NCBI GenBank assembly: GCA_035457425.1
Contig: DATIBR010000119.1
Span: 1-46,672 of the forward strand
Direction: 5' to 3'
Source: Terriglobales bacterium
GTDB taxonomy: Bacteria > Acidobacteriota > Terriglobia > Terriglobales > Acidobacteriaceae
Length of the DNA stretch: 46,672 nucleotides
In this document: one piece after another, positions 1-46,672 of the stretch
How positions within the stretch are numbered: the stretch's first letter is position 1
How the letters are laid out: every line of letters begins with the position of its first letter
Position numbers and translations under genes: made by a program
The notes under the pieces: generated by a model
Database searches by the model: none
The model's input: the letters and a program-made list of their open reading frames with translations, nothing else
What the model was told of the DNA's origin: nothing

Positions 1-1
1 G

Positions 2-214
2 GCGGCCATCCTGAAGCGCAACGGGATGAAGGACTGCGTCGCGGTCAGCGACCCGTACCACCTGTTCCGCATCCGGCAGATGCTGGAGCGCGAAGGCGTG
101 ACGGTGTATCCGTCACCGCGGCCGCAGGCGAAGCCGCTGGGATTCTGGGCAAGGAACGCAGCGGTGCTGCGCGAGGTGGTCAGCTACAGCGCGTGGAAGC
201 TCGGGTTGACGTAG
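2..214 (+). CDS. YdcF/SanA-like (DUF218) protein, C-terminal fragment
   Basis: This is the last 70 codons of a gene whose start lies before the window; the frame is open from base 2. The segment VSDPYHLFRIRQMLEREGV fits the C-terminal part of DUF218 (YdcF/ElyC/SanA) proteins, where a conserved Ser-x-x-[FY]H-x-x-R stretch precedes the last strand and helix. Members of that family are often membrane-anchored and linked to envelope or peptidoglycan functions, but the reaction is poorly defined. The TAG stop lies inside a strong palindrome (211-237) that probably ends transcription. The family call rests on a short stretch and is tentative. Confidence 0.6.
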   Translation, partial: AAILKRNGMKDCVAVSDPYHLFRIRQMLEREGVTVYPSPRPQAKPLGFWARNAAVLREVVSYSAWKLGLT

Positions 215-256
215 CGCGGGCGGGACGCCCGCGCTACCGCCGGCGAGCCGCCGGCG
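211..256. terminator. Two back-to-back hairpins between convergent genes
   Basis: Bases 211-237 form a perfect palindrome with 12-bp arms and a GGA loop. It overlaps the stop codon of the upstream gene. Bases 238-256 form a second stem (CGCCGGCG, AGC-type loop, complementary arm) ending directly at the stop of the minus-strand amidohydrolase. There is no good T-tract on the plus side. They could act as bidirectional terminators or belong to the dispersed palindromes seen elsewhere in the window. Confidence 0.55.
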
Positions 257-2215
257 CTACTTTCGTTTCAGGGCGAAGCTGAACCAGAGCGAGTTAGCGC
301 CGTTGTAGTGGACGCCGGAGCGCCTGGCGGGCTCGAACCCCATGCGCTCGACCTTGATGCTGCACTTCGCGCAGGGCTGGTCGAGCGGGATCTCGTAACG
401 GCCCAAGTACATCGTCTGCTTCTGTCCGACGACTTTGTTGGTGGGGTCGACGACCGAGACCATGACGCGGCCGAGCGGCCAGCCGTCCTCGTCGGTCACG
501 ACGCCCTGGATCTTGCCGCGCGGCGGCAGGCTGGAATCGCCGCCGGTGTACGCGGGACCGCGCAGCGGCCGCCCGCCGAGCTTTCCGGTGAGCTTGCCCT
601 GGTCGAGCTCGAGGACGCCGTTGACCAAGACGTACGCGATGCCCTTCGCCGGACGGTTGGGGTCTTCGAAGGTGGCGACGTCGATGACCGTGTCGGGGTC
701 GAAGATGGTGATGTCGGCGAAGTAGTCGGGCTTGAGCATGCCGCGGTCGACGAGCTTCACGCGCTGCGCGGCGAGCGAGGTCATCTTGCGGATGGCGTCT
801 TCCAGGCGCAGGACTTTTTCTTCGCGCACGTACTTGCCGAGGATGCGCGGGAAGGTGCCCCAGGCGCGGGGATGCGACTTCGATTCGCTGAGCGGGCCGG
901 TGGTGCTCTGGCCGCTGTAGTCGGTATCGACGGCGACCCAGGGCTGCTGCATCGCGAGGCGCACGTCGTCTTCCGACATGGAGAAGTAGACGGCGCCGGT
1001 GTTGTCGCGGTCGGCGATGACGAAGTCCATGAGCGCGTCGAGCGGATCCTTGTTCCACGCCTTGGCGATCTGCGCGACCGTCTGGCCTTCGAACTTCTTC
1101 AGCTCGGGGTTGAGCGTGGAGACGACCATGATGCCGTCGGGCCCGCCGGTGCCGCGCCACATGTTCTCGTCCTGGCCTTCGGGGCCGGTGAGCTCCTGGC
1201 GGATCTGCGCGCGGACCTTGGGGTCCTTGAGGCGCGCGACGAAGGCCTCCTGGCCGCCGGCGTGGAAGCTGGGCGGCACGGTCGCGCCGAGCGAGGTCGC
1301 GGCGGCGACGTAGGGATACTGATCGGCGGTGACGTCGAGGCCGGAAGCGCGCGCCTCCTCGACCTTGGCGATGATGCGCTTCATGCCGCCCCAGTTCTGC
1401 TTGCCGGAGAGCTTGAAGTGCCAGATCTCGACCGGGAGGCCGGCTTCGCGGCCGATGCGGAAGGCCTCGTCGAGCGCCTGGAGCTCGGTGTCGCCCTCGT
1501 TGCGGATGTGCGAGGAGTAGATGCCGCCGTGCTTCGCCGCGGCCCTGGCGAGGGTGATGAGCTCTGCCGTCGAGGCGTAGCTGGCGGGCGCGTAGATGAG
1601 CGAGGTGGAGAGACCGAGGGCGCCGTCGGTCATGGCGTTCTCCACGTACTCGACCATCTGCTTCATCTCTTCTTCGGTGGGAGCGCGGTTCTCCTTGCCG
1701 AGGACCATCTCGCGCACCTGCGTGGCGCCGACGTAGGTGCCGATGTTCACGCCCGAGCCCTGCTTCTCGAGGCGCTGGAAGTATTCGTCGAGGGTGCGCC
1801 AGTCGACGGTGAGCTTGTAGTGCTCGAGGAAGTCCCTGGCTTCGGAGATGGTGAAGTCGTTCTGCGGGGCGATGGATTCGCCCTCGCCGGTGATCTCGGT
1901 GGTGATGCCCTGGGTGACCTTGGATTCGACGCGCGGGTCGATGAGGACGGAGGTCTCGGACTGGCCGAGCATGTCGATGAAGCCGGGCGCGACGACGAGG
2001 CCCTTGGCGTCGATGGTGCGTTTCGCCGTCACGTTGGCGTCGGCGCGGCCGAGGAAGACGATGCGGTCGCCCACGACGCCGACGTCGGCGTAGAACCACG
2101 GGTTGCCGGAGCCGTCGACCACCTTGCCGTTGCGGATGAGGACGTCGTACTGGGGCGTCTGGCCGGCGGCCAGCAGGGAAGACAGGAGCAGTGCAAGAAG
2201 AGCGAGCTTTTTCAT
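257..2215 (-). CDS. Secreted amidohydrolase, N-acyl-D-amino-acid deacylase family, with C-terminal CarboxypepD_reg-like domain
   Basis: A 652-residue protein with a signal peptide (MKKLALLALLLSSLLAAGQ), so probably periplasmic. The amidohydrolase fold starts with YDVLIRNGKVVDGSGNPW. Metal-ligand-like motifs include SSHIRNEGD, EIWHFKLSG and AVDTDYSGQ, which correspond to the two His and the Asp of D-aminoacylases. The N-terminal HxH motif is replaced: PGFID is followed by MLGQSE. The Cys ligand region also differs (TTEITGEGES). The last ~90 residues (GKIQGVVTDEDGWPLGRV...) look like a carboxypeptidase-regulatory/Ig-like domain. I chose the ATG at 2215 because it begins the signal peptide; the frame stays open upstream to 2422, but that part overlaps the divergent gene. 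No clear ribosome binding site precedes the ATG. Substrate unknown. Confidence 0.85.
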   Translation of the reverse strand: MKKLALLALLLSSLLAAGQTPQYDVLIRNGKVVDGSGNPWFYADVGVVGDRIVFLGRADANVTAKRTIDAKGLVVAPGFIDMLGQSETSVLIDPRVESKVTQGITTEITGEGESIAPQNDFTISEARDFLEHYKLTVDWRTLDEYFQRLEKQGSGVNIGTYVGATQVREMVLGKENRAPTEEEMKQMVEYVENAMTDGALGLSTSLIYAPASYASTAELITLARAAAKHGGIYSSHIRNEGDTELQALDEAFRIGREAGLPVEIWHFKLSGKQNWGGMKRIIAKVEEARASGLDVTADQYPYVAAATSLGATVPPSFHAGGQEAFVARLKDPKVRAQIRQELTGPEGQDENMWRGTGGPDGIMVVSTLNPELKKFEGQTVAQIAKAWNKDPLDALMDFVIADRDNTGAVYFSMSEDDVRLAMQQPWVAVDTDYSGQSTTGPLSESKSHPRAWGTFPRILGKYVREEKVLRLEDAIRKMTSLAAQRVKLVDRGMLKPDYFADITIFDPDTVIDVATFEDPNRPAKGIAYVLVNGVLELDQGKLTGKLGGRPLRGPAYTGGDSSLPPRGKIQGVVTDEDGWPLGRVMVSVVDPTNKVVGQKQTMYLGRYEIPLDQPCAKCSIKVERMGFEPARRSGVHYNGANSLWFSFALKRK

Positions 2216-2223
2216 GGCGGCAC

Positions 2224-2231
2224 AGTATAAT
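2224..2231. promoter_or_regulatory. Overlapping -10-like boxes between divergent genes
   Basis: TATAAT (2226-2231) reads toward the small plus-strand gene at 2253. TATACT, on the complementary strand at 2224-2229, reads toward the amidohydrolase. No good -35 box is seen for either. The amidohydrolase ATG is only 9 nt from its -10 box, so its mRNA would be nearly leaderless if this box is used. Confidence 0.4.
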
Positions 2232-2252
2232 CCGCGCGTTTGGAGGTCGAAC

Positions 2253-2450
2253 ATGGACAGCGGCGACGACAGACAGAAAGTAGTGGCACTCATGACGGCG
2301 GTACTGCTCTCCGGCAGGGCAGTGGCGGCGGGCGCGAAGGGGCAGAAGGACATCGACGGTGCGGTCGAGACAGCGTACCGGATCTGGACGTCGGTGAAGT
2401 GGCACGAGACCGACGCGATCAAGAAGATGGCGGCGGCGGCGAACCGGTGA
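2253..2450 (+). CDS. Small hypothetical protein (65 aa)
   Basis: A 65-residue frame starting MDSGDDRQKVVALMTAVLL. It is preceded by GGAGG with about 7 nt spacing and by a TATAAT box, which supports translation. A hydrophobic stretch (residues 10-26) could be a membrane segment or an uncleaved signal. The rest (DIDGAVETAYRIWTSVKWH) is amphipathic. It ends ...KKMAAAANR. Degenerate copies of that 3' end follow downstream (2504-2520 and 2707-2725). I recognise no family. It is divergent from the amidohydrolase. Confidence 0.4.
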   Translation: MDSGDDRQKVVALMTAVLLSGRAVAAGAKGQKDIDGAVETAYRIWTSVKWHETDAIKKMAAAANR

Positions 2451-2848
2451 AGCAGCGATTAGCGATCAGCGGTTAGCGTTCGCTGCCTAGAACAAACAAA
2501 GGACGGCGGCGAACCGGTAGGGGCGGCGATCCTCGTCTTGAAGGGGCTGCGGTTTGGCGCAGCTAAGAAGCGGGCGAAAGAGCGTGTCGTCGGCTAAAGC
2601 CGACTCTTCCTTCATGCCGAGTCTTGACGGCGCGGCTGAAGCCGCGCCCCTTCAAGCCTGACTCGCCTCGCTCAGCTAGAAGAGACAGAGCATGGCAGCG
2701 AAGAGGGCGGCGGCGAACCGGTAGGGCGGCATCGTCGCGGGTGAGATCCTTCGCGCGCTGCGCGCGCTCAGGATGACACTCACGGAAGAGTTGGATCAGT
2801 ACAGGCAGAGCACGGCCGCGAAGACGGCGGCGGCGGCGGTAATAGAAG
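2451..2848. other. Intergenic region with repeats, no convincing gene
   Basis: Between the small ORF and the DUF92 gene. It holds two degenerate copies of the preceding ORF's 3' end (CGGCGGCGAACCGGTAG at 2504-2520 and again at 2709-2725) and a weaker copy near 2813-2840. It also holds a composite palindromic element (2537-2656) and a REP-like piece ending CTCAGGATGACA near 2778. No ribosome binding site with a sensible frame was found. Confidence 0.6.
2537..2656. repeat. Composite palindromic element (GGCTnAAGCC family)
   Basis: The ends CTTGAAGGGG (2537-2546) and CCCCTTCAAG (2647-2656) are a perfect inverted repeat. Inside are two compact hairpins: GTCGGCTAAAGCCGAC (2589-2604) and a 9-bp-arm stem with GGCT-GA-AGCC core (2629-2648). 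The same core occurs at 5381, 5420, 8971, 9014 and 39205. Confidence 0.7.
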
Positions 2849-3673
2849 TCAGTCGGCCAACGCCGCGAACGAGAGCAGGAGCGCCGCGACTGCCGACGTG
2901 CTGAGCAGGTTCACGGCGTCGTTGTTGAGCCATCCGCGCCGCTCGAGGGTCGCGCCGAGCAGACTGTCGACGAATGTGCCGAACAGCGCTGCGAGTGAAT
3001 AGAAGGGAACTCCCGGCCACTCCAGTCCGGTGTCGAGCACGGCAGCGAGCGCGACGGTCGAGCTCGCAGCGACCAGAGCTGCGATGGTCCCCAGGAGACT
3101 GACGCCGCCATCGGTGCCCGGCGTAACGGGTCGAAGCGAGGTAATGAGCACCGTCTTGCCGCCGAATGCCTTGCCGATCTCGCTAGCGCAGGTATCGGCG
3201 GCAGCCTCGGCCAGCACGACCAGCGCCACCCCGGTAGCGACGAGCGCGAAGTCCAACCCCAGCGGGAGCGCCAGCAGGATCGCTCCGACGCCGAGATTCG
3301 CCACCACCTGCGAGGCGGTGCGCCCGCCCTGGGGTTCCGCCAGGCCACGCTCCTGCTTGTGCGTGTGTCCGGCGCGCGTCGCCGCCCACGTAAGCGCAAA
3401 GACGAAGAACAGGACCTCGAACATGTGGCGGTTCACGTTGGCATAAAGCGTGAACGCGATGCCGAAACCAGCCAGCGCGCCGGAGACGGTGACCGCACGC
3501 CACAGCCACGCCAGCACGGCAAAACCTGCGGCGACGGCGGCCGGAACCAACAGGTCCCTGAGTGGTAAATACCGCCAGAAAATGACGGTGAGCGCCGCCG
3601 GGGCCAGTCCTATAATCACGGCGCAGGCCTGGTAGGCCGTGCTGCGCCCAGCCGGATTTTGCGCTGTTGGCAT
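2849..3673 (-). CDS. DUF92 family integral membrane protein
   Basis: A 274-residue protein with several hydrophobic helices. It shows the DUF92/TMEM19 signature set: R-x-A-S-Q-V-x-x-N (near residue 125), LAEAAADTCASEIGKAFGG, PGTDGGVSLLGT, GTFVDSLLGATLE and GWLNNDAVN near the C-terminus. Plant and cyanobacterial members (VTE6) act as phytyl-phosphate kinases in isoprenoid salvage; whether this protein does so is unknown. Start: the ATG at 3673 begins MPTAQNPAG just before the first hydrophobic segment; no strong ribosome binding site is visible. It is divergent from ku with about 120 bp between them. Confidence 0.85.
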   Translation of the reverse strand: MPTAQNPAGRSTAYQACAVIIGLAPAALTVIFWRYLPLRDLLVPAAVAAGFAVLAWLWRAVTVSGALAGFGIAFTLYANVNRHMFEVLFFVFALTWAATRAGHTHKQERGLAEPQGGRTASQVVANLGVGAILLALPLGLDFALVATGVALVVLAEAAADTCASEIGKAFGGKTVLITSLRPVTPGTDGGVSLLGTIAALVAASSTVALAAVLDTGLEWPGVPFYSLAALFGTFVDSLLGATLERRGWLNNDAVNLLSTSAVAALLLSFAALAD

Positions 3674-3794
3674 GTCGTCGGGGGGGTCCCGGTGGCAGCA
3701 CCGGTTCGAGTGCAGCGCATCCTAGCAGACATCCCCTGTAATACGCCCTAGCGTCCGCCGCGGCGGACGACGACGACAATTCAAGGTGGGAACC

Positions 3795-4664
3795 ATGGCT
3801 TCGTCCGTGTGGACCGGCTATTTGACCTTTGGCTTGATCTCGATGCCCGTGCGGCTGTTCTCGGGCGCGCGCGGCACGCGCGTGTCGTTCAACATGCTGC
3901 ATCGCGAGGACCATGCGCGCGTGAAGCAGCAGATGATCTGCTCGGAAGACGGGCAGGTGCTGACCCGCGACGACGTGGTGAAAGGCTACGAGTTCCGCAA
4001 GGGCGAGTACGTGGTGATCGAGCCCGACGACATCAAGCGCATCGAGCCCAAGACCGCCAAGGCGATGGAGATCCTGGAGTTCGTCCCGGCGGACCAGATC
4101 GACCCCATCTACTTCGAGTCGTCGTACTACCTGATGCCGGAGGAGGCGGGCCGGCGCCCGTACGCGCTGCTGGTGAAGGCGCTGGAGGAGAGCGAGTACG
4201 TGGCGATCGCGAAGCTGGCGATGCACAACCGCGAGTACACCGTGTTCCTGCGGCCCTACAAAGGCGGCATGCTGCTCGAGACCATGTATTACAAGGACGA
4301 GGTGCGCGAGGTCGAAGGCTTCGGCGAGACCAAGGACGTGCAGGTGAAGGAAGCCGAGGTGAAGGTCGCGCACCAGCTCATCGAGGCGCTCTCGGGCGAT
4401 TGGGACCCGGAGAAGTACTACGACACCTTCGAAGCCAACGTGAAGCAGCTCATCAAGGCGAAGCTCGAGGGCAAGGAAGTGACCGCGGTCGAGAGGCCGG
4501 CGAAGCCGGGCAAGGTGGTGGACCTGATGGCCGCGCTCAAGCAGAGCCTGGACCAGATGGAAAAGAAGAAGCCGCGGCGCGTGGAAGCCTCGCAGGCGGA
4601 GAACGTGGTGCAGATCTCCGGCGGCGGCGCGAAGAAGAAGGCCGGGAAGCGACGGACGGCGTGA
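3795..4664 (+). CDS. ku: Ku protein (non-homologous end joining)
   Basis: A 289-residue bacterial Ku homodimer subunit, which binds DNA ends and recruits LigD for double-strand break repair. The N-terminus SVWTGYLTFGLISMPVRLF and the core blocks FNMLHREDHARVKQQM, YEFRKGEYVVIEPDDI, DPIYFESSYYLMPEE and GGMLLETMYYKDEVR are characteristic. The Lys-rich tail after residue ~255 (KKKPRR, KKKAGKRRTA) fits the basic C-terminal extensions that aid DNA binding. The ATG at 3795 is preferred over the in-frame GTG at 3786 because AAGGTGGG sits about 5 nt upstream of the ATG. No ligD is in the window. Confidence 0.97.
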   Translation: MASSVWTGYLTFGLISMPVRLFSGARGTRVSFNMLHREDHARVKQQMICSEDGQVLTRDDVVKGYEFRKGEYVVIEPDDIKRIEPKTAKAMEILEFVPADQIDPIYFESSYYLMPEEAGRRPYALLVKALEESEYVAIAKLAMHNREYTVFLRPYKGGMLLETMYYKDEVREVEGFGETKDVQVKEAEVKVAHQLIEALSGDWDPEKYYDTFEANVKQLIKAKLEGKEVTAVERPAKPGKVVDLMAALKQSLDQMEKKKPRRVEASQAENVVQISGGGAKKKAGKRRTA

Positions 4665-4701
4665 GGCAGTCCACAGTCCACAGGGGCCGGGCGGTACGGG
4701 C

Positions 4702-5205
4702 CTAGCGATGCGGCAGGTCGGTGAGCTGGCGGCTGGAGAAAGTGCGGCCGAGCTGAGAGGTGTCGGTTTCCACCAGTGGCTGCTCTGTGAGCGTCGGGCC
4801 GCCCTCCATGTTCTCCATGTCGATCTTGAGCTCAAGCATCATCTTCACACTCTGGCCGGGCTGAAGCGTCAATCTGCTCTTCGGTGACTTGAATCCCGAA
4901 GACCTCACGTCGATCACATAGTCGCCCGGGGGAAGATGCGCGAGGTGAGCCTCTCCGCAGTCGTCGGTCCGTCCGGCATAGGTCCTATCGCCCGCGACCG
5001 TCTTGAGGGTGACATCCGCCCTGCCGACCACGGCGCGCTGTTGATCCACCAACATGAGTAGAAGATCAGCGTCGGACCGTTGGGTTTGAGTGTGGACCGC
5101 CACTAGCTGGCGCGGCAGCGGCCGGGTCGCGCAGCCGGCGAGGGAGGCTGCCAGCACCGTGCTGAGGAGGACGACGACGGTGGTTTTTTGAGAGAGCAAG
5201 GTCAT
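4702..5205 (-). CDS. Lipoprotein with carboxypeptidase-regulatory-like domain and truncated plug-like tail
   Basis: A 167-residue protein with a lipoprotein signal (TTVVVLLSTVLAASLAGC), predicted to be lipidated at the Cys. Residues ~50-130 form a CarboxypepD_reg/Cna-B-like beta-sandwich (VTLKTVAGDRTYAGRTDD, LPPGDYVIDVRSSGFKS). The tail VETDTSQLGRTFSSRQLTDLPHR resembles the junction in acidobacterial TonB-dependent receptors where such a domain leads into the plug (typically ...LPLNGR). It stops exactly there. The gene may be a fragment of such a receptor or an independent small lipoprotein. It is convergent with ku (37 bp apart). Confidence 0.75.
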   Translation of the reverse strand: MTLLSQKTTVVVLLSTVLAASLAGCATRPLPRQLVAVHTQTQRSDADLLLMLVDQQRAVVGRADVTLKTVAGDRTYAGRTDDCGEAHLAHLPPGDYVIDVRSSGFKSPKSRLTLQPGQSVKMMLELKIDMENMEGGPTLTEQPLVETDTSQLGRTFSSRQLTDLPHR

Positions 5206-5271
5206 GGCGAGGTCCTCAGGGAAGAGAACGCCGGCGTGCGGGTAGCTTGCAGGGAAAATTCCAAGGCGTGG

Positions 5272-5330
5272 TCCCTCGACTCGCGCTCCCTCGTCCTGCG
5301 GACTCGGCTCGCGCTTCGCTCGGGATGACA
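5272..5330 (+). repeat. REP-like element, termini TCCCTCGACTCG ... GCTCGGGATGACA
   Basis: The termini match, in opposite orientation, those of the element at 42719-42773, while the centres differ. Such elements with conserved ends and variable palindromic centres are dispersed in many genomes. No mobility gene is in the window. Confidence 0.6.
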
Positions 5331-5380
5331 GAGGAACAGGAGCCGCGAACAGGGAAGGGTTTGCAGGGGTTCCTTGTGCC

Positions 5381-5437
5381 GTCGGCTAAAGCCGACTCGG
5401 CATGAGGAATGGCGCTGACGCGGGGCTGAAGCCCCGC
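5381..5437. repeat. Paired GGCTnAAGCC hairpins
   Basis: GTCGGCTAAAGCCGAC at 5381-5396 is identical to the one at 2589-2604. GCGGGGCTGAAGCCCCGC lies at 5420-5437. They lie after the stop of the minus-strand DUF885 gene and may terminate its transcript. Confidence 0.65.
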
Positions 5438-5459
5438 TCTTCCACCGGAGCAGCCCGCA

Positions 5460-7259
5460 TCAGTGAGTGTCGGTTGAGGCAGCCTTCTTGACGGGCTTCT
5501 TTTTCGCGGCGAGCCACTGGTCGACGTTGCGCTCGACGAGGTCGAGCGGGAGGGCGCCGGAGCCGAGCACGACGTCGTGGAATTCGCGGATGTCGAACTG
5601 GTCGCCCAGCTCGCGCTTGGCGCGGGCGCGCAGCTCCTGGAACTTGAGCTCGCCGATCTTGTAGGCGAGCGCCTGGCCGGGCCAGGCGATGTAACGGTCG
5701 ATCTCGTTGGTGACGTCGAGCTCGGTCTTGGCGGCGTTGTCCATGAAGTAGTCGATGGCGCGCTGGCGGTCCCACTTCATGGAGTGCATGCCGGTATCGA
5801 CGACCAGGCGCACGGCGCGCCACATCTCGTAGGTGAGCTGGCCGAACTTGGCGTAGGGGTCCTTGTAGAGGCCCATGTCCTCGCCGAGCGATTCGGCGTA
5901 GAGTCCCCAGCCCTCGACGAAGGCGGTGTAGCCGCCGTAGCGGCGGAACTTGGGGATCTCGCCGAGCTCCATGGCGCGGGCGATCTGCAGATGGTGTCCG
6001 GGAACGGACTCGTGGAGCGAGAGCGCCATCATCTCCCACTTGGGGCGGGTCTCGGGCTTATAGAGGTTCACGTAGTAGGTGCCGGCGCGGGAGCCGTCGG
6101 CAGCGGGCTGGTTGTAGTAGGCGGTGGTGGTGTCGGGCGCGGCGGCGGCGGGGATGGGCTCGACGCCGTAGGGAGCGCGCGGGAGCGTGCGGAATACCTT
6201 CACCAGCTTGGGATCGATCTCCTTGGCCATGGCGCGGTAGGCCTGGAGGAGCGCGTCGCCGTTCGGGTAGTAGAACTTCGGGTCGGTGCGCAGGTAGTGG
6301 AAGAACTCCTGGCGCGTGCCGTGGAAGCCGACCTGGTCCATGACCTTCTGCATCTCGGCGAGGATGCGGGCGACTTCCTTCAACCCGATCTCGTGGATCT
6401 GCTGGGGCGTGAGGTCGGTGGTGGTAAAGCGGCGGGCGCGTTCGGCGTACATTTCCTGGCCCATCGGCATCTGCCAGGCGCCGACCTGATCGAAGCAGGC
6501 AGGGAAGTATTCGTCCACGAAGAACTGCTTGAACTTGCGGAAGGCGGGCACGATGCCATCGGCGATGGCTTGCCTGGCCGCGTTGCGCAGGCGTTGCTGG
6601 TCGGGGGGCGCGACGTTCTTCGACATCTCGCGGAAGGGCTTGTAGAAGCCGCTTTGCGCGGGGTCGTCGACGATCTGGTGGTCGATCTGCGCGAGGATGC
6701 GCTGCATGATGACTTTCGGCTGCACCATGCGGACCTTCATGCCTTCGCGCATGAGCGCGATGTTCTGGTCGAGGTAGGCGGGGAAGGCCTTCAGGCGCGC
6801 GACCCAGTCTTCGTAGTCCTTCAGGGTCTCGAACCGCAGGTTGTCGGCGAGCTCGTCCTCGGTCTGCGGACCGCCGCGCTGGTTCAGCGGGACCAGGTAC
6901 CAGCGGTACTTGTGCTCGGCGATGCCCTGCTCGTAGTCCTTCCGGAAGAGGTCGTAGTCGAGCTGGTCGGCGGGGGAGAGCTGCGCGCGCGCGATGCCCT
7001 TGAGCTTCGCGAGCACGGCGAGGTCGTGCTGGTGGCGGCGCTCGATGGCGGCCAGGCTCACGTCTTCCCAGCGATCGTTCCAGCGGCGGTCGCCCATGGT
7101 GGAGGCCCAAGTGGGGTTCTGCTCCATGGCGTAGTCCCACTCGGCGTCGAAGAGCTGGTGGAGCGCCTGGGAGGTGGAGGCGCGGGGCGCCTGGGATCTC
7201 GCGGGCACGCTGGAAACAAGGATGGAGAGGAACAGGAATGCGACGAGCCGTCGGCGCAT
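5460..7259 (-). CDS. Secreted DUF885 family hydrolase/metallopeptidase-like protein
   Basis: A 599-residue protein with signal peptide MRRRLVAFLFLSILVSSVPARSQ. DUF885 proteins are alpha-helical with a metallopeptidase-like HE-x-x-PGHH motif, here ALSLHESVPGHHLQIA, followed by FVEGWGLYAESLGEDMG, which supplies the downstream Glu. DTTTAYYNQP and GQALAYKIGELKFQELR are also typical blocks. The start at 7259 has GGAGG (complement of 7266-7270) about 6 nt upstream; an ATG five codons earlier lacks this spacing. Substrate unknown; probably a periplasmic peptidase-like enzyme. The Lys-rich C-terminus (AAKKKPVKKAAS) is unusual. Confidence 0.9.
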   Translation of the reverse strand: MRRRLVAFLFLSILVSSVPARSQAPRASTSQALHQLFDAEWDYAMEQNPTWASTMGDRRWNDRWEDVSLAAIERRHQHDLAVLAKLKGIARAQLSPADQLDYDLFRKDYEQGIAEHKYRWYLVPLNQRGGPQTEDELADNLRFETLKDYEDWVARLKAFPAYLDQNIALMREGMKVRMVQPKVIMQRILAQIDHQIVDDPAQSGFYKPFREMSKNVAPPDQQRLRNAARQAIADGIVPAFRKFKQFFVDEYFPACFDQVGAWQMPMGQEMYAERARRFTTTDLTPQQIHEIGLKEVARILAEMQKVMDQVGFHGTRQEFFHYLRTDPKFYYPNGDALLQAYRAMAKEIDPKLVKVFRTLPRAPYGVEPIPAAAAPDTTTAYYNQPAADGSRAGTYYVNLYKPETRPKWEMMALSLHESVPGHHLQIARAMELGEIPKFRRYGGYTAFVEGWGLYAESLGEDMGLYKDPYAKFGQLTYEMWRAVRLVVDTGMHSMKWDRQRAIDYFMDNAAKTELDVTNEIDRYIAWPGQALAYKIGELKFQELRARAKRELGDQFDIREFHDVVLGSGALPLDLVERNVDQWLAAKKKPVKKAASTDTH

Positions 7260-7657
7260 GGGAAGCCTCCGCAAGGACGGGATGGAGAGGTACAGGATAC
7301 TAGGGATGGACGCTCGCGGCGGTCGAAGCGTGAAGTTGGGATATGCTGGTGGGATGAAGTTGGAAGCGATGATAGGCCTGCTCGCGGGTGGGTAGCACCA
7401 GCCGTGCGGCGGGGCCTTATAAGCCTCGGAAACGCCAGATCAGCGTGCCGGGAGGGGGCAGCACCCTCACCCACCACCAAACCAGCGAGTGAGCGCTGAA
7501 GCGCTCCGTCCTGCCGGCGGAAGCCGGCGCCGCGCGAGACGGCGCCTCGGTTCCAAGTAGCGCGTTCGGCAGACTCCGATTACAATCGGTGTCTCCCCTC
7601 GCGGTAGCAGCGTCACTAATAGAAGTGTGTCCGGGAGCAGATCCCGGCGGAGCAGGA
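7260..7657. other. Intergenic region between divergent genes
   Basis: A stem with GGCGCCG arms and a 7-nt loop lies at 7526-7546. A TACAAT box at 7581-7586, without a matching -35, may serve the downstream lipoprotein gene. On the other strand a TAGTAT near 7299-7304 may serve the DUF885 gene. No RNA gene or credible protein was recognised. Confidence 0.5.
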
Positions 7658-8899
7658 ATGCGGAAACGTAGCACCGGCATAGCGGCCATTTTCCTTCTTA
7701 CTGTCCTAGCCCTCGGGTGCGGGTCGACCTTCCGCCCGATCGCGACGCCGATCCCGGAGCCGGGCGGCGACCCCAACGCGTTGAAGCGCGCGATCGTAGT
7801 GACCGACAACGGGGGGGCGCGCGGGGGCGCGAGCGTCATCAACACCACCGGCGACAGCAACCTGGGCAACGTGCCGGCGGGCATCGGGCCGGTGCACGCG
7901 GGGTTCGTCACGGTCGCGCGCACGTACATCGCGAACCAGACGGAGAACACGGTGACGCGCATCCTGACGTCGTCGCCGGGGAGCACGCCGGCGACCATCC
8001 CGATGCCGCCGGGTTGTGCTCCGCAGTACGTCTTCAATCGCCTGACGGTCAATGCGTATGTGGCGTGCCCGGGAAACGATACGGTGGCGGTGTTGAACTC
8101 GGGACAGGATTCGGTGGTCACGAGCGTCGCGCTGGCGGCAGGGGCGGGGCCGGTGGGGATCAACCAGACGCTCAGCGGCAACAAAGTGTATTCGCTCAAC
8201 GGCGGGAACGGGACCGTCACGGTGATCGCCGCGCTGGACAACACGGTCAGCACGACGCTCGCGGTGGGGGGGTCGCCGACGTGGTCCGACATGAGCCAGG
8301 ACGGCGGCTTGCTGTTCGTGGCGAATGCGTCCGGGTACGTGACGCCGATCGACACGGCGACCGACACGGTGCTGCCGAACATCGCGGTGGGCGCGAACCC
8401 GACGTTCGTGGCGTTCGACACCAATCGTCGCCGGCTTTACGTGGTGAACCAGGGCGGCGGCAGCGTGAGCGTGATCGACGCGGTCTCGACCTCGCCGACC
8501 TACCTGACGGTGATCCGCACCGTGACGGTGGGCGCGACGCCGACTTCGGCGACGGCATTGAGGAACGGGACGAAGGTTTACGTGGCGAACTGCGGTTCCG
8601 ACAGCGTGTCGGTCATCGATGCGGCCAGCCTGGCGGTGACCAAGACGATCGCCACCGGGACGTGCCCGATCTCGGTCGCGTCGCCGACGGATTCGTCGCG
8701 CGCGGTGGTGGGCGTGCAGGGCGCGGCCGGCGGCACCGATTTCACCGACCCGCCGAGCATCCTGGACATCAGCACGCAGACCGATACGGTGATCGTGAAC
8801 CTGAAGCCGGCGCAGCAGAGTGCGGCGTGCGACGCCGCGACGGCGCCGAACAACTACTGCGCGTTGCAGCGGCCGGTGTTCGTGGTGATGACGCCGTAG
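7658..8899 (+). CDS. YVTN/YncE-type beta-propeller lipoprotein
   Basis: A 413-residue protein. The signal IAAIFLLTVLALGC carries a lipobox, so the mature protein is probably lipid-anchored at Cys20. The rest is a series of ~42-residue blade repeats of the type VYVANCGSDSVSVIDAASLAVTKTI, RLYVVNQGGGSVSVIDAV and VYSLNGGNGTVTVI, giving a seven-bladed propeller of the YncE/YVTN class. Such proteins bind ligands or other envelope components; no enzymatic role can be read from the sequence. The start is the ATG at 7658, with GGAG about 6 nt upstream and the signal peptide following directly; the frame is open to 7589 but that part has no signal features. A clear terminator follows. Confidence 0.85.
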   Translation: MRKRSTGIAAIFLLTVLALGCGSTFRPIATPIPEPGGDPNALKRAIVVTDNGGARGGASVINTTGDSNLGNVPAGIGPVHAGFVTVARTYIANQTENTVTRILTSSPGSTPATIPMPPGCAPQYVFNRLTVNAYVACPGNDTVAVLNSGQDSVVTSVALAAGAGPVGINQTLSGNKVYSLNGGNGTVTVIAALDNTVSTTLAVGGSPTWSDMSQDGGLLFVANASGYVTPIDTATDTVLPNIAVGANPTFVAFDTNRRRLYVVNQGGGSVSVIDAVSTSPTYLTVIRTVTVGATPTSATALRNGTKVYVANCGSDSVSVIDAASLAVTKTIATGTCPISVASPTDSSRAVVGVQGAAGGTDFTDPPSILDISTQTDTVIVNLKPAQQSAACDAATAPNNYCALQRPVFVVMTP

Positions 8900-8937
8900 G
8901 AGTTGCGAGTTCCGAGTTGTGAGTTGCGAGTAAGAGC

Positions 8938-8970
8938 GAAGGGCGGCCGAGAGGCCGCCCTTCTTCTTTT
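8938..8970 (+). terminator. Rho-independent terminator
   Basis: Arms GAAGGGCGGCC (8938-8948) and GGCCGCCCTTC (8953-8963) with a GAGA loop are followed by TTCTTTT. It ends the beta-propeller gene transcript. Confidence 0.85.
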
Positions 8971-9025
8971 GCGGGCTAAAGCCCGCTCGCTTGTTCAGGG
9001 GACGCGACACGGCCGGCTCAAGCCG
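8971..9025. repeat. GGCTnAAGCC hairpins downstream of cheX
   Basis: GCGGGCTAAAGCCCGC at 8971-8986 and CGGCTCAAGCCG at 9014-9025 lie between the convergent lipoprotein gene and cheX. They may terminate the chemosensory operon on the minus strand. Confidence 0.55.
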
Positions 9026-9040
9026 AGCCCGGATACGTTG

Positions 9041-9538
9041 TCAGCCGGCGACGGCGGCGCGCTCGGTGCGGCGGCGTCGGTTGTAGCGCATGGCGATGTT
9101 CATGTACATGGTGCCGTTGTCGGTGTCGAAGCACATCACGAGCGCTTCCTGCTCTTCGTTGGACTTCTCGCCGAGCTCATCGGAGTGGAGCTCGGGAGGC
9201 GCGATCTTGAAGCGAAAGCCCTGGTCGTTGAGGGTGGTGACGGCGTTGCCGATGATCTGGTTGGCAAGCTCGAAGATGGTCTCGCGCACGATGTCGGCGC
9301 TCTCGGCGACGGGTTCGCCGGCGAGGTAACTGGCGACCTTCACGGCGGTGGCGCTGTCGAGGTCGAAGATGACGCGCCCTTCGATGTCGCCGTGGATGGC
9401 GATGATGGCGGCGGTGCCCTTGCGGCGGTAGGCTTCCTCGTCCATGGCGACGTCGCCGATCTTGGTGGGGCACTGCAAGGTCTCGGCCAGGACCGCGTCG
9501 GCGGCATTGATGAAGGGCTGGATGAGCTCCATCTTCAT
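9041..9538 (-). CDS. cheX: CheX-like chemotaxis phosphatase
   Basis: A 165-residue protein of the CheC/CheX/FliY class, which removes phosphate from CheY-P. The catalytic signature E-x-x-N is present in RETIFELANQIIGNAV (E90, N93, then G97-N98), as in CheX. The length fits CheX, a single-signature dimer. It is the last gene of chemosensory operon 1. Its ATG overlaps the TAA of cheY by one base (TAATG), and GGAGAC sits 6 nt upstream, so it is translationally coupled. The inferred role is resetting the adjacent CheY. Confidence 0.88.
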   Translation of the reverse strand: MKMELIQPFINAADAVLAETLQCPTKIGDVAMDEEAYRRKGTAAIIAIHGDIEGRVIFDLDSATAVKVASYLAGEPVAESADIVRETIFELANQIIGNAVTTLNDQGFRFKIAPPELHSDELGEKSNEEQEALVMCFDTDNGTMYMNIAMRYNRRRRTERAAVAG

Positions 9539-9981
9539 TACTTGTCTCCTGCCGCGGTGGCGGCCACAGCGATGGCGTCTTCGCCGAGGACGTACTTGAT
9601 GACCTCGTAGAGCACCTCGGGCTTGACCGGCTTCTGCACGAAGTGGCGGGCGCCCTTCTGCAGGGCGGTCACGATGTTCTCCTGATAGCCGACGGAGGAG
9701 ACCATGATGACGCGCGCTTCGGGATGGGTGCGCACGATGCGCTCGGCGGCCTCGATGCCCTCCATCTGGGGCATGGTGATGTCCATGAGCACGACGTCGG
9801 GGCGCGAGCGCTCGTACTCGGTGATGGCGGTGAGGCCGTCGCCGGCTTCGCCGGCCACCTGGCCGCCGAAGATCTCGATCATCTTGGTGAGGTTCTTGCG
9901 GGCGAAGACGGAGTCGTCGACCACCAGATACCGTATCGGCTGCTTGTCCTTGCTGCGAAGCAACGCCGCGTACTGTTCCAT
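9538..9981 (-). CDS. cheY: CheY-like single-domain response regulator
   Basis: A 147-residue receiver protein: acidic pair VVDDS (21-24), phospho-acceptor D67 in VVLMDITMPQMEG, the SSV switch region, and K in FVQKPVKPE. There is no output domain. It has a 15-residue N-terminal extension and an Ala-rich tail. GGAG about 7 nt before the ATG supports the start. It probably carries the CheA signal of operon 1 to its target; the downstream cheX gives a dedicated phosphatase. Confidence 0.92.
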   Translation of the reverse strand: MEQYAALLRSKDKQPIRYLVVDDSVFARKNLTKMIEIFGGQVAGEAGDGLTAITEYERSRPDVVLMDITMPQMEGIEAAERIVRTHPEARVIMVSSVGYQENIVTALQKGARHFVQKPVKPEVLYEVIKYVLGEDAIAVAATAAGDK

Positions 9982-10090
9982 ACCAGTCTCCTGAACTACT
10001 CGGACCGTTCGTTCGAGGGCTTCGCGGTGAAGCTGCTCCGCCCTCGCGACTAACGACGCGCGATGCGGCGCGCGTCAGCCGCTCACCCAA

Positions 10091-11173
10091 CTAAGCTCGC
10101 ACCGCCTTCATGCGGTCGGGCACGCACTGCGCCTGAAAGGTGTTGGCCATCATGTCGAGCGGGACGACGCGGATGGCGTTACCGCGCTCGATGGCCGCCT
10201 TCGGCATGCCGTACACGATGCAGGAATCTTCACTCTGCGCGATGGTCAGGCCGCCCGCGGCCTTGACCGCGCCCAGGCCCTCGGCGCCGTCCTCGCCCAT
10301 GCCGGTCATCAGGGCCGCGATGGCTTCGCGGCCGAACTCCTGCGCGACCGAGCGGAACAGCACGTCGACCGACGGGCGATGGCCGTTCACGCGCTCCTCG
10401 TCCGACAGGACGACGATGTTGCCGAGGGGCATGCGGCGGACCTTCATGTGGCGGTTGCCGGGGCAGATGAGCGCGCGGCCGGCGACCAGCAGGTCGCCGG
10501 ACTGGGCTTCCTTGACCTCGATGGCGCAGCATTCGTCGAGCCGGCGCGCGAACAGGTCGGTGAAGCCCTCGGGCATGTGCTGGACCACGATGATGGAGCC
10601 GGGGAAGTCCGGCGGGAGCTGCGAGAGCACGTACTGGAGCGCGTTCGGGCCGCCGGTCGAGATGCCGATGGCGACGATCTTGGAGGGGGCGGCGTGCGGC
10701 TTGCCGAGCGACTTGGGCGGGCGGCGCAGGGCGGGGAGCGGCTTGAACTCCACGGGCGCCGCGGGCATCTTGGTCTGGGCGGCGGCCTTGATCTTGGTGA
10801 TGAGCTCCGCGGCGATCTCGTCCATGCGCGCCTGCGCGGCGTCTTTCGGCTTAGCGACGAAATCGAAGGCGCCGAGCGAGAGCGCCTTGAAAGTCGCGGA
10901 GGCGCCCTGCGTGGTGTGCGCGCTCACCACGATGACCGGGATGCGGTACTTCTTGTGGATCTCGCGCAGGGTCTCGATCCCGTCCATGCGCGGCATCTCG
11001 AGGTCGAGGGTGACCACCTGCGGCTTGAGCTCCTCGATCTTCTTGAGGCCGAAGCTGCCGTCCATGGCGGTGCCGACGACGTGGATGCTCGAGTCGCGCT
11101 CGAGGATCTGCGGGATGAGCTTGCGCATGAGGGCGGAGTCGTCGACCACAAGGACGCGAACGGGATCGCTCAT
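10091..11173 (-). CDS. cheB: CheB, chemoreceptor methylesterase/deamidase
   Basis: A 360-residue protein with receiver domain (DD at 11-12, phospho-acceptor D57 in VVTLDLEMPRMDG, K in FVAKPKD), a linker, and CheB catalytic domain. The catalytic triad is intact: S172 in GISTGGP, H199 in VVQHMPEGFT, D295 in TGMGEDGAEG. It demethylates MCP glutamates. The ATG overlaps the cheA TGA (ATGA), so it is translationally coupled to CheA, its usual kinase. About 110 bp without features separate it from cheY. Confidence 0.96.
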   Translation of the reverse strand: MSDPVRVLVVDDSALMRKLIPQILERDSSIHVVGTAMDGSFGLKKIEELKPQVVTLDLEMPRMDGIETLREIHKKYRIPVIVVSAHTTQGASATFKALSLGAFDFVAKPKDAAQARMDEIAAELITKIKAAAQTKMPAAPVEFKPLPALRRPPKSLGKPHAAPSKIVAIGISTGGPNALQYVLSQLPPDFPGSIIVVQHMPEGFTDLFARRLDECCAIEVKEAQSGDLLVAGRALICPGNRHMKVRRMPLGNIVVLSDEERVNGHRPSVDVLFRSVAQEFGREAIAALMTGMGEDGAEGLGAVKAAGGLTIAQSEDSCIVYGMPKAAIERGNAIRVVPLDMMANTFQAQCVPDRMKAVRA

Positions 11174-13239
11174 GCGTGCGCTCCCTTCGCGGCTTCGCGG
11201 CCCAGGCGCGCGACGACCGCCTGGATGTTGAGGATGAGCACGACCGTGCCGTCGCCCAGGATGGAAGCGCCGGAGACCAGTTCGGTGGCGACCAGGTAGT
11301 CGTCGAGCGCCTTGATGACCAATTCTTCTTCACCGACCAGCCGGTCGACGACCAGCCCGAACTTGCGATCGCCGATGGCGATGACGACGATGAAAAGTTT
11401 CTTCGAGGCCGACGGCTTCCGCCTGGTGAGGCGCGCGAGGCGGACAAGTGTGAGCACTTCGTTGCGGAGCTGGATGACCTCGTGGTTGTCGACGCGGTGG
11501 ATCTCGCCTTCGGTGGCGCGGGTGATCTCGAGCACGGCGCCGAGGGGCACGGCGTAGAGCCGGTCGGAGACCTTGAAGAGCAGCGCCTTGATGATGGCGA
11601 GCGTGAGCGGCACCTTCATCTGGAAGGTGGTGCCCTCGCCGAGCCTGGTGACGATGCCGACCGAGCCCTTGAGGCGGTCGAGGACGGTCTTGACCACGTC
11701 CATGCCGACGCCGCGGCCGGAGATCTCGGTGATCTGGGCGGCGGTCGAGAGGCCGGGGTGGAAGATGAGCGCGAGCTGCTCGCCTTCGCTCATGCGATTC
11801 GCTTCGTCGGCGGAGACGATACCGCACTCGATGGCCTTGGCGACGACCTTGCCGCGGTCGATGCCGCGGCCGTCATCGGAGACTTCGATCACGACCTGAT
11901 TGCCCTGGTGGTAGGCGTTCAAGCGGATGGTGCCGACGGCGGGCTTGCCGGCGGCGACGCGCTCCTGGGGCGTGCCGAGCCCGTGGTCGACGGCGTTGCG
12001 CACAAGGTGGATGAGCGGCTCGGCGAGCGTGTCGAGGATGCTCTTGTCGAGGTCGGTGTCCTGGCCGCTGACCTGGAGCGCGACTTCCTTGCCGGCGGCC
12101 TTGGCGATGTCGCGGATGATGCGCGGCACGCGCCGGAAGAGCTGCTCGACCGGCACCATGCGGATCTTCATCACCGATTTCTGGAGGTCGTGCAGGACGC
12201 GGGCCTGGAAGGCCATGGCGTCGGCGAAGCGGCCGCGCAGCGGGTCCTTGGCGAAGCGCTTGTCGAACTCGCCGATGGTCTGGAGCAGCATGGACTTACC
12301 GATGATGAGCTCGCCGACGAGGTTGAGGACGTCGTCGATGCGCTCGGCGTCCACGCGCAGGGAGCTCTCGACAGCGTGGGCGGCCTGCTTCGCGGGAGCG
12401 TCCTTGGCGGTGCCGGCGGCAGGGGCCGACATCACCGCCTCGATCGAGGGCACGGGCGTCTCGCTCAGCTCGAGCACGTCGTCGGGAGCAGCGGCCGCGG
12501 GAGCCGCAGGCGCGGCGCTGGAGCGCACGACCACGACTTCCTTCACCACAGCGGGGATCTTCGACTTCCTGGCGATCCAGTGCTCGTCGTGCGTGCTGGC
12601 AAGCGCGATCTCGACCACGTCGATCTGGGCGGGGGCGGCGTTCTCGTCGGGATGGAGGACGAGGACTGTGCCGGCGTCGGAGATGACGTTGCGGATCATC
12701 TGCATGGCGGCGGCGCGCATCGGGCAGTTGGGGTCGATCTGGAGCGCGACGTGGAAGATGGCGTTGCCGCGCGCGGCGGAGTCGGCGATGACGACCTGCT
12801 CGTATTCCGACCAAGCGAACCTGGGCGCGAAGCTGGTCTCGGCGGCGGGCGCGCTGGTCAGGCGCTTGACGTGCTCGCGCAGGGCGTCGCCGGAAGGCGG
12901 CTGGAGATTGTTGCGATAAGCCGCGAGCATGGACTGGAAGGTGTCGGCGGCGGCGAGGACGACCTCCGGGATGCGTGCGGCCTGCGCGGTCTTTGCCAGC
13001 TCGGGCGTGAGCACGTTCTCGAGCTCGTGCGCGAGCTCGGAGAGGTCGCGGTAGCCGCACGCGGCAGAATCGCCCTTGAGCGTGTGCACGGTGCGGCGGA
13101 TGCTGCGCACGGTCTCGGCGTCGCCGGGGCGCTTCTCGAGCTCGAGGGCTTCGTCGTTGAGCGTCTGCAGGAGTTCCTGCGCGCTCTCGAAGAAGAGCTC
13201 CTTGAGCTCGCTCGCCTTGTCGTCGGAGAAGAAGCTCAC
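11170..13239 (-). CDS. cheA: CheA histidine kinase
   Basis: A 689-residue kinase with the classic order. P1 Hpt carries H52 in VHTLKGDSAACG. A P2-like region lies at ~147-240. An Ala/Pro linker is followed by P3 (SLRVDAERIDDVLNLVGELI, ~292-315). P4 ATPase has N-box HLVRNAVDHG (~411-420), G1 DDGRGID (~455) and G2 GRGVGMD (~508). The P5 CheW-like domain begins ALLFKVSDRLYAVPLG (~552). It starts at GTG 13239, which overlaps the cheR TGA; the frame is open further upstream only inside cheR. It phosphorylates the operon's CheY and CheB. Confidence 0.96.
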   Translation of the reverse strand: MSFFSDDKASELKELFFESAQELLQTLNDEALELEKRPGDAETVRSIRRTVHTLKGDSAACGYRDLSELAHELENVLTPELAKTAQAARIPEVVLAAADTFQSMLAAYRNNLQPPSGDALREHVKRLTSAPAAETSFAPRFAWSEYEQVVIADSAARGNAIFHVALQIDPNCPMRAAAMQMIRNVISDAGTVLVLHPDENAAPAQIDVVEIALASTHDEHWIARKSKIPAVVKEVVVVRSSAAPAAPAAAAPDDVLELSETPVPSIEAVMSAPAAGTAKDAPAKQAAHAVESSLRVDAERIDDVLNLVGELIIGKSMLLQTIGEFDKRFAKDPLRGRFADAMAFQARVLHDLQKSVMKIRMVPVEQLFRRVPRIIRDIAKAAGKEVALQVSGQDTDLDKSILDTLAEPLIHLVRNAVDHGLGTPQERVAAGKPAVGTIRLNAYHQGNQVVIEVSDDGRGIDRGKVVAKAIECGIVSADEANRMSEGEQLALIFHPGLSTAAQITEISGRGVGMDVVKTVLDRLKGSVGIVTRLGEGTTFQMKVPLTLAIIKALLFKVSDRLYAVPLGAVLEITRATEGEIHRVDNHEVIQLRNEVLTLVRLARLTRRKPSASKKLFIVVIAIGDRKFGLVVDRLVGEEELVIKALDDYLVATELVSGASILGDGTVVLILNIQAVVARLGREAAKGAHA

Positions 13240-14144
13240 GCGCCTGCCTCGATGCGTTGGTACGCTGTGCCGTTGTTGACGTGGATCATCTTGAACTTGT
13301 CGGTGAGGCCGAAGAGGCTCTCCGCGTGGCCGACGAAGAGGAAGCCTTCGCGGTTCAGGCAGCGGTAGAACTTGTCGACCAGGCGCTTCTGCTCGGCTTC
13401 GTCGAAATAGATCATCACGTTGCGGCAGAAGATGACGTCGTTGCGCTGGGGCAGGAACTCCGTCTTCAGGTTGTGGAAGTCGAAGTGGACCATCTCCTTG
13501 ACGGCCTTCTTGACGGCGTAACGGTCGCCGACCTTGTCGAAATAGCGCAGGCGGTAGCTGTAGTCGACCGGCTCCATGTGGTTCTCGGGATAGCTGCCTT
13601 CCTGCGCGGCGCGCAGCACGGAGTAGTTGATGTCGGAAGCGAGGATCTCCACGCGCCAGGGCGGCGGGATGAGCGGCTTCGGGCTCGGCATCTCGAAGGG
13701 CAGCGGATTGCGGAGGTAGTAGTAGGCGAGCGCGTCGCAGATGAGCATCGCGATGGTGTAGGGCTCCTGGCCGGTCGAGCAGCCGGCGCTCCACACGCGC
13801 AGCGACCAGTCGCGGCGCTCGGTCTTCTTGTGCAGGATCTCTTCCAGCGTGACCTTGTGGAAGAGGTCGAGCTGCGGCTTGTTGCGGAAGAAGCTGGTCT
13901 CGTTGACGGTGAGGTTCTCGAGCAGGGCGGAGAGCTCGGCCTTGCCTTCGCGGCTGGTGAGCAGCTGGTAATAGCGGTAGAAGCTCTCGAGGCCGGTGGC
14001 CTTGAGGCGGCGCTGGAGGCGATCCTGGAGGAAGTGGACGCGGCGCTCGTCGAAGTACATGCCGCACTCCTGGTAGACCAGGGTCTGCAGCAGCTTGAGT
14101 TCCGGCTCCGTCAGTTGGATCTGAAGACTCGGTGTGGTCGCCAT
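13236..14144 (-). CDS. cheR: CheR, chemoreceptor methyltransferase
   Basis: A 302-residue protein with the N-terminal helical domain (LLENLTVNETSFFRN) and the SAM-binding methyltransferase domain (RVWSAGCSTGQEPYTIAML, ILASDINYSVLRAA, DVIFCRNVMIYFDEAEQKRLV, GFLFVGHAESL). A ~20-residue insertion (NPLPFEMPSPKPLIPPPW) near residue 150 is not typical. The ribosome binding site is poor: GAGAGG is only 2 nt from the ATG. The reading frame is open without a stop from the cheW TAG codon up to this ATG (see findings). Confidence 0.95.
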   Translation of the reverse strand: MATTPSLQIQLTEPELKLLQTLVYQECGMYFDERRVHFLQDRLQRRLKATGLESFYRYYQLLTSREGKAELSALLENLTVNETSFFRNKPQLDLFHKVTLEEILHKKTERRDWSLRVWSAGCSTGQEPYTIAMLICDALAYYYLRNPLPFEMPSPKPLIPPPWRVEILASDINYSVLRAAQEGSYPENHMEPVDYSYRLRYFDKVGDRYAVKKAVKEMVHFDFHNLKTEFLPQRNDVIFCRNVMIYFDEAEQKRLVDKFYRCLNREGFLFVGHAESLFGLTDKFKMIHVNNGTAYQRIEAGA

Positions 14145-14220
14145 CGCCTCTCGCCAGAGTGGTGCGTCGCGGCGCTCGCGCGCCGCGCCCTTCGCAACTT
14201 CTCGCTTACGTCGTACGAAA

Positions 14221-14296
14221 CCTGGTCTTGCCGAACCTGGTGTTGCCGAACCTGGTGTTGCGGAACCTGGTGTTGCGGAACCTGGTGTTGCCCGAA
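14221..14296. repeat. 15-bp tandem repeat, five copies, between cheW and cheR
   Basis: Units CCTGGTGTTGCCGAA / CCTGGTGTTGCGGAA repeat head-to-tail at 14221, 14236, 14251, 14266 and 14281; the last has one extra C. On the coding (minus) strand each unit encodes Ala-Thr-Pro-Gly-Ser in the frame shared by cheW and cheR. It begins two codons after the cheW stop. Confidence 0.95.
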
Positions 14297-14297
14297 G

Positions 14298-14792
14298 CTA
14301 GGAGCCCGCCGAGGCGGCCGACTGCGCCGCCTCCGCCAGATCGCCCAGCCGCTTCAGCTCGCCGCGCTGCAGGATCTTGCCCAGCTCGATGAGGATGATG
14401 AGCCGTCCGTTGAGCTTGCCGACGCCGACCACGTAGTTCAGCTCGCCTTCCTCGAAGACGTTGGGCGGATTGTCGACCTCGCTGCGCGGGAGCTTGAGGA
14501 CTTCCGACGCGGAGTCGACGATGAGGCCGACCATCTTGCCCTCGAGCTCGGCGACGAGGATGCGGTTCTTCTTGGTCCACGTGATCTCGCGCTCGCCGAA
14601 GCGCTTGCGCAGGTCGACGACGGAGATGATCTTGCCACGCAGGTTGATGACGCCCTCGATGTACTCGGGCGCGTCGGGGACGGAAGTGATCTCGGGCACG
14701 CGCACGATCTCGTGCACGAGCTCGATGGGGACGCCGAAGGTCTCGCGCCCGATGCGGAACCCGACGATGTGCAGGTCCTTGGTCGTGGCCAT
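14298..14792 (-). CDS. cheW: CheW coupling protein
   Basis: A 164-residue single CheW domain: IVGFRIGRETFGVPIELVHEIV, YIEGVINLRGKIISVVDLRKRFG, VGLIVDSASEVLKLP and INGR-type LNGRLIILIELGKIL. It links the MCP of operon 1 to CheA. It starts 11 nt after the MCP stop. It ends in an Ala/Ser-rich tail (AAQSAASAGS), then TAG, and the frame then runs on through a Pro-Gly-Ser repeat into cheR without another stop. Confidence 0.95.
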   Translation of the reverse strand: MATTKDLHIVGFRIGRETFGVPIELVHEIVRVPEITSVPDAPEYIEGVINLRGKIISVVDLRKRFGEREITWTKKNRILVAELEGKMVGLIVDSASEVLKLPRSEVDNPPNVFEEGELNYVVGVGKLNGRLIILIELGKILQRGELKRLGDLAEAAQSAASAGS

Positions 14793-14803
14793 CCCGTGTG
14801 CCC

Positions 14804-16804
14804 CTAGTTCCGCGCCGCGGCCGCGGCGGCGACGCGCCCGCCCTGCTCGAACTGCTGGCGGCGCTGCGACGCGCCGTACGCGGCGTTGCCGTTGGCGCCT
14901 TCGATGACAAAGCGGTCCATGGCTTCCAGCAGCATGCGCGACATCTTCGACATCTGCTCGGCGGAAGCCGCCAGCTCGGTGGAGCCGGAGGTGGACTGCT
15001 GCACCAGCTCGCGCATCTTCTCCATGGCCTTGACGACGGCCTGCGCGCCCGAGGCCTGCTCCTCGACCGAGGAGTTGATCTCGTGCGTGATCTCGTTGAG
15101 GCGCGTGGTGGCCTTGGCGATCTGCGCCGAGCCGTGCGACTGCTCGTTGGTGGCGGCGCCGATCTCCTGCGCGAACTTGTAGACCTCGGTGACGACGTTG
15201 GAGATCTTCTTGAGCGCGGTGGAGAGGTCGCTGCCCAGGGTGAGGCCCTCGTTGACGATGGTGGTCGAGCGTTCCATGTTGTCGACCGCCTTGCGGGCTT
15301 CCTTCTGGATGGACTGGATGAGCTCGCTGATCTCCTTGGTGGAGGAAGCGGATTTTTCGGCGAGCTTGCGGACTTCATCGGCCACGACCGCGAAGCCCAG
15401 GCCGTGCTCGCCGGCGCGCGCCGCTTCGATGGCGGCGTTGAGCGCCAGCAGGTTGGTCTGCTCGGCGAGGTCGTCGATGACCTCGATGATCTTGCCGATG
15501 TCGTCGGCGCGCTGGCCGAGCGCCCCGATGATCTCGCCGGAAGAGCGGATGGAGCCGTTGATGCGGTTGAGGCCGTCGGTGGCCTTCTCCATCGTGGTGA
15601 TGCCGGCCTGCACTTCTTCGCGCGAGCGCTGCGAGATGTCGAGCAGGACCTTCGCGGTGTCGGCCACGCGCTGGATGGAGGCGACCATCTGGTCGATGGA
15701 GGCGGAGGTCTCGCTGACGCTGGAGGCCTGCGTCTGCGTGTTCTTGACCATGTTCTGCACGTTGATGGACATCTCGTGCATGGTGCTGGTGACTTCGTCG
15801 ATGGCCGAGGAGGCGTGGACGCTGATCTTGGCGGACTCGTCGGAGGCGTCGGCGACCTGGTTGGAGCCCGAGGCGACCTGCGCGGCGCTGTCGCGCACGC
15901 TCTTGACGAGCTGGCGCAGGCCAGTCGTCATGGCCATGAAGGCGTTGGCGAGAGTGTCGCGCTTGGAGCGCGGCAACACCTCGACGGAGAGATCGCCGCC
16001 GGCGATGGCTTCGGAGACGGCCGCCATCTCCTTCAGGTACGTGACCATGTTCTGGAAGGTGCGGGCGAGATCGCCGATCTCGTCCTTGCTGCTGGTGTCG
16101 ATGGTGTGCTCGAGGTCGCCGGAGTCACCGATCTCCCGCGCGACGCCGATGAGCTGTGTCAGGGGCACGGTGATGGACTTGGCGGTGAAGCGCGCGACCG
16201 CGCCGCCCAGGGCGAAGCACAGCAGGAACATGATGATGGAAATGGACCACATCAGGACGCTGGCGGTGCTGGTGGAGCGCTCCTGGTCGGCGAGCATGCG
16301 CGCGTTGGCTTCGTCGGCCATGTCGAGCGGCTCGGTGGAACGCTTGAGCCAGGCGGCGGGATCCTGCTGCAGGTAGAAGATCTGCAGCTCCGCGACGGTG
16401 GCGTTGCCGGCGTCGACGTCCTTGCGCTTGGCGATGAGGGGCGCGGCGAAATCGGCGCTCCACTTCTGCTCCAGCTCGCGGACGCGAGCCATCGCGGTGC
16501 GCTGCTCGGGCGTGATGGCCTTGGCTTCCGCGATCTTGATCTGCTTGTCGAGCTCGGTCACGCCGGCGTGCATCTTGTCGGCTTCGCGGGTGTCGCCGCT
16601 GAGCAGGTAGTTGGCGAGCGCCAGGCGATTCTGCATCATCTGGTACTTCACGTCGCCGGTCGCGCTCTTGGCCTCGAGCGCGTTCTTGAGCGCGCCCTGG
16701 GCTGACTGCTGGCGCCAGATGCCGCCCGTCATGACCAGGAAGAGCAGCGTCAGGACGAGCAGGACGCCGCCGAATCCGTAGTAGAGCTTCTTCTTGATGC
16801 TCAT
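14804..16804 (-). CDS. Methyl-accepting chemotaxis protein (transmembrane)
   Basis: A 666-residue MCP. TM1 is at ~9-29, followed by a ~155-residue, mainly helical periplasmic sensor (4HB-like, [20 protein letters not shown]). TM2 is at ~188-208, then HAMP (~209-262), adaptation helices, and the conserved hairpin [20 protein letters not shown] / [14 protein letters not shown]. The C-terminus is Ala-rich (VAAAAAARN) and lacks an NWETF-type CheR/CheB tether. GGGAGA precedes the ATG by 6 nt. It is the only receptor in operon 1. The ligand is unknown; the neighbouring secreted TonB_C-domain protein could be a partner. Confidence 0.95.
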
Positions 16805-16836
16805 GTTCTGTCTCCCACCACTTGCCGGGGGTTACG

Positions 16837-17172
16837 TTACTGAGGTCTGGTGAAATCGAAGGCCACGACCTGGGTCGTCTCTTCGCCGGCCGGCTCGAAT
16901 TTCCATTTCTTCACGGCTTCCATGGCGGAATCGATCAGGAGCGGATGGCCACCGACCGCCTTGGCACTCTTCACCGTGCCGGCGGGCGTGATCACGACCT
17001 CGATCTTGACCGTCCCCGAAACGTTCATGCGCTTGGCGAGCTCGGGATACGCAGGCGCTACTTTACTCTTCGCTTTGCGGTCCTCCGCCAACGCGTTCGG
17101 GGTCGCCGCTGCCAGAACCGCCGAGGCCAGCACTCCCAGGGCTACCCACTTCTTGAGTCTGTCAAAAGACAC
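16837..17172 (-). CDS. Secreted stand-alone TonB_C-domain protein
   Basis: A 111-residue protein with a cleavable signal peptide (WVALGVLASAVLAAATPNALA, then EDRKAK). Its one domain is TonB C-terminal-like: YPELAKRMNVSGTVKIEVVITPAGTVKSAKAVGGHPLLIDSAMEAVKKWKFEP in short overlapping blocks. It lacks the Pro-rich spacer and the uncleaved anchor of energy-transducing TonB, so it is probably a periplasmic protein rather than a transducer. The GTG start has GGAGGAG 5 nt upstream. It is the first gene of chemosensory operon 1, 32 nt before the MCP and downstream of the sigma-54 promoter at 17209-17224. A ligand-binding or envelope-sensing accessory role for the MCP is inference. Confidence 0.8.
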   Translation of the reverse strand: MSFDRLKKWVALGVLASAVLAAATPNALAEDRKAKSKVAPAYPELAKRMNVSGTVKIEVVITPAGTVKSAKAVGGHPLLIDSAMEAVKKWKFEPAGEETTQVVAFDFTRPQ

Positions 17173-17208
17173 AGCTCCTCCTAAACGGCATACGCCGGAG
17201 GGAACAAG

Positions 17209-17224
17209 TGCAATGTTGCTGCCA
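17209..17224 (-). promoter_or_regulatory. Sigma-54 promoter of chemosensory operon 1
   Basis: On the minus strand the sequence reads TGGCAGCAACATTGCA. It has the invariant GG and GC separated by exactly 10 nt, with a good -24 (TGGCA) and -12 (TTGCA). The predicted start near 17197 leaves a ~25-nt leader containing the GGAGGAG ribosome binding site. Confidence 0.8.
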
Positions 17225-17330
17225 TCGGAGACGGTCGGGGAGCGCCGGCCACAAATTTAATAACCGTCGTTGAATCAATAGATTAGCGATGATGCGCGGG
17301 AAGTTCGTCGGTGAGGTGACGCGCGAGGGA

Positions 17331-17376
17331 GTCTCATTGGGCGGTGGATAACGGGCTACCCGTCTCAGCGTGAGAC
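17331..17376. promoter_or_regulatory. Activator site (UAS): GTCTCAgcgTGAGAC plus half-site
   Basis: GTCTCAGCGTGAGAC (17362-17376; flanking C and G extend the arms to 7) is a perfect inverted repeat. A half-site GTCTCA lies at 17331-17336. The full site is about 140 bp upstream of the -24 element at 17224, the usual range for sigma-54 activators. It lies in the divergent gap, so it could also affect the kinase operon. Confidence 0.75.
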
Positions 17377-17427
17377 GAAAGCGTGTCCGGCGATGTTTAT
17401 TACTCGGTTAACGGGAGGACTTATTTC

Positions 17428-17504
17428 TTGACTCATTTTGAGAATCCACATAAGTTTCAGGTTCTCCCCCAACAATCGAGCCCGTCTCACCGATGCCCGT
17501 CTCA
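17428..17504 (+). promoter_or_regulatory. Possible sigma-70 promoter and half-sites at the kinase start
   Basis: TTGACT (17428-17433) and a weak TAAGTT (17451-17456) with a 17-bp spacer could drive the kinase operon; no GG-N10-GC element faces this way. Two direct copies of CCCGTCTCA (half-sites GTCTCA at 17484-17489 and 17499-17504, 15 bp apart) flank the ATG at 17493. That suggests autorepression. Confidence 0.4.
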
Positions 17505-20500
17505 GGCAGAACGACCGCCGATGCCGCCGCGCCCGTCTTCCAGGAGGCGTTGCTGCGTTTCTCCGCGGCGGTGGCGGAGGGCGGCGACTTCCAGCGGCTG
17601 ATCCGATTGTTCTGCGAGTCGGCGAAAGAGATCTTCGAAGTCTCGGGCGCCTACTACTGGCGACTGGACGAGAACGAGCGCCTTGTCGCGGTCGACGCCG
17701 AAGGGCGGATGGCGGCGGAGTTCCTGGCGGCGACGCTGGAGCTGCACGAGAGCGCGGTCGCGACGGAAGCGGTGCGCGACCGGCGCACGGTCTTCGTGAA
17801 TGACGTGGTTGCCGAGCGCTATCCGATGGCCGGACGCTTCGGTGCGCGCGCGATGCTGGCCGCCCCGCTGGTGGTGAGCGGGGAAGTCGTGGGCGTCACG
17901 GTGCTGCTGCACGACGGCAGGGGCGACTACTTCAACGAAGACCTCGCCGCGAAGGCGACGATCCTGGCGACGCAGCTCGGCAGCATGGCCGAGATCGCGC
18001 GGCTGCGCGAGTCGTCGTTGGAAGAGCGCGAGCGCGCGGTGCAGCTCATCGAGCTGACGCAGGCGCTGCAGTCCAGCCTGGACCCGGCCACCATCCACCA
18101 ACTGCTGGTGACGCGGGTCCGCGATCTGTTCGGCGCGGCGCTGGTAGCCCTCTACCTGCCGGAAGAGAAGACGCTGTTCCCGAAGGCGGTGACGGCCGAC
18201 GGTCCTCCGAGCCTGGCGGCGGCGCAGGCGGAGACCCTGGCGCATGCGGGAGGGGAGCGGCTCGCGGCCACGACGGGCAGCGAATTGCCGGCGGCGATCC
18301 GGTTCGACCGCGGGCTGCGCAGCGGCGCCGTGCCCTTTGAAGAGGCATTGGCGGTGCGCATCCGGACCGCGCGCGACTACGGCGTGCTGCTGGTGTGTTT
18401 CGCGCCCGGGGCGCAGGTGCGCGGGCGCGCGTTCCGGCTGCTCGGGTCGCTGGCGAACTCGGTCGGCCTGATCCTGGCGAACGCGGAACTGTATTCGACG
18501 ACCGAGCAGCATCGCAGCAGAGCCGAGAACCTGGTGAAGCTGGCGCTGGAGCTGAGCTCGTCGCTGAACCTGCCGGGATTCGTGCAGAGCTTCAGCTTGC
18601 GGGCGGCGGCGATGCTGGGGGCGCGCGGCGCCGGCCTGGTGCTGGCGCAGGGCAGCGCGCTGGAGACGATATTCCTGAAGACCGAGGCAGGCGACGATCG
18701 GGGATTGCCGCGGCAGCTGAGCGCCGCGATGGGGCAGCACGCGGCGAACCGCACGGAATCGATCGCGGCGGGCCGCGCGGCGGAGCTGCTGGGACCCAAG
18801 CTGGCGGCCGCCTTGCGCTGGAGCGATGCTTGCGTGGTGCGGCTCGTCGGCGCTTCCAACGAGTTCCTCGGCTACCTTTGCCTGGGCGACCTGAGGCGCA
18901 CCTGGTCGGAGGAAGACCGCGAGCTGCTGCGCGCGATCGCGGGACACGTTTCGGTGGCGCTCGAGAATTCGCGCCTGTTCACGCGCATCGCGCAATCAAA
19001 CAAGCAGTGGGCGGAGATCTTCGACGCGATCTCCGACTTCATCGTGGTGCACGACCACGCGAACCGCGTGCTGCGCGTGAACCGGTCGCTGGCCGAGTAC
19101 CTGGGCGGGCAGCCGTCGGAGCTGATCGGGGTGGGCATGCGGGCGCTCGGCTCCATCACGGCGGGGTCCTCGGAGCTGCCGTGCCCGTTCTGCCGCGCCG
19201 GCATGGAATCGGCGGATGAATACATCCATCCGGTGCAGGAGCGCACGTACCTGGTCTCGACTTCGCGCATGCGCGGGGCGCTGAACGAAGGCACGCAGAC
19301 CATTCACGTGCTGAAAGACATCACCGAGCGCCGCGAGGTCGAGCGGCGTTACCGCGAGCTGTTCGACAACACGCAGGAAGGCATCTTCTTCTCGACGCCG
19401 GAAGGGCGGTTCCTCGAGGTCAACGACGCGCTCGTGCGGATGCTGGGGTATGCGTCACGCCAGGAGCTGCTCGAGCTCGATATCTCCTCGCGGCTCTACC
19501 TGCATCCCGACGACCGCGAGCGCTTCCGCAAAGCCATCGAAGAGCGGGGCATGGTGCGCAACTACCAGGAGGTGCTGCGGCGCAAGGACGGCACGCTGGT
19601 GCACACCCTGCAGAACAGCTTCGCGGTGCGCGATTCGAGCGGCAAAGTGACGCAGTACCGCGGGATGATCCTCGACATCACCGAACTGAAGACATTCCAG
19701 TCGCAGCTGCTGCACGAGCGCGATTTCAACAGCAAGATCCTGAACAACACGCAGAGCATGATCCTGGTGTCGGACACCGCCGGGCTGATCAGCTACGCGA
19801 ACCGGCGGTGCTTCGATTCCGGGGGCTTCAAGGAGAGCGAGCTGCTGGGCAACCGGCTGGTGGACCTGGTCGCGCCCTCGCGCCGCAAGAAGTTCGAAGA
19901 GGCGTTCGACGCGGTCATCGGCGGGCAGCAGGTCGACAACCTGGAGCTTCCGATCCAGCGCGCGAGCGGGAAGCTCGGGCACTTCTCGGTGAACCTGAGC
20001 CCGATGCGGGACGAGCAGTCGAACGTGACCAGCATCGTGGCCGTGATGACGGACATCACCGACGCGGCGCTGCTGAACGCGAAGCTGGTGCACGCGGAAA
20101 AGATGGCGGCGGTCGGACAGCTCGTCTCGGGCGTGGCACACGAGGTCAACAATCCGCTGACGGCCATCCTGGGATTCGCGGACCTGATGCTGGAGCAGCA
20201 GGAGATCCCGGATTCCGCGAAGAAGGACCTGCAGATCATCGTGCAGGAGGCGCAGCGCACGCGGCAGATCGTGCAGAACCTGCTGAGCTTCGCGCGCCAG
20301 ACGCCGGCGGAGCGCAAGCCGGTCGACCTCAACGAGATCCTGCGCCGCACGCTGAAGCTGCGGGCCTACGACTTCTCCAGCCACGGCATGGACGTGGTCG
20401 AGCGCTACGACGAGAAGCTGCCGGCGGTGATGGGGGACGCGCACCAGCTGCAGCAGGTGTTCCTGAACATCGTGAACAACGCGTACGACGCGGTGCGCGA

Positions 20501-20792
20501 GGCCGACCGCCGCGGCCGCATCGAAGTGGTGACGGCGAAGGTGAACGGCAGCGGCGTCGAGGTGCGGTTCATCGACAACGGTACCGGCATCGCGCATCCC
20601 GACCGCATCTTCGATCCGTTCTTCACGACCAAGGAAGTGGGCAAGGGGACCGGGCTGGGGCTGAGCATCTGCTACGGGATCCTGCGCGAGCACGGCGGCG
20701 AGATCGGGTGCCAGAACAACGGCGAGCAGCCGGGCGCGACGTTCATCCTGCGGCTGCCGGTGGCCGCAAAGGTCGAAGGAGCGTACGCATGA
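17493..20792 (+). CDS. Soluble NtrB-like sensor histidine kinase, 3 GAF + 3 PAS domains
   Basis: A 1099-residue kinase without membrane segments. Three GAF-like regions (~15-175, ~185-335, ~345-500) are followed by three PAS domains (~505-612, ~615-735, ~740-860). The first PAS contains a CPFC pair (564-567) that might bind metal or be redox-active. HisKA has H883 in GVAHEVNNPLTAILG. The ATPase domain has the N-box IVNNAYDA (~994), DNGTGI (~1028) and GTGLGLSICYG (~1052). The H-box is of NtrB type, fitting a partner sigma-54 activator. The ATG at 17493 has no clear ribosome binding site but no earlier start fits. Its stop overlaps the next gene (ATGA). The signal is cytoplasmic and unknown. 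Confidence 0.92.
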   Translation: MPVSGRTTADAAAPVFQEALLRFSAAVAEGGDFQRLIRLFCESAKEIFEVSGAYYWRLDENERLVAVDAEGRMAAEFLAATLELHESAVATEAVRDRRTVFVNDVVAERYPMAGRFGARAMLAAPLVVSGEVVGVTVLLHDGRGDYFNEDLAAKATILATQLGSMAEIARLRESSLEERERAVQLIELTQALQSSLDPATIHQLLVTRVRDLFGAALVALYLPEEKTLFPKAVTADGPPSLAAAQAETLAHAGGERLAATTGSELPAAIRFDRGLRSGAVPFEEALAVRIRTARDYGVLLVCFAPGAQVRGRAFRLLGSLANSVGLILANAELYSTTEQHRSRAENLVKLALELSSSLNLPGFVQSFSLRAAAMLGARGAGLVLAQGSALETIFLKTEAGDDRGLPRQLSAAMGQHAANRTESIAAGRAAELLGPKLAAALRWSDACVVRLVGASNEFLGYLCLGDLRRTWSEEDRELLRAIAGHVSVALENSRLFTRIAQSNKQWAEIFDAISDFIVVHDHANRVLRVNRSLAEYLGGQPSELIGVGMRALGSITAGSSELPCPFCRAGMESADEYIHPVQERTYLVSTSRMRGALNEGTQTIHVLKDITERREVERRYRELFDNTQEGIFFSTPEGRFLEVNDALVRMLGYASRQELLELDISSRLYLHPDDRERFRKAIEERGMVRNYQEVLRRKDGTLVHTLQNSFAVRDSSGKVTQYRGMILDITELKTFQSQLLHERDFNSKILNNTQSMILVSDTAGLISYANRRCFDSGGFKESELLGNRLVDLVAPSRRKKFEEAFDAVIGGQQVDNLELPIQRASGKLGHFSVNLSPMRDEQSNVTSIVAVMTDITDAALLNAKLVHAEKMAAVGQLVSGVAHEVNNPLTAILGFADLMLEQQEIPDSAKKDLQIIVQEAQRTRQIVQNLLSFARQTPAERKPVDLNEILRRTLKLRAYDFSSHGMDVVERYDEKLPAVMGDAHQLQQVFLNIVNNAYDAVREADRRGRIEVVTAKVNGSGVEVRFIDNGTGIAHPDRIFDPFFTTKEVGKGTGLGLSICYGILREHGGEIGCQNNGEQPGATFILRLPVAAKVEGAYA

Positions 20793-21187
20793 CGACGAAA
20801 GCCGCGGGTGGAAAGCTGCCGGTACTGGTCGTCGAGGACGAGCCGTCGGTCATGTCGTTCCTGCAGGCCGCGCTGGAGCGCAAGGGCTACAGCGTGGTGA
20901 AGGCGACCTCCGGGGTGGAGGCGCTGAAGTTGCTGGCGAGGGGCGAGTTCCTGGGCGTGATCACCGACATGCGCACGCCGGGCGGGGTGAGCGGCGCCGA
21001 CGTGCACGCGTGGGTGAAAGCGAACCGGCCGCAGCTTGCCGACCGCGTGATCCTGGTGACCGGCGACACCGTGAATGAAGAGACCGTGGCGATCCTGCGC
21101 AACACACAAGCGCCGGTCGTGGAGAAGCCGTTCCGCGTGCAGCAGTTGCTGCAGGTGGTCGAGCAGATCCTGGGGAAGGCAGTATGA
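20789..21187 (+). CDS. Single-domain response regulator
   Basis: A 132-residue receiver: acidic residues in VVEDEPS (15-18), acceptor D60 in GVITDMRTPGGVSG, T in VTGDT, K in VVEKPFR. There is no output domain. Start and stop overlap the kinase and the sigma-54 activator by 4 nt each (ATGA), so the three are co-translated. It may act as a phosphate sink or relay step between the kinase and the activator. Confidence 0.9.
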   Translation: MTTKAAGGKLPVLVVEDEPSVMSFLQAALERKGYSVVKATSGVEALKLLARGEFLGVITDMRTPGGVSGADVHAWVKANRPQLADRVILVTGDTVNEETVAILRNTQAPVVEKPFRVQQLLQVVEQILGKAV

Positions 21188-22632
21188 CTGAAGATTTTCG
21201 CGTCCGTTTTCTGATCGTGGATGACCAGCAGAGCATCCGCAAGCTGTGCATGACCATCGGGAGTTCGCTGGGCTTCGTGTGCGCGGAGGCGGAGAGCGCG
21301 GAAGACGCGCTCGCGCACCTGGAGTCGAACGCCGCCGACATCGTGCTGGTCGACCTGAAGATGGCCAACATGGGCGGCCTGGAGTTCCTCGACACGCTCA
21401 AGAAGATGCTGCCGCGCACGGAAGTGGCGATCATGACCGGCTATGGCTCGGTCGAGACGGCGGTGCAGGCGATGAAACTGGGCGCCTATGACTACATCAC
21501 CAAGCCGTTCCGCGTGGAGGAGATGAAGCTGGTGCTGCAGCGAATGGCGGAGAAGGTCCGGCTGGTGGCGGAGAACCAGTTTTTGCTGGAGCAGGTCCGC
21601 ACGCAGATGGAGCTGAACGGGATCGTCGGGACGTCGGCGCGGATCCAAGACGTGCTGCGGATGGTCGCGCGGCTGAAAGACACGCGCACGCCGGTGCTCA
21701 TCACGGGCGAGAGCGGGACGGGCAAGGAACTGGTGGCGCGCGCCATCCACTTCGGCGGCGTGTACGCGAAGCGCCCGTTCGTCGCGGTGGATTGCGGGTC
21801 GCTGGTGCCGACGCTGATCGAGAGCGAGCTGTTCGGCTACGAGAAGGGCGCGTTCACCGGCGCGCTGCGCACCAAGGCCGGCCTGTTCCAGGCGGCGGAC
21901 GGCGGCACCATCTTCCTGGACGAGATCGGCGAGCTGCCGATGGAGATGCAGGCCAAGCTGCTGCGCGTGCTGCAGGAGAAAGAGGTGCGTCCGGTCGGCA
22001 GCAACCAGAAGATCCGCGTGGATGTGCGCGTGATCGCGGCGACCAACCGCGATCTGGAGACCGCGTACAAGAACGGGACGTTCCGCAAAGACCTTTACTT
22101 CCGCCTGAACGTGGTCACGCTGCACCTCGCGGCGTTGCGGGAGCGGAAGTCCGATATCCCGACGCTGGTGCGGTGGTTCCTGGGCCGGTTGGCGCCCAAC
22201 CTCGGCATCCAGGTATCCAACGCGGCGATGAATTGCCTGCTCAATTACGAGTGGCCGGGGAACGTGCGCGAGCTGGAGAACTGCATCGAGCGCGCGGTCG
22301 CGCTGGGGAACGAGACGCTGATCGACGTCCGCGACCTGCCGCCGGCGATCCAGGCGGCCAGCACCATGCCACTGGCCTCCCACTTGGGCAGGGAAAAGAC
22401 GGCATCGATCTCCGCTCGTGGGGCAGTCAACGCCAGCGAGCCCGGGATGCCGTCGATGGATCTGGAGGAGATGGAGCGCGCCACCATCCAGCGTGTGTTC
22501 GACCAGGTCGGCGGCGACAAGAACCTGGCCCGGGAGATCCTCGGCATCAGCCGGGCGACCCTATATAGAAAGATCAAGCGGTACAACATCCGGGTCGGAG
22601 CGCAGGCGGAGAGCGCGGTCGCCAGCCACTAG
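21184..22632 (+). CDS. NtrC-family sigma-54 transcriptional activator
   Basis: A 482-residue activator. The receiver has D57 in [13 protein letters not shown] and K in ITKPFRVEE. The AAA+ domain has Walker A GESGTGKE (175-182), the sigma-54 contact loop GAFTGA (222-227), Walker B GTIFLDE (241-247) and arginine-finger region [11 protein letters not shown]. The C-terminal Fis-type HTH is at ~435-472 ([21 protein letters not shown]). All parts needed to remodel sigma-54 holoenzyme are present. Three sigma-54 promoters with a shared inverted repeat lie nearby (17.2, 22.7 and 25.6 kb), so it is the likely regulator of both chemosensory operons and the PilZ unit. Confidence 0.94.
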
Positions 22633-22637
22633 CGGCC

Positions 22638-22659
22638 TGAGACTGTTTCAGAGTGAGAC
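22638..22659. promoter_or_regulatory. Activator site (UAS): GTTTCAgagTGAGAC plus half-site
   Basis: GTTTCAGAGTGAGAC (22645-22659) is the same inverted repeat with one mismatch. An extra TGAGAC half-site lies at 22638-22643. It sits just after the activator's stop codon and 73 bp upstream of the -24 element at 22732. Confidence 0.65.
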
Positions 22660-22731
22660 GGATGGGGGTCTTTTTCCACCAAGGGCCACCGCGAGTCCAT
22701 TCATAATCAATCACTTACGGCTACGTTGGTT

Positions 22732-22747
22732 TGGCCGTCCCCGTGCA
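22732..22747 (+). promoter_or_regulatory. Sigma-54 promoter of the PilZ-like unit
   Basis: TGGCCGTCCCCGTGCA has GG and GC 10 nt apart, with TGGC and TGCA at the right places; the -12 part is weaker than at the other two promoters. Transcription would start near 22759, leaving a ~120-nt leader before the gene at 22882. I see no ORF or clear structure in that leader. Confidence 0.6.
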
Positions 22748-22881
22748 TTTCCCTTAGACGTCTTATCACGCCTTCGCAGCGTTCGAGAGGAGAACCGGCC
22801 CTCGGACGGGAGTGAGAGACGCAACTTGGCCTCTTTCTGGAACGTCCCTTCCCCCGGGCGTCGTCCAAAACCAGGAGAGAG

Positions 22882-23247
22882 GTGCGAGGAAGATTCGTGG
22901 GACAGCATGTCGCGGTTGCGTCATCGACTGCGGGCGAAGGCTCCGTGGCGCGCCTGGCGCAATTCTTTCCTGAAGCGGTCGCGGTGCGCATCCCGGTGCG
23001 GATCACCGGGACGGGCCACCGTGGTCGGGAGCTTTCCGAGCAGACGCTGATCGAGTACGGCACGGCGCAAGAGGTTCTGTTCGCCTCGAGCCAGCCGCTG
23101 GAGTTCGAGGAGCGGCTGCGACTGGAGAACGCCGACGGCAGCCTGCGCGCGGAGGCGGCTGTCGTCGCAGTGCAATATCACAACGGACGAACGGCCGTGG
23201 CGGCGCGGTTCACCGCGAAGCCGGCGAATTGGATCATCCAGCCATGA
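22882..23247 (+). CDS. PilZ-like domain protein
   Basis: A 121-residue protein. AVRIPVRITGTGHRGRELSE, then EYGTAQEVLFASSQPLEF and LRAEAAVVAVQYHNGRTAVAARF follow the beta-barrel pattern of short PilZ proteins. The c-di-GMP ligands (RxxxR and [DN]-x-S-x-x-G) are not intact, so it is probably a non-binding or divergent member. GTG 22882 has GGAG about 6 nt upstream; GTG 22897 with GAGGA upstream is an equally possible start (116 aa). Its stop overlaps the next start (ATGA). It is the first gene of a three-gene unit behind a sigma-54 promoter. The fold call is tentative. Confidence 0.6.
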   Translation: MRGRFVGQHVAVASSTAGEGSVARLAQFFPEAVAVRIPVRITGTGHRGRELSEQTLIEYGTAQEVLFASSQPLEFEERLRLENADGSLRAEAAVVAVQYHNGRTAVAARFTAKPANWIIQP

Positions 23248-24797
23248 GCACCGCAACCGCAACAGCACAAACGAACGAGATTGCCGCGCAGTGGCGACTC
23301 GCGCGGCAGATTTACCCGGTGTACGCGGCTGCCATCCGGCAGCACGGCGTGGCGCTCGAGCCCTCGCGCGACCTCGAGTACCCGGTGGACCGGAACGAGC
23401 CCGAGGCCATCGCGCGCGTGCAAGAGTGGTTCGCGAGCGCGGACAAGAAGGTCGAGGTCTGGCACCTGCGGCAGGTGCTCCAGACCTCGGAAGTCTCGAC
23501 CGAGCCGGTATTGCGAGCGCTGGTCGCACGTTTTCTCGAGCAGGAAGAGCGGAGCGACAGCGACCGCGACAAGGTCGATTTTCTGCTGGCGCAGTATTTC
23601 TTCCAGTGCGCGCCGGCGAAGCTGCACCAGACTGAGCCGACGCTGGATGACGTGGCCGAGGTCCTGGGGCCGGTGCTCGGGGAGTCCATCCCGGAGGCGC
23701 CGAGCTGGCTGGCGCCGCTCGATGAGGTACTGGCGGAGCTGAAGCAGTGCGAATCGCTCAGCGACATGCTGGAGCGGAACCTGCTGGCCCGCGCGCGGAA
23801 ACTCAAGACGGAATCCGGACCGAAGTTCTTCGGCTCGAGCGCGCTGCTCACCTTCACGCGCTTCAACATCCTGGTGCGCGGAGCGTTCGTGCGGCTGATC
23901 CAGGGAGACCTGCACGCCATCCGCTTTGCCTTGCACGCGCTCGAACAGCGCGGCCAAGCGATGTTCGACTGCTCGAGCGTCGGTCTCGGCAAGCAGGAGA
24001 CCTCCGATCACTTGCGCCAGTTCTGCCACGAATGGAAGGCGCTGTTCCGCCGGCAGTACAGCTCCGGCCAGTCGTTCCAGCAGTTGATCAAGCTGCGGGA
24101 ACTGCTGGAGGCCGCTCTGGAAGCGCCTGCGCCGGTGGTGGCCGAGGCTGAGCCGGAACCGCAGCCCGAGCCCGTTGCGGAGAGCAAGCCCGACCCGGCG
24201 CCGGCGCCGGCCGAGGTCCAGGCCGAAGAACCGGTGGCGGACGCCAAGCGTCCGCCGGTGCCGCCCATTGTGCAGGTGGAAGTGGCGGCGGCCTACACGG
24301 CGCCGGCAAAGCCCGCGCCGGTGAAGATCGGCAGCAAGCCATTGCCGCCGCAGCCGAAGGCAGTCGCGGCGCCGACCGACGTGGACGGCTGCCTGGAGCT
24401 GATCGCCGAACAGCTGTTCCGCGACAGCGCGAAGAAGAGCACGGCGGTGACCGCGGTGACGGTCGCGGGCCACAAGCTGATGCTGTCGTCGTGGGAGGTC
24501 ACCGCGTTCGTGGAGGGCGGCGACGATGTGTCGGACGCGCTGCAGCGCGCGGTCGCGGCGCGGGCGTTGCTGTCGCGCGCGGTCGAAGAGCGCAAGGCCG
24601 GCAAGCCGCTCGATGCCGGACCGATGCTGGCGGCCGCGCACCAGGAAGCGGCGGCGCTGCAGGCGCAGATCGCGCACGCGAAAGAGAAGAAGAACATCGA
24701 TGGCGCCGTCAACCTGGCCGCGAGCGCGCGCCGCTTGATCGGCCTGATGGAAGAGATGGAGCACGGTCCAAAACCCCCGCAACGGAGCGCGCAGTGA
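23244..24797 (+). CDS. Unrecognised two-part helical protein with Pro/Ala/Glu linker
   Basis: A 517-residue soluble protein I cannot assign. Residues ~1-290 are helix-rich and rather acidic (AAQWRLARQIYPVYAAAIRQ, VEVWHLRQVLQTSEVSTEPV, FCHEWKALFRRQYSSGQSFQ). Residues ~291-385 are a low-complexity Pro/Ala/Glu linker (AEAEPEPQPEPVAESKPDP). Residues ~390-517 form a second helical part (VDGCLELIAEQLFRDSAKKS, AHAKEKKNIDGAVNLAASAR). It has no signal peptide or membrane segment. Both ends overlap neighbours by 4 nt (ATGA, GTGA), so it is made together with the PilZ-like and DHp proteins. Context suggests a scaffold or adaptor of the chemosensory machinery; this is inference. Confidence 0.75.
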   Translation: MSTATATAQTNEIAAQWRLARQIYPVYAAAIRQHGVALEPSRDLEYPVDRNEPEAIARVQEWFASADKKVEVWHLRQVLQTSEVSTEPVLRALVARFLEQEERSDSDRDKVDFLLAQYFFQCAPAKLHQTEPTLDDVAEVLGPVLGESIPEAPSWLAPLDEVLAELKQCESLSDMLERNLLARARKLKTESGPKFFGSSALLTFTRFNILVRGAFVRLIQGDLHAIRFALHALEQRGQAMFDCSSVGLGKQETSDHLRQFCHEWKALFRRQYSSGQSFQQLIKLRELLEAALEAPAPVVAEAEPEPQPEPVAESKPDPAPAPAEVQAEEPVADAKRPPVPPIVQVEVAAAYTAPAKPAPVKIGSKPLPPQPKAVAAPTDVDGCLELIAEQLFRDSAKKSTAVTAVTVAGHKLMLSSWEVTAFVEGGDDVSDALQRAVAARALLSRAVEERKAGKPLDAGPMLAAAHQEAAALQAQIAHAKEKKNIDGAVNLAASARRLIGLMEEMEHGPKPPQRSAQ

Positions 24798-25477
24798 ACC
24801 AGGACACTGTACTGATCATCGCCGACGAGGCCGAGTTCCCAAGGAACGTGATGGGCCGGTGGCAGGCCGAGCGCAAGGTGCCGGCTTTCACCCTGGTCGG
24901 CAGCGAGTCATGGAAGGGGGCGCGGCAGGCGTCGTACGACCTGGCGCTGGTCGGCGGGATCCGCAACGGGCGGCTCGCCATGGTGCTCGACTCGCTCGAT
25001 TCGTCTTCGTCTCCGACCATCTACGTGCCGGCGGACGACCAGTCGGCGTCGGCGATGCGCACCAGCCATCCGAAGCTCCTCATCCTGCCGCAGCACGACG
25101 GCTGGCTCGACGCCCTGATCCTGCTCTCCACCGAGGCGCTGCGGCATGCCGAGGCGGCCGCGCGCGCACGCCGGGCGGAAGAGGCTTCCTCGCAGGACCG
25201 CCGCCACGCCACGCTGGGACGCTACATGCTCGAGCAGCGCCACAGCATGAACAACGCGCTGACCTCGGTGCTAGGCAACGCCGAGCTGCTCTTGCTGGAA
25301 CCCGGGGCGTTGAACGCCGAGGTGCGGGAACAGGTCGAGACCATGCACTCGATGGCACTGCGGATGCACGAGATCATGCAGCGGTTCTCGTCGCTGGAGA
25401 GCGAGTTGGCCTTCGCTGAGAAAGAGTCTCAACGTGAGACGAAGGCGCAGTCTCAGCGCGCCGCGACGGGCACGTAG
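24794..25477 (+). CDS. Degenerate receiver plus HisKA-like dimerisation helix, no ATPase domain
   Basis: A 227-residue protein starting at GTG 24794, which overlaps the previous stop. Residues 1-112 follow a receiver pattern (TVLIIADEAEF, SYDLALVGGI, SPTIYVPADD, PKLLILPQHDGW), but the acceptor Asp position appears to be Gly. Residues ~137-205 are a HisKA-type H-box: LEQRHSMNNALTSVLGNAEL with candidate phospho-His H150, then a second helix (VETMHSMALRMHEIMQRF). No HATPase domain follows; the protein ends after a charged tail. This fits a histidine phosphotransferase of the Spo0B/ChpT kind, or a decoy. Its 3' end contains the activator site of chemosensory operon 2. Confidence 0.75.
   Translation: MNQDTVLIIADEAEFPRNVMGRWQAERKVPAFTLVGSESWKGARQASYDLALVGGIRNGRLAMVLDSLDSSSSPTIYVPADDQSASAMRTSHPKLLILPQHDGWLDALILLSTEALRHAEAAARARRAEEASSQDRRHATLGRYMLEQRHSMNNALTSVLGNAELLLLEPGALNAEVREQVETMHSMALRMHEIMQRFSSLESELAFAEKESQRETKAQSQRAATGT
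25426..25455. promoter_or_regulatory. Activator site (UAS): GTCTCAacgTGAGAC plus half-site
   Basis: GTCTCAACGTGAGAC (25426-25440) is a perfect inverted repeat, and a GTCTCA half-site lies at 25450-25455. It lies inside the 3' end of the preceding gene, about 120 bp upstream of the -24 element at 25559. Confidence 0.75.
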
Positions 25478-25558
25478 CCCAGATTGCCCGTTCGTGTAAC
25501 ATCCCTAGAACAAACAACTTAACCAACGAGACAAGAGTTGATTCCGGAGCCATCAAGG

Positions 25559-25574
25559 TGGCTGTGGAATTGCT
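25559..25574 (+). promoter_or_regulatory. Sigma-54 promoter of chemosensory operon 2
   Basis: TGGCTGTGGAATTGCT has GG and GC separated by exactly 10 nt, with TGGC at -24 and TTGCT at -12. It is the best match of the three in the window. The predicted start near 25586 leaves a ~52-nt leader before the cheY ATG at 25638. Confidence 0.85.
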
Positions 25575-25637
25575 TTTGTATTCATCGGATAACTCCGCGG
25601 AGAGGTGCGCCCGCCCGCCGAGTTCCCGGAAAGAACG

Positions 25638-25997
25638 ATGAAGAAGATTCTGATCGTCGACGACTCGCAGGCCGAGATCAAGCTGATGCAGAGTGTGCTG
25701 CAGGCGGCGGGGTATTGGCCGGTGGCCATCAACGACCCGATGAAGGTCGAGCAGACCATCGAGAGCGAGCGGCCGAACCTGATCCTGCTGGACGTGGTGA
25801 TGCCGCAACGCAACGGCTTTCAGGTGTGCCGCGAGCTGAAGGCGAGCGCCCAGTACGGGCGCATCCCGGTCGTGCTGGTGAGCTCGAAGAACACCGACAG
25901 CGACAAGTTCTGGGCGAAGCAGCAGGGCGCCGACGATTACGTGGTGAAGCCGTGGAAGAAGGAAGCGCTGCTCGAGGTAGTGCAGCGCCTGGCGTAG
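25638..25997 (+). CDS. CheY/PilH-like single-domain response regulator
   Basis: A 119-residue receiver: VDDS (7-10), acceptor D52 in LILLDVVMPQRNG, SS switch in VVLVSSKNTDSDK, K in VVKPWKK. The block ...FWAKQQGADDYVVKPW resembles the PilG/PilH/FrzZ-type regulators of twitching systems more than flagellar CheY. GGAAAG precedes the ATG; the frame is open upstream to 25605, but MKKILIVDDS is the natural start. It is the first gene of operon 2. Confidence 0.9.
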   Translation: MKKILIVDDSQAEIKLMQSVLQAAGYWPVAINDPMKVEQTIESERPNLILLDVVMPQRNGFQVCRELKASAQYGRIPVVLVSSKNTDSDKFWAKQQGADDYVVKPWKKEALLEVVQRLA

Positions 25998-26001
25998 CGA
26001 G

Positions 26002-26523
26002 ATGCCGGAAGAGAATCCCCAACTCGAGCCGATGCAGGCGGAAGCAGACGGCGGAGCGATCCCGCCGGAGTTCGCCGAGCAACTGCCGGAGCACCAGTAC
26101 TGCGTGTTCCGCGCGGGACGCGAGCGCTTCTGCCTGTTGGTGCTCGACGTGGACGAAGTGGTGGAGTGGCCGCGGGTGACGCGGGTGCCGCTGGCGCCGC
26201 CGTTCCTGATGGGGGTGTTCAACCTGCGCGGCTCGATCGTGCCGCTGATCGACATCGCGTTCACCGAGGGCCGGCGCGCGGACCTCGCGCCCAAGCACGT
26301 GGTGGTGGCGCGGATGAAGGGCGAGGGCGACCGGGACGACCTGCGGCTGGGCATCGCGGCGGACGAAGTGATCGGCACCTACACCACCACCGACACGCTG
26401 CTGGTGGACGAGGCGCCGCGCGACGTGCCTCACTGCTGCGGCATGTTGCGGCACGAAGATCGTTTGGCGCTGGCTTTGGATCTGAAGCGCGTGACCGAGG
26501 CATTTCCGGTCGGCGTGATCTGA
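26002..26523 (+). CDS. cheW: CheW-domain coupling protein
   Basis: A 173-residue CheW domain with a ~30-residue acidic N-terminal extension. Typical blocks are [43 protein letters not shown] and [14 protein letters not shown]. It starts 4 nt after the cheY stop, with the ribosome binding site inside cheY. It is similar to PilI-type coupling proteins. It links the operon 2 MCP to its CheA. Confidence 0.9.
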
Positions 26524-26554
26524 GCACGAAAGTTCTGGGTTCTGGGAGGACGGT

Positions 26555-27979
26555 ATGAAAGGTCGGTTGAGTTCGACCATCTGGATGCTGGTGGCGATGA
26601 ACCTGGCGGGGATGTTCCTGGTCCTGCTGCTCGGGTACTGGGCGGGCGGCTGGGCGAAGGGCTTGCCCTTCCTGGACGCCTTCAGCATCAGCGACGCGGG
26701 CAAGGACCTGCTGGGCGCGTTGCTGGTGATCGCCATCGTCGGGATCGGCAGCGGCATCATGCTGGCGAACAAGGTGCTGACGCCGGTGAAGGAGCTGGTC
26801 GAGGTGTCGGAGAAGCTGGCGGCGGGCGAGTACCGCAGCGCGAAGGCCGACGTGCAGTCGAATGACGACTTCGGGCTGATCGCCGACAACCTGAACCGCT
26901 CGACCGAGCGGGTGTCGAAGGCCGTCTTCAACCAGGAGGCGCAGGAGACGCTGCAGCGCAGCGTGACCGAGTTCCTGACGATCACGAGCCAGATCGCGCG
27001 CGGCGACCTGACGCTGCGCGGCAAGGTGACGAACGACGCGCTCGGCAACGTGGTCGACTCCGTGAACTACATGCTCGACAACTTCGCGAAGGTGCTGGAG
27101 CGGGTGCGCAAGGCCGCCATCGACGTGAGCTCGAGCGCGAACGAGATCCTGCTTTCGGCCGAGGAGATGAGCCACGGCGCGAACCAGCAGGACCAGGAGA
27201 TCACGAACACGTCGTCGGCGGTGGAAGAGCTCACGGTCTCGATGAAGCAGGTGTCGAACAACGCGGAAGCGTCGGCGGAAGCCGCGCGGCGCGCGCTCGA
27301 CGCCGCGGAGCAGGGCAACCGCGCCGTGCGCGACACGCTGGAAGGGATGCAGCGCATCCGCGCGTCGGTGCAGGCGACGGCGAAGAAGATCAAGTCGCTG
27401 GGCGACCGCTCGCTGGAGATCAGCGAGATCATCAACGTGATCAACGACATCACCGAGCAGACGAACCTGCTGGCGCTCAACGCGGCCATCGAGGCGGCGC
27501 GCGCGGGGGAGGCGGGCCGCGGCTTCGCGGTGGTCGCCGACGAGGTCCGCAAGCTGGCCGAGCACTCGCGCAACGCCACCAAGGACATCGCGGCGCTGAT
27601 CAAGGCCATCCAGGCGGAGACGAACGAAGCGGTGGTCGTGATGGAGGAAGGCACCAAGGAAGTGGAAGTGGGGGCGCGGCTGGCGGACCAGGCCGGCAAG
27701 GCGCTGGAAGCCATCTCCTCGGTCGTCCGCCAATCGGCGGAGCTGGTGCAGGAGATCTCGCTCGCGTCGAAGCAGCAGGTGCGCGGCACGGAAGGCGTGG
27801 CGAACGCGATGCAGATCATCTCGAACATCACGCGGCAGACCTCGCAGGGCGCGCGCCAGACGGCGCGCACGGTGGAGAACATGGTGAAGCTCTCCGAGCA
27901 GTTGAACGAGGCGCTGTCGCAGTTCCGCGTCTCGGCGAACGCGGAGCGGGCGGACATGGCCGCCGCCGCGCGCCGGTAG
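26555..27979 (+). CDS. Methyl-accepting protein without periplasmic sensor domain
   Basis: A 474-residue protein. TM1 (~9-30) and TM2 (~52-72) are separated by only ~20 residues, so there is no external sensor domain. A HAMP-like segment ([20 protein letters not shown]) and a second HAMP-like helix follow, then the signalling domain with [20 protein letters not shown] and [15 protein letters not shown]. The pattern [20 protein letters not shown] resembles PilJ/FrzCD-type receptors. It is preceded by GGGAGGA. It probably senses from the membrane or cytoplasm, or through a partner, as in surface-motility systems. Confidence 0.93.
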
Positions 27980-28015
27980 ACAGAGAACGGTCAGCAGGCG
28001 TTTGCAGCGACGCAC

Positions 28016-28903
28016 ATGCTAGAGAAGAACAACCAAGCCGCCACCGTCTCGGACCACGAGTTGTCGGAGATCCGCGCGCTGATCGAGAAGCGCTCGGGCA
28101 TCCTGTTCGACAGCTCGCGCGAGCGCTTCTTTTCGACGCGCGTGCGCGAACACATGACGGCGAAGCGGCTGGCGCACGGGCTCGACCTGATCCGCGCGAT
28201 GAAGTCGTCGAACGTGGAGTACGACTCGCTGCTGGAGCGGCTGCTCACGCAGGAAACCTCGTTCTTCCGCTATCCCGACGTGCATGCCGCGCTCGAGCGC
28301 AAGGTGCTGCCCGAGCTGCACATGAAGAAGTTCTGGGAGAACCCGCGCTCGCTGCGCATCTGGAGCGCGGGCTGCGCCACCGGGGAGGAGCCGTATTCGA
28401 TCGCGATGTCCATCTGCGAGACGCTGGAGTTCGCCGAGGCGTGGAACATCCACATCCTGGCGACCGACATCTCGCGGCAGGCGCTGCAGGCGGCGGAGCG
28501 CGGCGTGTACTCGCGGCGCGAACTGGGGTCGATGGACCGCGCGCTGATCGAGCTGTACTTCTCGAAACTCGGCGACCAGTTCATGGTCAAGCCGAAGATC
28601 CGGAACATGGTGACGTTCGCGCCCATGAACCTCGCGCAAGTCGTCTACATGGGGCGCTTCGACTGCATCTTCTGCATGAACGTCCTGATCTATTTCTCGG
28701 ACGAGCGGCGGGCGCAGCTCATCCAGCGCTTCTACGAGTACCTCGAGCCGGGCGGCTACCTCTTCCTCGGGCACGCGGAATCGATCGCGAAGACGGGCGT
28801 GCAGTTCGAGGCGATCGTGCAGGGTGATTCGCTGTACTACCAGAAGCCGGCGGCGGGCGTGGGCAAGCGCGCGGCCGCGGCGGCCGAACAGGAGTCGGTG
28901 TGA
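28016..28903 (+). CDS. cheR: CheR-type methyltransferase
   Basis: A 295-residue protein with N-terminal helical domain (LLERLLTQETSFFRYPDV) and SAM-binding domain (LRIWSAGCATGEEPYSIAMS, ILATDISRQALQAAERG, FDCIFCMNVLIYFSDERRAQ, GGYLFLGHAESI). Its length and motifs are standard, unlike CheR of operon 1 with its insertion. No strong ribosome binding site precedes the ATG. Its stop overlaps the GTG of the following CheA gene. It methylates the operon 2 MCP. Confidence 0.94.
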   Translation: MLEKNNQAATVSDHELSEIRALIEKRSGILFDSSRERFFSTRVREHMTAKRLAHGLDLIRAMKSSNVEYDSLLERLLTQETSFFRYPDVHAALERKVLPELHMKKFWENPRSLRIWSAGCATGEEPYSIAMSICETLEFAEAWNIHILATDISRQALQAAERGVYSRRELGSMDRALIELYFSKLGDQFMVKPKIRNMVTFAPMNLAQVVYMGRFDCIFCMNVLIYFSDERRAQLIQRFYEYLEPGGYLFLGHAESIAKTGVQFEAIVQGDSLYYQKPAAGVGKRAAAAAEQESV

Positions 28904-31900
28904 GCGGGCCGGAACACGAATTCGTGGAGATCTTCCTGCAGGAAGCGAGCGAGCACCTGCAGTTCCTGCGGGAGTACTCCGGCATCCTGCAGGACCCGTA
29001 CCCGGTCCCTGAGGACCTGGAGCGGCTCTACATCTCGGCGCACACGCTGGCAGGGACGTCCGGCAGCTACGGCTACCCGCTGTTCGCCGAGGTCAGCGGC
29101 AAGCTGGCGCACATCTTCCAGTACGCGATGAACGCGACCATCGGCGCGGAAGCCGCCGGGCCGCTGGTGGAGTTCATCTCGGAAGCGATCGCGGTGCTGG
29201 AAAGCGACCTGCTGATGGTGAGCGCGAACGGCGTGGAGGCGGGCGAGGACATCGCGGCGTTCAAGCAGAAGTACCCGTTCGCGTTCCAGGCGCCGGAGGC
29301 GGTGCGGGAAGAGGCGGCGTACGTGGACGAGGTCGCGAGCGCGATGGAGACCGCGCCGGAAGAGGCCGCGCCGGTCGCCATCACCGAACTGCCGCAGGAC
29401 GGAGAGGTGCACGACGAGATCCTCGAGTTCTTCGTGCCGGAAGCCGAAGAGCACCTGCAAGTGGTGACCGAGTGCCTGCTGGCGCTCGAGGCGAACCCGA
29501 ATCCGGAAGACATCAACCGGCTGTTCCGCGCGATGCACACCATCAAAGGCGCGGCAGCGCAAGTCGGGCTGCTGCGCATCTCGCGCGTGGCGCACCGCGC
29601 CGAGGACCTGGTCGGCCGCCTGCGCGACGGGCAGCTGAAGCCCTCGGCCGAGATCGTGGACCTCTGCCTCGAGTCGGTCGATGTCCTGAAGAAGTTCCTC
29701 TATCGCCAGTGGCCGGACGAGCTGACGATGCAGGCGACGTTCCGGACGCTGATGCTGCGCATCGGGCGGCTTGCGCCGGAAGAAGAGGAAGAGGGCGCGC
29801 CCGCGCCGGCGGTGCAGCCGGTGGAGATCGCGCCGGCGGAGCAGCTGGCGGAGCCGGCGCCCGTTGCCGAGACGCTTCCTGAAGTCGCGGCGCCGATGCA
29901 CATCGAGCCCGCGCGGCGGGAGCTGGCGCCGGCAGCGCCAGCCGCGGAGGCAAAGGACGAGGAAGAGACCGTCCTGCGGCGCGAGCCCGTGGCGATGCCG
30001 CAGTCGAAGTCGGTGCGCATCGCGCTGGAGCGGCTGGACCGCATGATGAACGCGGTCGGCGAACTGGTCATCAACCGCACCCGCATGCTGGGCCGCGTCG
30101 CCGAGCTGGAGAAGCTGGCCGACGTGCTGAATTTCTCGAAGGCACGTATGTCCGACAAGGTGTCGGAGTTCACCGAGAAGCACGAGTTCTCGCAGCTCTC
30201 GACCTTGCAGACGAGGCCGAAGGCGGAGAAGGGGATCACGTTCGAATCGCCGTACCGCGGCGGCTACTCGAGCTACACACACTCCTACGATTCGTCGCTC
30301 GCCGAGTTCAGCGAGCTGGAGATGGACCGCTACGACGACTTCAACATCCTGTCGCGGTCGCTCTCCGAGATCTCCGCTGACATCACCGAGGTGCTGACGC
30401 AGCTCGACGGCTTCGTGCGCCGCGTGGATTCCGACATCGACGAGTTCACCAAGCTGGCGCACCGGCTGCAGGACGAGATCACGCAGGCGCGCATGGTGCC
30501 GATCGGGAACCTGTACACCCGCATCTCCCGCACGGTGCGCGACGCCGCGAAGGCGTCGAACAAGCAGGTGGAGCTGGCGCTCGCCGGCGCCGAGACCGAA
30601 CTCGACAACAACATCATCCAGCAGATCTCCGACCCGCTGGTGCACCTGGTGCGGAACTCGGTGGCGCACGGCATCGAGAAGCACGACGACCGCTACGCGG
30701 CCGGCAAGCCTGACCACGGCAACATCGCGGTGCGGGCCTACCATCGCGGCAACCATATCTACATCGAGGTCGAGGACGACGGGCGCGGCATCGACTACGA
30801 CCGCGTGCGCGCGACCGCGGTCGAAGCCGGACTCGTCAGCCAAGAAGACGCCGAGCGGCTCAGCGAGCGCGACCTGACCGACCTGCTCTTCCACCCGGGC
30901 TTCTCGACGGCGCCGCGCAAGACGGAGCTGGCCGGCCGCGGGGTCGGGCTCGACGTGGTGAAGGCCAACCTAAGCGCGCTCAACGGCGAGATCGAGGTGG
31001 AGACACAGAAGGGCCACGGGACGCGCTTCACCTTGAAGGTCCCGCTGACGCTCATCATCTCGCAGGCGCTGTTCGTGCGCTGCGGCGAGCACACCTTCGC
31101 GCTGCCCCTGGCGTTCGTCGAGGAGATCCGGCGGCTGCGCGCCGACGAGATCGAGGAAGTCGGCGGCAAGCTGCTGACCAAGGTGCGCGACGTGGTGACC
31201 GAGATCGTGCGGCTGGATGCGCAGCTCGGCCTGCCCGAGGTCGAGCCGGTGAACGGCTTCTACCGGCTGGTGCTGGTGAACGTGGCTGCGCGCCAGGTCG
31301 GCATCGTGGTGGAAGAGGTGCTCCGCAAAGACGAGATCGTGATCAAGAACCTGGGCGAGTACCTGCGGAACATGAAGATGTTCCCGGGCGCGACCATCGC
31401 GCCGGACGGCAGCCTGATCCTGCTGGTGGACGTGAACCGGCTGGTCGCGGGCGAGGCGGTGGAGCGGCGCCCGCTGATGGCGTCGCCGGTCGCGGCGCGC
31501 ATCTTCGCGCCGGGCGCGGCCGCGGTCGCCAAGGGAGAGATCCCGGCCGCCGCCATCGACGAGGTGGCGCCGGAAAAAGTGGTGGTACTCGCCGACGATT
31601 CCATCAGCGTACGCAAATTCGTGGGTCGCATGCTCGAGAAGGCAGGCTACCGCGTGAAACTTGCGTCCGATGGACTCGAGGCTCTCGAGATCGTCACCCA
31701 GACTCGCTGCGATCTGGTGGTGACCGATCTCGAGATGCCTCGTACGAACGGATACGAACTGATCGCCCACCTGCGGCAATCGCCGGAGACGCGCCACATC
31801 CCGGTGATGGTGGTCACTTCGCGGGCGGGCGCGAAGCACAAAGATAGGGCGATGCACGAAGGCGCGGCGGCCTTCCTCACCAAGCCGGTGCAGGAAGACC

Positions 31901-31971
31901 AGTTCCTGGCGGAGGTGGCGCAGTTGATCGGCGCGGCCGGTACGCAGGCGAAAGCGGCGGCCACGAGTTAG
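28900..31971 (+). CDS. Hybrid CheA (PilL/ChpA-like): two Hpt domains, kinase core, receiver
   Basis: A 1023-residue kinase. Hpt1 carries H48 (SAHTLAGTSGSYG, slightly degenerate) and Hpt2 carries H213 (MHTIKGAAAQVG). An Ala/Pro/Glu linker (~295-365) is followed by P3 (SVRIALERLDRMMNAVGELV, ~371). A ~60-residue insertion (415-480, Ser/Tyr-rich, YRGGYSSYTHSYDSS) lies within the dimerisation hairpin. P4 has HLVRNSVAHG (582-591), DDGRGID (626-632) and GRGVGLD (679-685). P5 is CheW-like (~722-850). The C-terminal receiver has D943 in LVVTDLEMPRTNG. This layout is like PilL/ChpA and FrzE. The GTG start overlaps the CheR stop. Confidence 0.94.
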   Translation: MSGPEHEFVEIFLQEASEHLQFLREYSGILQDPYPVPEDLERLYISAHTLAGTSGSYGYPLFAEVSGKLAHIFQYAMNATIGAEAAGPLVEFISEAIAVLESDLLMVSANGVEAGEDIAAFKQKYPFAFQAPEAVREEAAYVDEVASAMETAPEEAAPVAITELPQDGEVHDEILEFFVPEAEEHLQVVTECLLALEANPNPEDINRLFRAMHTIKGAAAQVGLLRISRVAHRAEDLVGRLRDGQLKPSAEIVDLCLESVDVLKKFLYRQWPDELTMQATFRTLMLRIGRLAPEEEEEGAPAPAVQPVEIAPAEQLAEPAPVAETLPEVAAPMHIEPARRELAPAAPAAEAKDEEETVLRREPVAMPQSKSVRIALERLDRMMNAVGELVINRTRMLGRVAELEKLADVLNFSKARMSDKVSEFTEKHEFSQLSTLQTRPKAEKGITFESPYRGGYSSYTHSYDSSLAEFSELEMDRYDDFNILSRSLSEISADITEVLTQLDGFVRRVDSDIDEFTKLAHRLQDEITQARMVPIGNLYTRISRTVRDAAKASNKQVELALAGAETELDNNIIQQISDPLVHLVRNSVAHGIEKHDDRYAAGKPDHGNIAVRAYHRGNHIYIEVEDDGRGIDYDRVRATAVEAGLVSQEDAERLSERDLTDLLFHPGFSTAPRKTELAGRGVGLDVVKANLSALNGEIEVETQKGHGTRFTLKVPLTLIISQALFVRCGEHTFALPLAFVEEIRRLRADEIEEVGGKLLTKVRDVVTEIVRLDAQLGLPEVEPVNGFYRLVLVNVAARQVGIVVEEVLRKDEIVIKNLGEYLRNMKMFPGATIAPDGSLILLVDVNRLVAGEAVERRPLMASPVAARIFAPGAAAVAKGEIPAAAIDEVAPEKVVVLADDSISVRKFVGRMLEKAGYRVKLASDGLEALEIVTQTRCDLVVTDLEMPRTNGYELIAHLRQSPETRHIPVMVVTSRAGAKHKDRAMHEGAAAFLTKPVQEDQFLAEVAQLIGAAGTQAKAAATS

Positions 31972-31974
31972 GCG

Positions 31975-33141
31975 ATGGCGTTTGACGGCAAGCGAATCCG
32001 GGTGTTGATCGTGGACGACTCGGCGTTCATGCGCAAGGTGCTGCAGAGCATCGTGAGCGCGGACCCGGCGCTGGAGGTGTGCGGCGAGGCGCGCGACGGC
32101 AAGGACGCAGTCGACAAGGTCGAGCAGCTCATGCCCGACGTGATCACGATGGACATCAACATGCCGCACGTCGACGGCTTGCAGGCGACGGAAGTCATCA
32201 TGTCGAAGAACCCCAAGCCGATCGTGATCGTGAGCTCGGAATCGCGCGACGGCGCCGACATCACGCTCAAGGCGCTGGAACTGGGCGCCATCGACTTCGT
32301 CGCCAAGCCCTCGAGCGGCATCGACCTCGACATGAACACGGTGCGCGAGGAGCTGGTGCGCAAGCTGAAGCTCGCGGCGAAAGTGCGCGTCGTCCGCACG
32401 GCGGTGCGCTCGAAGCTGCAGAGCGAGATCGCGAGCTCGGCGCCGCGCACCGAGCCGGCGCCGAAGCCGATCGCGGTGGCCGCCGCGGCTCCGGCGAGCA
32501 CCCGGCCCGCGCCCTCCGCCGCTCCCAACCTGTCGCGCACCAACGGCAAGTTCCCGGTCGTGGTGCTGGCGGCCTCCACCGGCGGGCCGCAGACGCTGAT
32601 GAACTTCATCCCGCGCTTCCCGGCGGGGTTTGCAGGCGCGGTGATCCTGGTGCAGCACATGCCGGGGAACTTCACCTCGCAGTTCTCCCAGCAGCTGGCG
32701 GAGATCGCCCAGATCAAGGTGAAGGAAGCGGAGCAGGGGGAATTGCTGCAGCCGAGCGTGCTCTACGTCTGCCCGGGCTCGCACCACCTGCGCGTCACGC
32801 AGACGGGGCGCATCACGCTCGACGACGGCCCGCGCATCTCGGGCTACCGCCCGTGCGCGGACGTGACGCTGGAGACGGTGGCGCAGTTCGCCGGGCCGAT
32901 GTCGATCGGCGTGGTGCTGACCGGCATGGGCAATGACGCGGCGCGCGGCGCGACGCTCGTGAAGGACGCGGGCGGCCACGTCATCGCGCAGGACGAAGCG
33001 ACGTCCATCATCTTCGGCATGCCCGCGGAAGCCATCAAGACCGGGGCGGTCGACCAGATCCTCCCGATCGACAACGTGTTCCACGCCATCGAGAAGCGGG
33101 TGCTCTACGTGTTCGGCGCCGCCAAGGTGGGTGCGCTGTGA
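31975..33141 (+). CDS. cheB: CheB-type methylesterase
   Basis: A 388-residue protein: receiver with D60 in VITMDINMPHVDG, an Ala/Pro linker (~150-188), and a catalytic domain with S199 (LAASTGGPQT), H226 (VQHMPGNFT) and D319 (TGMGNDAARG) all present. It starts 3 nt after the CheA stop. It is the second cheB in the window; the two share domain order but differ clearly in sequence, so they are not a recent duplication. Confidence 0.95.
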   Translation: MAFDGKRIRVLIVDDSAFMRKVLQSIVSADPALEVCGEARDGKDAVDKVEQLMPDVITMDINMPHVDGLQATEVIMSKNPKPIVIVSSESRDGADITLKALELGAIDFVAKPSSGIDLDMNTVREELVRKLKLAAKVRVVRTAVRSKLQSEIASSAPRTEPAPKPIAVAAAAPASTRPAPSAAPNLSRTNGKFPVVVLAASTGGPQTLMNFIPRFPAGFAGAVILVQHMPGNFTSQFSQQLAEIAQIKVKEAEQGELLQPSVLYVCPGSHHLRVTQTGRITLDDGPRISGYRPCADVTLETVAQFAGPMSIGVVLTGMGNDAARGATLVKDAGGHVIAQDEATSIIFGMPAEAIKTGAVDQILPIDNVFHAIEKRVLYVFGAAKVGAL

Positions 33142-33656
33142 AGCGCGTGGAGAAGAAGCCGCGCGGCCGGCACGAAGCGGTCATCCTGTTCGCCGTCGGC
33201 AACTACACCTTCGCCATCGCGGCGCAGGCGGTGGAAGAGATTCGCAATACGGATGGATTGAGGCCGCTGCCGGCGGGAGTCGCGACCGCGCGGCTGGCAA
33301 AGTTCAAGCACCTGCTGGAGCGCGACCGGAAGAGGTATTTCGTGGTGGATTCGAACCTGCACTTCCGGCTGTTCCCGTCGAAAGCGACGCGGCTGCTGGT
33401 GCTGCGCGAGTCGGCGGCGGCGGTGTTGGTGGACCACACCGAGCGCATCACCGAGATCACGTCGCTGCACGCGCTGCCGCGCGCGTTCGCGGGCGAGGAG
33501 CGCCAGTGGTACCGCGGCATCGCGATGATCCAGGAGCGCGTGGTGCCGGTCGTCGACCCGGCCGCGTTCATGTCGAAACCGGAGTTCACCGTGCTGCAGG
33601 CGGCCGTGACGGGCGCCGAGGCGGCCGCGAAAGGGAAGGGCGCCGCCACCGCATGA
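33138..33656 (+). CDS. Divergent CheW-like protein
   Basis: A 172-residue protein. AVILFAVGNYTFAIAAQAVEEI matches the first CheW subdomain, and RGIAMIQERVVPVVDPAAFM the later INLRG-type strand, but the glycine motif is replaced. It has a basic N-terminus (MKRVEKKPRGRHE) and an Ala/Lys tail. It could be a FrzB- or ChpC-like accessory coupling protein that links another input to the array. The GTG start overlaps the cheB stop (GTGA). Confidence 0.75.
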   Translation: MKRVEKKPRGRHEAVILFAVGNYTFAIAAQAVEEIRNTDGLRPLPAGVATARLAKFKHLLERDRKRYFVVDSNLHFRLFPSKATRLLVLRESAAAVLVDHTERITEITSLHALPRAFAGEERQWYRGIAMIQERVVPVVDPAAFMSKPEFTVLQAAVTGAEAAAKGKGAATA

Positions 33657-34078
33657 CCGCCAAGCCCAACTCGTTCGTGCTCTTCCCCATCGGCAAGAAG
33701 CGCTTCGCGCTGCCGGCGGCTGTGGTCACGGAGCTCGCTCGTCCGGACCGCGAGCAGAGCTTCCCGCACACGTCGAAGCTGCTGACCGGCGTGCTGATCC
33801 GCCGCGGCCACATCGTGCCGGTGTGCGACGTGGCGCCGGTGCTCGTCGGGCCGGACGCCCCCGCGCGCAAGTTCTTCCTCATCGCCACGCGCAAGTTCGC
33901 CGGCGCCAGCGAGTGGACCGCCATCCCGGTGACCGGCGAGTGCGAACTGGCCACCACCGAACTGCTGCCGCCGGCGGGCAAGCTGCCGAAGTACGTGATC
34001 GGACTGCTGTCGTTCGAGAACGAGATCGTGGAAGTGATCGAGCTGGAACGCCTGATCGGGACGGAGGCCGCGGCATGA
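33653..34078 (+). CDS. Second divergent CheW-like protein
   Basis: A 141-residue protein. SFVLFPIGKKRFALPAAVVTELA, TGVLIRRGHIVPVCDVAPVL and YVIGLLSFENEIVEVIELERL give a short CheW fold. It overlaps both neighbours (ATGA). With the CheW at 26002 and the one at 33138, operon 2 has three coupling-type proteins for a single CheA, a feature of Pil-Chp and Frz systems. Confidence 0.8.
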   Translation: MTAKPNSFVLFPIGKKRFALPAAVVTELARPDREQSFPHTSKLLTGVLIRRGHIVPVCDVAPVLVGPDAPARKFFLIATRKFAGASEWTAIPVTGECELATTELLPPAGKLPKYVIGLLSFENEIVEVIELERLIGTEAAA

Positions 34079-34857
34079 ACGCCCCCACCCAGGCGACGAT
34101 GGCGCCCAAGATCCTGGTGATCGACGCGAACGTGTTCTTCGCCAAGCGGCTGGCGGACGCGCTGAAGAAAGAAGGCTACGAGGTGAACCACGCGACCGCC
34201 TCGGCGTTCGCGCTGACCTCGCTGGAGTGGGACACGCCGGCGGCCATCCTGTGCGCGACGAACCTGCGCGAGATGGGCGCGTTCGACCTGCCGAAGATCC
34301 TGCACGCCGACATCAAGACGGCGCACATCCCGATCATCGCAGTGGGCGACGGCGGCGACCAGGCGCTGATGGAGGCGTTCCGCGCGGGCTGCGACGACTA
34401 CATCGACCGGCGCGTGGGTCCGGAATCGATCGCGTCGCACGTGCGCAGTTTCCTGCGCTCGCACGAAGAAGGCTTCCAGCCGACGCAGATGCTGACCACC
34501 ACGGAGACCGCGCTGAGCGGATCGCTCTCGCACCTCGACCTGCCGGGCGTGGTGCAGATGCTCACGCACTCGCGGCAGACCGGCGCGCTGCACGTGAACG
34601 CCGGCACGCTCGACGGGATCATCTTCTTCGACGGCGGCGACGTGTCGCACGCCGAAGCGGGCGACATGATCGGCGACGACGCCGTGGTCCACATCGTGAA
34701 GAACTGCAACAACAGCGAAGTCGGAGTCTACAAGTTCGTGCCGGGCGCGACCGCCGCGACCCGGACCGTCCTGCGCTCGGCCACGGAGCTGATGCTCGAC
34801 GCGCTGCGTGAGATCGACGAGAGCGAGCACGGCGCGGCCGAAGGAGAACTGCAATGA
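34075..34857 (+). CDS. Pseudo-receiver plus PATAN (DUF4388) domain protein
   Basis: A 260-residue protein. Residues ~10-125 are receiver-like (KILVIDANVFFAKRLADALK) but lack the key residues: the acceptor position in AAILCATNL is Ala (A61) and the usual Lys of the KP motif is Arg (DRRVGP). Residues ~145-250 match the PATAN/DUF4388 domain (GSLSHLDLPGVVQMLTHSRQ, TGALHVNAGTLDGIIFFDGG). PATAN regulators control twitching and phototaxis (PatA family in cyanobacteria) and occur in Myxococcus. Here the receiver is probably a protein-binding module not controlled by phosphorylation. It overlaps both neighbours. Confidence 0.85.
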   Translation: MNAPTQATMAPKILVIDANVFFAKRLADALKKEGYEVNHATASAFALTSLEWDTPAAILCATNLREMGAFDLPKILHADIKTAHIPIIAVGDGGDQALMEAFRAGCDDYIDRRVGPESIASHVRSFLRSHEEGFQPTQMLTTTETALSGSLSHLDLPGVVQMLTHSRQTGALHVNAGTLDGIIFFDGGDVSHAEAGDMIGDDAVVHIVKNCNNSEVGVYKFVPGATAATRTVLRSATELMLDALREIDESEHGAAEGELQ

Positions 34858-35630
34858 GCCAGGTGGCGCAACCCGGAGCCCCCACGGTGTACTTCATCGA
34901 CGACTCGGCGACGATGCGCGAGGTCATCAAGATCGCGTTCCGCCGCGAGAACATCAACGTGGTGGCCTGCACCGACGCCGCCTCGGCGCTCGCGCTGATC
35001 GAGCAGGAGCGGCCGGACGTCGTCATCAGCGACGTCATCATGCCCGACAAGGACGGCTACGAAGTGTGCCAGTACATCAAGCAGCACCCGGTGCTGGGGA
35101 AGACGCCGGTCATCCTGATGTCGGGCGTGGTGAACCGGGCGGTCGCCGAAAAAGCTTTCGCGGTGAAGGCGGACGAGCTGATCCGCAAGCCGTTCCAGCC
35201 GCAAGACCTGATCACGCGCGTGAAGCACCTGCTGCATCCCGGAACACCCATCGCGGCGGGGGCGGCGCCGGAGGCGGCGAGCGCCGCGCTCAGCAGCATC
35301 TTCGCGGCAGCCGGTGCGCCGCCGGCGCGGCCGGCGGCTGCGCCGCGGCCCGCACCGGTCCCGTTCGTCGCGCCCGCGCCCGCCGTGCACCGGCAGGCGG
35401 CTGCGCCGGCACCTGCTCCGGTGGCGGCAGCTGCGGCGCCCGCGCCGGCGCCGCCGGCAGCGCCCGCGCGTCCCGCGGCCGCGGGCCACACCATGGACGC
35501 CACCAAGATGAAGCTCGAGATCCTGCGCCTGGAAGGCCTGGTGAAGAAGCTGCAGAGCGAGCTGCAGGCCGAGCGCGAGTACTCGCGGGCGCTGGAAGCG
35601 CACGTGAAGACGCTGCAGGAGTCGGAATAA
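34854..35630 (+). CDS. Receiver-linker-coiled-coil protein (FrzS-like layout)
   Basis: A 258-residue protein. The receiver (~10-125) is intact: FIDDS (14-18), D60 in VVISDVIMPDKDG, K in LIRKPFQPQ. A Pro/Ala-only linker (~128-210) leads to a short coiled coil (KLEILRLEGLVKKLQSELQ, residues ~217-258). FrzS of Myxococcus has the same order, with a longer coil and a degenerate receiver, and controls polar type IV pilus function. It is the last gene of operon 2, and a hairpin and terminator follow. It may be the output that positions the motility machinery. Confidence 0.8.
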   Translation: MSQVAQPGAPTVYFIDDSATMREVIKIAFRRENINVVACTDAASALALIEQERPDVVISDVIMPDKDGYEVCQYIKQHPVLGKTPVILMSGVVNRAVAEKAFAVKADELIRKPFQPQDLITRVKHLLHPGTPIAAGAAPEAASAALSSIFAAAGAPPARPAAAPRPAPVPFVAPAPAVHRQAAAPAPAPVAAAAAPAPAPPAAPARPAAAGHTMDATKMKLEILRLEGLVKKLQSELQAEREYSRALEAHVKTLQESE

Positions 35631-35663
35631 GGGTGAGCGCCGGCGAGTCGCCGGCGCGCACCC
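35631..35663. repeat. Long hairpin after operon 2
   Basis: A perfect 10-bp-arm stem (35637-35657, GCGCCGGCGA / TCGCCGGCGC, 1-nt loop) is extended by GGGTG...CACCC outside. It starts at the base after the stop codon. No T-tract follows. It is related in sequence to the stem at 238-256. Confidence 0.65.
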
Positions 35664-35714
35664 AAGAGTTTGCAAGTTTCCGTTGAACCTTGGGGGAGGG
35701 TAGACGGAAAACAG

Positions 35715-35749
35715 CGCCGCGGGCTAACCAGCTCGCGGCGTTTCTGTTT
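35715..35749. terminator. Bidirectional Rho-independent terminator
   Basis: An 11-bp stem (35715-35725 with 35730-35740, AACC loop, one G-U pair) is followed by TTTCTGTTT on the plus strand. It is flanked by GGAAAACA, which gives a T-rich tail on the minus strand. It separates operon 2 from convergent uvrB. Confidence 0.8.
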
Positions 35750-35763
35750 CATCAGGCTTCTTG

Positions 35764-35838
35764 TTCAACGCAGAGGCGCAGAGTTCGCAGAGGTTGTTTG
35801 ACCTTCTTTCTCCGCGTTCTTTGCGCCTCTGCGTTGAA
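35764..35838. repeat. 17-bp perfect inverted repeat next to uvrB
   Basis: TTCAACGCAGAGGCGCA (35764-35780) and its exact complement TGCGCCTCTGCGTTGAA (35822-35838) surround 41 bp. The second arm ends at the uvrB stop codon. The ACGCAGAGGCGCAGAG core is a dispersed repeat sequence known from several bacterial phyla. Confidence 0.8.
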
Positions 35839-37827
35839 TCATGCGAAGAGGAACTCCTTGGTCCGGAGGTCGCGGATGGTGTCGCGCAGCTTGGCGGCTT
35901 TCTCGAACTCGAAGCGCTTGGCGGCCTCGCGCATCTCGGCCTCGAGCTTCGCGATGTAGGCGTCGAGCTCTTCCTGCGAGCGGAACTCGGGCATGTCGTC
36001 GGCGGCGGAAGTCATGTCGACATAATCCGCTTCGACGATGGCAGCGAGCGACATCTCCACCGGGCGCACGATGGATTCCGGCGTGATGCCGTGCTCCACG
36101 TTGTAGGTCTGCTGGATGGCGCGGCGGCGGTAGGTCTCGCCGATGGCCTTCTTCATCGAATCGGTCTCGCGGTCGGCGTAGAGGATGGCGCGGCCGTTGA
36201 GGTTGCGCGCGCAGCGGCCGATGGTCTGGATGAGCGAGCCGCCGGAGCGCAGGAAGCCTTCCTTGTCGGCGTCGAGGATGGCGACGAGCGAGACCTCGGG
36301 CAGGTCGAGGCCCTCGCGCAGCAGGTTGATGCCGATGAGGACGTCGAACTCGCCCTTGCGCAGGTCGCGCAGGATCTTGATGCGCTCCAGCGTCTCGATC
36401 TCGGAGTGCATATAGCGGCAGCGCACGCCGGCCTCGGCGTAGTACTCGGCCAGGTCCTCGGCCATGCGCTTGGTAAGCGTGGTGACGAGGACGCGCTCGC
36501 CCTTTTCCACGCGCGCGCGGATCTCGTGCAGCAGGTCGTCGATCTGGCCCTTCACCGGGCGGACTTCGACTTCGGGATCGATCAGGCCGGTGGGCCGGAT
36601 GATCTGTTCGACCACCACGCCCGCCGATTTCGTGAGCTCATAAGGCCCTGGCGTTGCAGAGACATACACGGCCTGGTTCACGCGATGCTCGAACTCTTCA
36701 AAGGTCAGCGGGCGGTTGTCCATGGCGCTCGGCATGCGGAAGCCGTACTCGACCAGCGTTTCTTTCCGCGAACGGTCGCCGTGGTACATGCCGTGGAGCT
36801 GCGGGATGGTCTGGTGCGATTCGTCGATGAAGAGCAGGTAGTCGCGCGGGACGTAGTCGAGCAGTGTGGGCGGCGCCTCGCCGGGCAGGCGGCCGGAGAA
36901 GTGGCGCGAGTAGTTCTCGATGCCGTGGCAGTAGCCGACCGACTTGATCATCTCCAGGTCGAACATGGTGCGCTGGTGGACGCGCTGCGACTCGACCAGG
37001 CGCCCCTGCTTCTCCAGTTCTTTCTCCCACCACGCCAGCTCCTCGCGGATGGAGACGATGGCCTTGCCCTTGGTTTCGGGCGACATCACGTAGTGCGTCT
37101 TGGGGTAGATGGGCAGGCGGACGTAGCGGTGCTTGACGGTGCCGAAGAGCGGATCGATCTGCGAGAGCGATTCGACCTCGTCGCCCCACAGCTCGATGCG
37201 GTAGGCGTTGTCGTCGTAGGTGGGATAGACCTCGATGACGTCGCCGCGGACGCGGAAGGTGCCGCGGCGGAAGTCCGAGTCGTTGCGTTCGTAGAGGATC
37301 TCGACCAGTTTGCGGGTGATGTCCTCGCGCTTGATCTTCTGGCCCTTCTCGAGGAAGAGCAGCATGCCGTAGTAGGCCTCGGGGGAGCCGAGGCCGTAGA
37401 TGCAGCTGACGGAGGCGACGATGACGCAGTCGCGGCGCTCGAAGAGCGAGCGCGTGGCGGAGAGGCGCAGCTTGTCGAGCTCGTCGTTGATGGTGGCTTC
37501 CTTCTCGATGTAGACGTCGCCGGCGGGAATGTAGGCTTCCGGCTGGTAGTAGTCGTAGTAGGAGACAAAGTACTCGACCGCGTTCGAGGGGAAGAACGAC
37601 TTGAATTCGTGGTAGAGCTGGGCGGCGAGCGTCTTGTTGTGGGCGAGGACGAGCGCGGGCTTGCGCACCTGCTCGATGATCTTGGCCATCGTGAAGGTCT
37701 TGCCCGAGCCGGTGACGCCGAGCAGCACCTGGTGCTTCTCGCCGTCGGCGAGGCCGCGGACGAGCTGCTCGATGGCGCGCCCCTGGTCGCCTTGCGGCTG
37801 GTAATCGGATTGGAGTTTGAAGTCCAT
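35839..37827 (-). CDS. uvrB: UvrB, excinuclease ABC subunit B
   Basis: A 662-residue full-length UvrB, the damage-verifying helicase-like subunit of nucleotide excision repair. Motifs are [14 protein letters not shown] (Walker A), the beta-hairpin [30 protein letters not shown] (Walker B), [35 protein letters not shown], and a C-terminal UVR domain ([22 protein letters not shown]) that binds UvrC. No strong ribosome binding site precedes the ATG. It is divergent from the FG-GAP lipoprotein gene (224 bp apart). Confidence 0.98.
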
Positions 37828-38051
37828 TATTTTCGAAAACCGCTATGCAGCGTTCCGCCGCCTTGGCCGATTCTGCCCCAGGACAGCCGGCTCGGCGGCC
37901 GCACGGGCCTCGCCGGCATCTCGCCGCAAGCACTCTCAGGCGCGAAAATCGCATGCCGGAGAATCCTTTATTATACGGCACGCCTTTCCGGGCCTCCCCG
38001 AGGCTCACCCACCGGCCGGCCGCGCGTCCTACATCTTGTAAGGAGAGACTT

Positions 38052-39188
38052 ATGCGACGCTCACCCAAGTCCCTGCTGCTGTTGCTGCCGATCGCGATGA
38101 TGACGCTGCTGACGTGTTCCAGCCAACAGCAGCCCGAAGCGCAGAACAGGCCGTTGTTCCATCCGGCGCCGGGCTCGCCACTCGCGGCCGGGGCGCAAGT
38201 CGGCAACGTGGCGCTCGCGGATGTCGACGGGAACGGCTGGGCGGACATCGTGTTCGCGAGCCAGGACGGCCTGGGACTGCTGCTCGCGGACGGACGTGGC
38301 GGTTTCCAGCCGGCGAGATTGCAGCAGCTGAAACCGGCGCCGCACCTGGTGGCGGCGACCGACTTCACCGCCGACGGCGACATCGATATCGCCGCCAGCA
38401 ATCACGACAGCAACTCGGTGAGCGTGTTGCTGGGGGATGGCAGGGGCGAGTTCCGTGCGGCGCCGCATTCGCCGTTCGTCGCGTTTGCAAAGGGCAAGCC
38501 GCACAACCATGGCCTGTTCGCGCGCGACGTGAACGGCGACGGCGCCCCCGACATCACCTTCGGCCACCAGGAGACGGGCTTGATCGCGGTGCTGCTCAAC
38601 GACGGCAAGGGCAGATTCAAGCCGGCGGCGGGGTCGCCGTTCCAGCTTGGGCGCGGGTTCTATCCGCACAAGGTGGTGGACCTCGACGGCGACGGCAAGA
38701 TGGATATTGTCGCGCCGGACCTGCTGGGGAACGCAGTGGTGATCGCGCGCGGCGACGGGAAGGGCGGGTTCACCGTGGCGCAGACCATCCCGGTGCGGGA
38801 GCGGCCGTACTTCGTGGTGGTCGCCGACTTCGACCACAACGGGCATAACGACATCATCGTCATGCACGACGACATCTCGGAGGTCGCGGTATTGCTGAGC
38901 GACTCGGAGGGGCGGTTCTCGAAGACCGAGTGGCTGGATGTGGGTGAGCGTCCCGCACATGCGGTGGCCACCGACTTCGATCGCGACGGCAACCTGGACA
39001 TCGCCTTCGCGACCGGCCACGGCGCGTACGTGTTCCTGGGCGACGGCAAGGGCGGGTTCCGGTTGAACGCCAATTACCGCGGCGGGCAGTGGGACATCGC
39101 GACCGCAGACTTGAACCGGGACGGGAAGATGGACCTGGTGCTGCCGGACTTCGAGCAGGGAACGATCAGCGTGCTGCTGGGACAGTGA
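38052..39188 (+). CDS. FG-GAP/VCBS-repeat lipoprotein
   Basis: A 378-residue protein with lipobox-type signal (SLLLLLPIAMMTLLTCSS), so probably lipid-anchored. About seven FG-GAP/VCBS-type blades follow with the Ca-binding pattern D-x-[DN]-G-x-x-D (ADVDGNGWADIVF, VDLDGDGKMDIVA, ADLNRDGKMDLVL). This is an integrin-alpha-like beta-propeller, usually extracellular or periplasmic. AAGGAGAG about 7 nt before the ATG at 38052 fixes the start; the frame is open further upstream without signal features. No function can be given. Confidence 0.88.
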   Translation: MRRSPKSLLLLLPIAMMTLLTCSSQQQPEAQNRPLFHPAPGSPLAAGAQVGNVALADVDGNGWADIVFASQDGLGLLLADGRGGFQPARLQQLKPAPHLVAATDFTADGDIDIAASNHDSNSVSVLLGDGRGEFRAAPHSPFVAFAKGKPHNHGLFARDVNGDGAPDITFGHQETGLIAVLLNDGKGRFKPAAGSPFQLGRGFYPHKVVDLDGDGKMDIVAPDLLGNAVVIARGDGKGGFTVAQTIPVRERPYFVVVADFDHNGHNDIIVMHDDISEVAVLLSDSEGRFSKTEWLDVGERPAHAVATDFDRDGNLDIAFATGHGAYVFLGDGKGGFRLNANYRGGQWDIATADLNRDGKMDLVLPDFEQGTISVLLGQ

Positions 39189-39204
39189 GGTTCGTTTCCG
39201 TGCC

Positions 39205-39220
39205 GTCGGCTGAAGCCGAC
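39205..39220. repeat. GTCGGCTGAAGCCGAC hairpin
   Basis: A perfect 7-bp-arm palindrome of the GGCTnAAGCC family, 17 bp after the FG-GAP gene stop. Confidence 0.7.
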
Positions 39221-39222
39221 TC

Positions 39223-39365
39223 TGAATCCAACGCTTGCAGTCGTCCCAGGGCTTGCGCCCTGGGCTAACGAATGACGTCCCGCTGCGCGGGACTGAATCC
39301 AACGCTTGCAGTCGTCCCCGGGGCTTACGCCCTGGGCTAACGAATGACGTCCCGCTGCGCGGGAC
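39223..39365. repeat. 71/72-bp direct tandem repeat, two copies
   Basis: Copies at 39223-39293 and 39294-39365 are nearly identical, with only a few differences around CCCAGGGCTTGCG / CCCCGGGGCTTACG. Each contains two stems (CCCAGGGC..GCCCTGGG and GTCCCGC-TGC-GCGGGAC). The second stem type recurs at 42740-42756. Confidence 0.85.
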
Positions 39366-39556
39366 TGTAGCCTGCTTGGTGCCGGCGTTCTCGGCCAGGG
39401 ACCGACCGTTGGACGCCAACAAGTGCCAGTCCGAAGGACGGGATCCGCTAGCCCAGCACGTGAGCGCTGGGAAAAGGGACGAATGAGAGAAGAGTCCGCT
39501 TGAGCGGACGGCACCGAGGCCCGGCCGAGGGCGGCTGGACGACAGCTTCGTTGGAG
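39366..39556. other. Intergenic remainder, no gene seen
   Basis: With the preceding repeats, this completes a 368-bp gap between convergent genes. No structure beyond partial palindromes was found. Confidence 0.5.
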
Positions 39557-41050
39557 CTAGTCCGCGGTGGCGGCAAGGGGCGCAGCGGGCTGGCCGTTGC
39601 CGGGTTTCCAGACGCCGGTGGTCAGCCAATCGTGGATGGATGCTGCGGCTTTGCGGCCGGCGCCCATGGCGAGGATGACGGTGGCGGCGCCGGTGACGAT
39701 GTCGCCGCCGGCGAAGACGCCTTCCCGTGAGGTGCGCAGCGTCTCCGGGTCGGCGACGATGTAGTTCTTCTTGTTGGTCTGCAAGCCGGGCGTGGTCGCC
39801 TGCACCAGCGGGTTCGCGGTCGTCCCGACGGCGATGATGACCACGCTGACCGGGATCTCGTACTCGGAACCCGGGATGGGGATGGGGCGGCGGCGGCCGG
39901 AGGCGTCGGGCTCGCCCAGTTCCTGCTTCTGCACGCGCACCGCGGTGACGCGCTCCTCGCCGAGGTAGGCGACGGGGTTGTTGAGCGCGAGGATCTGGAT
40001 GCCCTCGTCCTTGGCGTGGTGGACTTCCTCGATGCGCGCCGGCATCTCTTTTTCGCTGCGGCGGTAGATGAGATAGACGTTCTTCGCGCCCAGGCGGAGG
40101 GAGACGCGCGCCGCGTCCATGGCGGTGTTGCCGCCGCCGATGACGGCGACGTCCTGGTCCTTGCAGTTGTAGACCGGTTCGTCGTACTCGGGGAAGCGGT
40201 AGGCGCGCATCAGGTTCACGCGCGTGAGGAACTCGTTGGCCGAGTAGACGCCGTTCAGGTTCTCGCCCGGGATCTTCATGAACTGCGGCAGGCCGGCGCC
40301 GGTGGCGACGAACACGGCCGAGTAGCCTTCGTCGTGGAAGAGCTCGTCGATGGTGACGGTGCGTCCGACGACGCAGTCGGTCTCGAACTCCACGCCCATC
40401 TTCTTCATGTTCTCGATCTCTTGCTTGACGATGGAGCGCGGCAGGCGGAACTCGGGGATGCCGTAAGCGAGCACGCCGCCGAGGTCGTGCAGGGCCTCGA
40501 AGACGCGCACCTGGTGTCCGCGCTGGATGAGGTCGCCGGCGCAGCTCAGGCCGGCGGGGCCGGAGCCGATGATGGCGACCTTCTTGCCAGTCGCGGGCGC
40601 GCGCTCGGGCAAGCCGATGACCCCGGAGCGTTGCTCCCAGTCGGCGACGAAGCGCTCGAGGTAGCCGATGCCGACCGGTTCCTTCTTCTTCCCGACGGTG
40701 CAGCCGCCCTCGCACTGGTCTTCCTGCGGGCAGACGCGGCCGGTCACGCCGGGGAGCACGTTGTCTTCGCGGATCTTGGCGGCGGCGCCGAGGTAGTCGC
40801 CGGCGAGGATGAGGTCGATGAAGTCCTTCACCTTCACGCTGACGGGGCAGGCGGTGACGCAGGTGGGCTTCTGGCAGGAGAGGCAGCGCAGCGACTCCTG
40901 CTTGGCGAGGTCCTCGCCGAAGCCGAGGTTCACTTCCTGGAAGCACTTGGCGCGCTCTTCCGGCGGGCGCTCAGGCATGCGCTGGCGGTCCAGCTTCATG
41001 CGCTCTTTCATCGGCAGCGGATTGTGGTCGGGAAGCGGCTTCTGGCTCAT
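39557..41050 (-). CDS. gltA: Glutamate-synthase small-subunit-like flavoprotein (GltA/NfnB/SudA family)
   Basis: A 497-residue iron-sulfur flavoprotein. The N-terminal Cys sets CLSCQKPTCVTACP (56-69) and CPQEDQCEGGC (107-117) bind two 4Fe-4S clusters. FAD-binding GSGPAGLSCAG is near 162, and the NAD(P)H site GGGNTAMDAAR near 304. GGDIVTGAATVILAMGAGRKA is the conserved C-terminal FAD block. With the upstream FAD/2Fe-2S subunit this matches NfnAB (electron-bifurcating ferredoxin:NADP transhydrogenase) or SudAB. The name gltA is the usual annotation for the homotetrameric family; the partner makes an Nfn-type complex more likely. The start overlaps the partner's stop (ATGA). Confidence 0.9.
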   Translation of the reverse strand: MSQKPLPDHNPLPMKERMKLDRQRMPERPPEERAKCFQEVNLGFGEDLAKQESLRCLSCQKPTCVTACPVSVKVKDFIDLILAGDYLGAAAKIREDNVLPGVTGRVCPQEDQCEGGCTVGKKKEPVGIGYLERFVADWEQRSGVIGLPERAPATGKKVAIIGSGPAGLSCAGDLIQRGHQVRVFEALHDLGGVLAYGIPEFRLPRSIVKQEIENMKKMGVEFETDCVVGRTVTIDELFHDEGYSAVFVATGAGLPQFMKIPGENLNGVYSANEFLTRVNLMRAYRFPEYDEPVYNCKDQDVAVIGGGNTAMDAARVSLRLGAKNVYLIYRRSEKEMPARIEEVHHAKDEGIQILALNNPVAYLGEERVTAVRVQKQELGEPDASGRRRPIPIPGSEYEIPVSVVIIAVGTTANPLVQATTPGLQTNKKNYIVADPETLRTSREGVFAGGDIVTGAATVILAMGAGRKAAASIHDWLTTGVWKPGNGQPAAPLAATAD

Positions 41051-41964
41051 CGCGCGACACTCCGCAGGCGCGCCGGGATGGGTTCGAGGTCGCCGGCGCC
41101 GAGCTGTCCGGCGGCGCGCATCAGCTCGATGTCGGGCATGGGGTCATCGGTGAAGTCGGCCATGGAGCTGACCTCGAGTTCGCGGTAGGCGCGGTTGCGG
41201 CGCGTGAGCAAGTCGAAGTCGACCTGGTGGGCGTCGAACTCGGGGCCGTCGACGCAGGCGAACTGGCTGTCGCCGTCGATGCCGACGCGGCAGCCGCCGC
41301 ACATGCCGGTGCCGTCGACCATGATGGAGTTCAGGCTGACGACGGTCTTGATCATGAGCGGGCGCGTGACGCCGGCGACCGCCTTCATCATGGGGATGGG
41401 GCCGATGGCGAGGACGTGGTCGATCTTCTGGCCTTCGTCGAGCAGCTTCTTGAGCGCGTCGGTGACGAAGCCCTTCGTGCCGTACGAGCCGTCGTCGGTC
41501 ATGACGATGAGCTCGTCGGCGACAGCGCGGATCTCGTTCTCGAGCAGCAGCAGTTCCTTGTTGCGCGCGCCCAGGATGAAGATGACGTGGTTGCCGGCCT
41601 GCTTGAGCGCCTTGGCGGTGGGGAAGGCGATGGCGGTCCCGACGCCGCCGCCGATGACGACCGCGGTGCCGAAGTTCTCCATCTCGCTGGGCTTGCCGAG
41701 CGGGCCGACGACGTCGAGCAGGGCGTCGCCCGCGCGCAGCAGGTTGAGTAGCGCGGTGGTCTTGCCGACCGCCTGCACGATGATGGTGATGTGGCCTTCG
41801 AGCGGGTCGGCGGCCGCGATGGTGAGCGGGATGCGCTCGCCGCGTTCGTGCACGCGCACGATGACGAACTGGCCGGGCTTCTGCCGGCGCGCGATGCGCG
41901 GCGCGAAGATGGTGAGCTGCCGGATATCAGGCGCGAGCGTCCTGGCTTCGACGATAGGGAACAT
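41047..41964 (-). CDS. FAD/NAD-binding, 2Fe-2S subunit (NfnA/SudB-like)
   Basis: A 305-residue protein of the PyrK/ferredoxin-NADP reductase family. It has the FAD domain RRQKPGQFVIVRVHERGERIPLTIA, an NAD-binding part VVIGGGVGTAIAFPTAKAL, and a C-terminal 2Fe-2S motif GMCGGCRVGIDGDSQFACVDG, diagnostic for this class. I chose ATG 41964 because MFPIVEARTLAP aligns with the usual family start. The frame stays open to a GTG at 42027, but that codon lies inside a CRP/FNR-like operator. It forms the two-subunit complex with the following gene. Confidence 0.9.
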   Translation of the reverse strand: MFPIVEARTLAPDIRQLTIFAPRIARRQKPGQFVIVRVHERGERIPLTIAAADPLEGHITIIVQAVGKTTALLNLLRAGDALLDVVGPLGKPSEMENFGTAVVIGGGVGTAIAFPTAKALKQAGNHVIFILGARNKELLLLENEIRAVADELIVMTDDGSYGTKGFVTDALKKLLDEGQKIDHVLAIGPIPMMKAVAGVTRPLMIKTVVSLNSIMVDGTGMCGGCRVGIDGDSQFACVDGPEFDAHQVDFDLLTRRNRAYRELEVSSMADFTDDPMPDIELMRAAGQLGAGDLEPIPARLRSVAR

Positions 41965-42012
41965 GCCTGCCCTCGGTACGTTGTGATTTTCGGGCGGGAG
42001 CGCGGGAGCGGC

Positions 42013-42028
42013 TGTGACCGGGGTCACA
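42013..42028. promoter_or_regulatory. CRP/FNR-type operator
   Basis: TGTGACCGGGGTCACA is a perfect palindrome and matches TGTGA-N6-TCACA exactly, the core recognised by CRP-family regulators. It lies about 50 bp upstream of the flavoprotein pair's start codon. It also lies downstream of the transglutaminase-like gene, which is on the same strand. Confidence 0.7.
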
Positions 42029-42060
42029 AAGCGATGTTCAGGGCTAACCGGGTGGGGAGC

Positions 42061-42723
42061 CTAGTGCGACCTATGTCCTGTCAATTCAGCGGCAAAGAGG
42101 CGGTCGCCGACCCGGCTGAGGCGGCGGGCCATACCCGGTTTCAGGAGGCGGGTGTGGGGGATCTCGCAGAGGTGCTCGGCGATGAACCAGACGTCCTTGG
42201 GGTGGGTCATCCAGCGGCGGCGGTCGAAGCGGGCGAGGTTGACGGGGCGCGAGAAGGTACGCAGGGAGCGTTCGCGGCGGAGATTGAAATAGAGGTTGAA
42301 GTAACTCATGGCCAGTTCGCGCAGCGAGCGGTAGACGGGATCGCGCCCGTGGCAGCCGGTGAAGTTGGATTTGGCGATGGCGCCCCAGTGTCCGCGGACC
42401 TGGTAGATGGCCATGACGTGGTCGGTGTCGTGATGCGCTTCCATGTCGAAGATGAGCGGAGGGTAGCCGAGCGCGCGGAGCGCGGCGGCGGCGAAGACCG
42501 CGCCCTCGAGACAGTGCGCGGTGCCGTGCTGCATCACCAGGCGCGGCGACCAGGCGGTGCCGGCGAGGTGGTAGGGAAGCGAATCGAGGTAGCGCTGGAT
42601 GCCGCAGGGGTCTTTCAGCGAGCGCAGGAAGCGCAGCTCGGCGGCCGTGAAGTCGTCGCCGGTGGCGCCGCGAGCAGCGCGCTTGCCGCGCAGGATGAGT
42701 GCCCGCCCCTTAAGCATTGTCAT
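42061..42723 (-). CDS. Transglutaminase-like fold protein
   Basis: A 220-residue soluble protein. HGTAHCLEGAVFAAAALRALG supplies a catalytic-type Cys, and DMEAHHDTDHVMAIY a His, in the order and spacing of transglutaminase/papain-like domains. WGAIAKSNFTG could supply the third residue region. The substrate is unknown, and protease, amidase or non-catalytic roles are all possible. The start (42723 or 42717) overlaps the end of the upstream GIY-YIG gene and lies in a dispersed repeat, so it is uncertain. Confidence 0.7.
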   Translation of the reverse strand: MTMLKGRALILRGKRAARGATGDDFTAAELRFLRSLKDPCGIQRYLDSLPYHLAGTAWSPRLVMQHGTAHCLEGAVFAAAALRALGYPPLIFDMEAHHDTDHVMAIYQVRGHWGAIAKSNFTGCHGRDPVYRSLRELAMSYFNLYFNLRRERSLRTFSRPVNLARFDRRRWMTHPKDVWFIAEHLCEIPHTRLLKPGMARRLSRVGDRLFAAELTGHRSH

Positions 42724-43090
42724 CCCGAGCGAGTGCTCGGTCCCGCTGCGCGGGACCGAGCCGAGTCGAGGGAGCTTGTGCTTCAGGGAACCAGTCCGCG
42801 GCGAGGTCCTTCCAGCCAGGATTCATCTGCTCGATGAGCCAGATCTTCTTCTTGCGGCTCCAGCGCTTGATCTGCTTCTCGCGCGCGATGGCGTTGGCCG
42901 CGTATTGGTAGCGTTCGTACCAGAGCAAGCGGATGACGTTATAACGGTCGGTAAAGCCTTCCAACTCGTGGTTCTTGTGTTGCCAGATGCGTTTGCGGAA
43001 CTCTGAGGTGAAGCCGACATAGATGGCGCGGCGCGAGCTGCTGCCGAGCATGTAGACGAAGAAGCGGTAGTCCTCGAAGCGGCGCCTCAT
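42710..43090 (-). CDS. GIY-YIG nuclease-like protein
   Basis: A 126-residue single-domain GIY-YIG protein (YhbQ/COG2827-type): FFVYMLGSSSRRAIYVGFTS holds the GIY...YIG strands, KRIWQHK the conserved Arg, and REKQIKRWSRKKKIWLIEQMNP the Glu and the typical C-terminal block. I chose the ATG at 43090 because the 12 codons before it lie in a repeat. The last ~25 residues (PEAQAPSTRLGPAQRDRALA) are encoded by the REP-like element at 42719-42773, so the natural C-terminus was probably altered by it. Confidence 0.85.
   Translation of the reverse strand: MRRRFEDYRFFVYMLGSSSRRAIYVGFTSEFRKRIWQHKNHELEGFTDRYNVIRLLWYERYQYAANAIAREKQIKRWSRKKKIWLIEQMNPGWKDLAADWFPEAQAPSTRLGPAQRDRALARDDNA
42719..42773 (-). repeat. 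REP-like element, inverse copy of the 5272 element
   Basis: TGTCATCCCGAGC and CGAGTCGAGGGA are the complements of the ends of the 5272-5330 element. The centre holds the stem CGGTCCCGC-TGC-GCGGGACCG. It overlaps the 3' end of the GIY-YIG gene. Confidence 0.65.
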
Positions 43091-43098
43091 GAACGCAA

Positions 43099-43237
43099 GG
43101 TTTCTCGACTCGCGAAGCGTCCGCAAGCGGACGCTTCACTCGCTCGAAACAACAATGATTTCAGGGCAGTTTAGTGGAAGAGCAGGGAAACGCAAGGCTT
43201 CTCAACTCGCCCGCCGCGGCGGGCTCGCTCGAAATGA
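43099..43237. repeat. Two related REP-like elements
   Basis: AAGGTTTCTCGACTCGC...CTCGCTCGAAA (from 43099, with a stem of arms AAGCGTCCGC / GCGGACGCTT) and AAGGCTTCTCAACTCGC...CTCGCTCGAAATGACA (from 43193, with a CCCGCC/GGCGGG stem) share ends with each other and, more loosely, with the 5272 and 42719 elements. Confidence 0.6.
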
Positions 43238-43240
43238 CAA

Positions 43241-43936
43241 TCACTTTGCTGTCAGCACTTGGGCTAATTCAGAAGGCGTATCGACCAGCACGTCGGGCGG
43301 GACGGCCTTGAGCGAGTCCGGCGCGAGGCCGTAGGTCAGGCCGATGGAGTACATGCCGGCGTTGCGGGCGGTGAGCACGTCGTTGTCGGAATCGCCGACC
43401 ATGACGGCTTCGTCGGCGCGGACGCGGTTCTCATCGAGCAGCACGAGGGCGCCGTGCGGGTCGGGCTTCTTGGTGTGGAAACTGTTGCCGCCGTAGACCT
43501 GCGCGAAGAAGCCGCCGAGGCCGAGGGCGTCGACGATGGCCTGCGAGGGGCGAACCGGCTTGTTGGTGAGCACGGCCATCGTGCGCGGCGTGCCGTTGGC
43601 GGAGCGCGCGATCGCTTCGAGCGCGGGCTTCACGCCGTCGTAGACGTAGGTGTGGTCGAGCTTGTGCTCCTTGTACCAGGCGAGGAAGTAGAGCAGTGCC
43701 TGTTCGACGAACTTCTCGTCGTCGGGGTCGCCGAGCGCGCGGCGGACGAGCATGGGCGCGCCGTCGCCGATGTAGCTGGCGATGACGTCGCAGGGGAGCT
43801 CGGACTTGCCGTAGTGCTTGAGCATGGCGTTGACCGAGTTGGCGAGGTCGAGGCGCGAGTCGACCAGGGTGCCGTCGAGGTCGAAGACGACGAGCCTGAT
43901 GTTCTCGGCCGGGATGGGGCGGTGGACGCGGATCAT
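43241..43936 (-). CDS. gph: HAD hydrolase, phosphoglycolate phosphatase-like
   Basis: A 231-residue HAD protein: motif [13 protein letters not shown] (nucleophile and acid Asp), motif II VLTNKP, motif III Lys in FHTKKPDP, motif [18 protein letters not shown], with a helical cap between I and II ([17 protein letters not shown]). This fits Gph, which removes 2-phosphoglycolate formed during DNA repair and photorespiration-type side reactions; related sugar phosphatases cannot be excluded. It is divergent from the E1 gene with an 82-bp gap. Confidence 0.85.
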
Positions 43937-43948
43937 CGCACGGAACCG

Positions 43949-43978
43949 TTCAGTATATCGGGCGACACCGTTTACAAT
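43949..43978 (+). promoter_or_regulatory. Possible promoter of the E1 gene
   Basis: TTCAGT (43949-43954), 18-bp spacer, TACAAT (43973-43978), 40 bp before the ATG. On the opposite strand TATACT (43952-43957) could be the -10 box of gph. Confidence 0.4.
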
Positions 43979-44018
43979 AGCGCTTCAAGCCCGTTCTACT
44001 ACTCGTCCAAGGACACGG

Positions 44019-46205
44019 ATGGCGACCACCAAAGTCGAGCCAAAATCTGCTCCGAAAACAGAGCCGGCGAAGGCCGAGCGGAACTGGCAGGGGCTCAGCA
44101 AGCGGCAGCTGACCGACATGTACCGCACCATGTACATGTCGCGGAAGCTCGACGACCGCGAGATCCTGCTGAAGCGGCAGCAGAAGATCTTCTTCCAGAT
44201 CTCGGGCGCGGGGCACGAGGCGCTGCTGGTGGCAGCGGCCGCCGCGCTGCGGCCGGGCTACGACTGGTTCTATCCTTATTATCGCGACCGCGCGCTGTGC
44301 CTCGCGCTGGGCATGACGCCCTACGAGCAGTTGCTCGAAGCGGTGGGCGCCGCCGACGATCCCAACTCCGGCGGCCGCCAGATGCCCTCCCACTGGGGGC
44401 ACAAGAAGCTCAACATCGTGACGCAGTCCTCGCCCACCGGGACGCAGTTCCTGCAGGCGGTGGGCTGTGCCGAAGCGGGGCGCTACTTCGCGGCGCATCC
44501 GGAGTCCGCGAAGAAGGCCGAAGGCGACTACCGGCAGTTCAAGGACGTGGTGTGCCACGGCGACGAGGTGGTGTACGTCTCGTGCGGCGAGGGCACGACC
44601 TCGCAGGGCGAGTTCTGGGAGGCGATGAACTCGGCGGCGAACCTGAAGCTGCCGGTGCTGTTCCTGGTGGAGGACAATGGCTACGCCATCTCGGTGCCAG
44701 TGGAAGTGCAGACCGCGGGCGGGAACATCTCGACGCTGGTCTCCAAGTTTCCGAACTTCTTCTTCGGCGACTGCGACGGCACAGACCCGGTCGCCAGCTA
44801 CGCGGTGCTCGCGAAGGCGGTGGAGCACATCCGCGCGGGCAAGGGGCCGGCGTTCGTCCACGGCAGCGTGATCCGGCCGTATTCGCACTCGCTCTCGGAC
44901 GATGAGCGGCTCTACCGGCCGGAGGCGGAGCGCCAGAAAGACGCGGCGCGCGACCCCATCACGCGCATGCAGATGTTCCTCATCCGCGAGAACGTGCTCG
45001 ACGAGCCCGGCATCAACGCGCTCGAGAAGGAAGTGGACGAGGCGATCCAGGACGCGACGGACCGCGCGCTGGAAGCCGCGCTGCCCGAGTCCGGCTCGTG
45101 GAAGCAGCACATCTACTCGGCGGACCTCGACCCGGCGTCGGCAGCGTTCGAGACCAAGCCGGCCACCGAGGGCGGCGACAAGACGATGGCCGACCTCATC
45201 AACGCCTGCCTGAAGGACGAGATGCGGCGCGACGCGCGCATCGTGGTGTTTGGCGAGGACGTGGCCGATTGCTCGCGCGAGGAGTACCTCAAGCAGAAGC
45301 AGGTGAAAGGGAAGGGCGGGGTCTTCAAGCTGACGGCGGGGCTGCAGGTCGAGTACGGCTGCGACCGCGTGTTCAATTCGCCGCTGGCGGAGGCGAACAT
45401 CGTGGGGCGCGCGGTCGGCATGGCGACGCGCGGGCTGAAGCCGGTCCCGGAGATCCAGTTCTTCGATTACATCTGGCCGGCGATGCAGCAGCTGCGCAAC
45501 GAGCTGCCGCTGATCCGCTGGCGCTCGAACGGGAACTTCTCGTCGCCGGCGGTGATCCGCGTGGCCATCGGCGGCTACCTGACCGGCGGCGCCATCTATC
45601 ACTCGCAGTGCGGCGAAGTGCTGTTCACGCACATCCCGGGGCTGCGCGTGGTGTATCCGTCGAACGCGCTCGACGCCAACGGGCTGCTGCGCACCGCCAT
45701 CCGGTGCGACGACCCGGTGATGTTCCTGGAGCACAAGCGGCTGTACCGCGAGCCGTTCGGGCGCGCGCCGTATCCGGGGCCGGACTTCATGATCCCGTTC
45801 GGCAAGGCACGGGTGTGGAAGGAAGGCACCGACCTGACGGTCATCACCTACGGCGCGGTGGTGCCGCGCGCGCTGCAGGCGGCGCAGAAGATCGAGCGCG
45901 AGGAAGGCGTCTCGGTCGAGCTGCTCGACCTGCGGACGCTCAGCCCGTACGACTGGGAGGCGGTCGCGGCGTCGGTCCGCAAGACGAACCGCGTGCTCGT
46001 GGCGCACGAAGACGTCCTCAGCTTCGGCTACGGCGCCGAGATTGCGGCGCGCATCGCGGACGAACTGTTCGAGGAGCTGGACGCGCCGGTGAAGCGCGTG
46101 GCCGCGGAAGACACCTTCGTCGCCTACCAGCCGACGCTGGAGGACGAGATCCTGCCCCAGGCGGAAGATCTCTATCGCGCGATGAGCGAGCTGGCGCAGT
46201 TCTAG
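44019..46205 (+). CDS. Fused alpha/beta E1 of a 2-oxoacid dehydrogenase complex
   Basis: A 728-residue protein joining E1-alpha (~1-370) and E1-beta (~390-728), which are separate chains in many bacteria. It decarboxylates a 2-oxoacid with ThDP and passes the acyl group to E2. The ThDP motif is [20 protein letters not shown]...VEDNGYAIS, with GEG instead of GDG. The beta part shows [37 protein letters not shown] and [19 protein letters not shown]. It resembles branched-chain 2-oxoacid (BCKDH) and acidobacterial fused E1 proteins more than PdhA/PdhB pairs, but the substrate cannot be fixed. ATG 44019 has AAGGA 5 nt upstream. No E2 or E3 gene is in the window. Confidence 0.92.
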
Positions 46206-46357
46206 GCGACGTCGGCAAGCAACCCATCCACAACATCGTGAAAACACGGGCGTTAGGCCTGTGCTGCATCTCACATCAGTTTGTGCGGGGTGTCATACCG
46301 GCGCGTGCACGGCAGAGCGATGCTGGCTATGCGCAGAGATGCGCAAGGAGCCAGCTC

Positions 46358-46672
46358 ATGAGAATCATTGCAGCACTCGTAATCATCCTCGCATTATCCT
46401 GCGGCGCGTTCGCAGGCGGGCCACCGGCCACCTACACCAAGAGCTGCCAGAGCTGCCATGGCGCGGACGGGAACCCGTCGACCGCCGGGGCAAAGATGGG
46501 AGCGCCGGCGTTCAGTTCCGCCGACGTGCAGAAGATGTCGGACGACCAGCTGGCGAAGGCGATCCTGACGGCCGAGGGGCACGCGAAGTTTCCGCACAAC
46601 TACGCGACCAAGGGCATGACGCCGGAGCAGGCGAAGGAGATCGTGGCTTTCATCCGCACACTGAAGAAGTAG
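46358..46672 (+). CDS. Small periplasmic c-type cytochrome
   Basis: A 104-residue protein with signal peptide (IIAALVIILALSCGAFAGG) and a single CXXCH haem motif (SCQSCHGADG). The distal ligand is probably the Met in ATKGMTPEQAKEIVAFIRTL. It is a class I cytochrome c of the cytochrome c6/cbb3-CcoP type, acting as a periplasmic electron carrier. AAGGAG is 7 nt before the ATG. The TAG stop is the last codon of the window. Confidence 0.9.
   Translation: MRIIAALVIILALSCGAFAGGPPATYTKSCQSCHGADGNPSTAGAKMGAPAFSSADVQKMSDDQLAKAILTAEGHAKFPHNYATKGMTPEQAKEIVAFIRTLKK

Follow-up and report, generated by a model that had tools for sequence, protein, structure and literature searches.

A kinase-stripped pseudo-receiver-DHp protein family in Acidobacteriota is a candidate brake on a neighboring NtrC-type module

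We found that DHP, a 227-residue protein encoded in a 46,672-nucleotide stretch of Terriglobales DNA (hereafter, the window), joins a pseudo-receiver to a HisKA-type DHp hairpin and lacks an ATPase domain. From the pattern of conservation in its family we propose, with a probability of roughly one in two, that DHP is a dedicated phosphatase, or brake, on the module formed by a GAF/PAS kinase, the single-domain receiver REC1 and an NtrC-type regulator, and that it would act on REC1~P, NtrC~P, or both. The genes and domains discussed here are as follows.

17493..20792, + strand: GAF/PAS sensor histidine kinase with a canonical H-box (HEVNNP) and an HATPase domain
20789..21187, + strand: REC1, a single-domain receiver with all phosphorylation residues (Pfam); candidate substrate or partner
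21184..22632, + strand: NtrC-type sigma-54 response regulator (Pfam, co-occurrence with DHP); candidate substrate or partner
22882..23247, + strand: conserved 121-residue protein between the NtrC gene and the 517-residue gene; PilZ-like by eye
23244..24797, + strand: 517-residue protein (522 residues from a TTG at 23229), directly upstream of DHP in most relatives
24794..25477, + strand: DHP (open reading frame, Pfam, AlphaFold2)
24794..25102, + strand: receiver-like domain of DHP, residues 1-103, without an acceptor Asp (AlphaFold2, Foldseek, alignment column counts)
25103..25468, + strand: signaling helix and DHp alpha-1 (residues 104-168) and alpha-2 (residues 175-225) of DHP (AlphaFold2; Pfam HisKA at 149-201)
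25241..25255, + strand: H-box codons His150-Ser151-Met152-Asn153-Asn154 (sequence, family counts)
25638..25997, + strand: REC2, a CheY-like receiver and the first gene of the downstream che operon; alternative partner
26002..33141, + strand: che operon encoding CheW, an MCP, CheR, CheA (two Hpt domains and a REC) and CheB

DHP begins with a GTG codon, and its phospho-accepting-type histidine is residue 150. A first-pass annotation of this DNA had described a kinase-like DHp without an ATPase domain, fused to a degenerate receiver that lacks its acceptor Asp, and both points are borne out. The Pfam HisKA model (PF00512) matches residues 149-201 at 29.0 bits (cut-off 26.9, E = 1.1e-6), while the same scan returned neither an HATPase nor a Response_reg match and an NCBIfam scan returned nothing informative. 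All 23 family members in alignment A1 (DHP and 22 orthologs) match HisKA at E ≤ 0.1, and the Pfam scan found an ATPase domain in none of them. The AlphaFold2 monomer model, built from this 23-sequence alignment (mean pLDDT 86.7), has a receiver-like alpha/beta fold over residues 1-103, after which one unbroken helix spans 104-168; a turn then leads into the second arm, helix 175-225, of a DHp-like two-helix hairpin. The model ends with DHp alpha-2, with nothing beyond. At the end of beta-3, where the acceptor Asp would be expected, DHP has Gly54-Gly55, and D or E occurs at positions 54 and 55 in just 10 and 12 of 86 relatives; with the acceptor Asp absent, the domain is predicted to be unphosphorylatable.

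A Foldseek search with the DHP model matched receiver domains, and the best PDB match was LvrB (8vc9, E = 2.5e-5), a Rec-DHp-CA hybrid kinase from Leptospira. In LvrB, as in DHP, Rec alpha-5 continues as the signaling helix into the DHp (PMC13269768). However, the Rec of LvrB can be phosphorylated (at D56), and LvrB is an active autokinase with a CA domain, whereas the Rec of DHP is dead and its CA domain is absent. A sequence search of the PDB yielded no useful relative, the top match being a de novo Rossmann design followed by weak matches to the RetS DHp.

Two trivial explanations for such a protein were rejected. A chance open reading frame is ruled out by the codon-position bias of real coding sequence, with 35/15/94 differences at the three positions between DHP and an 82%-identical relative. 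A truncated or pseudogenized kinase is ruled out by the 110 family members that could be aligned and by dN/dS values of about 0.04-0.23 in the pairs tested.

How widespread is DHP? Orthologs are present in 24 of 61 sampled genomes (its own genome counted; two orthologs are partial) and in 90 of 200 genomes from its own taxonomic family, the sampling behind these counts being mostly metagenome-assembled genomes. Many genomes from a second family of the class have them too, so DHP is an old, conserved family across two acidobacterial families. The named genome-collection records that contain DHP are acidobacterial and nearly all metagenome-assembled; the closest is a groundwater record labeled Candidatus Korobacter versatilis. 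We found no described equivalent of DHP in the open-access literature, as judged by titles and abstracts.

DHP travels with an NtrC-type module. Upstream of it in the window lie, in order, the GAF/PAS kinase, which is likely the upstream kinase of the module, REC1, the NtrC-type activator, the 121-residue protein and the 517-residue protein. Among the 68 related loci with at least 5 kb of upstream sequence, 54 have an NtrC gene (at least 60% identity) within 6.5 kb upstream of DHP and 54 have a homolog of the 517-residue protein; coordinates in these relatives are those of open frames rather than curated starts. Across the 61 genomes, DHP and the NtrC ortholog occur together in 22, DHP alone in 2, NtrC alone in 1 and neither in 36 (Fisher p = 3e-13, uncorrected for phylogeny), and in both DHP-only genomes the NtrC gene beside DHP is broken or at a contig edge. 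REC1 was found in 76 loci, and in every one, including those whose DHP has lost His150, its E, D, acceptor D and K are intact, together with a T or S. Translational coupling to the 517-residue gene, as first suggested, is plausible because the DHP GTG overlaps the TGA of that gene (GTGA at 24794-24797; 517 residues in its ATG form). The 517-residue protein has no Pfam match, and the 121-residue protein has no Pfam or NCBIfam match. A more distant homolog of the 517-residue protein is encoded elsewhere in the same genome (G000:C165:7776-8522).

The H-box of the family departs from that of the adjacent kinases in a specific way. The first-pass annotation called it well preserved, which holds for His150 and for the Asn at H+4 but not for the acid at H+1 or the Pro at H+5, both gone family-wide. 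Among 110 DHP-family sequences, which are mutually related and hence not independent, His150 is kept in 101, Asn153 in 106 and Asn154, the H+4 residue, in 107, the remaining three (L117, L229 and L230) having Asp there; Thr157 is invariant (110/110). The H+1 position is acidic in only 3 of the 110 and is otherwise S, N, G, T, A or I (Ser151 in DHP), and Pro is never found at H+5 (0/110). The neighboring kinase in the same loci reads H-E-x-N-N-P in 54 of 54 cases, with V at x in 53. Thus, DHP lacks two features of a functional kinase, the HATPase_c/CA domain and the acidic H+1, and has the HisKA-type phosphatase feature, Asn at H+4.

His150 itself has been lost in two lineages. In genus g28, five members have S, T or I in its place, and a single event fits the tree (support 89/58); in g115, four members have Pro. 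The question of whether His150 is conserved among homologs, raised at first reading, is therefore answered by 101 of 110 sequences in the affirmative, with g28 and g115 as the only lineages that depart from it. In both lineages the copies without His150 retain the two Asn residues (153 and 154). Compared pairwise, these copies have dN/dS values of 0.13-0.23, versus 0.04-0.14 for His-bearing pairs, which indicates that both lineages are still under purifying selection. These counts suggest that neither His150 nor Asn154 is absolutely required and that loss of the H+1 acid and the H+5 Pro is general.

The roles of these positions have been dissected in bona fide kinases. Willett and Kirby (PMC3510030), working on CrdS and three other HisKA kinases, showed that kinase activity depends on the acid at H+1, which phosphatase activity can do without, and that phosphatase activity depends on the Asn or Thr at H+4. 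The CrdS variants E372A and E372G remain phosphatase-competent, and H371A mostly does: the half-life of CrdA~P is 2.6 min with CrdS H371A, 0.7 min with the wild type and 53.5 min without CrdS, whereas N375D has no significant phosphatase activity (PMC3510030). Since the family has lost the H+1 acid and kept the H+4 Asn, its sequence bears the mark of a DHp that is kinase-minus and phosphatase-plus, and in this respect it resembles the engineered E372A/G mutants of CrdS. By the same logic, the 3 of 110 members with Asp154 should be inactive, as CrdS N375D is. DHP further shares with NtrB/CrdS-type kinases the HisKA match, the His, an LT..LGNAELL core and an adjacent NtrC-type regulator; unlike them, it has no ATPase domain, acidic H+1 or H+5 Pro.

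Can a DHp act as a phosphatase with no CA domain? An isolated DHp domain, from NtrB or from EnvZ, is sufficient for phosphatase activity and in vivo confers a constitutive phosphatase phenotype (PMC3510030), so a DHp-only phosphatase is feasible. However, the CA domain greatly increases that activity (PMC3510030), and the weaker activity of a DHp without it counts against our proposal. As we picture it, DHP would dimerize through its DHp into the usual four-helix bundle, and the phosphorylated receiver of REC1 and/or NtrC would dock on DHp helix 1, where the conserved T157-G161-N162 surface suggests a binding site. Asn154, aided by His150, would then position a water molecule for hydrolysis of the phospho-Asp. 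The pseudo-receiver may set the geometry of the dimer or bind a partner and would take no phosphate.

A possible but rather doubtful alternative, and the one favored by the first-pass annotation, is that DHP is a dimeric histidine phosphotransferase of the Spo0B/ChpT type, passing phosphate from the kinase to REC1, then to H150 and on to NtrC. The parts of a Spo0-like relay are all present, namely a kinase, a free REC1 with its phosphosite intact in 76 of 76 loci, a DHp protein without a kinase domain and a DNA-binding regulator, and this gene set also fits a phosphorelay. A phosphotransferase would also explain the conservation of His150, and classical Hpt domains do without an acidic residue next to the His. 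Nevertheless, His150 is gone from two lineages that are under purifying selection, and REC1 is intact in five of the His150-less loci; together these imply that phosphotransfer through His150 cannot be obligatory there. In addition, Asn154, the phosphatase residue, is conserved at least as well as His150. NtrB phosphorylates NtrC directly, and the GAF/PAS kinase could do likewise. What survives of the original suggestion is the CA-less DHp, the widespread H150 and the adjacency of kinase, REC1 and NtrC; the phosphatase signature, the H150-less lineages and the missing Spo0B/ChpT domain tell against it. In our judgment a phosphatase is no less likely than a phosphotransferase, because the H-box signature of DHP is one known to abolish kinase activity and keep phosphatase activity.

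Spo0B of Bacillus and ChpT of Caulobacter resemble DHP in having a DHp hairpin whose His is not autophosphorylated from ATP, and their pathways resemble its setting in combining receivers with a DNA-binding regulator. Unlike them, DHP has an N-terminal pseudo-receiver, and their Pfam models do not match it: a Spo0B or ChpT (HPTransfase) domain was found in 0 of 23 members at E ≤ 0.1. Spo0B has a C-terminal ATPase-like domain, which is absent in DHP. So does ChpT (PMC3433190).

In two loci, L221 and L229, the kinase gene is followed directly by NtrC without REC1, and the H-box of DHP is altered (H to P and NN to SD, respectively). A link between loss of REC1 and decay of the H-box is only suggestive because H to P also occurs in L213, L214 and L226, which have REC1.

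A second family bears on the choice between phosphatase and phosphotransferase. These A2 proteins, which are class-wide in Acidobacteriota (L192-L210 and L054-L057; for example, L194:5436-6065), are short, consist of a Rec-like domain and a DHp and have no ATPase domain. They share the architecture of DHP but, unlike it, retain a canonical H-box, which reads H-E/D-x-N-N-P in all 19 sequences. Profile alignment relates A2 to the DHP family with a probability of 99.3 over 188 columns, and an A2 model has a fuller receiver fold with the DHp hairpin (pLDDT 89.1). In most examined loci the A2 gene comes right after genes for NtrC and a hybrid kinase with a C-terminal REC; in L054-L057, from another family, it follows NtrC alone. 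This context suits a phosphotransferase, and we regard the A2 proteins as candidates for that role; such a neighbor for a related family also lends some support to the phosphotransferase reading of DHP. Tentatively, Acidobacteriota might have evolved two related CA-less Rec-DHp families paired with NtrC, with A2 serving as the phosphotransferase for hybrid kinases and DHP as a kinase-minus, phosphatase-plus enzyme. If this is true, DHP is a natural counterpart of laboratory separation-of-function mutants. A GAF/PAS hybrid kinase of 1163 residues with a C-terminal REC is also found in these bacteria (L159:2381-5869, oriented -, and G000:C56), with similar proteins in many relatives, and its DHp is among the closest kinase-DHp matches to DHP.

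Another possibility, which we think unlikely, is that DHP is a pseudo-DHp with no catalytic role that sequesters phosphorylated receivers or partners with the kinase, so that it competes for docking but performs no chemistry. Loss of H150 in 9 and of N154 in 3 of the 110 sequences, with T157 and the docking surface preserved, is what such a protein might show, and its receiver domain is dead as well. However, most members keep H150 and N154 together, and this high joint conservation argues against such a role.

The gene downstream of DHP belongs to a che operon, and the region from 25638 to 35630 sits between DHP and uvrB (35839-37827, - strand) in the window. Among 70 related loci with downstream room, uvrB (- strand) lies less than 4 kb from DHP in 26, with CheR alone between them in 15 and no che gene in 11; loss of the che operon would leave such an arrangement. 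CheR is kept as the sole che gene in 17 loci, and loci with CheR or an MCP alone beside DHP have the appearance of leftovers from an operon since lost. We considered that the operon had been inserted between DHP and uvrB but dropped this idea since family f7 also has che there. The ancestor probably had the operon and some of family f1 lost it, because it lies next to DHP in all 20 loci taken from f7. That DHP outlives this loss points to the NtrC module as its essential partner. That DHP instead serves the CheA system, for example as a sink for CheY~P or a phosphatase with REC2 or the receiver of CheA as its substrate, is highly improbable: the che operon lies 3' of DHP in the window, in 25 of the 70 loci and in all 20 from f7, but DHP is retained at loci with CheR-only or MCP-only remnants, and 13 of the 24 DHP genomes have no CheA ortholog at 1e-150. 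The 11 of 61 genomes that do have this CheA all carry DHP. The link to the CheA systems drawn in the first-pass annotation is thus dispensable, with the NtrC ortholog present in 22 of the 24 genomes.

Why would a cell keep a histidine kinase hairpin stripped of its kinase? DHP is probably a dedicated brake for the neighboring NtrC-type regulator; a relay step is the less likely role. HisKA matches without an ATPase domain are, as a caution, not always truncated kinases. The family offers testable contrasts for how a DHp divides phosphotransfer from phosphatase activity, both between the His and the H+4 Asn and between DHP and the A2 proteins with their canonical H-box. A stand-alone DHp from which evolution has removed the kinase capacity while sparing the phosphatase position would amount to a separation-of-function experiment on histidine kinases carried out by nature. 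It would also add a layer of control to NtrC-type signaling in the soil and groundwater Acidobacteriota that host DHP, among them abundant and little-studied soil bacteria.
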